Origin: Acholoe squamosa
Lineage: Eukaryota > Annelida > Polychaeta > Phyllodocida > Polynoidae
Length of the DNA: 64,000 bases
Direction: 5' to 3'
Assembly (NCBI GenBank): GCA_949317995.1
Contig: OX439049.1
Span: forward strand, 15,004,395-15,068,394
Positions 1 through 64,000 of this stretch are shown here, one piece after another (position 1 is the stretch's first letter; each line of letters starts with the position of its first letter). The position numbers were made by a program, and so were the translations under genes. The notes under the pieces were generated by a model. The model saw only the letters and a list, made by a program, of their open reading frames with translations. It searched no databases and was not told the origin of the DNA.

Positions 1-300
1 ACTGCGACAGTGAGATAGTAGATATTTTGGTGAGTTGAGGTGAAGTAGAAGTTGATGATAATGGTAGTTGTTTTTCCGGCACTGTGGGCATTTTCTAAAA
101 CTATGGGGAACTAAAACTCTCTTCAGTCAAAGTTTGGTCAAATCAGATATAGGGTATACTGTGTTTGCAGTAATTTCAATGCAGTTTCCTTTTACATGTG
201 CCTAGCCGACAATTTAGGGATTATGGGAGCCTCTGTGTCAATGATTACTTAGTAAAACAAAGACAGAAGCCCAATCTTCCTTTAGTCTGGCACTTCCCAA

Positions 301-1181
301 CTAGCCTATTAAGGCTCGAGCAAGATTGTACTTGCTGTATAGTGACATAAATTCTGAAGTAGACTTAGCTTTTTGAGCTCTGGCATCGATCCTTTCCCAT
401 AGGTGGACACCCCTGTAATATGGACTCCTCTTATATTTTTCAAGATTAGGCCTTTTCTGTGGGAATTTAATTTCTAAGTCACCCCTGGTCCTTTGGGTTT
501 CATTGACGGTCAGGCCCAGCTTGGTGGCTTGCTTGTACATGAAGATCGCCAGCTGGTTTTTGCATCTGGTTTCTAACCTGTCTACTGCACATCGGGTGTG
601 AAGGACCTCTGTACTTGTTTTGATACTAAATGTTTTAGTAATGATCCTAAGCCCCCTGTTTTGTAGCCTCTGGAGTTTTGCGACTTGGTCCATATTAGTA
701 GACTCATATTTGCACCATCAATCACGAAGCTGCAGTAATCAAAATATGGAAGAATAGTATGCCTGTATACAGTATCCGCAAGCTGTTCTGTCATGAGGTA
801 ACACAGCTTACTGAACATGAACAATTTCTGCCCTATGACTGATCTAGTGTTTGCCATCTGGGCATTTAGTGATAGGGTAGAGTCTATTCTGACACCGAAG
901 TATTTGTATTCACTTGGGAAGTCTAGTATGGTTTGTCTGATTGTGATGTTTTGGAGTCCTGCCACACGAGCTTTCTCCTTCCTACCATACCACACAACTT
1001 TTGTTTTCTTGGCGTTAATAGTCAGGCGACTGGAAGTACACCAGTCTACTATGTTATCAAGATCTATTTGTACATGCTCTTTAACCTGAGTGGAGTCACG
1101 GTCTTTAGCGGTTATAACTATGACATCTGCATATAGCATGACTCTGCAGTGTTCCACAACTGAGACAACCTGGTTTACATA
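301..1181 (-). pseudogene. LINE C-terminal reverse transcriptase fragment with YADV active site
   Basis: Downstream of the insertion the RT continues into motif C. The normally invariant YADD is YADV here, so the second catalytic metal-binding aspartate is gone. The thumb-like region follows, then a frameshift near 694, then a C-terminal block with the LQRLQNRGLRII pattern that is typical near the end of many LINE ORF2 proteins. The final frame stops at 301. With a missing catalytic residue plus frameshifts, this copy cannot encode active RT. Confidence 0.85.
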
Positions 1182-1184
1182 TAG

Positions 1185-1671
1185 TACCAGTGCCTACGGC
1201 GCTGTGATAATGGACAAAAAGTTATCACATTTTAAAACCCTCTTGTAGAGAATACATATTATCAAATCTTCTTTAAACATAAGATTTAATCATAAGCTTT
1301 GCAGCACATAAGATTAGAAATATTACAATTTACGAAACTGAGACCAACTTCTAGTTCTTGTTTTAATCACAGGGGGAGCGCAGGTGTAGCTGGTTATCGG
1401 CTGGTCCAGCGGAGCATGAGATTGCAAACATTGATGACATATAATGCAAATATTTTATAACTTTAGAATGAGAGGACACTCTGCCAAGATGATGGGGTAT
1501 AAAATTTATTTGAGATAATATCAAGGATGAGGAAGGAAATTAAACTGCAGTTTGAGCATAAGAGATTTATGAAAAATAAGTGCCTATGAATGTGACAATC
1601 ACGCAAAGTACTAGTTCCGTTTTCAAGCTTCCGGGGCAGCCATCTTTGTTTCAGTATTTTTTTAGAAGAAG
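1185..1671. mobile_element. 487-bp insertion inside the LINE RT
   Basis: The RT frame is interrupted between motif B and motif C by 487 bp of unrelated non-coding sequence. A TAG trinucleotide flanks it on both sides (1182-1184 and 1672-1674), and removing the segment with one TAG brings the RT frame back into register. That makes a 3-bp target-site duplication plausible. No clear terminal inverted repeat and no ORF are visible, so its class is unknown. Confidence 0.6.
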
Positions 1672-2708
1672 TAGGTTAATAAACAAAAGGGGTCCAAGAA
1701 TGGACCCCTGGGGGACTCCAAAGGAAACTTCCTTTTCACTTGACTTTGATCCGTTTAGCAATGTAGTTTGCATTCTGTGGCCCAGGTAACTCGCTAACCA
1801 GTTTAACAGAGATCTACTAATTCCTATATTTTTTATCCATTTTAAAAGGAGGGTATGGTGAATGCTATCGAACGCCTTGCTGAAGTCTATATAGGCAGCA
1901 CAGGCTAATTTGCCTTCATCTATGGCCTCATATAAATAGTTCAATAGGTCATAGACAGCATCCTGTGTGCCTTTATTTCTAACAAAGCCATATTGTTGGG
2001 GCAATATCCAGCCTCCTTCTTCTGCTAGCTTTGTAATGTGGGCATGGACTGCTCTCTCCATAAGCTTACCTGGTAGAGGTAGAAGGCTTACAGGTCGCCA
2101 GTTTGATACTTCATTCAGATTTCCAGTCTTTGGGATTGGGATCACTGTAGCAGTGGCCCAGTTTTTGGGAAAGATACCCTGGCGGAAACTGTTATTAAAC
2201 AATGATGCGAGCTGAGGTGCCAATACCTCAAAGGCATCCTTTAGAACTCCGGAGGACATATTGGATATGCCAGATGATTTGGTGGTGACTATAGTTTTGA
2301 CCAACTTAGAAATATCAGTGCTAGTGACTTTCGGTATGGGCATCTCTTCTCCCCCAATCCCCTGTATTTGTTCCATGTACTCTTCAATGGAGGGTTCAGG
2401 ATCTCCCATTCCCCAATCTAGATCATTGAAAAGCTTCTTACCAATGCCTGCGAGTCTATGAAAGTTGCTGTGGACTGTTTAGTCTTGGGGTTTATTATAC
2501 CATTCAGATGTCTCCAGAAAAGTGCTGGGTCATCTTTGGCATTGTTTAATTTAGCTTGAACGACATCTGCCTGCGCAGTTTTAACTGCTCTGTTGATGGT
2601 GACTCTAAGAATCTTTGCTTCATTTAGGGTTTCTAAATCTTTGGACTGTAAGTATTCTTGCATTAAGTCTCTTCTATCAGCCATCATTTCCCTTAATTCT
2701 TGAGTCAT
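1672..2708 (-). pseudogene. LINE linker and N-terminal reverse transcriptase fragment
   Basis: Bases 2708-2418 encode the charged linker normally found between endonuclease and RT. After a frameshift near 2430, the frame 2409-1672 shows classic RT blocks: IPIPKTGN, NWRPVSLLP, QYGFVRNKGTQDA, YIDFSKAFDSI (the motif A aspartate is present) and FGVPQGSILGPLLF (motif B). The frame then runs abruptly into unrelated sequence at about 1671, where an insertion begins. The match to RT resumes on the far side of the insertion at 1181. Confidence 0.85.
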
Positions 2709-2864
2709 CCATTCGTTTTGGATGACTCAGTACCTAATTTCCTTCATGGGGCAGTGTTCATCAAGGTATATTGTAATCCTTGATGCAATAATTTCCCACT
2801 GTTTTAGGGGGTCATCCTCAGCATAATATTCATCCCAGTCATCCTCAAGTAGATCTTCTCACAG

Positions 2865-3453
2865 CTACAGTTTATCATACCTCCAGTAACTTCTCCCTCT
2901 GAATAAACTAATGGGCGGTTTACTTCTAATGATTTTGCGTGCGGCCATAACAGGCAGGTGATCACTCATGAGCTCTGGGAGGACCCGAGACTCAGTGACG
3001 TGCATACAATTTGTCATAATATGGTCCAGACACGTAGCACCTTCTGGCCTTGTACAGCTGTCAATTTTTTGTTGGAGACCCATAGCTGCTGTCATTACTG
3101 CCAATTTTTCTGTGTCTGGGTCATCCTGGTCGAGCAAATCAATATTTGTATCACCTAGCACCCAGATCTCTATATGACCATCGTCCACTGTGTCTATACA
3201 ATTTTCCAAGTGGATGATAAAATTACCCACATTACTGGTTGGTGGTCTATATACGTTAATTATGACCTGCTTTTTATATTTTTCCTGGTCAATTTTAACA
3301 GTAAGGCATTCTATATCAGCAGTTTGGAAGGAACCCTCTTCAACCTTTTTTGTATAAGGAAAGACTGTATTATGAAAACTTTTCCCTGCCCATAATATAT
3401 CATTGTCCCTATCTCCATCATCCAACCATGTTTCGCCCAAACATACCACATTT
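2865..3453 (-). pseudogene. LINE endonuclease (EEP) domain fragment
   Basis: The translation contains the signature series of an exonuclease-endonuclease-phosphatase domain of a non-LTR element: an ETWL motif, NVYRPP, GDTNID and SDHLPV near the end. These correspond to the metal-binding and catalytic stretches that nick target DNA to prime reverse transcription. The start of the domain, with its first catalytic Asn motif, is missing. The open frame continues upstream to a Met at 3491, but those first dozen or so codons lie in the adjoining fold-back element, not in the LINE. The frame ends at a stop near 2865. Coding similarity resumes in another frame towards 2708. Confidence 0.8.
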
Positions 3454-3917
3454 GTGACACATCCTAACAAAATGGTACTGAAGTCGCACATTTAGAAGCC
3501 TAGATATAGGCTTCTCAAGTGGTATAGTGTCAAAAATATCAGATTTTTTTAAATTGATATTTTAGCATTTTTCTAACCTATGGGTAGATATTTTTCAGGA
3601 TCCTTGCTTACTAAACGGAATTTAAGCTTCAAATGCCTGATAGATATAGCAATAGTGTTCTTGGATATATAGAATAAGATAGGAATTACATAGGATTCAT
3701 AAATTATCATATGTTTAATATGTCAATTACCTCAGTTTAATCGATTTTTAATTCATCCAACTGAATTTACCAATGGAAGATCCATAGTGGACCACCTGGT
3801 TCAAATATGCAAGTGTTATATACCAAATGAAAGCTCTTGATGAGCTGTAAATGAATATGCCAATAACTAAACATTTTGGATGTGCGACTTCCGTACCATT
3901 TTGTAAGGATGGGTCAC
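3454..3917. mobile_element. 464-bp fold-back MITE with 38-bp inverted ends
   Basis: The ends 3454-3491 and 3880-3917 are inverted copies matching at 35 of 38 positions, starting GTGAC and containing ACAAAATGGTAC and AAGTCGCACAT. The tetranucleotide ATTT flanks both sides (before 3454 and after 3917), which suggests a 4-bp target-site duplication. The interior is AT-rich, with no coding capacity. It marks the present 5' edge of the LINE copy, so it probably inserted into that LINE. Confidence 0.7.
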
Positions 3918-5801
3918 ATTTCGAGTATTTAACATTTCTTGTATTTGTGCCTTTTTGTCAAAATAACTTCTGCAATTGAAATACCCAAACCTTTGGCCTT
4001 TAATCTCTGGATAGACCAATTTAGGCCTGTAGGTCTACCACATGGTCACACAGAACTATGGGGTAGACATCCTGAAGTTACCACATCTGTGGTCACAGTA
4101 GTTGTTGGTTCCAGCGGTTTGCACCTGTTGGTTAGATGCGGCTTTTTTATGTAACACATGAAAGATACATGCACCCATCTTACCCCCTAACAGATAGGTA
4201 CACAGAGAGAAGAACACTGATCGCTTTGACGCATACAGCACAGGTCACAATATGTCTCCCACATGACATGTATGAAGGCATGTCGAATGAAGTTGAAGCT
4301 CTAATATTTGGTTCGTCAACTCCACTTGATATGCGTAATGAAGACATGTCACATATTTCTGATCTATTCACCTGAGTGCTAGGTAATGCTGTGAGACAAT
4401 TATGTAAGGGTCAAGAGCTGTCAATAGCTATGTACCAAAGGTTCAATCAAGGCAGGCCTATAATACAAAGCAGGGGATATCATAGTCCCACAGGCCTGCA
4501 ACACTAAGGCACTTTTTCCTATCTACAGAACTGAGGACCTCTATGTAGTCCATAAGACAAGGGCAGGGAGATGAATGGTAATGCCATCTGTCTCCATTTA
4601 ATGAGGATACTGAGATTATAGACTGTGGGTTAGCATACAATCTTTTGGTATTTTCACTGACCCACACACAAGGTGTCTAACCTCCCCAGTTGAAGAATTC
4701 AGGACTGTGGGTGTCTATTTTGATATTCAATAACTAATGCAAGTTTTAAGAATGAAATAGAATTCACTGCCATTCGTTGATAGTATTTACAGACCTTAGT
4801 GACCTATTCTTCATGAAAACAAAATGACACAGATACATCAAATGTCTCAAGTGTTGGTAGTACCTCCTGGTACCAAAATGGTTGTTTGCCCCATTTTGTG
4901 GGATATCCTAGAACAATTATGTATGTCAAACCATCACATGTCAAGTGCCTTTGACATGGCCGTGACCATAGTCAACCCACAGATGATGTGGCATTTTGAG
5001 GCATGTCAAATTATATGAGGATTTCTGTGTGCTACAGTTTTCATGGTGACATAATGTGCACATGTCCCGATGATGTGTGCTCTGTGTGTCAAATCAAGTT
5101 GACATGGGTATACATGTCACTTTGTCAGGAAGACTTTTTTCAGTGTAGATGGTCTACATGCACCCTACCTATAATTATGCCTAGGCCTCTTTCATATAAA
5201 TCATTCAGACGACTGAGGGACATAAAAAGGACGTCCGCTATGCCAAAACTAAGTGCAATTTTCTCTTTGTTGGCTTCTCCGGTTGGCTTCCTCTTTTTTT
5301 TAGCCTCTGAACTGCCATACCGTCAGGTGTGCTATAATTTAGGGTAGTATGATTCTCCCCACAGAAAAAAAAGAAATCAAATATCATAGTGCCCATCCCT
5401 AATTACAATGCTCTTCAGATAGAAAATGATTTGGGAAGGTGCATTTATGCCCTTTCTCTGTATTGCAGGCCATTTCAGAAAAAGGCTGAAGCAGGAAAAC
5501 AATAAAAAAGTATGAGTAATATACAACTGATATACTTGCTTTCCTGATGAAATGCATGTATCACTGATGAGGTCAATGGTTTGATAAATATTTCAATGTT
5601 TTATAAATTTAAAGATAATTTTCTTTTCAAAATTCCAAAATGTTTTTTTTTTTCTCCATTTTTCATTTAAATACTTCTCAAAAATGTTTTATTATTTATT
5701 CTATCTTTCTTTGCTACTTTTCTCTAATTCCTATTCCTTTTCTGTCCTGTGTGTTGCATCTTATACCCAACTTATTTCAGATGAAAATGAAAATGGTGGT
5801 T
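3918..5801. other. AT-rich spacer without a recognised gene
   Basis: No supported coding region. Short open frames lack domain-like composition. The only pattern seen is frequent acatgtca/tgtca words at 4200-5120, perhaps a decayed repeat. Confidence 0.5.
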
Positions 5802-5874
5802 GGCCAATGTGGGGGTCGAACCCACGACATTCGCGTTATTAGCTTGACGCTCTAACCAACTGAGCTAACCGGCC
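5802..5874 (-). tRNA. tRNA-Ile (anticodon AAU), possibly a pseudogene
   Basis: The 73-nt minus-strand sequence begins GGCCGGTTAGCTCAGTTGG and folds as a tRNA. The acceptor stem has two G-U pairs, the D and T arms are sound (GTGGG/CCCAC with TTCGACC loop), and the anticodon loop CTAATAA gives AAU for isoleucine. The A box (TAGCTCAGTTGG) and B box (GGTTCGACCC) for RNA polymerase III are intact, and T4 runs follow within about 20 bp as terminators. Odd point: the anticodon stem TCAAG/CGCGA has two adjacent mismatches (A-C and A-G), unlike normal tRNA-Ile. It may be a tRNA pseudogene or the head of a tRNA-derived SINE. Confidence 0.8.
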
Positions 5875-8370
5875 ACCTGTGGGAGGGGCTCCAGGTGCAA
5901 ACCTTATCACTGAATGAAACACCTGAGCATGGGTCCTATACCGTGTTTTAGGTGAGATATGCAAACTACCATACCACCAGGTGCGCTGTGATCCCTGACC
6001 TGAACCTAGTTCCTGGAGCACTGTATAAAGATGTACATTGACGATGGAATCAGTTGGCACAACTTGACAGTATGACCTGACACGCCCTCTAGGGTCTACT
6101 AAGTAAACTCAGCAGATCAAACTACAGGATTCAAGGACATGATGACATCACGGGTCTATTTCAAAAACACTCACGATCACTATAGCTCTACGATCACCAA
6201 AATACTACAATCGTAGGATCTATCCCCTGATATATACAGCATTTTACAGGGTTTGGGTGCATATTTGATACTTACAACTGTTCTATTTCTACCATAGTTT
6301 TGAACAGGTCAAGACTCTTTCCCATGCATTAACTAATGATTATAGTGCAGTTTATATCATAATGCTGGTGGACAAATCGTACAAAAGATTATCGTTTCAG
6401 ACACAAAAATGGGGGGGCCAACCGTTGCCTGTTCTGAAACATACCCCAGAGAATGTGACTACATGTACATTTTGTATCTGAACTTTTCAGGGTCAGATGG
6501 AGCATTTTTAGATATTGTGTATAAGGCCCATTCTCATTGGTCCTCATAATGTATAAATGCAGTCCTGGTGACTATTTTTTTTTTAAATTTCAAAAGTGTT
6601 TATTGATCGCTCCACTGTGCAAAGAAGGTGATAATATTGCGACCAAAATGAATTTAGGCCCAGTTTCACGTGTACATAAAGACATGACAGTCCCATCCTG
6701 ATTGATAGAACTTGTTACATAAAGATGAAATGATGCACATCAAGATGAGAGAAAATATTAAATTTTGAGTTAATGTTCAATGTATAACCAAGTATACAAC
6801 TCACTCTGTGTGGTGAGTTTTTTGGTCTTAATTACACTGAATGTTTATAGACACAAACAAGGCAGGTATACTGCTATATAAGAGTCCTAATAAACATGTA
6901 AAATATATGCAATACTTGGAAATTAATACAAGAAAAATACAAAACACAAAAGAAAATATTAAAGTATAGCTTGTACCCTGATAGTGCTTGGTAATCAACA
7001 TGAAAATTTGCAAAATGATGCAATTTGGAGAAAATTGTACATCAGTAATAAAAAAAAAGAAGTTAAAACTCATTTTTATTTACAAGATTATTTACAACAT
7101 TTCAACATGACCTAATTCAAAAAAGCTACGGGGACATTCGAGAAAGGATTAATAAAGGTTGGAGGTAGACTAAGCAATATTAGCCTTAGGTTTTCAGTTT
7201 GAATTTTAGTACACTACACACTAACAGACTCCATCCACATAAGATGTGATATTATAGGACAAATACATATTTGACCATGAGAGACATGAAAACTGAGCCA
7301 AGCCAATTGCCAATTGCAACTCGCTACAGATTGAAATGATACAAGGTAACTTATGGTTCATCATCGCTTTCATCAGAAATATCAGCAATCAGGACACTGT
7401 CATCTATCACCTCAATCCTTGGTTTTTGGCTTTGTTTATGTAGATCTTGTATTTGACATATTCGGGTCTTGAACTGTGATTTTCACTCAGTGTCTTGATG
7501 CCAGTGTAATAGTTTATTTCACATCTGGGATCCTCTGTAAACGGAAGATCATTTGAAAAAGTCTCGTTTTGGCCCTTTCAGATCAGATTTCACCTTGCGT
7601 AGTGACCTCGTGGGCATAGCTCCAGTGTTGTTTTTCCACAAATTTGCCTTGTTTGGCTATTTTGATTTATCTTGCCGACTCTCAAGATGGTAAACATTAT
7701 GCAAATGCTGATGAGTATAGACTGGCAGACACATAGCAATAGACCCATTGCACTGGCGCATCATGATCCTGGGGAGTCATTTGGTCCTATCAATTCATGG
7801 TACTACAACATACCTATCTATATGTACATACATGTTTCATTTTTTTCAGACTAGAAGTGATTACATACAAGTACAAGGTGTTGTTTTCTTTCCGTACTTT
7901 AGAGAAACATATTTCAAACTAGAAATATAAAAGACAGGTTGAAGTACTTCAAAATAATACTAGGCTATTATAAAGGTTGTTAATATAGTGAGTTAATCCT
8001 ATGATAGCTAGACGTTAAGGCACCCTTAATACTCAGGGCTACAGGTCTAAGACATATTGGCAGACATGAACGGGCTTACGAAGCTAATCCTACCAAATTC
8101 CATGTTAAGCCTTCCTTGGTAAATACCCATTGAGTAATGTACATGTGTATACGCTACAACCTGGACACATCTATAGGTATTGGATCATACATTTCGTACA
8201 TTGAGAGTACAGCTATTAGATATTACATGGCAACACATACATAACAAACAGTAAAATGACTGGGGGTGGTGTTGGTGGTGGGGGGGGTTGAGGGGCACCT
8301 TTTGGTTCATAGTGTTTTATTCATGAGACTGCTTAAGGACCACAAGGCGCTTTAATTAAAACACGATACT
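5875..8370. other. Spacer with no recognised gene
   Basis: AT-rich DNA with only short, compositionally random open frames. The sequence around 5315-5345 (gccataccgtcaggtg...) has a diverged echo at 5966-5995, so part of it may be an old repeat. Nothing else is supported. Confidence 0.5.
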
Positions 8371-8690
8371 TAGGGAGTAATAATTTTTTAACAACAGGGG
8401 GGGGGGGGCTGGTGGGTTTGCACACAGAAGCGCGAAAAAAATTTCAACCCCCCTCTTGAGGGGGTAAAATGTTTGCAACCCCCCCATAAGGGACAAAAAT
8501 CACGCCCGAATGTTCCCTTTTAGCCTATTGTAATGCGTGGGGTTTTCCACTGAAAACAGGTGAAATTATTTTGACCCCCCATCAGAGGTGTTAAAAAATT
8601 CTGACCCCCAGGTCAAGGGATTGAACAAATTCTGACCCCCCTCAAAACCCACCAGCCCCCCCTGTTGTTAAAAAAATGATCACTCCCTTA
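8371..8690. mobile_element. G-run inverted-repeat MITE, copy A (320 bp)
   Basis: The ends are inverted copies: TAGGGAGTAAT with TTTTTTAACAACAGGGG on the left and CCCCTGTTGTTAAAAAAATG with CACTCCCTTA on the right, bounded by TA dinucleotides as in Tc1/mariner-type elements. The interior has alternating poly-G/poly-C blocks such as gggctggtgggtttg and its inverse. No ORF. Members of the same family lie at 27111/29718, 45222, 54147 and 61110. Confidence 0.75.
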
Positions 8691-10425
8691 GGACACTTTG
8701 GTCATCATGATGCATGATTTCAGGCCAGGTGAGTAACTCACCAGGGCTGTATTTGTGCATCATGCCAGCATCGATACACTGATAAAGTGTCGGTAGTATG
8801 AGTTGAGTTGAGTTGAAAAAGAAATTGTTTTGACTAACAAGCAACTAGAATACTGCATGTCTTTCATTGTCGCCAAAACAAGAGAACAGGAACGCATTAT
8901 TCAAAGGACAGTAAGGTGAGTAACTCCCTGACAGTGCAAAAGCTTTAAGAATCTGGAGGCATCAAGCTGTCCTAAGCCCATTAACCATTTACGGTCCTAA
9001 TGCATGAATGCAATCCTATGCTCGTGGGGGCTGCATTCATGCATCCTGTCCAACCGCTTTGTATGATACACTGATACTGCTCTGATAAGCAGACACTTTA
9101 GTTCTGCATTCATGCACCAGGAGGACCAAGGTAATTAATGCACCAATGATGTACTAAATGTGGCATCTAAAGGGTTAATGGAACTAGGTGGTTGAGATAA
9201 CCTTGGCACCCTGTGAAAAGTACAAAGGCCCCTGTTAGAGCTTAGAGCGGTGCTGACTTCAACCCTGGGGTGATTCCAGGACATTGTGACACGGGTGACA
9301 GGTTACAGGGTGAAGATTTATCATGTCAAATGGAGCTCTATATTGTATACTGAGTAGATGTTTGGGTATAGGGGTAAAAGGGGAATGGGTTTCTATGCCT
9401 CACTTCTAGGATATGGGGTCAATTTCAATATGGAGTACCACCTTTGTCACCCAAATACCTCAAAGGGTGAGAGGGTGCAGTTGGCTTTAGGTGCTCTTTC
9501 TATGGAAAATTCATGAGTGAAAAATATAATTGGTTTCTTGTTCTGAAGTTAGTATTTAAGGGCCATACATTACCTGTGACAGGACTCAGGGTATATAATT
9601 AACCTCCAGATAAGATCTTGTACTTTTTGTGTCACACATGTGTATTCAGGGAATAGGAATTTAGTAATTCAGTGCATCATAACGTCCCTATCATGGACTG
9701 ATACACTCCCAAAGATTCACCATGATGCAGTCACAATCACTGCATTGGTGCATCATGACTACAAAGGAACATTGGTATCGTTCAGCCCTTAACGGTTAAT
9801 GGTACTCATGTGGTACCTTGTGTCTTGGGTGTGCCCCACCTGTATTTACTTATGTAGGCAGAGGGGGGATCTCCCTCTGACTATGTCCTGAGGTAACCCT
9901 TACTTCGGACACTACCACCCTTTGTATCTACAGGAACCATGTTTGTAACCCCTTAGGCACGGGAGAAATGCCCCTTTTCACTCTGTACCTGTCCGAAAAT
10001 ATTGTACAAAAGCAGCGATGATGAGTTACTTGGCACTCACGTTTATGCATCCTACAAACCTTAGAGTTGATATGACATAAGCAGGATACTTACTTCACAC
10101 TGATTTTGAATCATGATGGAGACTTCATACACCTTATCATCCTTAATTGAATATGCACATTGTCTATGGTTACTGTATAGGACACTTCCCAAATCCCAAA
10201 AGGAAAATCAAAATCTATTGATATCATCCTCACAGTAGTTTATACTGTATACTAAATAACAAATTGAATAAAAAAGACCTCTATTTGTTGTACTGTAAAC
10301 TTCGCGCTGTACATATTTCCGCGAATTTCGCGGAAAATAAAAATTCTTGAATTTAAATACATCGTAAATAGTTATCCCTTCTAGGTGGTCCAATGTGTGT
10401 TTGTGTGTGTGTGTGTTTGTGAGTT
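8691..10425. repeat. Spacer with several dispersed gatgcat palindromes
   Basis: No gene is supported. The interval carries copies of the dispersed palindrome family: an excellent one at 8706-8764 with a perfect 15-bp core GGTGAGTAACTCACC (8728-8742), and weaker ones at about 8994-9055, 9100-9160, 9720-9760 and 10015-10060. A GT-rich microsatellite at 10393-10420 precedes the fold-back element. A CGCGAA-rich patch at 10300-10340 has a counterpart in inverse orientation near 20225-20310. Confidence 0.55.
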
Positions 10426-11099
10426 GGTGTAACCAGCAAATTGGGGACATTCATGGGAACACACACCTACAAACTGGGGACATCTTGCGAACCGGGGACG
10501 GCTCACTTCGCATGACCTTGAGAAAAGGGGGGCAATGGGTTTGGGTATCACAAATGACCTTGAAAAATGGTTATGAACATGATTTCTAGTGTGTCAACAA
10601 AATGTCCCCAATTTGGCCCGGAGCAACTTGTGCTGTGTGTAAAAAGTAAGAGCTATTTTTTGTGAATTTTTGCCTGTGTGTAAAAGTCCCCAATTTGTTT
10701 TGCACACTGAGAGATCTGTGTGTCCCCAGTTCACCCAGTGATCTGGGTGTATTGCCTAATTAGCTTTATTGCCATTTCTGACCTCTTAGGGATTAATCCA
10801 GTGTATTTGCATAAAAATTGTCACAAATTTGAGCCAGACATTGAATCTGTGTGCCTGCAAACTGAGGAATTTCCTTAATAGATCCTGTGTGTCTACAAAG
10901 TGGGGACATGACTTCACAGTGTGTGCTTGCAAACTGAGGCCTAAGGGACTTTCTCTTGGGTATGGTCAAATGCAAAGAGTGTAAACAAACTGAGGTCTTG
11001 ATACTTTTCTACCCCTATACAAGAGCATTCAGTCTATTTACGAAGAATAGACACATTTAAACAAGGACAAGACATCATTTTCTAGCTGTGTGCTCAAAC

Positions 11100-12430
11100 G
11101 AATTGAGGACTCAAACTCCACAAAGTGTTTAGGCAAACCGAGGACATGACCACACATTGTGTGTATGCAAATAGAGGACTTGGCTTAGATACACTCCACA
11201 CAGTGTGTGTAGGCAAACTGAGGACATTAGTACACAGAATGAGTATGCAAATAGAGGACTTGGTCTTAGATACACTCCACACAGTGTGTGTAGGCAAACT
11301 GAGGACATGACCACACTGTGTGTGTTGGCAAATAGAGGACTTGGTCGTAGATTCACTCCACACAGTGTGTGTAGGCAAACTGAGGACATGGCCACACAGT
11401 GTGTGTAGGCAAATAGAGAACTTGGTCTAAGATACACTCCACACAGTGTGTATATGCAAATAGAGGATATAGTCTTAGATACACTTCACACACTGTGTGT
11501 AGGCAAGCTGAGGACATGACCACACAGTGTGTGTAGGCAAATAGAGGACTTGGCCTTAGATATACTCCACACAGTGTGTGTATGCAAATAGAGGACTTGG
11601 TCTTAGATACACTCCACACAGTGTGTGTAGGCAAACTGAGGACATGACCACACAGTGTGTGTAGGCAAATAGAGGACTTGGTATAAGATACACTCCACAA
11701 AGTGTGTGTATGCAAATAGAGGACTTGGTCTTAGATACACTCCACACAGTGTGTGTAGGCAAGCTGAGGACATGGCCAAACAGTGTGTATATGCAAATAG
11801 AGGACTTGGTCTTAGATACACTCCACACACTGTGTGTAGGCAAACTGAGGACATGACCACACTGTGTGTGTTGGCAAATAGAGGACTTGGCCTTAGATAC
11901 ACTCCACACACTGTGTGTAGGCAAGCTGAGGACATGACCACACAGTGTGTGTAGGCAAATAGAGGACTTGGCCATAGATATACTCCACACAGTGTGTGTA
12001 TGCAAATAGAGGACTTGGTCTTAGATACACTCCACACAGTGTGTGTAGGCAAACTGAGGACATGACCACACAGTGTGTGTAGGCAAATAGAGGACTTGGT
12101 CTAAGATACACTCCACACAGTGTGTGTATGCAAATAGAGGACTTGGTCTTAGATACACTCCAAACACTGTGTGTAGGCAAACTGAGGACATGGCCACACA
12201 GTGTGTGTAGGCAAATAGAGGACTTGGCCTTAGATACACTCCACACAGTGTGTGTAGACAAATTGGGGACATGGCCCCACAGTGTGTCTATGCAAAAAAA
12301 GGACTTGGTCTGAGACACAACCTGTGTAGGCAAACTGGGGACTTAGTCTTAGATATACTCCATGCAGTATGTGTAGTTAAACTGAGGACAAAGCCATACA
12401 ATGTGTGCTAAAAATAGAAGACTTAGTCTG
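11100..12430 (+). repeat. Composite minisatellite, about 82-bp period
   Basis: Two related subunits alternate: about 35 bp (GCAAACTGAGGACATG then CCACACAGTGTGTGTA) and about 47 bp (GCAAATAGAGGACTTGG, then TTAGATACACTCCACACAG). Roughly ten of the first and sixteen of the second are present, with local irregularities. Nearly stop-free frames in several phases are by-products of the repeat and not genes. The same repeat recurs at 15845-16180 (same strand) and 19050-19560 (opposite strand). Confidence 0.9.
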
Positions 12431-12679
12431 AGACGCAGCAGAATTTATACAGTCAACTTTGTTTTAGAGTAATTCTATTGCAATACCTTTGTAAATCAGT
12501 GTAGGATACTGGTTAATCAGGGTTGATCGATCAGTTTTGATTGATGTTCTACACCACTGGTCAGGAGTGGTCTCTCCCCGCACCTTGTCAGAGTAGGACC
12601 TCTCCTAAAGGTGAACACATGCACTGCAACCTAGCACACTGATTAGCCACTTGCTCATATGATACTGCAGCTCAGCATC

Positions 12680-13150
12680 GAAGGACCCAGTGGGCACATT
12701 AATGTTGATTCAGCATTGAAACAATTTTTGCAGATGAACAGTTGATTCTTGGTTTAGATATTATCGAATTTGAAAGTTGACACCACATATTCAAATCAAC
12801 TGTGATTCAACATCAAATCATAAGTGCTGATTCAACATTTGTGTTTCTATGTTGATTCAATATTGTTTCAAAAGTTGAAACAACACTGATACATGTAGTA
12901 GTTAGGCAATTCTTTGTTGACATGTTAATGTTGAATCAACATTGAAATCGGTATCATTGATTTGACATGACAGATCAATGTTGAATCAATGTTGAATTGT
13001 GAACAATATTTCAGCATCGATATGTCAACTGTTGATCTGATGTTGAAATGGTGATGGTTGACAAAATTTATTTGGAATGATTGAAAAGGTGTTGAAGACA
13101 GGTTGATCAAAACTATCAACACAATATCAACCAGTTGGTAATGTTGATGA
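12680..13150. repeat. Degenerate ttgattcaacatt repeat block
   Basis: Imperfect copies of tgttgattcaacattgaaac and its inverse recur every few tens of bases, giving self-complementary sequence. It begins near the words agtgggcaca, and similar words end comparable short pieces at 46150-46255 (gtccactgg) and 57520-57592 (gcccactgg). This suggests a dispersed non-autonomous family. Confidence 0.55.
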
Positions 13151-14847
13151 AATTGTTAATGAGAGCGACTGATTCCTGACAACTCAAGGGACATCCCACT
13201 CAGAAGGCCATGTTCTGTTCCAGCTCTTTCACCATCCTGGTCCAGCCAGGGGGTCCAGGCCCATTGAATCTCGACCTTCACCAGGACTTTTTTCAGCAAA
13301 GACTGCTGTGCAACAACTGATCACCCAGCTTCTAGTGGTTTACCTCTAACCCTAAGTTATCAGCAGCCTCCTTAGTATTCCTCCTGCAGTTTTCGCAAAC
13401 TTCTCTGAATGCTCCTCGTTTGTCTGTTCTGTGGCTCCCTGCTGGGGTAGTGTGCTTTTCAGGTGACTCTTTGAATTATCCCTCACTACTGGTTGCTATA
13501 TAACTATTCCCTCCTAGGATAGATCAACTAAGCTGGCTCTTCTGCCCCCACCTTATATGTCTTTGAGCCTTTGTCTATCCTCAAATTCTCTCCCTCCGTT
13601 TACTGGCATGCCTTACCAACTTAGGCAGTTGGAGGTATACACTATCTAGTCAGTTGCCTGGGCACATTCTCAGGAGGCCCTCCCCAGGATGGGTGAATGG
13701 CATCAGGTTAATAGTTGGACACATCTGATGCACATCTTCCTTGGGATAGCCTTCTAGTTGCCTGTCCCTCATTTCTGGGCTTAAGTGGACAATATGTTAA
13801 AGACTGGGACCATACAGCCAGCCAATTGCCATGGTGCATGGAGCTCTTTTGGGCACCCCCTTATAATACCAGAGCAGTATAGAGTGAGCTTCTAGAACAT
13901 AGTTTGGTTAAGGGCAAATTTTGGAGGAAAGGGACTACGAGGGGGGGGGGGAGAAAACTCATGTGCCTTCCCTCAGAGCATCTCAACTGAAGATGCTGCC
14001 CCCTGGTGTTTTACATTACAGTTGCATAATTTAGTGGCGCATGATAATAGCAACGTCAAACAAATCTAGCAATCTCGAAGCAGATCCTTTCAGAGGTACA
14101 TTTTTAAAGTCTCTCTGAAACTACCAGTCAGATCTTAACATATGACCTGAAGCCCATGGGGAGTACCATTTAGATCTGCAGTCGTAGGGAGATTTCCCTT
14201 ATCAATAACCACTGGAAGTGTGCCGATATCTCTGAACCGAGATCCAATATGGCGACCATTGCAGATTTACTGGCGACTTTTGAGGTTATAAAACGATTTA
14301 CCAAGCAAGTGTAGGGGCTCATAGATCGTGATATAGTGTGAGCGTCTCCCTCGAGAGGGCGTCTCAAGCGGTGCGCCCATCACCGGTAGTCACTAGAGGT
14401 ATCCTCGACCCCTGGTCTCTGCGGGGTGGTGGCAGCACTGTTCGCCTCGTCCCAGCTCCTACCTGGGGCCGGGGAAGGCATTAGTATGGCTCTAGCTGTC
14501 GACAGAGTCGGACCACTTTTACCTGAGCTTACATTACAGTTAAGCAGTACACTTCGAGGTAGATGTAAACCATATACTGTAATAAATACGTGCCAGTTGC
14601 ACTAACCCGAGATCCCTTGTCTGGTCTTAACTTCGAACTGGTCAAGACATTGATTCGAACCATTACACAAGTAAACAAAGAACACCTCAAAAGCAAAGTA
14701 TCAGGAACTAATCAAGTTGAAAGTGAAACAAAGTGAAACACCCCTAAAGTATTAGAATATTTTTGTTTAAATGTCAACATATCATGTCGAGTTAGCTGGC
14801 ACATCCCTCACTTCTTCATAGCCTGAAAATTTTGCTTCATCTGGTAC
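13151..14847. other. Interior of the fold-back element, no recognised gene
   Basis: No convincing coding frame. The part 13180-13990 is less AT-rich and may be an old transposon body. The part 14000-14670, with AATAAA near its end and TG...CA-like limits, could be a solo LTR, but no matching flanking duplication was seen, so this is only a possibility. Confidence 0.35.
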
Positions 14848-15775
14848 CCCAAGGGTACCCCACTCTGAAGCAGTCACAAATTGAACTTTTCTAACCAGCG
14901 ATCTAGCAACCCATTTTTATATATAGTGTAACCAAAATGGCAGGACCCCACACTCCAGGGTGGTGACTAAACAAGGATCCCACATCCCAGGATCAGAAGG
15001 TGTATGAACCAGGAAGGTGTCTGTATTGTCTAATTCTCATGATCTTAATGGGACAGGTCTTATTTAGTTCTGTGTGCATAATTGCGCACATGATATCCCA
15101 GCATGTATTAGGGTCCCTGCTATAATAGAAGTTGTGCAAGTCAAAAGACTTAAGTGCTTGATGAAAATCATTTTTGACATAGTACCTGTATGATCTCCCA
15201 ACAAATTAGATACTAGTCATGTTTAAAAAATACATATCCTTATCCATGCACCTGCCTACCCCTTTTTACACAAATTTATATTGATCTATATTGATGTACC
15301 AATTCCATGATATCAGTGATATCACCAACATGCGCACTAAAATGACAGGACCCCACACTCCAGGGTGGTGACTGAACAAGGATCCCACATCCCAGCAGCA
15401 GAAGGTTTATGAACCAAAAATGTGTCTGTATCAAGGGAACATTATAGATATTTACCTGCATGCAGCAATGTCTAATAACAATTCAATTCTTGTGGTCCAC
15501 ATTCATACAACAATAGTGAATTAAATTTCTGGCCCTTTTCTCATCTGAATTAATGTACACTTGAGTATTACCATCCAATAATATGTCAGTTAATGAAAAC
15601 TAAAAAAAAAAATGAGAATGTTGATTGAGAGCAGACTTTGGGTCTATGAGTAACATGAAAAGTGATGTATGTATGTTTTTATTCCTGTCATATAGAGCCA
15701 ATACCTTAATTAATGTGACCAGAACCTTAGGTTAATTGGGTCACAGAAACAGGCAAATTGTATACTAATCCCTGC
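14848..15775 (+). repeat. Direct duplication, copy 1
   Basis: The sequence from about 14858 (taccccactctgaagcagtc) through 15770 is repeated at 17909-18715 in the same orientation with few substitutions. An internal repeat occurs within it: the words gaccccacactccagg and aacaaggatcccacatccc appear at about 14945 and again at about 15350. Confidence 0.85.
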
Positions 15776-15844
15776 AGTGCTGAAGCTTTGAAGTGGGGAA
15801 TAATGAGATCTGCAGGACCTTATGGCCTGCAAGGGGAAAAACAT

Positions 15845-16430
15845 TTCTTATAGACTGCACTCCACACAGTATGTGTATGCAAACTGAGGACATGGCCACA
15901 TAGTGTATGCCAATAGAGGATGTGGTATTAGCTAAGGTCCACACACTGTGTGTAGACAAATTGGGGACATGGCCCCACAGTGTGTCTATGCAAAAAGAGG
16001 ACTTGGTCTGAGACACAGCATGTGTACAGGCAAACTGGGGACTTAGTCTAAAATATACTCCATGCAGTATGTGTAGGCAAACTGAGGACAAAGCCATACA
16101 ATGTGTGTTAAAATAGAAGACTTTGTCTTAGATATCCTCCACACAGTGTGTGGAGGCAAACTGAGGACATGGCCACACCTCCTCCTCCCATGCAGCAGAA
16201 TTTATACAGTCAACTTTGTTTTATCATTTGACATATCACTGCTGAACAATATTTCAGCAGTGAAAAAAGGGAGGCTATGGGCTTGGGCATCAGCGATGAC
16301 CTTGAAAAAAGGTTATAAACATGATTTCTAGTGTGTCAACAAAATGTCCCCAATTTGACCTTAAGAGACTTGTGCTGTGTGTGAAAAATCAGCGCAAAAT
16401 TCCACTTTCTATAGTATAAAATCCTAGCCT
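15845..16430 (+). repeat. Second block of the gaggacat minisatellite plus duplicated tail
   Basis: Bases 15845-16180 are degenerate units of the minisatellite at 11.1-12.4 kb. Bases 16195-16225 repeat the unusual string near 12440 (agaatttatacagtcaactt). The part 16275-16390 resembles 10530-10640, and 16330-16560 is duplicated at 17690-17908. Confidence 0.75.
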
Positions 16431-16789
16431 ATTTAGGCTGACCATATAATTCATTAAGTGTTGTATAATGGTAGATGTAGTATTTGAATAGACTTAGGCA
16501 CAGGGAGGTGATAGGAGGCCGGGAGGTGGTGATAGGGTGCCAGGAGAAGGTGAGGGAGGCTGGGGGAGGTGAGCAGAGACCAGGAGAAAGTGATGGGCAG
16601 CCAAGAGAAATGAGGGAGTGACTGGGAGAAGATAGGGGAAACACTCGGGAAAATAATGAAACTTAAGCAGCAGCAAACCCCCCCTTCTCCATCTGCAAGA
16701 GCTTGATGTAATAGGAATAAATCAATTGCTCAAAATTTGGTAATGACACTGTATTTTTGCATGAAGATCATGAACAGATTAAATACACT

Positions 16790-17300
16790 GTAAATACATT
16801 GTGCATTCTGTTCAGAATTACACATACTTACAATATTTTTACACTAGCATTTGGTAGGGTGTACCCCATTGGTGAAAGCAATACAAATTCTATTGAAAAT
16901 TACACATATTTATATCACTTTTACAGCAGAATTTTGAAGAGTGTGAGCAAACGGTAAATTCATTGCAAACTCTGGCGAGAATTACACATATTCTCATTAC
17001 CTTTACACCAGCATTAGCAAGGTGAAGGAACGCAAATGTCAGTGCATGTATTTACATCACCTTTAAATCAGCTTTACAAAGAGTGTAATTCCATAGTAAA
17101 GTAATACATATTTTGGTGACAATTACACATATTTACACTACCATCACATCATCATTACTAAGGGTGTAAAACCAATGGAAAATGCAATGCAAACTTTGGT
17201 GACAATTGCACATATTTACATCACTTTTACTTGAGATTTACAAACAAATTAAATGTATGTAAATATCGTTCAATGTAAAGGCCAGGTAAATAGTATGTAA
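16790..17300. repeat. Degenerate tandem repeat, about 80-bp period
   Basis: The words aattacacatatttaca and relatives recur at about 16813, 16899, 16979, 17042, 17119 and 17203, with spacings of 63-86 bp and shared linkers such as caaactttggtgac and tcacttttac. This is an old minisatellite in the centre of the fold-back element. Confidence 0.7.
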
Positions 17301-17689
17301 ATCCTGAGCACAATCTTTACACAGAAATGCGACCTTTACATTTTGTAAAGCCCATATCTCGTGCAGTGTGTATAACAGAAGGGGAAACTACATAGCTTCA
17401 TCTACAGAAATATTATACTCTGTGTTAATCAGAGCGAGTTATTATCTGTTACATTCTGTACTAGATTGTAGTTAAGTACATGACGTGACTATGTTTACTG
17501 CACCTCTATATTGACCTGGCTATTCATTTTTCACTTTCAGTATCTCAACATTTATGTAATGATTATCTAGCCTTTACTCAGAAAATGGAAGAAAAAGACA
17601 CAATTAGCCCTATCACTTTAGTGGCCACACATACTAAATTCAGAATGATTAACATGCTGAGGCTTTTCAAAGAAGGGTTATGACTGTTT

Positions 17690-18715
17690 AAGTGTGTCAA
17701 CAAAATGTCCCCAATTGACCTTAAGAGACTTGTGCTGTGTGTGAAAAGTCAGTGCAAAATTCCACTTTCTATAGTATAAAATCCTAGCCTATTTAGGCTC
17801 ACCATATAAATCATAAAGTGTTGTATAATGGTAGATGTAGTATTTGAATAGACTTAGGCACAGGGAGGTGGTAGGAGGCCGGGAGGTGGTGATAGGGTGC
17901 CGGGAGAAGGGTACCCCACTCTGAAGCAGTCACAAATTGAACATTTCTAACCAGCGTTCTAGCAACCCATTTTTATATATAGTGTAACCAAAATGGCAGG
18001 ACCCCACACTCCAGGGTGGTGACTGAACAAGGACCCCACATCCCAGGAGCAGAAGGTGTATGAACCAGGAAGGTGTCTGTATTGTCTAATTCTCATGATC
18101 CTTATGGGACAGGTCTTATTTAGTTTTGTGTGCATACTTGTGCACATGATATCCCAGCATGTATTAGGGTCCCTGCTATAATAGAAGTTGTGCAAGTCAA
18201 AAGACTTCACTGCTTGCTGAAAATCATTTTCAACATAGTACCTGTATGATCTCCCGACAAATTAGATACTAGTCATGTTTAAAAATACATATCCTTATCC
18301 ATGCACCTGCCTACCCCTTTTTACACAAATTTATATTGATCTATATTGATGTACCAATTCCATGATATCAGTGATATCACCAACATGTGCACTAAAATGA
18401 CAGGACCCCACACTCCAGGGCGGTGACTGAACAAGGATCCCACATCCCAGCAGCAGAAGGTATATGAACCAAAAAGGTGTCTGTATCAAGGGAACATTAT
18501 AGATATTTACCTGCATGCACCAATGTCTAATAACAATTCAAGTCTTGTGGTCCACATTCATACAACAATTGTGAAAAGTGATGTATGTATGTTTCTATTC
18601 CTGTTGTATAGAGCCAATACCTTAATTAATGTGACCAGAACCTTAGGTTAATTGGGTCACAGAAATGGTCAAGTTGTAAACTAATCCCTGCAGTCCTGAA
18701 GCTTTGAAGTGGGGA
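17690..18715 (+). repeat. Direct duplication, copy 2, with a fused junction
   Basis: Bases 17690-17908 repeat 16330-16560 and then switch at gggagaaggg|taccccact (about 17909) into a copy of 14858-15770. The two source segments are in the opposite order in the first copy, so the junction looks like a template switch or an unequal recombination between short GGGTA-type identities. Confidence 0.8.
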
Positions 18716-19049
18716 GGGACCCCACAGTACATGGTGAGGACTGACTAAGACCCCATAAGCCAGTGGGAGGACTGACATAAATATGTCTTTGTCCTTCCTA
18801 CATTAGAGCTGTCAGAGAGTAGAGCAGAGAAAACATACAGCAGTTGTTCATGCATATCTTCTTAAAAGTTGCATGATTATTCTTCTGTGTCTTTGACTGC
18901 ATATTACCTTAATCTTGGTTTTAGGTTCAGAAGAAAATTTTGTACAGTACATCAGAGCCATCTAAATGTTTTCTCTTCTGCAGTTCCTCCTATATATCCA
19001 CTCACTCCCAAGGGGAACCTTATAACAAGGACTCCCTTTACAATGAAAA

Positions 19050-19560
19050 TCTAATTTTGGATATGTCATCGGTTTGCTCAGAGTATGTATACACTAGTTT
19101 TCTTTTTGCAGACGCGCACTGTATTAGTTTGTATACACACACTTTATGGACCTTATCTTTAACCAGGTCCTGTATTTGCCCACATGGTGTATTAATGTCC
19201 TCTATTTGCATACACTGTTAGATACCTGTTTCTATCATCTATAACTGTTATCTTCTCACTATTATTAGTCACCTTACTATATCCTGTCTACCCTTTCCTT
19301 TACAAACAATTCTCAGAACTCATCTTTAATAGTAACTCCAACACATAGAGTTTAACAACACATACTGTGTGGCCATTTCCTCAGTTTGCAAACATATACT
19401 GTATGTCCTCAGTTTGCATACACACTCTGTTGTGGCTAAGTCCTCAGTTTGCAAACACACTGTGTGGAGTATATCTAAGATCAAGTCCTCTATTCACATA
19501 CACATACTGTGTGATTATGTCCTCAGTTTGCATACACATTGTTTGAGTCACCAATTTGTT
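19050..19560 (-). repeat. Inverted arm of the minisatellite
   Basis: Units reading tcctcagtttgc and cctctatt(t/c)..cata are the reverse complement of the 11.1-12.4 kb units. They are more decayed than the left arm and flanked inward by unrelated AT-rich sequence. This forms the right arm of the fold-back element. Confidence 0.8.
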
Positions 19561-20219
19561 TGAGCACATGGGTAGGTAATAATGTCTTGGTTATTTAAAA
19601 AACAGTCTATTCTTCATAAATAGACTGAATACTCTTGTGTTTAGGATCAGAAAAGTAGATATAAGATAGCTATTCGAATTGTACAAATGTCCTCACTTCG
19701 CGTATGAAACACTGGCCATGTCCTCAGTTTAGGCACATCATACTGGTCTACTTGGGAGCATCAGAGGCCAGTTTGGTATTTTGCACTATAACTGTTTACT
19801 GTTTAATGGGAGCTAAAATGGACTTGTGCTCTAAATTGAACCCGAATTAAGTGAAAGCTGGGTGAATGTAGGAATGTCCCCACTTTGGAGGAGTGTGCAA
19901 CAGTGTCCCCAATTTGCTGGTTACACCTGTATGTGTGTGTGTGTGGGGGGGGGGTTAGGGTTGACAGCCCCCAGCTAGCTCTGACATGTCTGTAACTGCA
20001 TCCTGAGGCATGGTAAAGTGTCAGTGGAGGTAATCTAAGTTGTAACCCAAAAAAGAAATTACATCTATTGATTAAATAACTATTGATTAATGTGTATTAG
20101 TAATCATATTACACATTGAAATAGAATCTGATATTTATTTTCACCAGCAAACACTAAGCATAGGGTATAGGTTAGGCAGGGGTGAGGAGGAGAGGGGTGT
20201 GGATCTTGTTCAGGATAAA

Positions 20220-21960
20220 GAAAATCGAAAATTCGCGAATTTAAATACACGCGAAAAAACATTTTACTGCAAATTCTCGAAAATATATACACGGGAAAAT
20301 ATCTACGTTTACAGTATGCAAGGTAACATGGTGAAAAATGAATATAATATCAAGTGTCGGGTTGGATATCATTTTGAATTTAGAATTGATATTTTGGTAT
20401 TTTCACTGTCTTCTTATCAGGTGTTACTCTGGTATCTTAGATCAAAGGGATAGCCTTTATGACCATGGTAATAATTATATCCGCACATCTGAAGTTAGAA
20501 TGAGCAGTTTTAATTGTTTTCTGCACAGGATTGATTTCTGTCATACCTGTAGCCATCACCACTTGACTTTAAATGGGTGTAACAAAATTAACACTGACAA
20601 TTTAGACCTGTTTAGACATCAAGGAGGCTCATCTACCCTGCAGGGAACTTGATGCGGATTAACCCCAATGCCCCACTTAAGCCATGTATAATAATAAGCC
20701 GAGGAGGACAGAGTAAGAAAGTCAGCTGCCTTCAGTCAGGCTCAATATGTGTGTCAAGATGAATTCCCCTGCAGTGCTATTCAAGTTGGGGTATACATGT
20801 ACATTGAATATGATGACCTCCCTTGGGGTAACTGGGTTATATACCTGTGGTACATATATACCTGTATGTGGGTGGATGTACATACATTTTGTTGGGGTAC
20901 TTATAATGGCTGTCTGTGGCTGGCTGTTGACAGGCGTCGTGTGTGACCATCTAAGGACACGCATTTAATGTCTACTACCATCAGTACCAAGTGTATAAGG
21001 TGCACACAACATAAATAAAACACACCCCAAACTCAATAGCTGTTTCTATGAAATGCAGCATCGGGTGATAGACATTTAATACTATTCCATAGTATATTTA
21101 AATTCTGGCATACAAAGATATAGAAATTATGATCTCAAAAATGAAAAAAAAAACACCACATTGATATCATCATATTCAAGCAATGCCAATCTAAAAGTGG
21201 GTCATATATAATTTAATTGCTGATATTCTCCATACAATCCATACCTCAATGTATACAGGAATGCTGTTATACATACATGGTATGTTGTGTCTGTAAGGAT
21301 GGACTGGAAATACTACACATTCAACCAACTGGTGCATTCAAAACTAACTAACCAATACGAGATGGCACTCTAGACATGAACTTTGCATTATAACCGTCAA
21401 TATAGAGACAGCAGAAGAACCACCAACCACAACTGCTATGAACAGCTACTTTTAATCCTTTAAGGACTGCATATTACTCTTTGATTGGCATGATGCATGA
21501 ATGCAGCCGAGGTGAGTAACTAGATTCTGCTGTATTTAAGCACCATGTTGATCCCATGGGACATGTATTGCTGCATCATTCAGATCAAGGAGCATTCATT
21601 CTGCCCATATAGGATTGAGAGGGTTGAAGGGTCACTGCAGGAAGCATTGTACCCACCCCCGTCTCTGGGGAGGATTATGCCGTGTCTGGTCCCCAGCCTC
21701 TTATACCTGGATAACCTCCCCATGTACACAATGGCCTCTTTTTGCTGCTGCTACCCCCTCTTTGTATACAGCATATATAGCGGAGAAATCAAGCAGTGGA
21801 CTAGAAAGACTTATATCATGAAGAGGGAAAAAGGTTCTATAGAAGCTCAAACGTGAGGAAGGCTGAGGCACCTGTGGATGTCTACCATTAGTACCTCAAA
21901 TGTATCCTCTAATGAATTTTGAAATTATTCGAGATTTACAGGTCTGTAAGTTGAGGTATA
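20220..21960. other. Spacer with one good dispersed palindrome
   Basis: No gene is supported. The patch at 20225-20310 is rich in CGCGAA/TTCGCG words. A copy of the dispersed palindrome family lies at 21484-21552 (gatgcatgaatgcagc, then ggtgagtaact). The remainder is AT-rich. Confidence 0.5.
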
Positions 21961-21995
21961 ATTAAGATTATAAGGAGGGAACCTAGTGTTTCAGG

Positions 21996-21997
<2 letters not shown>

Positions 21998-22057
<60 letters not shown>
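21998..22057. repeat. (TA)n microsatellite
   Basis: About 60 bp of uninterrupted TA dinucleotide. Confidence 0.95.
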
Positions 22058-22058
<1 letters not shown>

Positions 22059-22158
22059 CAGTACACCCATGAAACAATATCTATAAGGCAATCATGTCCA
22101 TAAATATAGTTGCAAATTACAATGCACAACAAACGGCCAATTTCTATTTATATCATAG

Positions 22159-22164
22159 TTTATT
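22159..22164 (-). other. Probable poly(A) signal of the 22.5-kb gene
   Basis: AATAAA on the minus strand, about 370 nt past the stop codon. The paralogue has AATAAA about 380 nt past its stop inside the same local word (agtttattca on the plus strand), so the site appears conserved between copies. Confidence 0.6.
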
Positions 22165-22531
22165 CAGTAGAAAATAGTACAATGATATATGATCAGCTAG
22201 TAAAATTCTATGGTTTGAGTATTTACATCACCGGGCATAGGGACTAGCTGCATTTACTGTATTCAATATTACCACATACTTATTGTAAATGCTGTGTCAT
22301 AACTTTGCATTATCTTGATGAGGCTAAAAAGCCTGGCTGTTACCTAAGACAGCCTGATTATCATGTCAACATAAATATTATCAACAAATATCATGATAAG
22401 GGATTCTCAAATGTATATGAGTATTATATTTTTCAGTCAGCTATTCGATTCTTCTTTCTCTCATACATCTACTAAATATCAGCAAGAAAGGTTAATAATT
22501 AATGCCATTGTCCTAGCTATGAGAAAGATTC

Positions 22532-24319
22532 TTAGACCTTTGCAAAGCCAATGTCAAATACATTGGGGTCATTGTCAGGCCACTCCCACGGCTTAACAAT
22601 GGGTTTGATTTCCTCCATGAAGTCAAGTACATACTGGAGTTGTTCGAAGCTGAGGAAGTTGCAGATGGTGAACCGTACGACGCTCTTTGAGCGAGGTGAG
22701 GCAGGGTAGAAGTGAGGGCTTGGGTAGATATGTGCCTTGATAAACATGTCATACACCTCCTTAGCAAAGTCAACCTTTCCTACAACAAATGGAATGATGT
22801 TGGTCTTGGCACTCTGTACATAGAGTCCATTGTAGCCACGCTCCATGCAGCCATTACGGAAGAATTCAATCTTGGCGTTGAGCTCGTCTCTGCGCCAGTT
22901 GTCATTTTTGATGATCTCGAGCCCACGGAGATGGCGAGCTGCCACACATTCTTGGGGAGCCAGACTGAAGATGGGCATGGAGCCCATGTAGGTGAGCAAA
23001 TGTTTGCCTTCATCGGTGTCATCATTAAAGATAATGAGGCCAGCACCAGAACCAAATGCCTTACCAAGAGATGTTGTACGGAAGGGGACATCCTTCTCCA
23101 GACCCTTCATCTTAACTAATCCTTCACCCTCTTCACCAAAGATACCTAGGGCATGGGCTTCATCAGCAATCAATATACAGCCATGCCTCTTGCAGACATC
23201 TACCATATCTTCAATGGGAGTGATGGTACCAAGGGCACTGTACACAGTGTCGATGCAGACTACGCCGGGTCCATGTTCCTTGATAAGCCTCAGCAGATCG
23301 TCCACACTGTTGTGCTTGAAGTACATGGCATCATTACGGCCAGCAGCTCTGGCACCCAGTGGGAAGGTGGCATGGGCATACTTGTCAATGTAGATGGGCA
23401 TAGGGTTCTCACAGAGAATGAGCTGGAGTACGTTGATGTTTGACTCCGTACCTGAGTTGGTCATCATACATTTACTGGCACCCAACCATTTGGCTGCCTT
23501 CTCTTCAAACACTCTGACAAGAGAGTGCTGGCTACGTGGGTAGCATGCAGACCTGAAAATGGGGAAAAGCAAAATTACTACTAAAATTGCAGACCATATT
23601 CTAATGTTTCAATGGATTCTAACTTGTCCTAATGAAATTTAGTGGATACAAATATCTAGTTTCAAGTGGCATGATTATTGGGTTCCACCCATGATTCTTT
23701 TCCCCAGCAAAACAACGATGTCCAGCAAGTCAGGGATTCCTGAATGTCTATATTGGAATACTATTTGACCGCATTGCTAAACAAACTGGAATATTCATAA
23801 CTTGCTTTGCTTAATGGAATGAAAGTGATTAGGTGGCCATTTTTGACTTGCTGAAAAAAGTGGGTTTTTACCTCCATAACCCCCATAGATTCTAATGTTG
23901 TCTATTTTAGAGAAGATTGTGTCATTCAATATGCATTGCTCTGAATTTATAATTAAAATCAAATGCAAGAACCAAAAATGTACATACCTGTTGAAGCTAA
24001 TGCGACCATTTTTAATGACGTATTCTCCCTCAATACGGTTCAGCTCTGGGTGTTCTGCAAGGGCCAGGTAGTCACAACTGGAGAAATCATGGTCGCCCCT
24101 TGACACATCGTGGTGCATGAGGTCGATGTCATTCTGGTGGAAGGCCCCGGCCAGGTACTGGGAGAGGAAGCGTTGTTTGCCTTCACCATACAAGTCACGT
24201 TTCTCTGTCTCTGCAGCTGTAGACTGGCTAACGGCAGGTTGTGATACCTTGATCTGCCGTGAGATGGCAGCACAAAGCTGGCTGCTGGGCCTCACTGCAG
24301 CCCTGAGTGTACTGAACAT
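22532..24319 (-). CDS. CqsA-like PLP-dependent alpha-oxoamine synthase, copy 1 (450 aa)
   Basis: Two coding exons, 24319-23988 and 23552-22532, join through a GT-AG intron splitting an Arg codon (phase 2) to give 450 residues. Residues 1-30 are Arg/Ser/Ala-rich without acids, as in a mitochondrial presequence. The fold-type I core follows: CDYLALAEHP (about 82), MTNSGTESN (141), YAH with the PLP-stacking His171, HGPGVVCIDTVYSALGTITP (204), DEAHALG with Asp241, and SLGKAFG with the Schiff-base Lys275. The family (ALAS, KBL, BioF, serine palmitoyltransferase, CqsA) condenses an amino acid or related amine donor with an acyl-CoA. The YSALGTI(T)P pattern is closest to bacterial CqsA as I recall it. 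The substrate is unknown. The start is preceded by a splice acceptor and CACC, so a 5' non-coding exon lies upstream. An upstream in-frame Met (24346) lies in that intron. Confidence 0.9.
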
Positions 24320-24323
24320 GGTG

Positions 24324-26451
24324 CTGAGGGCAGAAAGACAAAACAATAGATTTCTGTAATTTTCATGAATTATGGGCTGAGGACAGAGAAAGAAAAGTGT
24401 ACATTTTGCAGTTTATGAGATGAATCAGAAGGACAATAGATTATTATTTTTTAAAAAAAGGAAAGATATTTTGAACATTTGTGCCATTATATAGACAACT
24501 CGAATAAAGGTGAATCATAGCAGAAAATGACCAATTGCATTTTTTTGTAGGGCCACCCCGAGAATAAACCTGTTTCCCATCACCACATACAATAAAGATT
24601 TTGATTGGAAGAATCCTTTTGACGAAAAAGCCCCATCACAAAAATGTTAGAATATGGATATATGAATTAGGAATATCGATAATTTCAGTTCATCACTACA
24701 TCATCTCAAACCATTAAGAAATAACATCTTCATCTTATCAAGAAATGTTTTTTTTTTCTTTTTCATGGTATGGTGGAGAGAAGCCTAAATTGTTGGGGGG
24801 GGGGGTAATTGATTTATGTACTGCGTCAATTATGTAAATTTACATGAATGCATTTCTCATGGATATCGAAATATTACAATTGACAAAATACCGCACTCAC
24901 CCCTCATAGAGAAGCTTCACCCTTTAAATCCCTCCTTTGGCACCCCTACTTCACCAACCCCCCCCCACCCCCACCCCCTGTTATAGATGTTGGAACATGT
25001 TATATAAAACGCCTGTAGCAGGCATCATGTGATAACCTGTACAAGGTTCATCAGTTTACTAATAGAACAGGTGGACAGTACTGGAATCATGGTCGCTATC
25101 ATCTCCTATCATTGCCTCTCTAATGGCACATGGCCTTATCTCTGTGTCCAGGTTCTGTTATCTCTTATCTCCCCAGTCTCCTTTATTATGTATAAGGATC
25201 AACGATCATATGTAATAGTCTGTGACATTAAACTTGGCCCTGGTCAGATGTTACACAAGTCGATGACTGCCTCTGACATTGCCGGGTGCGAACATTGTGT
25301 AAGCTGGACGTAAAGGATTGAGTAGCATTAAAACGGTTTTCTAGTAATATCAATATAAAATACCATTGGCATTGACCATATCAACTGTACCTTTTCACAC
25401 TATTTGTAAGCACATACCTACAACGTGACTAAAGTGTAGGTAATACCCACATGTTAGGAGTATGGTATGATGGGAGTTGGGCACGCGGGGGTGGGGGTGC
25501 TAGGAATGTGATTGAAAAGCTATACACTTGAATCTAAGGGTCTAATATGGAAAATATAGACATGTCTTTGAGTTGCCAAAGGCAATTGTACGAAAGCAAA
25601 ACTTCAAAGCTATGTTATCATGCAAAAAATTAAAAAGCGCCGTTCTGGCAAGTTTTAGTATTACTTTTATTATCAGCAGGTGTAGATAAGATAAGGGAAT
25701 CCTCCTAAGGTGGGTGAGACAGGTAGGATTAAGTAAGTAGTGACCAGTTTTATCGGTGCTGTAATCCCGCCTGATAAGAGGGTGGAGACTGGACCCTGGT
25801 CCCGGATTCTGCTTGATATCAGGAAAAAGAACTCTAAGTGATGGGAACAAACATAAAAGGAAATTTGGCAATATGGGCAGATGGCAATGTGCAAGGATCC
25901 CAGACGAGTGGCAAAAAGACGATGTGGCCACGACGATGTGGCTAAAACCATCGATGTGGCCATACAGGCTAGACGATGTATAAAATTTGTATTGTGTCAA
26001 TCTGAGTCCTATGGTGGGCTATATTAGCATAATATTCATAAACCATGTATAATTATATAAATATGCAAAACAATACGCCCTATGCCATCAATAAGTTTAT
26101 ATAGTCCCTCCCAATCCGAATAATTCCTACCCCTGAGAAACCAATTGAAATATATTGGCCACAACGTCCTTTGGTTACATCGTCCATTATTGTGTAGGAA
26201 CCATTCTAATATCCCTCTGTTCTGTTATCCCTAAGGATATTGTCCCTGTCGTAGAGTTAGAAATTGGGTACATTGTAGCTTTAAGATACTAAGAATATAA
26301 TGGGAAAATATGTGCGTATTCAACTTGACAAATAAAAATGGTTAAAAATGTGAAATCTAAAATAAAAATTAAAAATAAATCGGAGGTCGGCTGTTTTATG
26401 AGGTCAGTCGAAAGAGATTTACATTGAGCAAAATCCTAGGTTGTAACGTCT
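24324..26451. other. Upstream intron/spacer of the 22.5-kb gene
   Basis: The acceptor tctgccctcag on the minus strand ends at 24324, so the first part is intronic; the non-coding first exon was not located. The interval includes a G10 run near 24798 and a C9/C5/C5 block at 24959-24980 (G-quadruplex-prone on the minus strand). A small gatgtggcc(a/t) repeat cluster lies at 25920-25975. No other gene is supported. Confidence 0.5.
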
Positions 26452-26637
26452 ACTGCATGAATGTAGGGATTTAAGCTCATTTCATATTGCTTAAAGAAGA
26501 ATATATACTTCTATTTAAGCAAGTTTAAGTTCAGTAAATGTCACCTAAACTTTTGGTAACTTTTCTGGAGCTTAAACTTGCTTAAATAGTCAGTTTAAGC
26601 AATCGGAAATGTGCTTACATCCCTACATTCATACAGT
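26452..26637. mobile_element. Palindromic MITE, 186 bp
   Basis: The ends are inverted copies (actgcatgaatgtaggga on the left, tccctacattcatacagt on the right). The similarity continues inward, with ttaagc(t/a)catttc against gaaatgtgcttac and an inner pair tatttaagcaagtttaag / cttaaacttgcttaaata. It is essentially a full-length imperfect hairpin with no coding capacity. Confidence 0.7.
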
Positions 26638-27110
26638 GACATAAGTCGTAAAAATTCCTTCCTCAATTCCTTCTTCAAAAAGCCTTGAGCACCAACTTCA
26701 CACTAGGTATGGAATGGAGCGCTCAACAAAGCTGGGTTCTGGGGGACTACCCTGTCCAACATCGCTACCGTAAATCCTCGCGTATAAGACTCGCCCTAGA
26801 GGAGGCTGTTTCTAAAAGTTTGAATGTGGCTCTGTTTTCGTAGGGGTGGCAGGGTGAATTTTTCACAATTTCAAATTTTGATGAAATGGCACCTTCAGCC
26901 ACAACAAGCCTCTGCGCCTACTTTTAATGCCACAGACTCGGGCCGCTAGCCTCTAGGTGGCACTGCTTACTTTTATGCATTTATCCCGGTAGCATCATGT
27001 CCCTTGTTCTGCATGATGCTTCATTCACGATGATATATTCATGCAGCATGGGTGATTGAAAGGGGTCTATGGACAAAAATGTGCATACTGGAAGAATGAA
27101 TGCACACATA

Positions 27111-27299
27111 AGGGAGTGTTCATTTTTTAACAACAGGGGGGGGGGGTTGGTGAGTTTGAGGGGGGGGCGTAAAATATTTTGACCTCTCCTGAGGGGGGGG
27201 CGAAAAATATTTCGACTGCTCTTGAGGGGGGGGGGCGTAAAATTTTTAGACCCTTCTCAATGAGGCACGAATAAATGTAATTTAGATTTAGATGACAGA

Positions 27300-27360
<61 letters not shown>

Positions 27361-27424
27361 GATCAACATGGTAAAAGGTATGCCTGCGCACCCCCTCAAG
27401 GGTGTACCTTTTACCATGTTGATC

Positions 27425-27484
<60 letters not shown>

Positions 27485-29718
27485 GGATTATTTTGTTAAT
27501 TTGTGAGACAGTATAAGAATTGAATGTTGATTCATATGTTATCGAGGATCAGTTTATCAATCTACTGATGCTGAACTAAACTTGTCAGTGGGAATGAAGG
27601 TCCTCTCTTTCTTCATTGTTCACCTAAATGCCCGCATAGCAAAATCCATTTTGATTGATGGTATTTCATTTCTTCACATGGCTTGAATCATGAATAACAT
27701 GATATATGGGCAATGACATTTTAATTGTCACTATGATGGATTGACTTCCATAATACAGGTGGTTTGTGCTGAATGAACAATGAAGAAAATTCAAACCAGA
27801 ACTTTGATTCATTAAAGTAGGGCCAGCAGTTTAGTTACTGATCTGGTTAGTTTTCATTATATTATCATTATTAAATGTTACAATTAAATACATGTTATAT
27901 ATAGCCATAACATGAAATATGGAATATTCAAGTTTACATCAGAATTCATTACTGAGCGGCTCTGAGTGATTGGAATAGGGAGGTGGGGTTGGGGCCATTT
28001 TCCTAAGAAAATTTTGAAATTTTCCATGTCAAAATATTATGCATTCTGGTGACTTCTGTGAATCATTTCATAACTTTGGTTCTATTAGGAATATTTGAAA
28101 AATTCTTTCACTATTCGAAAGCCCAGAGTCTGAAGAACATTCTGAAGGTAGATGTCGCCATTTTCAAGGCCATTGTCGCCACATTTTGGCTACATGGCGA
28201 CAGCTGCCCAGCCCTGCCAGACCGGACAGAATCAGATGGATCCATGCAGACTGAACAGAACCAGACCATACAGACCCATATGAGATGGACTCGACGGGGA
28301 TAAACCCGACCCATCCAGTTAGGTCATCCAGTCATACCTCAACAAAATGCACCATTTGACGTCTCGATATTCAAAATTTTCCTGGGGGACATCTCCATAT
28401 ACCCGTAGGCTCCCTGAGCCAAAAACAGTGTATATGATGCAGGGGTAGTAAAACCTTGGGGTCAGGTGGGATGTGTGCCCCCCTGCACCATCCAGTCATA
28501 TGTCACCAAAATGCACCATTTGACTTCTCAATATTCAAAATTTTCCTGGAGGACATAGCCCCATACCCCCCTCTGATTCTTACTCTCTATCACACATTAA
28601 TCACACTAACAATAAAAAAAAACATGCCCAAGAGTTTTAAACATTTTTCTTAGAAAGCAGTATGCACATACTTAGAGTTGGCCTGGCCATTCGCTCACAA
28701 ATTGACCTGAGAATACATGATATTCTTGTCTAGATTTTCCAAATTTCCCTGGGGAATAAATCTACAGATAGTACTTTACAGCAGAATCAAGTAACTGAAA
28801 GGCTAGGGACACATCAATTCATGTCTTGGCAGTCTTCTGGTATCCAGGTTTCAAATTTCCATTAGGATAGCAAGATATCCATCATACATAAAGAGGTCAG
28901 ACGTTTTCAGAAACCCAAACCCCCAACCCATGTAAATGTTAAAGTTTTTGATTTGCAGGTTTGGATTGCTTTGGTTACCCCCTCCCCCAAACAAAATTTT
29001 CAAAGGCTGTGCTAAAACAGCCCATCTCCCATTCCCTATAGTTAAGAGTCATAAAGGCCCATGTGTGTCTGCAGCAAGTTGGTTCAGACTTAAAAGATCC
29101 TTCAAATACAGTTTGCTTGCTTGCTTTAAACTAAGACCACAGAAATCAATCTTGTGATTCATCCAGATCCATGGGATGAGATCCCATTCAAACATTTTGT
29201 ATGAAGGGTCCCTATAGTAGAATTTTAAACAGAGGGTATAGGGAAACCTCAAAAACCACCAGAATGCATAAATTTAGGCTCTAGATTTATAAAACTGTTT
29301 GACTGGGGCAGGTGATGCCCCCAGACCACCCTATACTTAGCTTGTCCTGGCTGCTTGTTAAACAAAAGACATAAGGCTAAGTAGTGTGTGACTCGCACTG
29401 CAGCTACTGATGAAATTGGTCTTGAGAAGTGGAACCCTCTTTTCAATTTCTTGCATTCCAATAGAAAAATAATAAATTGATGATAATAACTCTGGGAAGT
29501 GATCCTTTTACCTTATACTTCAGTAAAACAATTGAGTGTGATATGATGCAATGTGCTGCAACACAACTTGATGTTGGGGGGCGCAAAATATTTTGACCCC
29601 TCCTGAGGGGGGGGGGCAAAAATATTTTGGCACCTCTCAAAGGGGGGGCGGAAAATATTTTCAGGGGTAAAAACGAAAACTCACCAACCCCCCCTGTTGT
29701 TAAAAAATGAACACTCCT
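27111..29718. mobile_element. 2.6-kb interval bounded by inverted G-run ends
   Basis: The left end (TA then AGGGAGTGTTCATTTTTTAA) and right end (TTAAAAAATGAACACTCCT then TA) are near-perfect inverted copies, each followed inward by the poly-G block and gttggtgagttt of the G-run MITE family. It could be one longer element or two truncated MITEs. Inside are the TA/hairpin structure at 27300-27482 and a direct repeat of about 85 bp (28322 and 28485; accaaaatgcaccatttgac-like). No transposase frame is seen. Confidence 0.6.
27300..27482. repeat. Hairpin flanked by two (TA)n tracts
   Basis: A perfect 24-bp inverted repeat (27357-27380 and 27405-27428; tgtggatcaacatggtaaaa...) with a 24-bp spacer sits between TA tracts of about 57 and 55 bp. 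The TA tracts are themselves self-complementary, so the whole of about 180 bp can extrude as a cruciform. It may be a tiny palindromic element inserted in a TA tract. Confidence 0.85.
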
Positions 29719-29720
29719 TA

Positions 29721-31440
29721 ACGGTAAACCCATTCAAATTGTTTAAACAATCAAATAAAATTGCTATGAACAAACTGGAATTTCTCAATACTAGTGACCC
29801 AGAACAAAACTAATAGATGTATGCACAAATAAAAGAAAACCAACCAAATGGATAAATAGTAAAACCACCCCATGGTCCATGTGATAGGTCATGGGGGCCC
29901 TGGACACTGCACCTACCAGTATGTATGTAGTCGTGGTCGTACGTGTTATCTCTGTGTCCAGCCCTGTCTCTGACCACCCTGTGTATATCCATCCTCTTTT
30001 ATAGCCTTCTTATCTCACCCACCTACCTACCGTATTATGCTGTATCAGCAACTATACAGGTGTTTGTAGTCAGGCAAACTTTCCTTAACTTCTAGGGGCC
30101 GTATTATTTCTTCAAGACTACACGAAGGGGCATATATATCTTCTTTCTGTTCCCTAAATATGAACAGACCCTTCAAGAATAATCAGTCCGTTTGAAGAAA
30201 GGTCGGGCTGGGCATCTAAATTGTTTCCATCGCTTGAATGCCTGGTTAGGGATGGGATGTCAGTTTTTTTTACCCTCTGGGTCGGTCAGCAAGCGCTTGT
30301 CATTAGTCTGTTGGCTCCCTTTTTTGTTATTGATTTACATCAAAACGCAGTCAATATTTTGTACAGAACCTTGGTAAAGAACAGAAAGCGCACTCCCTAG
30401 GTATAACTTATTCCAATGTTTGGCGTTCATATACAGTACATACCATTACGGTACACTGTATGGTCATCTACCAATATTATCTCTTGGCGTTCGTGATGTC
30501 ACAGAGCAGATAACAACCCGGGTATCCTGGTTTTTGTTGGATATGACTCAAGGATGTTTCATTCCAAAAATATAAGATGAATGCAATGGTGGAAAAATCA
30601 TTTTAATATAGGTGTGATAGGGCACCAGCACGTTTATACAGGGACGTAGAGGATTCTTGGTTTATAGAAGTATTTTCAAGGTGTCGGGGTAGGTGTTTTC
30701 TTAATTTCATTTGTTTTTCTAGGGAGGGGGTTTAAGAAATTTTGCTCTTGAGTGCAAAAGAAATGTCATCCCCGTGATTTGGCGGAAACTTGCAAAATAT
30801 CAAGCAAAGTAAGGTTTACTGACCAGGCAAATGGAAGGAGAGTGTGGTGGGATTTAACCCCCAGGAAAGGACAACGCCATTCGGTACGCTAACGAGTGAA
30901 CGCACCAAACCCCTACAGTAAGAAATATATAGGTATCTAACAATAAACATTATTCATTCATCCAAATATATAATTTATTTTTAAGCGAACATATCAAACA
31001 AAACGTAAGCTACAACCAGTGGACACTAACCCTACATGTCAAAATATGTGTTTCATAATCCTTATCATTCTCAGTAAACTGTACATTGGTGTCTGCTCTT
31101 CATCTTTATCTGGTATGTAGACAGGCAGCAGTGGTTAGGGGCTTCCGTAGACAGGCGTCCCCCACAGCTTACCAGTATTTATCACTTTCACTGGTGTATT
31201 AATATATGGTCTGATGTTGGGGTCATGTTATATAAGACTGATAACGGCAATCGCACACCTTACTGAACCAGCAACAAAACAGCTGCTGCTAAGTATTGAA
31301 ACAATTCCCAGAGTGTTTCATTTAACCTAAATATAGTCACCTTGCTTTGCAATAAATGTGCGTTACCATTAACCTCAATTTTCTGAAATTTCTAGAAAGG
31401 TACGAGGCTTGCATGAGGGCGTTCCTGTGACAGGGAGTTT
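29721..31440. other. Spacer without recognised gene
   Basis: AT-rich non-coding sequence. Word-level similarity (gttatataagac) links 31227, 50238 and 24997, perhaps parts of a dispersed repeat. No supported genes. Confidence 0.45.
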
Positions 31441-31469
31441 CCACCTTCATCTGTTTGCCTGCCTGCCTG

Positions 31470-31765
31470 TCAGTCAGAGTCAGACAGAGTCAGTCAGTCA
31501 GACAGTCAGAGTCAGTCAGACAGTAAGAGTCAGTCAGACAGTCAGGGTCAGTCAGTCAGAGTCAGACAGTCAGAGTCAGTCAGTCAGAGTCAGTCAGTCA
31601 GTCAGTCAGAGTCAGTCAGTCAGTCAGACAGTAAGAGTCAGTCAGTCAGACAGTCAGGGTCAGGCCGTCAGAGTCAGACAGTCACAGTCAGTCTGTCACA
31701 GTCAGCCAGACAGTAAGTCAGACAGTCACCGTCAGTTAGTGTCAGTCAGTCAGTCTGTGAGGATT
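31470..31765 (+). repeat. (CAGT)n / gtcagtcaga satellite
   Basis: About 300 bp of cagtcagagtcagtcagaca-type repeat. The open frame rich in SQ and VSQ across it is a by-product of the repeat. A shorter tract of the same repeat at 36800-36905 lies on the other side of the gag-like element. Confidence 0.9.
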
Positions 31766-34700
31766 TACAGTAACATTGGCTGCAGCACCCCCTAGGAGCA
31801 GCCACAGGGGACACACAGGAGTGGTTCCCTGTGAGCAGGACTGAGTCAGTTGGTTCCTTGGTTTTGGTTGATGCAGAAGCACCCCAGAATCCCAAGGGCT
31901 GACTGACCATACTACAGACTACACACCTAGACCTGTGAGTATAACATACATATAAATATTACATTGGTGCAAGGAGTGTGCTGTTCTTATCCATGTGGAT
32001 ATAGTCTATTGTTTGTGGATTGGCTCATTCTGTGTTGGTTTTAGTCATTTCTGTGTGGTTTCATATACACTTTGGGTCCTTCTAGTCTTATCTTTGAATA
32101 TCACAGGATTCTCATAATCTGACATAGGGAGGAGTTAGGATTGTTCCCTGGGTCTATTGTTAGATGTTGACAATATTCCTTTGGTTCATTTCCTGGTGAT
32201 TACAGGGTTCTAGGTCTATTCCTATGGGCATACCATGTTAATTGATTGTTAGCTTCACACACATATAGTGTGTTGCTTTGTGTTGGGACCCATGTGGGTA
32301 TAGCCCTCCAGGGCTGACACCACATGGGTTGGGTGTTGGGTGTATACAGTGATACACATAGCTAGGAGATAGAGAGCCTTCATGTTACATAGGCTAGCCA
32401 TTATATACCATTACCCACTGTTTTAAAGGTCCTCTAGGTGGGTGTGGAGTTGAAGTTTATATTTGTATGATTTGCACTACATGCATAGATAGCATCTAGT
32501 GTGCTTTGTGAGTAGAATCTTTGGAGAGGACCAATTGGCTACCCCCCCCCTCTCAGTGTGAAGTCCTGGATACATGTACATGTATGCTGCATAGTGGGAA
32601 AGGGCCTCTACCCTATTGCAAACAAAATAAAATCCAGGCCTATTCAGGTGTGGTCTTTAGTCATTTCTGTGCAGTTATATATAGATTTGGTTCTCTTATA
32701 CTGTCTTTGGCTATACCAGGATTCTTTTGTTTGAGCACAGAGGTTATATCAGCTTTAATGTTCCAGGCTGACTGTCAGACACTGGAGGCACCCTGACTTG
32801 ACAATTCTCATAATCAGTTATCCCTTTAATGTTAATTTCTGGTTTGGAGGTTGTGTTTTGTGGGACAGATATTCTCACAGTGGGATTGGGATCCACATGG
32901 CTGTTGCCTTCCTAGGGTATGCACCACATGGGTCAGATAGATAAAGGGGGAGAGAGGAAAGATAAGTGAGAGGGGCTCCCACCCTACATTCAGTTGTTTT
33001 TATCCCTATCTTCAGAGATGTAAGTTGTCAGGGAATTCCCTGAAAATAGGGATTTCAAAAATCTTTAGATTAAGTCAAAATAGGGATATGTAAGGTCTTT
33101 AGGGCCAGATTTTATTTTCATATTCATAATAGTCAGTGTGAATATCCATGTTCTTCAAAATGAAGAGAAATATGTGTTCTTGCCCTAATGATAACCCCCT
33201 GCTATACACATACCCAGGCCTGTGTTGGCTGCTTTAACCAGTGACTCCACTGAGGAACAGGGAGGCCCCCTGGTGTAAGCAGAGAGAGTCAACTGGGCAG
33301 GGGGAGGCCTGGACAGGGGATCTCAGTGACATACTCAACTAGGGGAGGTGAAGGGAATACTGCTCTCTGATTGGTCTAAAATAATCAGCTCAAGACTAGT
33401 CTACAGTTGCCCTCCATACAGCCATTTGGGGAAACCCCTTCAGAAGTGCCATGTGAAACTCACCCTAACCACCATACATCTACTCAATGTCTGAACACCA
33501 CACTCACCCTCAGCCACCCTTAATTCTGAAGCATTATAGGTTGAAAAAGATTAGGGGTGGGGTTGGTGGGGAGGGGGGTATACTAAACTCATAGTTCCAT
33601 ATACATGTATTGTGGGGAAGGACATTAATTGTATACATGCACAATGCATATATAGACTTTAACACCCCCCCCCACCCCCCAACCTGCGATAATAGCTTTT
33701 CAGGGATTTTCTCAATACCCAACTTACATCTCTGTATCTTACTGGGGTAGGTCAACTCTACAGGCAGAAGTCCTTGTTACAGAGATATAATTCTATATAT
33801 CATTGTAAGCTATTTGCATGTCTAGTCCAGGCTGTAGCATATTGTATAAGATTTTGTGGATTTGCCTTTCCTGTAATTACTGGGGCAGTCATATCTCTGA
33901 AAGCTGCAACTCTATGTGAAATAGGGTAATATTTCAATAGTTTCAAATAGTTTCTATTGGAAATCATATTGCAATTTTAAGATTCCTGCAGTGCAGTGGG
34001 TGCACATCCTCTTTCCTAGGAATTACCCCAATCATCCTGACCACAGAGGGGTTTCATACCTTGTCACTCCTTCTCAGTACACTCACCCCATCCACCACAG
34101 GAAGTGTGTGACCAGTACACAGGGTAAGTCTGTGTTTCACTGAAACTCAATAAATCCACACCCACACTGGAAGCAGCTCTGTGACACACCCACTTACTCT
34201 GGGTGCACTCAAGCTGTATATACCCTGACCTCCTCCTGTAACTGTGTCACTCCTGTAACTGTGTCACTAAGTCACCAAGTGTTGATGACATATACAGCCA
34301 CAGGCAGCACTATATTTGTAAACTATACACTGTTTAGACCCAACTTGCTTTCTTGAATATTGATGCCATTACCATTATTGCTGATTCTTTCACTGTGATC
34401 TATTAACATGAATCCATTGAAACTCTAAGCTGCATATGTATACTTTGTACAGCCCTAGCTGACACTTGTTTCTGTCATTCAGTAGAACTGTGTACTCTGG
34501 GTGTTTGTCAAAGAAGTTCTAGATACTTATCATTATAGCCAGATTATACTGTTCTGTCCAATTTTCATAGCAGTCACTTATACCTATACTGTGTCTAGCC
34601 CTAAGTAGCAATTCTTACACAGTATAGCAAGGCTCATTTCACATCTATGTATTGTTACCTGCCTTACCTTTCTCATTAAGGCAACCCTTTATTCTATACT

Positions 34701-35363
34701 GTGTTTAGCTCTAAGTGACACAGTCAGCTCATCTTATAAGTCAACAGTTTTTGAGTGGCACTTCGGATACTCTACTGTATACTAGTTGGCCATCATAGCC
34801 AATCTGTTGAGGCATCTGATTGACTATTGGGAGCTATATTGTGTTCAGTCCTTGCTGGCTCCTGCTATCAACTTTATCAGCACTTACAGTCATATCAGGC
34901 TCATTCACTGTTTCAATATCATCTATACTTAAATTGGCTTTAGGTGGTAGCTGTTTGTACCATTGCAACTTATGTGTACAGGCCATCCTCACATTCAGTA
35001 TTACCTATACTTCATCCAGTTTAAGGTTGCATTTGTTTGGTGCTGATTTGTCTGGCCATCCTCATATTCAATATCAACTACATATTTCATTCAGCACCTT
35101 GTGTTACAACATTGTATAATATAGAGATTACACCCTATGATAAGTATTTGTCTTCAAGTCGCTTGATTGAATAGTTGGGACTATACTGCATTCAATCCAA
35201 GTTGATGTATCAGTCTCCTCATTATTGCTTGTAATCCCATCTGATTGGCCAGTGATACTTTGTCTAGTCTTAAGGAGAATTCCTTTGACACTTCTTCCAC
35301 TGGGGTTATTCCATCTTAATCTTATCATTGATTATTGCCACATCCCTACCTATAGCATCAGCC

Positions 35364-36835
35364 ATGGATATTAACACTGCTTCCCTGGCTGAGCTGCAGT
35401 CCATCAAGGGAATTGGTCAGCAACGGGCTCAGCTTGTGATAGACTGTGTACGTACTCATGGGCCTTTCACTGACTTTCCCAGTATGACGCGACACTTGGA
35501 CGCACAGGTCGTCTCTAGCCTGAAACAGGCCTTCGAAACTGGTCGAATAATTTGTGGGGTAACTAAACCATCTACAAACGTTGCTGGTTCTCAAGGGTCC
35601 CTAGACCTTCATGCTAGGTTATTGGATATGGAGGCTCGAAATAAGACAATGGAGGCTCAGAAAAGGGAGGCAGAGGATAAGCTTAGACTTGCGAATGAAA
35701 AAATACAGTCTCTAGAAAGCTCCAGTCAGTCTTCTAAACTGACCCAGGCCGCAGCATCTTCCATTGTCATGCCGGCTACCTCATCTGATGAGGAGTTGTT
35801 GCGCTCCTTAAAAACGTTCACTGCCCTGTTTGAGACCAGGTTACAGTCTACCCCCAAAATTCTTGATACCGCGCAGGCCCCGCCACCTCGTACCAGTACC
35901 CCCAACAGTGCCAGGCCGCTGCCTCCTTTAGAGACACCTGTAACACATATGTCACCAGTCCGTGGCCCAGATGGTTACCAGCAGGTCCGGGATGCAGGTT
36001 ATGTTTCTACACTGAAAACCTGGAAAATCCGAAACTAGTCAGCGGTGACGACTTTAGGTCCTCCAGTTGACGATACCTAAAACTACAGCTTTAGGTAGTC
36101 AAAATGATGACTTTAGGTCATCATCCTGATGACCTGAGTTGTCAGTATGACAATACTGACAGTACAGAGTTGTCATACTGATGACTTACGTTGTCAGGAT
36201 GATGACCCAAAGTCGTCATTTTGACTACCTAAAGCTGTAGTTTTAGGTATCGTCAACTTGAGGACCTAAAGTGGTCACCGCTGACTAGTTTCGGATCTTC
36301 CAGGTTTTCAGTGTACCACTCGCAGGATACATACTGATCCTCCTGCTGACTCAAGTCTGAATGATCCACAGCATCTGCGGGGTAGGACTAACCAGAGGGG
36401 ATCGCGGGCAAGATGTTCATCTCCTCTATCTGAGTCAGATTCCACTTCATCGAGTAGCGATTCTAGCCCAGTCCCTCTATCTCGACAGTCTCAAAAACCA
36501 CTGGGCAAGATACCTACATATGATGGCAAAGTGAAGTGGCAGGTCTATTGTGAACAGTTTAAGCAGACTGAGGGTTCAGTGAGGAGGAGTCTCTCAGGTT
36601 GCTTGTCCAACATCTCCGAGATGATGCCCTTGAGTTTTTTGGGTCTCTACCTAAGTCCACAAGGCGAGACTATCGGAAACTTAGAAAGGCCTTGAAGGAA
36701 CGCTTTGGGTCTCGAAATCAGCCAGAAACTGCAAGACGGGAGCTTCAGGCTCTCAAGCAGGAGACAGAGGAGTCTCTGGATGCATTTTCTCAACTGAGCC
36801 AGTTAGAGTCAGTCAGTCACTCAGCCAATTAGTCA
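35364..36835 (+). pseudogene. Gag-like polyprotein with N-terminal helix-hairpin-helix, disrupted
   Basis: From the Met at 35364 the first 60 residues read as a ComEA-type helix-hairpin-helix (DINTASLAELQSIKGIGQQR and GPFTDFPSM), a nucleic-acid-binding fold. A coiled-coil stretch (about 85-125) and a Pro/Ser-rich linker follow. At 36010 a 304-bp MITE breaks the frame. Beyond it the frame resumes at 36314 with a Ser-rich segment and a PTYDGK motif as in Ty3/gypsy Gag, shifts frame at about 36560-36590, and ends with a capsid-like Retrotrans_gag helix block (DDALEFFGSLP, LRKALKERFG). Insertion, frameshift and loss of pol make it a pseudogene. An in-frame Met at 35328 adds 12 hydrophobic residues and is the less likely start. 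Confidence 0.75.
36010..36313. mobile_element. 304-bp palindromic MITE with TA duplication
   Basis: The element reads CACTGAAAACCTGG inward from both ends, with TA at 36008-36009 and 36314-36315. Almost the whole length folds back on itself (gaaactagtcagcggtgac / gtcaccgctgactagtttc, then tacctaaa(a)ctacagcttt and inverse). Nested smaller hairpins sit in the centre (gttgtcagtatgacaatac). TA duplication and CACTG-type ends suggest Tc1/mariner mobilisation. It interrupts the Gag frame, and exact removal with one TA restores that local frame. Confidence 0.88.
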
Positions 36836-36905
36836 GTTAGTCAGAGCCAGTCAGTCAGTCACTCAGAATTAGTGAATAAGTCAGGTACTCAGTGAGTCAG
36901 TGAGT

Positions 36906-37832
36906 CAGCCAGGGAAGGCTTGCCATTTGAGCTGAAGATAGGGACTCGAATGGGCACGCTGCTGGCACCTAGTGTTACATTTTGGAACCATCAGTCATAA
37001 GCCAATCCAGTTATGAAGCTAACCCTCCTTTGCTGTCATTGCGATAACTCTGAAATTGAAAGCTACTGTCTAGCAGTCATATGAGATCAGCCAGTGAATG
37101 TTGGCATGGCCTATGTGCCACGTGCTGTTAGATCGCACCGTTTATTATCGAGGTGCTAGAATGCAATCCTCAGGGAGCATCCCACAATTGATGTATGAAT
37201 CCATAAACCTATGAAGCCCCCTTAAAGGGCCGCTGGTGCATTAATCTATCATGCCAATTATCATTCATGATGCATGAATACAGCACTGGCGAGTAACTCC
37301 CCACAGCAACATCCAAGCATCATTCCAGGGCCCACTATGATGCACCAAGTACTGTGTGGGAAGGCTGCACTGTGGACGTGGTTTAATGCCTAATAGTTGA
37401 ACTTGAAGAGACAGCGTTTGAGTCATCATAAAGTTTCCTTGAGGGGTTGCATTGTGCCATGGGCATCACAATCATTTGTCGCCATGATACAACAATGAAG
37501 TGCTAGGCACAATTGATGCATGGTGCGGCCCTAAGTAAGGTCAACATGACGGATTGATGCAGTAGTGATGTGTAGAACCGCCAGGGGTGAATTCATGCAT
37601 CATGACTATCACTGAACACAGTGCGTCCAAGCTCTTTTTGCAGCCTTTCAATGATTGATTACTGTGTGGCAAAGACACCCAAACCTGTTACTGTTACTGG
37701 AATACACTATTGAAATATTGAACAGTGAAATGATATCGTTCTCAGGTATCATTATGCCTCGAATCATTAGTATTTTCAAGTCAAACTAAGCTTGGTCATC
37801 ATAACAAAAGATTCAATTGACATTAATACTAG
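36906..37832. repeat. Spacer with dispersed palindrome copies
   Basis: No gene. Copies of the gatgcat palindrome family lie at about 37195-37345 (best at 37265-37330, gatgcatgaatacagcactg with gagtaact) and 37540-37610. Confidence 0.55.
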
Positions 37833-37838
37833 TTTATT
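37833..37838 (-). other. Probable poly(A) signal of the 38.2-kb gene
   Basis: Minus-strand AATAAA about 380 nt past the stop, in the same local word as the paralogue's signal at 22159. Confidence 0.6.
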
Positions 37839-38215
37839 CAAATAAAAAAATAGTATTCTGAACATTCATTCAATATCACAGTTGGTATCACATACTGCCA
37901 GAGTATGGAGCACTTGATGATCTGAGTAAATTATGAATAATATGCATATTCAATAGGCAATGAAATAACTGTTACTTAATATATGCAAATCATATTTGAG
38001 TATTTTAGATATAATAGTCTAGGTCCCTTCCACCATTGTGTAGGTTCTACACAAAGTCAATATTAAACAGGATGCTATTTCTCAAGAATCTACAATTACA
38101 CCCCTTAAATAATGCTACAAACTTCATGCTACCACAATGGGTTTTAAATCTTCTATGGCATGTGTACAATTGTAGAACCTTCAGAAATAACCTCCTAAGC
38201 TAGATTCTAGAGACT

Positions 38216-40329
38216 TTAGACCTTCTGGAAGCCAATGTTGAAGATGTCTGGGTTGTTATCAGGCCAATCCTCAGGCTTGACGATAGGCTTGATCTCCTCC
38301 AGGAAGTCAAGCACGTCCTGGAGCTGCTTGTAGCTCAGGAAGTTGCAGACGGTGCAGCGGAGCACACTCTTATCACGGGGTGATGCTGGGTAGAAGTGTG
38401 GGCTTGGGTAGATACCTCTCTCAATGAACATATCATACACATCCTTTGCAAAGTCAACTTTACCTACCACGAAGGGAATGATGTTGGTCAAACTGTTCTG
38501 TACAAAGTGTCCATTGTAGCCTCTTGCCATGGCACCCTGGCGGAAGAACTCGGTCTTCTCCATCAGCTCGTCTCTACGCCACTGGTCAGCCTTCACCATT
38601 TCAAGTCCGCGGATGTGTCTGGCAGCCACACATTCCTGTGGGGCCAAACTGAAGACAGACATGGAGCTCAGATGTGGGATGATCGTCTTACCATCTACCA
38701 TTTCCTCTGAGAAGATGACCAGCCCTGCACCAGACCCAAAGGCCTTCCCCAGGGAGGTGGTACGGAAGGGGACCTCCTTCTCAAGACCTTTGGCTTTCAC
38801 CAGGCCTTCACCCTGCTTGCCATAGGTTCCCAAGGCATGAGCTTCATCAGCAATCAGGATACAGTTGTACTGCTTGCAGATATCGACAATCTCTTCAATG
38901 GGGGTGATGGTACCGAGTGCACTGTATATGGTGTCAACACAGACCACTCCACGTCCATTCTCCTTGATCAGCTTCAGCAAGTCATCCACACTGTTATGTT
39001 TGAAGAACTTGGCATCATTGCGTCCAGAGGCACGGGCTCCAAGCACGAAGGTGGCATGGGCATACTTGTCAATGTAGATGGGCAGGGGGTTCTCACAGAG
39101 GATGAGCTGGAGGACATTAACGTTAGACTCAGTGCCGGAGTTGGTCATAATACAGTCGGCAGCTCCCAGCCACTCTGCTGCCTGGGCCTCAAAGGTCCGA
39201 ACAATGGAGTTTGAGTCACGTGGGTAGGCACCTGACCTGTAAGTACAGAACAGAACAAAGATGTTGAGAATTTGATAAAGAGGTGATATGGTTAATGAGG
39301 AGCCTTATGTTTTAAGGTAATGACATTATAGATGAAGCCATTTAAATGTTTCTGGCATGAATTATTGAGTCCCATCCAGGTTTTGTGCACTCCTTGCTTG
39401 CTTGTCTGTAAAGGAACCAATTACTATAACGCTGTACGTTGCCCTCGAAGTTGATACTAGACAGGGGCTGATTGTGACACCTGAAAGGTGCAATGATAAA
39501 TTTCATTTCAGTGCCCCTTTACCGCGGCACTTAATTTAGACCAGCCTTTATTTGGGACTCTTCCTCTAGACCCATACCCAGTTGGTCCACCATTTTGAGT
39601 TTTTCTGGGTCTGCCAAAACTGACAAAACACACTGATAAGACATACCATGATGGGTAGAGTATCTATGAATAGCATCCATTTCGGGGGACAAATTTGTTT
39701 GCATCTAATGAAATGTTATCAGTGCATTTCGTCAGAACCAACTCCTGTCTTGCTGTTGCGGCATATATAGTAAATGGTAACCATAAAAATCGTATATTAT
39801 TCACGTGGGAATACCAAGTTCTACTTTGAACACCATCGAAGGCACTTATAATCAACCTCATTATGGGGAAGATGTATTGGGTCCGAGTACATTTTTGAGA
39901 TATTCAACCTTAAATCTTGCTTGATTTAACTAAATGTACCAATCCTCCTCCCATACTAAAATATTATTTCTGTAATGAGAAAAACATGGCCTACCTGTTG
40001 AATGTGATGCGGCCATTGTCCCTGATGTATTCTCCCTCAATACGGTTCAGCTCTGGGTGTTCAGCGAGGGCGATGTAGTCACAACTACAGAAGTCAATGT
40101 CTCCCCTTGGTCCGTGGTAGAACTCCTTAGATGGATCCTTCTGTGCGAAGGCAGCATTGAGGTACTGAGTGAGGTGGCGTGCTTTCCCTTCAGAGTACAA
40201 GTCTGGCTTGCCATCTTTGGTGGTCGAGGTAGACTTGAAACAGGCAGGTTGTGATACCTTAGCCTGCCGTGAAAGGGCAGCACAGAGCTGGCTGCTGGGG
40301 CGGACGGCGGTTCTCAGTGCACTGAACAT
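38216..40329 (-). CDS. CqsA-like PLP-dependent alpha-oxoamine synthase, copy 2 (451 aa)
   Basis: Exons 40329-39995 and 39236-38216 join at a GT-AG phase-2 intron at exactly the position used by copy 1 (after ITFN, splitting Arg112), giving 451 residues. All key features match copy 1: a basic mitochondrial-type leader (MFSALRTAVRPSSQ), CDYIALAEHP, MTNSGTESN, YAH with His172, DEAHALG with Asp242, and SLGKAFG with Lys276. Over the 145-residue core TNSGTES to GLVIF I count 24 differences from copy 1, about 83% identity. A splice acceptor lies 5 nt before the ATG (gCACC-ATG), implying a non-coding first exon upstream. Both copies are on the same strand, this one upstream, consistent with tandem duplication. 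The acyl-CoA and amine substrates cannot be read from the sequence. Confidence 0.92.
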
Positions 40330-40507
40330 GGTGCCTGGAAATATGGATAAAATTGTTCAATTCACGAGCAGTTTTAATACAAAGTCATAAGAGCACAAAA
40401 CCTAAGGCACATGAGTACCTTATGTTTTTTGAGAATGAAAGCTTATGCTTTTAAGCACATTTTCCTTTGTTGTCATGACGCATAGTGTTGCAGCTTTGTG
40501 TATCATC

Positions 40508-40873
40508 AGGAGGGTGTTGCTCCTATAGTAAAAGGAAGAGCTGGCTAAAAATGCCCTCATTTCCAGTCCTTTCTTTTCATGTGGCTATAATTTGTTCCTT
40601 TTGTTGCTCACAAGTGGTCATTCAAGTATGGTGCTAAAAAAGGGGGATTTGAGTAGGTACCTAGTTGGGAGAAGTCAATCAGTATAATATACTATAGAGT
40701 GTGTGACGTGAGTAGGTACCTGATAGTCCAGCTCTCTCTGTTTTAAACAAGGCAGGTCACTTTTCAGACTAATGTTGTGAGTGCAAGTACTTTGGTGAAG
40801 CAGTGCATGACTAGTTTAGAAAAGAGGGCACATACTCACATCTCTTTTTACAATAGGAGCAACACCCTCCAGG
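40508..40873 (+). mobile_element. Inverted-repeat MITE with ggagggtgttgctcct ends, copy 1
   Basis: The ends ggagggtgttgctcctatag and its inverse (caataggagcaacaccctcc) bound 366 bp containing aagagctg..., tgtgacgtgagtaggtacct and gaaaagagggcacatactca. A close copy is at 53424-53792 and a truncated opposite-strand copy at 49739-50019. No ORF. Confidence 0.85.
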
Positions 40874-41209
40874 ACTTTATCAACCCCTAGCGTGCACCAT
40901 GGAATTAAAACCACCAAACAGATTAGCAACACCTAGGCCTACAACTGGCAAGACAGGAACTTATGCACGTCGAAATCTATGCTATATTCCTGGGTATAGG
41001 CACAATGGACACTGGGGCTTGTGGGATCAAAAGTCCCAGTGTTCAGCACGGTATAAAAGAAAATGGACAGGAAAGGGAAAGAAGGTTCATCGAGGTACTA
41101 TAAAGTACTGGTAGGTCGCTCCCAAGTCACCCTACTGTATCATTTCAAAATATGAACATGGACATTGAGGCATCTTGACATCCTCAAGTCGTAGTGCTAC
41201 AGTTTCTAT

Positions 41210-41645
41210 GTCATATTGAACTATTGCATTGGGTTGTAATGATGCATTAATGCATCCTATGGAGAGTAACTCGCCATGCTTGCATTCATACATCATACCC
41301 AACGTATAGGTCTCCACTTTTGATTGGTCAGCATGATGCACCAATGCAATGATGGCAAGTAGACTCACCAGCGCTGTATTAGTGCATCATGGCGATAAGG
41401 TAGCATGGACCTGGAGGCATCACGCAGTCCTTGACCGTTTAAGGGCCGCTAATGTAGGAGTGCATCTCGGCTATTGGTCGTCATGATGCACCAATGAAGT
41501 GCTGACAAGTCTCCTCGGCAGCTCTTTATTGGAGCATCATGCCGACCCTCCGGGACAGTATCAACCCTGTAGGGTCTACATAATGCATGAATGTAGCCCT
41601 GTAGAGTTAGTTGCTAAGGGCTGCATCCATGCATCGGACCAATGT
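41210..41645. repeat. Cluster of four dispersed gatgcat palindromes
   Basis: Four units in a row: about 41238-41293 (gatgcattaatgcatcc), 41332-41391 (perfect 10-bp arms catgatgcac / gtgcatcatg), 41482-41541 (arms catgatgcaccaat / attggagcatcatg, 13 of 14) and 41586-41640. Each has a degenerate gagtaact/actcacc centre. Confidence 0.75.
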
Positions 41646-41699
41646 GCATAATCAGAGACATGTGCCTTTATATCTCTGCCATGTAATACATTAATGTAT

Positions 41700-43577
41700 C
41701 AGCAGGTTTTAATCCCAGGTAGCAAGGATACATTGGGCCAATGTCGGTTTATAAATATTGGGCCAATGTCGGCTTATATTGGGCCAAGCATGGCCCAATG
41801 CTCCATTGCTGATTGGGATGTGTTTAAGCGTTCAGCTTAGGTACCTTACCTGTGGCTATGTGCAGTGTGTCTAGGTGTCTTGTAGTGATGTACCTGTAGT
41901 GGTGGTGTACCTGTCTCCTGACTCCTCCAGGTGGGATGTGGTGAATGTCTACCTCCTCCAGCCTCCTACCTTAAATACCAAAACCTTATCTTACCCCTCC
42001 CCCTCCTCCTCCATGTTCTGTCATAGCACCCAACACATGACCTCCTCCTGGGTGGTATATCGAGGGGGGGGGGTGATAAGAGGCATTCCAGTGCCAGTGG
42101 AGGCATCTTCTTTGTTCATGTTCAATTTGAATCACTCATGCTGTGTTTGGGTGATAAGATTGCTACTGATGGTCTGGGGTCACCCTGGAAAACCTGTTGT
42201 ATTTATATTAGCCATTTTCAATACTCAAACTTAAGAGCCTTGTAACAAATATAGCATAATTCTCTCTATAGAAGAAATTGTCAAAGCAACCCATAGTATG
42301 TGGAAACAAACATGTACATCTAAAAGAAATGTAGTTGGTTATTTATCTTAAACAAACACTGAAAATTGTAGATGATAAAAACACTTTTGCCACTGAGAGG
42401 TTACAGACGATGCTTTCTACATATCCGTCCTTGGTCAAAGAAAAGTGAGTCAATTTAGGCTAAAAGTAAAAGCTTGAACGTAATGTACAATTTTCAATTA
42501 TTCTGTCTTTTCTGTACGCTGATGAAGAATTATTGAAGCTGGCAATACTTCAATTGCAGTTGTGTGGTGTAATTTTTCATACACATAGCGACTTTTAGAT
42601 ATACTAAAATTTCTGTTCATGCCAAAGGCAACAACCTCTCCCAGAAATATAGAAATGACCAGCGGAGAGATGTTTTTTTTTTCTTAAGGCCCGCAACATA
42701 ACCAATAGTGTTAGAAAACCTCTCTGTTCTTAGACCAATCGATTGCATTTTCAATCTGGCACAAAAAGTATGATGTCTTTTTCAAACTTTGATGTTTTTT
42801 TTCTGGAGGCACGCTCGGTTTTAACAGAGTAAAGGCCACAAACCATGGAATGGGTCGGCATCATGTGCCTCCGACTCATATTCCTTTGTCTTCGAGGACG
42901 CAAAAATGAAGGTCTGGTAAATAACTCGTCAGCACGGCATTAATGCATTAATGGCATCATTTGGAATGTGTATATATCATAGAAAGGTAATGTTTCGGTA
43001 CACCTTGCTGACCCTAAAGATTAACTTGGCTACCTGTTAGTTAGCCTTCAAGAATTTAAAATCACTCATTTACTTGTATACTTCATTTTCCGTCCACTCT
43101 GACAACAATCGCACCTTATTCAGCAATGTCTTCGTTTTGCTTCATTTTTTAACTGTTCCAGAGTACCAACGATACAGTTATGATATCACAACTAAACGTA
43201 ATGGACAGGATTGTGTGTAAGTGAGAGATACATGTATTACTCTGACACTAAGACAGAACCCGTTAGTACAAAGCAATGGTAAATCATTCTCCTTGTATTC
43301 AAGTGTCAAGAATATTTATCGATAAATTCATTTCTCATTATTGGAACTTATTCTTAATGCATATAGAAAAGGACCTTTTTTTCTAATATTGGTGGTGATG
43401 GTGGGGGGGGGGGATTCAAAGGGTCCAGATAAAACCTTGGTAGGGGGTGGCACGTCAGGTCATCAGATTGTGTAGATATTATCACAATATTGCAGGAGTG
43501 CCCTTGATATGAACTATGAGGTGCCACTGTGGCACTCATTCCACACCATACAAAACAGATACAATACCCCCTCCCAC

Positions 43578-43580
<3 letters not shown>
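41700..43580. other. Spacer, no recognised gene
   Basis: A short repeat attgggccaatgtcgg occurs three times at 41730-41800, ending in an inverted copy (aagcatggcccaatgct). The rest is AT-rich with a weak dispersed-palindrome relic at about 42930. No supported gene. Confidence 0.5.

Positions 43581-43652
<72 letters not shown>
43580..43652. repeat. (TA)n microsatellite
   Basis: About 72 bp of TA dinucleotide. The IYIYIY open frames over it are artefacts. Confidence 0.95.
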
Positions 43653-43653
<1 letters not shown>

Positions 43654-45221
43654 GCACCTGTCCCCTGCCCACATAGGGCCAAAAGAGTTGTGTGTTTCAG
43701 GTAGCCCGACCCTTCTAGCAAAACATGGCCGACCCCAGCTTCCTTTCCTCAATTTTCAACAAAATACTCATTCTTTGGCTGTTGTTTAAAGTTAATTTAG
43801 TGATCGGTGAATCACCGCTGTGAGTTGCGAGTCAAGAGTCATTGTATATATAGTAGTTCAAATTATTTACAAATAAAAGGAAAGCGACCTACCCTACATA
43901 ATTTTTTCAACATGTTGCCTGAAACAATCTTTTGGCCTAATATATAACATGTTCAATGCCATAAAAAACGCATATGAGGCACGGCTTATGGACCATTTCA
44001 TAGGCCTACTGTGGCTTATAGGATGAGCCTAAAGTAGTCTCATATGTTTGTCTTATACATGCAGGGTTTTAATACCAACGGACAGTGCTGATATTGCCAT
44101 TCTCAACCCCAGGTTTCCGCCAGTATAGTAATGGTTCTTTTCAAAAGTAGGCTTTAATACAGATGCGTATTAAATACAGGTGTTGCTTATACGTGGGGTT
44201 TACAGTATTTTGACTCCCACCCACCCACCTCCATACCATGTGAAACATGTACAGCATACTGCCCCCCCTCCCACTCACCTTGTATTGTTTTTACTATCAC
44301 CTTATTCAGACCAATCCATTGCAGGTGAATTCAGGTGAGCATTCCAACATGATATAACACATGTACTCTATGGAATATGTACCCTTTATTGACGGCATAA
44401 TATGTCTCTTTTTGTCCTCATGATTTATCAGCCCTGGTGAGTAACTTGCATCATGGCAACCCTATGGGAATAATACATAAATTACCTGGAAGGTTATTCA
44501 CAAAGTAGAAGAGAGTGAAAATTCATGAAGAGTGCGAAAACTGTAATTCTTACCAACCTTTATAAGTCACTATGAGGCAAGATGCCTCAAAAAGGTGCCA
44601 GGCCTACAGAATTCTCTTTGGAAATTCTCACTTTGGTTTTGTTGTGTGATTCATAGAACACATTTTAGGACACCTACTGGAGGTATCCTAAAATGTCAAA
44701 TTAACTATTTTTCAATATGACTGTTGTAGAAGATTTGCCAAACAGAATGTTTGCCAGAATTCAAGTCTTTTTTTTCAGAATTGCACACTATTCCTAAAAT
44801 CAGGAAACTTGCCTGAAAATTCACTCGCTTCACATAAAAATGAGGAATAGTCACCAAAATTTATGAATAGGCTTACAGGGGGTCTGAATTGTACACCATC
44901 CTACTTCTGTGGAATAGAGGGTTGTTAGATTGTATGCCCCCCTTTAATTATACTCACTTCCACAGTCAAGGGTTTTATAAACTACCGATTGCAATCCCAA
45001 TTGGTTTCAATTTGAGTCACATATATTGGTAATTCAGAGCTCCCAGACGATAGTCATTGTATATAGTAATCTATCCGTGATATCTTTGCCCCCCCCCCTC
45101 TAACCTTTAAAATACATTTTATGGTACATCATTATTTACCCCTTTTCCCTTTGTTGGTATCATTTTCGTTTCTGTCTTATTTATCCAGAATATCATAAGG
45201 TTGTTTCTGTTTGTAAAAGGG
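43653..45221. other. Spacer, no recognised gene
   Basis: AT-rich. A partial dispersed palindrome is at 44420-44455 (ccctggtgagtaact). No coding support. Confidence 0.5.
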
Positions 45222-45537
45222 TTAATTGAATGTTCATCATTTAACAAAAGGGGGCTTGGTAGACTCAGTGCTTGCATGGACATCATCTGGGTTTCCTTTT
45301 TTTCTCGGGCGGTGGACAGAGCGACTGAAATTCCCAGTGTAGGTCCATTTGATGTATAGTAATTCGCAAACTAAAAAAGGACAATATCTTTTTTTACATT
45401 TGTCCCTTAACTTTGAGGTGTCAAAATTCTTTAGGCTATATAGATCCTCTGTGGGGTCAAAACCTTTCGGCCACTTTGGCCATCCTAAAACCCACCAAAT
45501 CCACACGCCTCCTTTGTTTGATTATGAACACTCCCTA
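45222..45537. mobile_element. G-run inverted-repeat MITE, diverged copy
   Basis: Inverted ends tgttcatcatttaacaaaag and (inverse) gattatgaacactcccta belong to the G-run family, with less poly-G inside. About 316 bp, no ORF of interest. Confidence 0.65.
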
Positions 45538-47045
45538 ATAGATTAGATAATTGCTGTGAGTGGTAGTAGTATACACGTGTGTAGGATCACATATTACAGC
45601 TTTAGATTGGATGAGCTCTGCTGTGGTGTAGCAGAAACGTCATCTGAGGTCACCAATGTTTGATTCCATGTGGCCAAAAAACAAATATGTCTCTAAGCTC
45701 GAGCCTCTAAATCATGTTGATGCTGATAAACCTAGGGATGGCATTACCCAGAGCTGCAAAGAGTAATCCTAACATGGGGAATACTGGATCTGATTTTACT
45801 ACTGCCTTTATTTCTTTATGAACAGAACTTCCTAAACCATTGGTTACAGAATTCAGTCCATCAAGTAATTAGATTTGCCAACAGGTTGATTAATGTTAAA
45901 GAATAGTCCCCACCACTCGGGGGAAGGAGTGCTACACCGATGGATAAACTTCTACTGGAGGTATTAGTTTTATTTGTTCACCACTCAGAACTACCGAAGT
46001 TTGTTTTAGGGGAGTGTAATGTAGGGTTTCTTTGCTAGCAAGACACAAAGATGCAGCGCTGTAGAGTTTATTAGTTATGTACTGCATTGGCGCATCATGC
46101 CCACCCTTAGTGAAGCAGCCTTGCATCAAACCGGTCGGGGTGATGCTTCAATTTAACCAGATCCGGTCGGCGTAGACCCTTAAATCAACGTTCAAACCAA
46201 GTAAATCAATGTTGTCAGCTTGATTTCAACCTTATCTAGTGCTCTGCGTCCACTGGTAGGCATTTCTCAAGATGGTACGACTGAACACAGCCACTACGAT
46301 TTGAAAACCTTTAATATATTGAAGTTGGTAATGCACTATGACTGCTCTGTATGATCAGTGCGTACGCCTGTTATTACATAGGGTTTGGAAGGGCTGTCGT
46401 ACCAGTGCAATCAATTGTCACCACTAAATGTATGGCTGTAATGGCATTAGAGTGAAGGATCCCACTACGATTCGGAGGGGGTCTAGTACCATCTTGAGAA
46501 ATGCCTTCCAGGTGGATAGGTTAGTGCACCAATGCTATATACTCATCCATCGTAAAACGGCCAAACCGTGGAGACCTTGAAGGGCTAAGCACTATCGATG
46601 TACACCTAAGTGTGATTACTTTTGTCTGCCATTGCTCCTTCTTGGTTATTATTTATGGTAAGTCTGTAGATATAGATATACTGTGATCATATTTGTTCTT
46701 ATGTTTTGAAAGATGTATACAATGAATTATTGCAATTGAGGTGTTTTGTTGATTTTATTGACAGATTATGCTTGTGGCAGCACACATAAAATCGTGGATA
46801 AAATATAGTAGTAAGTATGTAATCACTTTAAACTTTAAAGTCAACTTTACGAGTTAGCATTTGGCTACCTGGTAAATATATATGATTTGTAGTCTCCATT
46901 CCTCAATAAAGCATGGGAACCTTCTCAAATTATGTCACCCAGCTGTAGGATGCGTGCCTTTTTTGAATACATAGTCAAATGATATATTTCTGCTTCATAT
47001 ATAATAATAATACTTTTTCAGTTAGCATCATTGTCACTCGGTTCA
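45538..47045. other. Spacer and 3' flank of the 47-kb gene
   Basis: No gene. A ttgatt/aatcaa repeat relic ending in gtccactgg lies at 46150-46255. The words catttctcaagatggtac (46261) recur inverted at 46488-46503 (gtaccatcttgagaaatg), marking an inverted-repeat element of roughly 245 bp (46261-46505). Minus-strand AATAAA at 46759-46754 could serve the upstream gene. Confidence 0.5.
46261..46505. mobile_element. Inverted-repeat element, about 245 bp
   Basis: The left end catttctcaagatggtacga and right end taccatcttgagaaatg are inverted copies (about 17 bp). No ORF lies between. ggca / gcc words flank both sides, so the exact edge is uncertain. Confidence 0.6.
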
Positions 47046-48335
47046 TCACAATTTAGAGCTCTCCAAGTCAAATATGTCCTCCACATCACCCAGAGGGTCC
47101 ACCACCTGCCCAGGTATCCTCAAATAACGACACGTCTTCAGCTTGGCAAACATGGCGGCCAGCGTCTCTGGTCCCTGTGTGTCCTCCATGAAGCTTTGTT
47201 CATCTGTGGCGTCATCACGGTCATACCCATCCCCATGTTGTGACAGTTCCTTCAGTTTGCGAAAGCTTCTGGGTCCATCACTGGTTGAAGCTAGTTCATT
47301 TGTACTGTTATGTGAAGTTGATCCTTGGTTGTTATCTCCCGATGCTGAGGAATCACTTTTGGGAACTGCGCTTTGATCATCCTTCGGTGTGTATATTGGT
47401 GACTCAACCCATTTAGGTTCTGCCTTTGGCTTTTTCTTATTGGCCCCTTTCTGCACTTTGTCCACTTCGTCCTCAGCCTGCCACTCCGGTAGAAGAATAG
47501 TCAGGAACCATTTACCATCTTCATCTTCTTCTGTGGGCTCACCCAGTTCATCCTCAATATCCTTGTAGAGAACCTCGGTCTTGGGGCAGTACACCAGGCT
47601 GCTACAAGAGGCCGCTGGTGATGAATCACGTGACAATACAAGGATCTGCCTGCCACAGGAACTGTCCCGTGAAGAATCCCGCAAGGTGGCAGCACTGTCT
47701 AGACTAGTGATAAAAGCCTCCTTCCGGGAACGTCTTGGTAAGCGGGGTGAAGTCGTTGGTGACACACTGGTTCTACGCATGTTCGGAAGTGAAGAGCTGC
47801 GGCTGTGTGCCCGTGCCCGACGTCCACGTGTGATGACGTCACTTCCTGTCTGGGCTGGAAGTCCAACTGATGACTTCAGTAGAGCCTCTCTGAGTCCTGG
47901 GGCTGCGCTGGCACGACGTGACGTTGCAGGGGAGCTATCACGTGAACTTACATGACGTACATCTGGGGCACTTCCAGCCAAATCTCGGGGGACACCAACC
48001 AGGCTCCCATTGGCTGGTAGAAGCGGAAGCTTGTTGGCGTCGACGCAGTCACCACTTCCCCTGCGGTGCGGTGAAACCGACAAATGCAAGTTACGTGCCC
48101 TGTTGTCCTTCTCTCTCTTCAGTTGTTCTGATCTTGCCTTCATCTTAGCCATGTCAGAGTCAAGCCGGCTCATCTTCTTCTTCAGTTCAGTCTCTAGGCC
48201 GGCCTTTTCCTTGCTGAGCTTCCGGTCGGAGCGTTTAAGGTAGCCATTGACTCTGCGGGCATTGGAGGAACCCATCATCTCAAAGTCCATCAGCCACGAC
48301 TCAGCCACCTGCCCCACACTGCTCATGGCACTCAT
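47046..48335 (-). CDS. Unrecognised Ser/Arg-rich protein with N-terminal helical region (429 aa)
   Basis: I do not recognise this protein. Starting at the Met at 48335 it is 429 residues in one exon. Residues 27-82 are strongly charged and probably a long helix or coiled coil (NARRVNGYLKRSDRKLSKEK onward). Residues 83-245 are low-complexity, rich in Ser and Arg, with RDSSPA twice (about 132 and 236) and PKA-type RRAS and RRTS sites. An acidic stretch EEDEDG leads into a hydrophobic WFLTILLPEW. A second Ser/Asn-rich linker precedes a conserved-looking C terminus (ETLAAMFAKLKTCRYLRIPG). The frame stays open 23 codons upstream, but a good splice acceptor (tttgtccatag) ends at 48352, so those codons are probably intron and a 5' exon lies further right. 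High GC and consistent frame against AT-rich surroundings support a real gene. Confidence 0.75.
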   Translation of the reverse strand: MSAMSSVGQVAESWLMDFEMMGSSNARRVNGYLKRSDRKLSKEKAGLETELKKKMSRLDSDMAKMKARSEQLKREKDNRARNLHLSVSPHRRGSGDCVDANKLPLLPANGSLVGVPRDLAGSAPDVRHVSSRDSSPATSRRASAAPGLREALLKSSVGLPAQTGSDVITRGRRARAHSRSSSLPNMRRTSVSPTTSPRLPRRSRKEAFITSLDSAATLRDSSRDSSCGRQILVLSRDSSPAASCSSLVYCPKTEVLYKDIEDELGEPTEEDEDGKWFLTILLPEWQAEDEVDKVQKGANKKKPKAEPKWVESPIYTPKDDQSAVPKSDSSASGDNNQGSTSHNSTNELASTSDGPRSFRKLKELSQHGDGYDRDDATDEQSFMEDTQGPETLAAMFAKLKTCRYLRIPGQVVDPLGDVEDIFDLESSKL

Positions 48336-48351
48336 AGTGTAACGAGCTGCT

Positions 48352-49189
48352 CTATGGACAAAGTATAAATTGCTCAATGTATAGGCTTTTCCAGTGGGGT
48401 CCAAAGCTGTGAAATGCTATCCTTATGGGCCGTATGTTTTGTAGGTGGTAAATTCAATAAAGAATCTCAAATATTATGTTTTGTCCCCCAGATGTATGGA
48501 TCACTAGACTGGATCACGGGTCTAGGACTTCACTCCTGACTCCACTCTATAAATTCTGGATGTCAGCAATTTCTCATTTCTTACTGTGTTCCCTGCTCAG
48601 TTCAGTTTAAAATTATGACTTTCCTTCTCCATTCTGAGAGGTTTATATATTGGGATTTTATTTACTTCCATTACTATCAAACCTAGAACTAGGAACCGGG
48701 TTAGTATATTAAAACATTGGCATCCCACACTGCTGACCCCTTATTGCCTGACTTAGTTATAACAGTGAGGTAATATGGTTTGTGACCCACAGCTACGGCA
48801 TATAAGACATTAACCCTTGGATGGCTCTATTTTAGCTTCAGGTTAGCTATCCCTTATTGTATTCGTGAACCAATGCAGCGCAAAACTGTATTATACCCAT
48901 ATGTGGTCAGCACCATATGGTTATGTAATATTCTGGCGAGTTACTCACCAGTGAATCATTCATGCATCATCAAATGTTTGCCTGACACCTGCAGGCTCAA
49001 TGTCTCTCTATAGCATTGCACTGCTGACAATGCATGTGGTTAACCAGGTATAGAGTGTATTAATTCTACAAGATCAACATGATGCATGCATGCAGCATTG
49101 GTAAGTTACTCACCAGGGTACATATGTACATGATGAATTTGATTAAAGCATTCACTCACCAAGCGGTCTTTGAAGGGATATAGGAGGTC
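48352..49189. other. Probable intron/spacer upstream of the 47-kb gene
   Basis: AT-rich. Contains dispersed palindromes at 48885-48970 (ggcgagttactcaccag) and 49076-49140 (gatgcatgcatgcagcattg with gtaagttactcacc). No exon could be identified. Confidence 0.5.
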
Positions 49190-49383
49190 CATTCCCTGTG
49201 GTCAGAACCCCATTTAGTTTACATGAATTGGCATTTGTGCAAATATAACCCAGATTCCAGAAGGTATTATTACCCAGTTCAAACACACCATTGAGCTACT
49301 TGGATTAACCTTAATTACACTATGGCTGTATACACACAGTTTATTTAGGACTAAGAAAGTATCGCTATCTTAATACATCTGTG
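49190..49383 (+). repeat. Dispersed repeat (ggtcagaacccc family), copy 1
   Basis: About 190 bp sharing order and words with 55866-56042: ggtcagaacccc, aacccagattc, gagctacttgg(a/g)ttaacctt, acacagtttatttaggac. It ends at cttat. No ORF or inverted ends are seen, so a SINE-like or deletion-derived element is possible. Confidence 0.75.
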
Positions 49384-49738
49384 AAACAATGTCTTTAACA
49401 TAAAAGGGAAGTTAGAAGTAGGTCAACCCCCAAACACATATTGGTTATAAAGTGCAGGGACGTGATAATAATAATTTGTTTCCAAGTATGACCAACTTTG
49501 GTTATTTTACAAAACATTTCTTAACCCAAGGGAAAATTGGAATTGTATGATTTATATCAGTATCTATTTGTTTATTGGCAATGAATCACATACAACGGGC
49601 TTTTTTTTATCAAATGTCATTAAATAGCCTCATTATAAACACGCAATCGTCCTTTGGTCACAGATCTATGAAGATTGATAATGCCGATACACTACATCAA
49701 TCTCGTTTTACCTTATACTTAATATAATCAGTGAAATC

Positions 49739-50019
49739 TGGAGGGTGTTGCTCCTATGGTAAATAGAGCTGTCAGTATGTGCCCTCTTTTCAAAACAAGT
49801 CACACTCTGCTTCACCATTCAACTTGCAATCATCACATTGGTCTGAAAGGTCACCTGCCTTATTTAAAATAGAGAGAGCTGCACTATCAGGTACCTAATC
49901 ATGCCACAAACTCTATATTATACTATACTCACTGACTTCTGATGAGGTACCTACTCAAATCACCCCTTTCTAGCACCATATACTAGCATGACCACTTGTG
50001 AGCAACACTAATGAAAAGT
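49739..50019 (-). mobile_element. ggagggtgttgctcct MITE, truncated inverted copy
   Basis: Opposite-strand relative of 40508-40873: starts ggagggtgttgctcctatgg, contains gtgccctctttt and gaccacttgtgagcaacac, and lacks a clear second end. Confidence 0.75.
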
Positions 50020-50257
50020 TCTCACTACATGGCAAGCCAGTTCTGCAGAAGAGGTACATTTTAGCCAGTACTAACTTTTCCCAATTTCCTGGTTTACTAC
50101 AGAGGATGTGGCAGTTGATTGATTAAGATTTATACAATATTTGGTAGTAATACTATTTATACATGTTCAACTTTATGGCTCTTAGTGGGTCTGTTTTTGT
50201 GTGTTTATGTGCCGGCTACCTATGGAGAGATGTTATATGTTATATAAGACGTCAATC

Positions 50258-50259
<2 letters not shown>

Positions 50260-50289
<30 letters not shown>
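50260..50289 (+). repeat. (CT)n microsatellite
   Basis: About 30 bp of CT dinucleotide. Confidence 0.95.
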
Positions 50290-50290
<1 letters not shown>

Positions 50291-50685
50291 AAATTACATG
50301 TTTAGGTCACATCCAGATTTAGAGGAATTCATAGGCTTTCATTTGAATGCGTTTCCTCGGAATTCGGCCTTGCATAAAGAATGATTACAATGTTTTTTTA
50401 AACTTGTAAGTATATAGATGATAAAATTTACAATGAAACTGAAACTGAACTGAATTCATTTACAATTTATACATCAAGTGTCTTATTTCTGTGGACAAAT
50501 CAGTGCTCGTTCACTATCCCGGGCTTGTTGGGGAGCACTTGAGATTTAAGTGAGATGTCTATAGGCTATCTCTAAGGTTCCCCTGCTTAATTATTTTGTA
50601 TCTATCTCATTTTCCGCGTCCGGTGTACGCATTGTCCGCCTCCAGTGCATGTATACATGCATTTTATTAAGTTAGTTGCCCGGGG

Positions 50686-50874
50686 TTAATTGGTTGCTTT
50701 GGAGGGACCGGTGGCACTGGGTTTCCCTACTGCAAGACCAGACTTGATCGCATCACTCAGTTTACGGGGTTTGTCAGCAAGGTCTAGACGGCCACATTCA
50801 TGCACCACTTTTGCCAGTTTATCCAGCTTTTCCGTTACATTTGCAAATTCTAGAGAATTACGCCACCAATACAT
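50686..50874 (-). CDS. Possible terminal exon of an unrecognised gene
   Basis: A minus-strand frame ending in TAA at 50686 encodes a soluble, helix-prone segment (EFANVTEKLDKLAKVVHECG, then LADKPRKLSDAIKSGLA) with codon composition unlike the AT-rich surroundings. A possible splice acceptor (ttctctag) sits just before the Glu-Phe-Ala start of this segment at about 50848, so it may be a last exon of about 54 codons. The frame also has a Met at 50874. I recognise no family. It could equally be a transposon remnant. Confidence 0.35.
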   Translation of the reverse strand: MYWWRNSLEFANVTEKLDKLAKVVHECGRLDLADKPRKLSDAIKSGLAVGKPSATGPSKATN

Positions 50875-50899
50875 TAATATCTCGTGGTTCTGATCGAAT

Positions 50900-52100
50900 G
50901 GACCCTCGCTTTTACTGTAATGTATAATTATTACATGTCGGTATCTTGATTAATAAAAAAATGATGACATCTAAAAAGAAGAGGAACAATCCTAAAATTT
51001 GAATTTATAACATGGCAGGTTATTCGCAAAGTATGAAAGCACAATTCTCTTCTCTGGAATGATTAAAAATGAGTGATATTTTTTTGGGGGTTTTATTTTT
51101 ACTAGTGAATGCAGCCTACACGCACCCTGGAGACCGATGATTAATGGCAGCCACAGGCCTACGGGTGAGCAGACCAACTTGGGAAGATGGCTTACTTTCA
51201 TGAACATACAGCCAGATTTAAAGTACTAGAATCCTATATTTATATTATATCCTGACAGTGACGTACCTTCCTTATAGCATCCCTGATATAACCCTTGACA
51301 CCAAGGCATATTATGGCCAGCTCTTTAGAGGTACTGCCTATCTCACGTGCAATATCACAGAAAATGTCAATGTAGGATCCTGTAATTCCGAGTAAATGGT
51401 GGCAAGATTATTTACTATTCCTTATCTTAACCCAGATTGGGCTAACGTCCTACATGTGGGACACCTAATTGACTGATTAAGAAGCGGTCTAGATCTATAT
51501 CCAGAAGCAAGATTGATAGATTCAGAACTTTTCTCAGCTACTTCTATGATATCACATCCATATAGCAAAACACATACCGGTACTACTTTGAAATTTGCTA
51601 AAGTTGGAGAATCTGACCTTCACAGAGGTGACAGACCATCTATTGGCCTACCGTCCTATATGTAGGAAGGTGCTTATTTCTGGATCTGTGATAGGTAAAG
51701 CCCTGAAATTTCTTGTATCGCATGAATGGTCATTATAATTAAGCCTGTTTTTATCAAGTTTCCAGCACTCTTCAACCAGAAGTGCCGTTTCCATTGCAAC
51801 CAGAAAACAATACTTTAAAAGGAGAGTAGTGCTTTATATCTCATATCTGTGGATGTGACATAGGTACAGGTCAAAAATTTTGTACAAAGGATATTTGATC
51901 ATGTGTCAGCCTACTTGTCATTTTTTAGCACTCTGCAAAATTGCCTTATATGGGTTCAGGCCTCAGGAATCAGTTGAATATAACATATTGATTGTGTACC
52001 ATTAAATTTATAAATTACAGTAGTCATGTAAGTATATCGTACCACAAGAATGGATCCATGATTTATTTCATGTTGATATGCCCGAGATACTGACAGCCCA
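50900..52100. other. AT-rich spacer
   Basis: No supported gene or clear repeat. Ends where CpG density rises abruptly at about 52110. Confidence 0.45.
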
Positions 52101-52109
52101 TAGCTCTAG

Positions 52110-52240
52110 CACTCGATCGGCCGTATCGCACACCCCCCGTGCGATAACCCGCGAAAATATCACACGCGGAGGTCACGTGACCATTTAGTGACGTCATAGC
52201 TCCAAGATGGCGATGTAAACAGTGCGCACGGGGAGTCATT
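52110..52240. promoter_or_regulatory. CpG-rich patch with E-box, CRE and YY1-like motifs
   Basis: Within 41 bp lie a palindromic E-box GTCACGTGAC (52172-52181), a full CRE TGACGTCA (52189-52196) and a YY1-type CAAGATGGCG (52203-52212). These sit in sequence dense in CpG, while the flanks are AT-rich and CpG-poor. The YY1-type site is on the plus strand, which in known promoters tends to be transcribed downstream of the start in that direction. A GT donor-like ctg-gtaaat follows at about 52243. It could be a host promoter or the internal promoter of the hairpin element beside it. Confidence 0.4.
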
Positions 52241-52308
52241 CTGGTAAATTTGATTCTATTTATCTGATTTAGATGAAAATAACATGAAATAAATGCAAAG
52301 GCACACTC

Positions 52309-52433
52309 GTTGGAGGAATGTCGGGGGGTTATCGCACTTGTCGATCAGGTGCCGCATCGCACTCCGCCCTGCGGGCGTCGTGCGATACGGCACCTGATCG
52401 GCGCATGCGATAACCCCCCGACATTCCTCCAAC
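52309..52433. repeat. Near-perfect 125-bp GC-rich hairpin
   Basis: Arms beginning gttggaggaatgtcgggggg and its inverse enclose further matched blocks (ttatcgca / tgcgataa; gatcaggtgccg / cggcacctgatc; atcgcac / gtgcgat) around a tip near 52368. CpGs are largely undecayed, so the structure is recent or protected. The block gatcggccgtatcgcac at 52118 resembles its centre, so the element may extend left to about 52110. Confidence 0.85.
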
Positions 52434-53280
52434 TCGTGAACCTTTGCTTATTATCTAACTAAGGGTACTTTTTCATAACATTTGATAGTGACAAGACTGC
52501 GGTCTTCTGGTGAAGCAGCATTACGGGAGTACAACATCACTCTGAAGAAAATGGTGAAACCCGAGTGAAACCCGAGTGAGCAGCACCAACCTCCATGGAA
52601 GAGAATGTTGGTGATATCTGAAGCAGAAACCTAAAATGAAAGGGTTGAAATTCTCCGAACCATGTCCTTGGGGTAAATTTACCATAGGTCGATCATTGAC
52701 GTGCAGAATTGTGTTTTTATTTCCCCGACAGGGGTAAGGAACCAACAACCTCATACCTCACCCTCATTCTCACTCACGTTGCCTTCAACACCACTACACA
52801 TTTTCACCCACCCACCCACACCTTTTAATTAATGGTTTCACCATTTCAATTGTCTTTTAATCAAATTCGGTCTCGTGCAACCATGTTTTATTACCAATAA
52901 ATTGTTCTTACACTTATATACATCAAATGCGATATTAATGTTATTATTATCCTCATTCTATTAGTTGTCACTATTACATGCAACCTTGAAGTTTAAATAT
53001 TACTATATTAAACTTTATTCACCAAGCCTGCCTCCATTATCACTAAACCTAGAGGGATTGGTAATGGTTGTGATTAGAGTTTAAACATCCTATCTCTGTA
53101 GGTGTACTCATTGTAGAAACATTTCTAAGATAGTAGAATTGCGGGATATTGTCTTGATATGTGAATATCTATCATTTCTACACGATTACATCAGACTTTT
53201 CACATTACCCACGTAAACCTTAGGTCGACCAAACTTAATATGAAAACGACCATAATAAGGCACAGGGAAATAAACATCTT
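52434..53280. other. Spacer, no recognised gene
   Basis: Nothing supported beyond short runs of accca near 52806. Confidence 0.45.
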
Positions 53281-53301
53281 TAATGTGGTCACACCGAAAG
53301 A

Positions 53302-53402
53302 ATAGGTATGACCGATTCAATTGGTCATACCTATGGCATAGGATGAGCACATGGCCTACTGATCACCAGTAGTCCTCTGGTCATCCTAGCTTTAGGATGA
53401 CC
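53302..53402. repeat. Row of three short hairpins
   Basis: Perfect 12-bp arms ataggtatgacc / ggtcatacctat (53302-53313, 53323-53334), then cctactg..cagtag, then 9-bp arms ggtcatcct / aggatgacc (53379-53387, 53394-53402). Perhaps the remains of one larger palindrome. Confidence 0.7.
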
Positions 53403-53423
53403 ACATCTTCCAGGTCCCTCTGC

Positions 53424-53792
53424 TCAGGAGGTTGTTGCTCCTATAGTAAAAGGAAGAGCTGACTAAAAATGCCCTCATTTCCATTCCTTTCTTTTCATGT
53501 CACTATAACTTGTCCCTTTTGTTGCTCACAAGTGGTCATTCTAGTACAGTGCTAAAAAAGGGGGATTTGAGTAGGTACCTAGTTGGGAGAAGTCAGTCAG
53601 TATAATAAACTATAGAGCGTGTGACATGAGTAGGTTCCTGGTAGTGCAGCTCTCTCTATTTTAAACAAGGCAGGTGACTTTTCAGTCTAATGTGGTGAGT
53701 GCAAGTTGAATGGTAAAGCACTGCACGACTTGTTTAGAAAAGAGGGCACATACTCACAGCTCTTTTTACAATAGGAGCAACACCCTCCAGGC
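53424..53792 (+). mobile_element. ggagggtgttgctcct MITE, copy 2
   Basis: Close copy of 40508-40873 in the same orientation, including taaaaggaagagctg, gtgctaaaaaagggggattt and the right end caataggagcaacaccctcc. Confidence 0.88.
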
Positions 53793-53802
53793 CTCCATTC
53801 CC

Positions 53803-53950
53803 TTCTCCCCTATTGGTCCCCTCCTCCCTTTATTGGTCCCCTCCTCCCTTTATTGGTCCCCTCCTCCCTTTATTGGTCCCCTCCTTCCTTTATTGGTCCC
53901 CTCCTCCCTTTATTGGTCCCCTCCTCCCTTTATTGGTCCCCTCCTCCCTT
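53803..53950 (+). repeat. 21-bp tandem repeat, about 7 units
   Basis: The unit cctcctccctttattggtcc is repeated almost perfectly. It immediately follows the MITE copy. Near-identical units suggest recent expansion. Confidence 0.95.
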
Positions 53951-54146
53951 TCTGCTCCTTTCCTACCCTGGCTACATGTCCCAGGTTAATGGTCCTCAGG
54001 CTACCTACACCTGGCTACCTATCCTAACTATTTTAGAAATGCTGCCACATACATTGTTCTAAATGGTCTGACTGTATTCCCTGACCCCAGAAACATACTT
54101 TTTGACCTTTTATTTGTGCTGCTAAGATTAATATGCAATTAAAGCA

Positions 54147-54448
54147 GTTTTTAACAATGGGGGGGGGGCTAGTGGGTTTGACGGGGGGGGGGGGGTCAGA
54201 ATATTTTCAACCCCTTGACCAGGAGGGGGTCGGAATCTTTTCAACCCCTCTGATGGGGGGTCAAAATAATTTCACCTGTTTTCAGTGGAAAACGCCGCAC
54301 ATTACTATAGGTTAAAAGGGCACATTCGCAGGCAATTTCTGCCCCTTATGGGGGGTCAAAAATAATTGTACCCCCTCAAGAGGAAGGTTACATTTTTTTC
54401 CCACCAACGCCCCCCCCCCCAAGTTGTTAAAAAGTGATCACTCCCTTA
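54147..54448. mobile_element. G-run inverted-repeat MITE, copy C
   Basis: Left tttttaacaatgggggg and right gttgttaaaaagtgatcact ends, with interior blocks close to copy A at 8371 but inverted (tcaaaataatttcacctgtt, ttcagtggaaaac). About 300 bp, left end slightly truncated. Confidence 0.75.
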
Positions 54449-55190
54449 TCACCAATGATCACTCTCTGACAGATTCGGTTTCAATTCAAGCAACTTTTCT
54501 GGACAACTCTTCTAATAGTTGGTCCACACTTGGCTAATCAAACATGTAACAGCACTGTTTTTTATGACAAGGTGTTGCTACCTGTGACACAGGGGGTGTC
54601 ACCTGAAATCTAGGGTAGCCATCTGAAAATAGCCAGAAATAAGTGTTTGGTCCCGAGGGCAGACCCCCTCCCATATAAGGGCGAAAACTCAGAGACTGTT
54701 TTAATGATCGACAATTAACACATCAGGAGGTCCTGTTCAAGATCAATATTTTGAAGCAGATTTCATGAATATAAAATTCCAGGATTGTCATGAAATGTGA
54801 ATCTAATTTCGAATTTCATCATATGGTAAACCTTTATTGGCCCTACCGCTTATCAAATAATTCGGATTCTGTTTGGTACCATTCCGCTATTTGCAATCTT
54901 TCTAAGGATCTATCATGCAAGCACCTTCATCTACAGCTTCCACCAAAGAAAGGTTTGAACTAATTATATCAGGTTTCCAAAATAGTTTCCCTGTTATTGT
55001 TTTTCTAGGGTTGGTAACGCTAAATACTGTAAATGTGGGTTAGTGAACCCAATACTTTGTCTTAATAAGTACTAGGTGGGTATAATATTTATATTAATCC
55101 TTCAAAGGTTGTATAAGACGTCCAGGTTCACGTCCCTTTGTCATCAGGATGACAATGCATGCTGTCGATCTTTAGGAGGGTATCAATCCT
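54449..55190. other. Spacer, no recognised gene
   Basis: AT-rich, nothing supported. Confidence 0.45.
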
Positions 55191-55440
55191 CTCGGGGGGG
55201 GGGGGCATGATGCATGAATGCATCCTTGTCGCGTAGGCTCACCAGCAGTATACCAATCAGTGGTCATAGCTGATCTAAGTAGCACTTAAAGGGCTAACTG
55301 TAAGTGGTAGAGAATTGAAGGCACATATACGTCTCTACCTGACCTAATATAACCTGTATCTGTAATGGGAAGGGTCAATATCATAAAGTGACTTCTTTCC
55401 TGCTCATACCCAGTGTGCACAGAACACCCACTACACTGTT
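55191..55440 (+). repeat. Repeat cluster: palindrome copy plus direct repeat 1
   Basis: A dispersed palindrome (55207-55262, gatgcatgaatgcatcc) is followed by a segment (gggctaactgtaagtggtag ... gcacagaacacc, about 55292-55430) repeated at 57377-57514. Confidence 0.7.
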
Positions 55441-55865
55441 AGACTACGGCAAGCTTTTTACAGTAGATTTCTTCTATTTTTGTAAAACAGTAGTACTTGC
55501 TGTCAGTACAAATACAATGCCCCGATGAGGGTTGCCCTGTACCCAATACAGTGGTCTTTATAGCCCATTTATAATTGGGGTTGAGAGTGTAGGAGTCAAA
55601 GTGCATCACTGTAGAATTTAAAGGGAAATTATGTGAAAGCACACTTTGTATTATAAGTTGTTGTAGATTGTGAAACATATTGAAGCATACATAACAATAG
55701 AGTACTTCTACATATGAGGTTCTAATAGAATGATCTTTTGACCTGTCAATGTTACCAAAACCAATCATCTTCAATATCAAGGTCATTCCCACTTGAAGTA
55801 TACATTGTGGTGTACATAGAGGGATGATAGCTGCAACATTCCAAGAGTTACATAGGTATTACAGA

Positions 55866-56042
55866 GGTCATTCCATATGGTCAGAACCCCTTTAAGTTGG
55901 CATTGTACAAGTAGAACCCAGATTCTAGCAGGTCTTATAACCCAGATCAATTACAACAGCGAGCTACTTGGGTTAACCTTACTTACACTATGGATGTGTG
56001 CACACAGTTTATTTAGGACAAAGAATGTGTCACTTTCTTATG
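55866..56042 (+). repeat. Dispersed repeat (ggtcagaacccc family), copy 2
   Basis: Matches 49190-49383 in order and orientation with moderate divergence. Confidence 0.75.
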
Positions 56043-56114
56043 GTATCTGCAAAATAACGCCGCTAAGCTAGTTCAAATGGGGGTTTGTAGGGGATGGGGG
56101 CGGGGGCAATCAGG

Positions 56115-56190
56115 ATTTTTATTATTTATTTATGTCTTTATTTATTTATCTATTTATTTATTTTTTTTTTTTTTTTTTTGGGGGGGGGGT
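56115..56190 (+). repeat. (TTTA)n, T20 and G10 homopolymer block
   Basis: A run of TTTA repeats passes into about 20 T then 10 G. Simple-sequence tract. Confidence 0.9.
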
Positions 56191-56593
56191 CCTACTTTTG
56201 GATACTACAGACAGCCCCCTTCTGGCTGTCAGTGGGAGTAGTCATCTTCAGAATGATATGGTTAAGTCACAATGTCCTATCTTGGGATCCTTAAACACAT
56301 TTTATGTGTCTTAGACACAAGCTACATCAAGATTTATTTCATGGTAAACTTCATGGTCAGCATTATTCAAATCAGGTTGTGAGTGTACTGTTTTCTGAAC
56401 ATGTATCTCACCACTGACTATTGGCCTTTGTGGACGACTAGCTGAGAAAAAATGGAATTCTAAGTGTAGGATCTGAAGTGACTTGTACCACCTGAATTAA
56501 CAAACAAAAAATATATCGATCATCTAGGGTCGTCTTCTGTATCAACCCTCTACAGGGTCTGCAGGATGCATGGATGTAGCCCAGGAGGTTATT

Positions 56594-57315
56594 TCAAATC
56601 ATCCTGGGATCGCAACCCCAGCGATCTTAGGAATTATTCTACCTTATCCTATTAAGTGATCATAAGATTAGACTGCGCTCACATTTCCTAGCCAGCAATA
56701 AAATCGATCTTAGCCTCAGCCCTCCTAAACTATTCCAAGAAGTACTGACTGGGCACAGGGGTAAGAGTCCCAAAATAAAGGAATAGCTGTGGAGCCACTC
56801 TTCTTCACAACAGTGTTTATACCATCGTTCCCCGTCCCCATATGGGCTAACAAAAGAGCACAGTGTGCAGTTGACCCCCGTACAGTATTCAAGAGTTGTT
56901 CCCATGAATGTATGATTTATGCTTGCCTATTAGAAGCATTGTGCCCTCCCCCCAGGACAAAGAGAGAGAAGTGAAGAATTACCTTACAGTGCACTTAACG
57001 CATGAGTAGCCCTAAGAGCCCTCAAGGACACTTAGCAAACATCCTCCCTCCCCTCTATATCTATGCAGCAGGCTATTCACTCTTTTGATCAGGAGTGTTC
57101 CCTGTAAGTGCTCTTGTACTCAGGTGAAACCACTATGCAATTCTTTCACTAAGATCGCAGTGATCTTAGTGCTGGAAAAGGAATAGTGAAGTGATCCCAG
57201 GACTTGCTATTCCTGACAGGACTGCAACTACTGCATTAGATAGGGTAGACCGGCCAGGTCTTATGATATGTGCCTACACTAAGATCGCTGGGGTTGCGAT
57301 CCCAGGATGTTTTGA
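56594..57315. mobile_element. 722-bp element with 37-bp inverted ends
   Basis: The ends 56594-56630 and 57279-57315 are inverted copies with 36 of 37 matches (tcctgggatcgcaacccc, then agcgatcttag). An internal hairpin ctaagatcgcagtgatcttag (57150-57170) repeats part of the end. Short frames inside show no transposase. The target duplication is not clear. Confidence 0.85.
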
Positions 57316-57376
57316 ATCAAGCTACTGGTGAGTACATGTGAATCATAACGACCCATGGACATAGTTGAATACAGGG

Positions 57377-57592
57377 TTAACTGTAGGTGGTAGAGAGTGG
57401 AAGGTACACATAGCAGTACCTGACCTAACCTCACCTCTTATCAATATGTAATAGGAAGGGCCAATAATTATACTGACACCTTTCCTGCTCACACCCTGTG
57501 GGCACAGAACACCGGATCAATGTTGGAAATTAGTTGGTCAACCAGCTTTAAATGTTGATTCATCTTTCTGTGCCCACTGGCTAGTATAAAGA
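57377..57592 (+). repeat. Direct repeat 2 and ttgatt/cccactgg relic
   Basis: 57377-57514 repeats 55292-55430. It is followed by ggatcaatgttggaaatt ... tgttgattcat ... gtgcccactgg, a piece of the family seen at 12.7 and 46.2 kb. Confidence 0.7.
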
Positions 57593-57807
57593 TAAATGGA
57601 GACATGCTTTACACAGTTCCTCATATCTATTCCTCATTTGAATAAAATTATGTACTACAATAAATAGCTCCTAGGAGTGAAGGTGCATCACTTTGTGAAC
57701 TTAGACTAATAGCTTAGAGTAAAATGTGTAGATGAATTACATGAGAGTAACTAGACACATGTTACATAACTAGTAATAAATAGAAATACATTATATTAAG
57801 ACGAAAT

Positions 57808-57855
57808 GGCCGTGTATCAGGCCGTGTATCGGGCCGTGTATTGGGCCGTGTAAAT
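57808..57855 (+). repeat. 12-bp tandem repeat, four units
   Basis: ggccgtgtatc(a/g) repeated four times, the last unit diverged. Confidence 0.9.
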
Positions 57856-58163
57856 TGGATCACTATGTAAAATCATTGGGTTTTCAATTATTGATTAGAA
57901 AATGGAGACAAATTGTAGGCGAACACCAACTAGAGATCGTATATTTGGCGCTGCTAGAAGTACGGGACTTGACATGCTTGGATTCTACCCGAAAAGTGTT
58001 TGGAAAGACGAGGGTATGACGGGTGGAGTAAAAACAATGACTACGCTGGCTTGGCAAACCGTGCAGATCGGATGCACTTACAAAATGTCTTCTCCTGGAT
58101 TAAATCTGGGGTTATAAGGTAAGAAATTGATACAAAATGGAGAAATATGTTTGATAAACGCCT

Positions 58164-58241
58164 TAATGTATGTTATGGGAGAGCACTCGTGGATTTACGG
58201 CTTGATAATTCACGACTCGTGCTCTCCCATAACATACATTA
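58164..58241. repeat. Hairpin with perfect 23-bp arms
   Basis: Arms 58164-58186 and 58219-58241 (taatgtatgttatgggagag...) with a 32-bp loop that itself contains an offset copy of tcgtg/cacga. Confidence 0.88.
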
Positions 58242-58270
58242 AACGCTACATACATCCTTATTTCCCTTCA

Positions 58271-58272
<2 letters not shown>

Positions 58273-58310
<38 letters not shown>

Positions 58311-58319
58311 GTGTGTATG

Positions 58320-58356
<37 letters not shown>
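58273..58356. repeat. TA/TG microsatellite, self-complementary ends
   Basis: aatttatatat ... tgtgtgtatgtatg ... atataaatt. It lies directly beside the 58164 hairpin and the 34-bp word at 58357-58390 that recurs at 61514. Confidence 0.85.
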
Positions 58357-58390
58357 TGAAGTTACCTAGACTATTTTATTTGTTTGGAAC

Positions 58391-58975
58391 ACTAAGCCCT
58401 CTAAGGGCCGCAGGGTGCACTGTGAGATATGGACACTAAACCCTCTAAGGACTACATGGTGCACTGTGAGACATGGACACTAAACCCTCTAAGGGCCGCA
58501 TGGTGCACTTGGAGACATGGACACTAAACCCTCTAAGGGCTGCATGGTGCACTGTGAGACATGGACACTAAACCCTCTAAGGGCTGCATGGTGCACTGAG
58601 ATATGGACACTAAACCCTCTAAGGGCTGCATGGTGCACTGTGAGATATGGACACTAAACCCTCTAAGGACAACATGGTGCACTGAGAGATATGGACACTA
58701 AACCCTCTAAGGGCTGCATGGCGCACTGTGAGATATGGACACTAAACCCTCTAAGGACTACATGCTGCACTGAGATATGGACACTAAACCCTCTAAGGGC
58801 TGCATGGTGCACTGAGATATGGACACTAAACCCTCTAAGGGCTGCATGGTGCACTGAGAGATATGGACTCTGAACCCTCTAAGGGCTGCATGGTGCACTG
58901 TGAGATATGGACACTAAACCCTCTAAGGGCCGCATGGTGCACTGAGACATGGACACTAAACCCTCTATTCACCCT
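58391..58975 (+). repeat. 44-bp minisatellite, about 13 units
   Basis: Unit of 42-46 bp: actaaaccctctaagg, (g/a)c(t/c)(g/a)catggtgcact, g(tg)agatatggac. Variants alternate in ggctgcat, ggccgcat and actacat. The open frame translating as repeated LRGFSVHIS is a by-product. Confidence 0.95.
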
Positions 58976-59407
58976 ATCCCTGCAATAGCATCATGACACT
59001 TGACAGGGGAAATTATCATGTTTGACAGCAATATTTGTTTAAACTTCATCTTGGCGGTTGTAAGAAAATCATGCTGATTTTGAAGTGCATGTTTTTGTGG
59101 TGTGGCCCTTCACAGCTTCGATATTATGGAGCGTTCAACAATTATGTCACTGGTATTTAGGCATTTTTCAGGACCCACCCACCCCCTGTCACTGTTTGTG
59201 TATGGAACATATAAAGGAACCCAAAGACGCTCCCTTACTGTAGTGGTGCTATAAAATATGGCACAAACAGCCCTCAATAACAAGCCAGCAGAACTAACAT
59301 GAAGTAATTATTACCTTACACCCCTCCCTGGAGCAGTGTCCTACATAGGGCTACAACTGATATAATTATGTCTGTACGTCAGTACATCACAGACAGCATG
59401 GGGCATA

Positions 59408-59733
59408 TAGGTCTCATAGAAGGAATTGGTTCCGCACTATAACTTAATATAGTGCGAAACGCGATAATACCCATTGGAACATGTTCATTTTCTAAAAATC
59501 ACCCCAGAATTAATAGATACATACTTCCTTCATAATATTGGCTGACTTAAATTATGAATTGACCATGAAAATTTTGAGCACTGGACTATCGCGTAAAAAC
59601 ACCCTGATTCTGCCTGAATCTGCACTGAATAAAATGTAGATTCACTATTTCTAATCTAACCCTTGAAAAAAACTTCTGACCACAATCGTATATGACTTCC
59701 GGTTTTCTGCGGGATTTCCTTCACTGAGACCTA
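59408..59733 (+). mobile_element. 326-bp element with taggtctca ends, copy 1
   Basis: Starts taggtctca and ends tgagaccta. Contains an internal palindrome (cactataacttaatatagtgcg, split at 20 nt) and gacttccggttttctgcggg. A copy in the same orientation lies at 60645-60969, so the pair could also be direct terminal repeats of a 1.56-kb unit. Confidence 0.8.
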
Positions 59734-60644
59734 CTATTAATGGGTTGTGCGTATGTCTTGTCTTTAATTGAGATTTTTATAATCTAATAGATGTTTTTAC
59801 ACAGGCCCCTAGGTTTTATGCTCCTTGGGCCACTCTATCTCATGATATAGGGTGCCTTTCGGGCCAGGTAATACCCAAAATCAGCCTGATTTCTATGTCT
59901 CTGGCTGAGGACACCGCCCTCTTCATCTTTGAGTCATTTTCATGAGAAGCAGTGCCTCTAGGACCATCAAATTTGGCATGGATATTCTTCTGATCTTTCT
60001 CTATATGGTGCAAGTGTCCTTGCTGCAGTTTACTGTCGAAATAATTGACAAATTATGAAAGGTTGTAGAAAATACATAAAAATCCCTGCAAAAAGTACAC
60101 AATATTCATATGCCATGCCTGGGAAGATTTGTGAGAGTAGGTAACATGGATACTGGGTTATACAATACTACATTTCTAGATGATTTCAAGGAAATGTCCC
60201 AAAATATTATACCCTGGATAGTTTCCTTGAAGCAATAGATATGTCATTTGCGGTGTCAGTGCCTAACTTAACTATTACAGATGATATGTCAAAGCGCAAC
60301 AATAACTCCTCTCTGTACTACCTAGACTAGCTGCAAGTGGCCAATACTACACAGATATGATATGCCTACCCTGTTAAGAATAAGTTAAAAATAAATTGGG
60401 CCTATCAAAATAATCTGCACTATGCCCGTGGGCCTAGACTGAAATGAACCTGCAGCTTGGCCTGCGGACCACTCCGACAGCAATATAAACATGACTTTTC
60501 CTTGATTTGTGACACATTTTAGAGACCTATGAACATATTTTCCATAGAATTTGGCAAAAAAATCCTTCTCTAAATAATTAATATAGAAAAAAAACTAAAT
60601 TTAAGGAGCATTTTCATTCTTCATGCTAATACCCCATATGCTTT
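59734..60644. other. Interval between the two 326-bp copies
   Basis: AT-rich, no coding frame. If the flanking copies are terminal direct repeats, this 0.9 kb would be the interior of a non-coding (TRIM-like) unit. Confidence 0.4.
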
Positions 60645-60969
60645 AAGTCTCATAGAAGGAATTGGTTCCGCACTATAACTTAATATAGCGCGAAACACAA
60701 TAGCACCAATTGGAACATGTTCATTTTCTAAAAATCACCCCAGAATTAATAGATACATCCTTCCTTCATAATATAGGCTGACTTAAAATATGAATTGACC
60801 ACGAAAATTTTGAGCACTGGACTATTGCGTAAAAACACCCTGATTCTGCCTAAATCTGCACTGAATAAAATGTAGATTCACTATTTCCAATCTAACCCTT
60901 GAAAAAATTCACTTCTGACCACAATTGTATATGACTTCCGGTTTTCTGCGGGATTTCACTGAGACCTAC
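60645..60969 (+). mobile_element. 326-bp element, copy 2
   Basis: About 90% similar by eye to 59408-59733, with the same ends (aagtctca ... tgagaccta). Confidence 0.8.
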
Positions 60970-61109
60970 AGCATTGAAGTGGTGTACATGATGACATGTA
61001 GCAGGCTGACAGATACATGAGACAACCATCCAGTCCTCACAGGGTGCTTATGTCAATCAGTATAGGATCAACTATTACCCCTGTGCTGCCTCATCTACAT
61101 AGGCCCTGG

Positions 61110-61316
61110 TAAGGGAGTTGACCCCTCCTGGGGGGGGGGGCTTTAAAACTTTTGACCCCTCTTGATAAAAAGCCTGCATGCTACTATAGATGAAAGAGGG
61201 GCGCAAAAATTCACCACGTCTCAGGTGCGGGGGGGGGGCAAAAAAAATAACTAACATTGAAGGGGGTCTGCATGAAAACTCCCCCCGTCCTGTTTATAGG
61301 TAATGACCACTCCCTA
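61110..61316. mobile_element. G-run inverted-repeat MITE, short copy
   Basis: taagggagttgacccctcct on the left and gaccactccctaa on the right, with poly-G/poly-C interior and caaaaattcacc. About 207 bp. Confidence 0.65.
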
Positions 61317-61373
61317 ATACCTAATATGTAAACACAATACACAGTAGCCCTGGGGGTCATATCTATATACTTA

Positions 61374-61376
<3 letters not shown>

Positions 61377-61422
<46 letters not shown>
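61377..61422. repeat. (TA)n microsatellite
   Basis: About 45 bp of TA dinucleotide. Confidence 0.95.
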
Positions 61423-61425
<3 letters not shown>

Positions 61426-61547
61426 GAGTAATTATTGTCATTAAGGAGCTTGAATGTACAGAGTAACGCTATCCTAACTTGCAGGGGGACATAGTTAAAA
61501 TGAGCAGCAAAAATGAAGTTACCTAGACTATTTTATTTGTTTGGAAC

Positions 61548-64000
61548 TGTTAACAAAGGCAGAGGAGACAAATTACTGATTCAGCGTATCTACCCCCCTA
61601 AACCAATGAACTCTATTTTTACTAACATCAATGGCGAACACCCCATAAACCATGAAAACTTAACATGGCAAGAAGAAGAAGACTTCCGTTAGAAAAGCAG
61701 AAGCTGCTTTAAAAAGAAACCGAAAAATAAAACATATTAACACAAAGAAAATCAAGTAATATACAGGCAGCAGAGACATAAGTGGAAAAAAAAACCAATA
61801 AGAAAACACAGGCCATTTTATTGGCGAACACCAGGTGGAGACGATTGTTTCTGATGCCACCTATTGGGCGAAAATTTAACTACAAAGAGACGCAGTTCCC
61901 AGAGCACTGATCTCAAGTTGTTTACATACTACTTGACTAGATTTTTGGATTTAATGAACCTTGGAACTTACAAACATGTAATAGGAAGTAAAGGAGAATG
62001 GAATCAAATGTCCCTGGACCATAAAATAAGGGGCGATGGACAATACCACTCATTTTAGTCCTAGAGGTAAGCAGGCATACTGCGTTTTATTATTATAGGA
62101 GTAGTCATTTAGATTAGCACTAGGGTCAGTGCAGAGGGATTTTATCTTGGCAATATATAGTTTATGAATAGATATATGTTTATACTCCTGGCGCCATCTA
62201 CTGTTAAAATGATGCCCCTTCTATCTATCCAGTAAATAAATGCGCAATTTACCATTGACGTGACCAAGCTAACCCCAAAACCCTAAACAAACTCAATCAC
62301 TTTACATTACCATAACCCCTGAATATGCTACTGAGTATAAAGTCACAGCATTTTTACTGCCAATTTAGATTAAATCTTGGCAAATCTGAGAAAAAAAACA
62401 TAGGATTTATCTTATCTATCATAAAGAATTGTAACACCGTTGAGCCAATTTTTAACCTTGTGTCATTGTGGAAGCCAGTGTTTAGGATTATTTCTGGCAT
62501 CTTGATTTAATTCGGAAGCAGTTAGTAGCGTGGTTGCTCGATGTATTTAGACAAAAGAAAATCAAGATTCCCTGGTAGGCAGAATTATAAACTCCTAAGT
62601 CAACTTCTATGATTCATTCATTTTTATTTTTCATATTTCGATTCTCACAAATTCAAATTAGACATTCAGTTTTACTCTATACACACAAGCAGAAATGACG
62701 TTACATTATGTAAATATATGCAAATTGAAACATCACAGATGAAGGGGGTGAAGCCATGCTTTTCTTTTTTTACAAAGTGACCCTTTTGGAAAGATTTTGA
62801 TACTTATATAGAAGATAAAAAGGACAGGGGAAAAGGGATGGGATGCTATTTTCATTCCAATATTTACATTTGAGTAGACAAAGGCAGCCCATATCTTTGT
62901 GAACTAAACAAATTCAACAGCAGACTGAGCTGTTGAAGTTTTATGTGCAACTCAAGGAGAATGTGTTAAAATACAATGAAAGTTAGGGGAGGGGGTGATC
63001 TCCAAAGGATCATTATTAAGCATGGTTTAGTGAAACTATAAATGAATCCAGTGAAATTTGTACATGCTATGTGTACCTTGATGATTCTCTAACGGCAGTA
63101 ACCCATTAGCCTAATTGTAGTTGACCAACCGCCTATCTGAAGCTCATTTTTCAATATGTTTACTACTATAAGTCCTCGCGTTAAGGGCATATCCTAAAAG
63201 CGACAATCATATCAACCGTGCATTGCAGGATTGTCTTGAGTTGGACTTGTGTCTTATCGGTGAGGTAATTTTACAATGACTCGGTGCTAAACTGCTCCAA
63301 ATCAAGTAGCAGGATTGTCTCAAGTTGTGGGGTGCGTCTTATATGTGAGGGATGTCCTCTACGTAATGTCCTCTTAGAAATTGCCAGGTGAGCATAGGTC
63401 ATCAGTTAGAAACTAGGCTATTGGAATACTGCTTTCAGTAACATACACTGAGGAATAGATCAGGATCAGATGAAATAATGATAAAACATTTACAAACTGC
63501 AGGAAATCTTATCAATCAAACATATATACATATACTCTGTTATTGCACTGTACACCACACATACGTCAGTCACCTACTAACATATACCATACAAGGGAAT
63601 TAATAATGCCTTTATAAATAGTAATAGTCATATTTACATCTTGATAGTATAGTTACAATATTTTGAGAGAGGTGCATATATATACTGCTCATCTTTCACA
63701 TTTAGAGAGTTAAGGTTTACCTACTTGAGACCTACTTGAATAATTTATATGAAATATGCAATTATTGGGTTTTAATTCCAATGTTATATTATAGAAATTG
63801 ACAACCATCTCAACATGGGGTACATCCTGAACACACACTCACACCTATATCTTTGGTCTTTTCCATCATCATCTACAAATACTCTGAGTGGAAGAAAACA
63901 CGAGAGACATATATATGGTGTCCTATTAACACTATGGTCAATGATTATTATTATTATTATTAAAGGTAATATCTATCAAGAATAAATAATATTAATCCTA
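61548..64000. other. AT-rich spacer to the window end
   Basis: No gene is supported. aggattgtct(t/c)(g/a)agtt words repeat at about 63227 and 63311 with cgcgtt/gtgtctta(t) neighbours. A (TTA)n run ends at 63962. Confidence 0.5.

Follow-up and report, generated by a model that had tools for sequence, protein, structure and literature searches.

In animals, the known alpha-oxoamine synthases (AOS) serve the synthesis of the heme precursor, the handling of ketobutyrate derived from threonine, and the first step towards sphingolipids. A window of 64,000 nucleotides from the annelid Acholoe squamosa (contig OX439049.1, positions 15,004,395 to 15,068,394) raises the question of whether there is a further kind. 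A sequence-only reading of this stretch had pointed to two intact, same-strand genes for PLP enzymes, which looked closer to the bacterial autoinducer synthase CqsA than to ALAS, KBL, BioF or serine palmitoyltransferase (SPT). To which family do the two genes, here called A and B, belong, and what might their products make?

The gene pair was found as described. Each gene has two exons on the minus strand, joined across a GT/AG intron, contains the quoted motifs and is uninterrupted by stops (Table 1). The products have 451 (A) and 450 (B) amino acids and are identical at 326 of 451 residues (72%). The introns interrupt a homologous codon (NR|S). The two genes have the same orientation, with 13,896 bp between them. 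Both start ATGs lie in the context CACC-ATG, directly after the AG of a candidate acceptor site (TTTCCAG-GCACC and CCCTCAG-CACC), and a non-coding 5′ exon is therefore possible in each gene. Comparison of A with B gave a dN/dS of 0.12-0.15, which indicates purifying selection, although the value is imprecise as dS exceeds 1.

Table 1. Positions of the gene features within the window
Feature	Positions	Strand	Description
Gene A, exon 1	39995..40329	(-)	Codons 1-111 and two bases of codon 112; encodes the putative leader and the N-terminal segment, which includes CDYIALAEHP; donor CAACAG|GTAGGC
Gene A, intron	39237..39994	(-)	758 bp; GT...AG
Gene A, exon 2	38216..39236	(-)	End of codon 112 to codon 451 and stop; encodes the large, PLP-binding domain and the C-terminal domain, with His172, Asp242, Lys276 and Arg405
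Gene B, exon 1	23988..24319	(-)	Codons 1-110 and two bases of codon 111; donor CAACAG|GTATGT
Gene B, intron	23553..23987	(-)	435 bp; GT/AG; short weak matches only to the intron of gene A
Gene B, exon 2	22532..23552	(-)	End of codon 111 to codon 450 and stop; His171, Asp241, Lys275
Gene A, putative mitochondrial leader	40225..40329	(-)	Codons 1-35; residues 1-38 free of Asp and Glu; predicted from composition and amphipathicity only
Gene B, putative mitochondrial leader	24215..24319	(-)	Codons 1-35; residues 1-36 free of Asp and Glu; predicted from composition and amphipathicity only

The apparent mitochondrial leaders of the earlier reading held up as far as composition goes. The N-termini lack Asp and Glu over the first 38 (A) and 36 (B) residues, and five (A) and four (B) of the first 35 residues are Lys or Arg. 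An amphipathic 18-mer starting at residue 4 ranked third among 433 in A and first among 432 in B. It is thus plausible that both leaders are mitochondrial.

The genome around the genes is that of an animal, as had been proposed. It contains multi-exon ALAS and GCAT genes, has a size of 1.48 Gb and gave four mir-2 matches above the gathering score (60 of 308,796 candidates were scored; one of 14 prokaryote controls matched, below the cut-off). The mir-2 family is known only from protostomes. A search with the haemocyanin family, aimed at a placement among molluscs, matched nothing in this genome or in any of the controls and is therefore uninformative. ALAS, GCAT and SPT-like genes are all present separately from A and B. 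The ALAS gene, on contig C1, is 72-78% identical to human ALAS2 over the four best pieces and 39-62% over the other three; the SPT-like gene is also on C1 and the GCAT gene is on C10. Two more PF00155 matches, on C17, were rejected as extra copies and read as ordinary class I aminotransferases.

Both proteins are AOS. The catalytic set is retained in both copies, including the three residues named by the earlier reading: the PLP lysine (K276/275 in A/B), the Asp that contacts the pyridine nitrogen (D242/241) and the stacking His (H172/171), together with a second His (H245/244). The carboxylate-binding Arg405 of A (R293 of exon 2) was invariant in a 50-row alignment and is conserved in B. Among 34 columns that are nearly universal in 100 reference rows, 30 are kept in both copies; the exceptions are Cys83/82, Ser149/148 and Thr174/173, shared by the two copies, and Ile86, which is confined to A. 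The AlphaFold model of residues 113-451 of A had a mean pLDDT of 91.1. When this model was searched with Foldseek, the first six PDB matches were CqsA, followed by other AOS, and the best 50 of 1959 PDB matches were all AOS entries by title.

Within the AOS, the sequence comparison, the curated profiles, the fold and the trees all make CqsA, the CAI-1 synthase, the nearest characterized relative. The alpha-hydroxyketone autoinducer synthases CqsA, LqsA and JqsA (PDB 2WK8 and 3HQT; NCBIfam NF005526) were the best match in the sequence, profile and fold searches. In phmmer searches of the PDB (E = 3.4e-46 and 1.8e-49 for the two proteins), CqsA scored 161 and 172 bits, while the next family was KBL for A, with 117 bits, and SPT for B, with 102. 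The lowest identity of A or B to 30 CqsA-like rows (27.2%) was higher than the highest identity to 15 other AOS (26.1%), several of which are partial sequences. The CqsA profile NF005526 gave 263.6/258.8 bits for A/B, below its curated cut-off of 428 bits. The second-best profile was BioF TIGR00858 (180.5/166.9 bits, cut-off 426.45). Scores were also below the cut-offs for ALAS (TIGR01821, 138.1/116.4 against 338.55), KBL/GCAT (TIGR01822, 132.5/110.1 against 493; NF005394, 153.3/132 against 460) and SPT (NF047599, 143.3/137.2 against 500; NF047600, 131.2/118.9 against 640).

Three tree builds separated the 15 other AOS from the CqsA-like rows plus A and B, with supports of 100/99, 100/100 and 100. 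Two builds used 30 of the 85 CqsA-like rows and the third used 80 (L029, L034, L036, L048 and L073 were left out). Neither protein fell inside ALAS or KBL in any tree, the placement that the earlier reading had named as contrary to its proposal. Membership in ALAS, KBL, BioF or SPT was rejected on the PDB search, the NCBIfam cut-offs and the trees together. Both proteins lay outside the bacterial CqsA-like clade in all three trees, with varying support for this separation (94/87, 73/58 and 86). At 2.94 changes per column, their branch is very long and its point of attachment therefore unsure; we place them outside or at the edge of that clade. The trees are unrooted and contain three groups; the sisterhood of A/B with the CqsA-like rows depends on minimal-ancestor-deviation rooting, which put the root on the branch of the other AOS (0.202, against 0.287 for the next) and joined A/B with the 30 CqsA-like rows.

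The proteins could not be passed as CqsA. In 46 columns that distinguish 85 CqsA-like rows (many of them close Vibrio sequences) from 15 other AOS, 12 agree with CqsA in both copies, six match the majority of the other AOS and 25 match neither group. The claim of closeness to CqsA thus stood in the PDB, NCBIfam and fold searches and in the trees; assignment to CqsA did not, on the cut-off and on these 25 columns. A and B resemble CqsA in a Ser at the donor gate and another three residues before the PLP lysine, and all three lack the Arg and Gly found just after the gate in 13/15 and 15/15 other AOS. They differ from it in an identity of about 30%, in replacements at nearly invariant CqsA residues, and in having a eukaryotic intron and a putative leader. 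The other families share the AOS fold with them: ALAS, described as mitochondrial in animals, also shares the catalytic residues and differs at the gate (Thr); KBL/GCAT shares FYPxxP near the C terminus, with Val at the gate in KBL; BioF and SPT share the gate Ser, and their profile cut-offs are not reached by A/B.

The donor gate might give some information on the substrate. The gate residue is S113/112, equivalent to V79 of ThAOS; among the 84 CqsA-like rows that cover this position, 82 also carry Ser. According to PMC11906848, this position influences donor choice and is Val in KBL, Thr in ALAS and Ser in AONS and SPT; the ALAS residue is given as Thr83 in PMC4525017. The gate Ser weakly indicates that amino acids bulkier than glycine could fit (of the alanine, 2-aminobutyrate or serine type), while glycine would still be compatible. 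As the activity of ThAOS V79S with glycine was also raised (PMC11906848), this indication of the donor is soft.

We favor, with a probability of about 0.6, the interpretation that A and B are an old tandem duplicate of a nuclear animal AOS gene, of a deep lineage beside the bacterial CqsA-like synthases, which would act in the mitochondrial matrix and convert an L-amino acid and an acyl-CoA to an alpha-aminoketone. The leader would send the enzyme to the matrix, where Lys276/275 would hold PLP. An L-amino acid, its carboxylate on Arg405/404, would form the external aldimine, and the resulting quinonoid would attack the acyl-CoA in a Claisen condensation. CoA and CO2 would leave, and the alpha-aminoketone would be released. 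The acyl chain may be shorter than the C8-C10 of CqsA, as is weakly indicated by Phe393/392, which stands in the place of CqsA C346 as it does in KBL. The alpha-aminoketone pathway suggested by the earlier reading is what the family would predict.

It is possible, if somewhat unlikely, that the enzymes are instead short-chain mitochondrial enzymes of amino acid metabolism, similar to GCAT and acting on another amino acid. They would then join acetyl- or propionyl-CoA with an L-amino acid, or cleave a beta-keto amino acid thiolytically in the reverse direction. The apparent mitochondrial leader fits this, as does the KBL-like C-terminal FYPxxP. In addition, Phe393/392 replaces Cys346 of CqsA, and Phe is likewise found in the three KBL rows (3/3) with a residue there. 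However, both proteins are nearer to CqsA overall, and the Val gate of KBL is Ser in A/B.

The acyl pocket also bears on whether they could be the functional counterpart of CqsA in an animal, making a C8-C10 type alpha-aminoketone (or an enaminone from S-adenosylmethionine) on the way to an alpha-hydroxyketone signal. CqsA itself is reported to use S-adenosylmethionine or 2-aminobutyrate with C8/C10-CoA. Seven pocket residues of V. cholerae CqsA were mapped from PMC3285556 (H30 and V32 were left out). At F79, F257, I263, F264, C346, P348 and A349, gene A has Y, H, V, F, F, P and A, and gene B has Y, Y, I, F, F, P and A, so that three of seven (A) and four of seven (B) are identical. A CqsA-type C8-C10 product was not adopted because four (A) or three (B) residues differ, a weak ground given that such variants also occur in some CqsA-like rows (Tyr at F79 in 10/84, Tyr at F257 in 24/85 and Phe at C346 in 3/85). 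Beyond these seven residues, R241 of CqsA (85/85 rows) is Gly in both copies, and the Trp of the AHxSLW motif (84/85) is Val/Pro. The nearest relationship, the two shared serines and the 12 agreeing columns speak for a CqsA function; these replacements and a NF005526 score far below the curated cut-off make it improbable.

A similarly doubtful alternative is that the AOS fold has been kept while its chemistry has changed or disappeared; the proteins would then catalyse some other PLP reaction or serve as a partner subunit, in the way that SPTLC1 partners SPTLC2. The Asn before the DY motif, found in 96 of 99 reference AOS, is Cys83/82 in A/B. Trp109 of CqsA, aromatic in 85/85 CqsA-like rows, is Thr147/146, and Ser266 (84/85) is Leu309/308, although another alignment puts a gap in that stretch. 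The chemistry could differ as a consequence of these three replacements. Against this, neither copy has lost the Lys, the Asp, the two His or the carboxylate Arg, and both are under purifying selection. Although the nearest known relatives are bacterial, contamination was rejected and recent transfer from Vibrio-like bacteria is barely credible, as GT/AG introns occur in both genes, the genes lie on C15, one of 63 contigs in an assembly of 1.48 Gb, and none of the best 80 of 431 prokaryote relatives exceeded 36% identity; an ancient transfer is possible.

Searches of viral contigs with queries A1 and A2 found no relative. In a phage collection, among the matches listed (15 of 19), six were annotated as KBL or BioF and nine had no annotation. 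A literature search, covering titles and the beginnings of abstracts of the matches listed and mostly papers outside subscription, found no CqsA-like enzyme in animals; the sole match of one query (PMC3566124) concerns bacteria.

The best reading of A and B is an uncharacterized eukaryotic AOS lineage. They fit none of the better-known AOS groups, and the studied enzyme closest to them synthesizes a signal molecule in bacteria. We tentatively suggest that at least one protostome lineage may have a further kind of AOS besides ALAS, GCAT and SPT: a mitochondrial sister enzyme of CqsA, kept in two selected copies, which would make a new alpha-aminoketone as a signal, a defence compound or a precursor of, for instance, 2-amino-3-alkanols or pyrazines. 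Its origin would lie in an ancient split or transfer rather than in a recent bacterial gene. If such a lineage exists, animal metabolism would include at least one C-C bond forming reaction without an assigned substrate or product.

The two tandem AOS (alpha-oxoamine synthase) genes, A and B, were rebuilt from the raw sequence, and their outer ends coincided with the span 22532..40329 that the sequence-only reading had given. Both introns are GT/AG and interrupt homologous codons. The two proteins were 72% identical (326/451), with 252 of 339 positions identical in residues 113-451, 27 of 35 in the first 35 residues and only 18 of 41 in residues 36-76. Over 450 sites, codon positions 1, 2 and 3 showed 97, 61 and 200 differences, and dN/dS was 0.12-0.15 by three methods (dS >1). 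Thus, both copies have been under purifying selection. The introns and the 2 kb upstream gave only short weak matches between the copies, so the duplication was not recent. Between the copies lies what is probably a mobile element.

Features of the window and their coordinates
Feature	Position	Strand	Remarks
Gene A exon 1	39995-40329	minus	
Gene A exon 2	38216-39236	minus	protein A, 451 aa
Gene B exon 1	23988-24319	minus	
Gene B exon 2	22532-23552	minus	protein B, 450 aa
Probable mobile element	35289-36832	plus	ORF with ComEA-like helix-hairpin-helix (HHH_3), then gag-like-looking frames; 36285-36692 without Pfam match
LINE-type retroelement pieces	301-3491	minus	
Reverse transcriptase domain of these	1654-2478	minus	open frame of its own
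Endonuclease domain of these	2868-3491	minus	open frame of its own
tRNA-Ile (AAT)	5797-5875	minus	Rfam, 54 bits
Long repeats	11094-12342; 15765-16127	minus	frames encode, in several phases, units like HTVWSVSKTKSSICLHTLCGHVLSLP
Ser/Arg-rich open frame	47046-48416	minus	456 aa; nothing in Pfam at E 0.01; probable large exon of an unnamed gene

The first 35 residues contain five (A) or four (B) K/R and no D/E in either protein. When 35 random residues were drawn from the rest of the same protein, this composition was equalled in 0.3% of 20,000 draws. The amphipathic 18-mer at residue 4 ranked 3/433 in A and 1/432 in B. By composition and amphipathicity, the leaders are compatible with mitochondrial presequences, though this is no proof of them.

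The pair had been proposed to be closer to CqsA, the bacterial CAI-1 synthase, than to ALAS, KBL, BioF (AONS) or SPT. This ranking held in the PDB, NCBIfam and Foldseek searches and in the tree. In the PDB, the three CqsA sequences matched best, at 161 bits with A and 172 bits with B, followed by KBL for A (117 bits) and SPT for B (102 bits). With an AlphaFold model of gene A exon 2 (pLDDT 91.1), Foldseek placed six CqsA chains on top, then ThAOS, ALAS, KBL, BioF and SPT entries. The best NCBIfam model was NF005526 (alpha-hydroxyketone autoinducer synthase; 263.6 bits for A, 258.8 for B), with BioF as runner-up (180.5/166.9), but both proteins fell far below the NF005526 cut-off of 428.

A first tree combined the two window proteins with 30 CqsA-like rows and 15 rows from the rest of the AOS. 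Support was 100/99 for the split of these other AOS and 94/87 for that of the CqsA-like rows, and the branch carrying the window pair measured 2.94 changes per column. Leaving out the long BioF rows gave 100/100 and 73/58. We also scanned one genome per species from 84,980 prokaryote species; the best 80 of 431 relatives were 29-36% identical, and 75 of these 80 entered a 97-row tree, where they grouped with CqsA apart from other AOS (support 86 for CqsA-like rows, 100 for other AOS). In both tree-building runs the program warned that long branches meet here. As an unrooted three-group tree cannot show which two groups are sisters, minimal ancestor deviation was computed; it was 0.202 with the root between other AOS and all else, against 0.287 at the second-best branch. 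Identities between a window protein and any of the 30 CqsA-like rows were at least 27.2%, whereas those to the 15 other AOS reached 26.1% at most. The pair may lie beside or within the CqsA-like clade.

Among these relatives, a CqsA-like gene (5791-7071 of its locus) lies on the Tistrella mobilis plasmid pTM3, typed as conjugative, and adjoins what we read as a threonine dehydratase-like gene; by eye, no sensor kinase was seen among the listed nearby ORFs of at least 200 aa. Two further CqsA-like genes came from metagenome bins whose titles, Rickettsia typhi and Klebsiella pneumoniae, we suspect are wrong.

A and B both retain the PLP Lys, the Asp, the two His and the carboxylate Arg, together with 30 of the 34 near-universal AOS columns. 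One exception is Cys83/82 (A/B numbering), where 96 of 99 references have Asn; in ALAS this Asn lies near the amino acid carboxylate. At 46 columns marking CqsA-like proteins, 12 match in both copies, three in one copy, six show the other-AOS majority and 25 neither. The 16 columns marking other AOS gave six CqsA states, two other-AOS states and eight neither or mixed.

In ThAOS, another AOS, V79 lies near the donor side chain and is reported to affect the choice of amino acids; KBL has Val at this position, ALAS has Thr, and AONS and SPT have Ser (PMC11906848). Its equivalent in our pair is Ser113/112, and Ser is also found in 82 of the 84 CqsA-like rows that are not gapped here. The reported V79S variant improved with 2-aminobutyrate, alanine and serine, but with glycine too (PMC11906848). 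Because of this glycine gain and the gappy alignment near the loop, a donor reading from Ser113/112 is not firm. CqsA is reported to use SAM or 2-aminobutyrate with C8/C10-CoA. Its described acyl pocket comprises H30, V32, F79, F257, I263, F264, C346, P348 and A349 (PMC3285556), of which the last seven could be mapped, reading Y, H, V, F, F, P, A in A and Y, Y, I, F, F, P, A in B. The Phe in place of C346 resembles KBL and suggests, from sequence, a shorter acyl group, although its presence in 3 of 85 CqsA-like rows counts against this.

Contig 15 of the 63-contig, 1.48 Gb assembly contains the window. A query with gene A exon 2 recovered only the A and B loci at E <= 0.001 (six candidates scored). 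The ALAS model TIGR01821 gave 13 matches, none above cut-off: seven ALAS exons and two SPT-like exons on contig 1, two GCAT exons on contig 10 and the two window genes. The ALAS gene matched human ALAS2 at 72-78% over its four best pieces and 39-62% over the remaining three. The GCAT gene matched Salmonella KBL at 54-64% over the longest pieces and grouped with KBL in the tree (100/100), and the SPT-like gene matched bacterial SPT-type rows at 46-48% over its best piece. Two class I/II aminotransferase matches on contig 17 were read as ordinary aminotransferases. The microRNA mir-2 is not known outside protostomes, and its matches point to a protostome; four exceeded the gathering score in the assembly, three of them inside 18 kb of contig 4.

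Among the titles and abstract openings listed from an open-access library, none described an animal enzyme of this kind, which is weak evidence of absence. A and B belong to the alpha-oxoamine synthases and represent an uncharacterised eukaryotic lineage of these, with CqsA as the nearest characterised relative. They likely catalyze an alpha-aminoketone-forming reaction in mitochondria, which would join an acyl-CoA with an L-amino acid, probably one larger than glycine.
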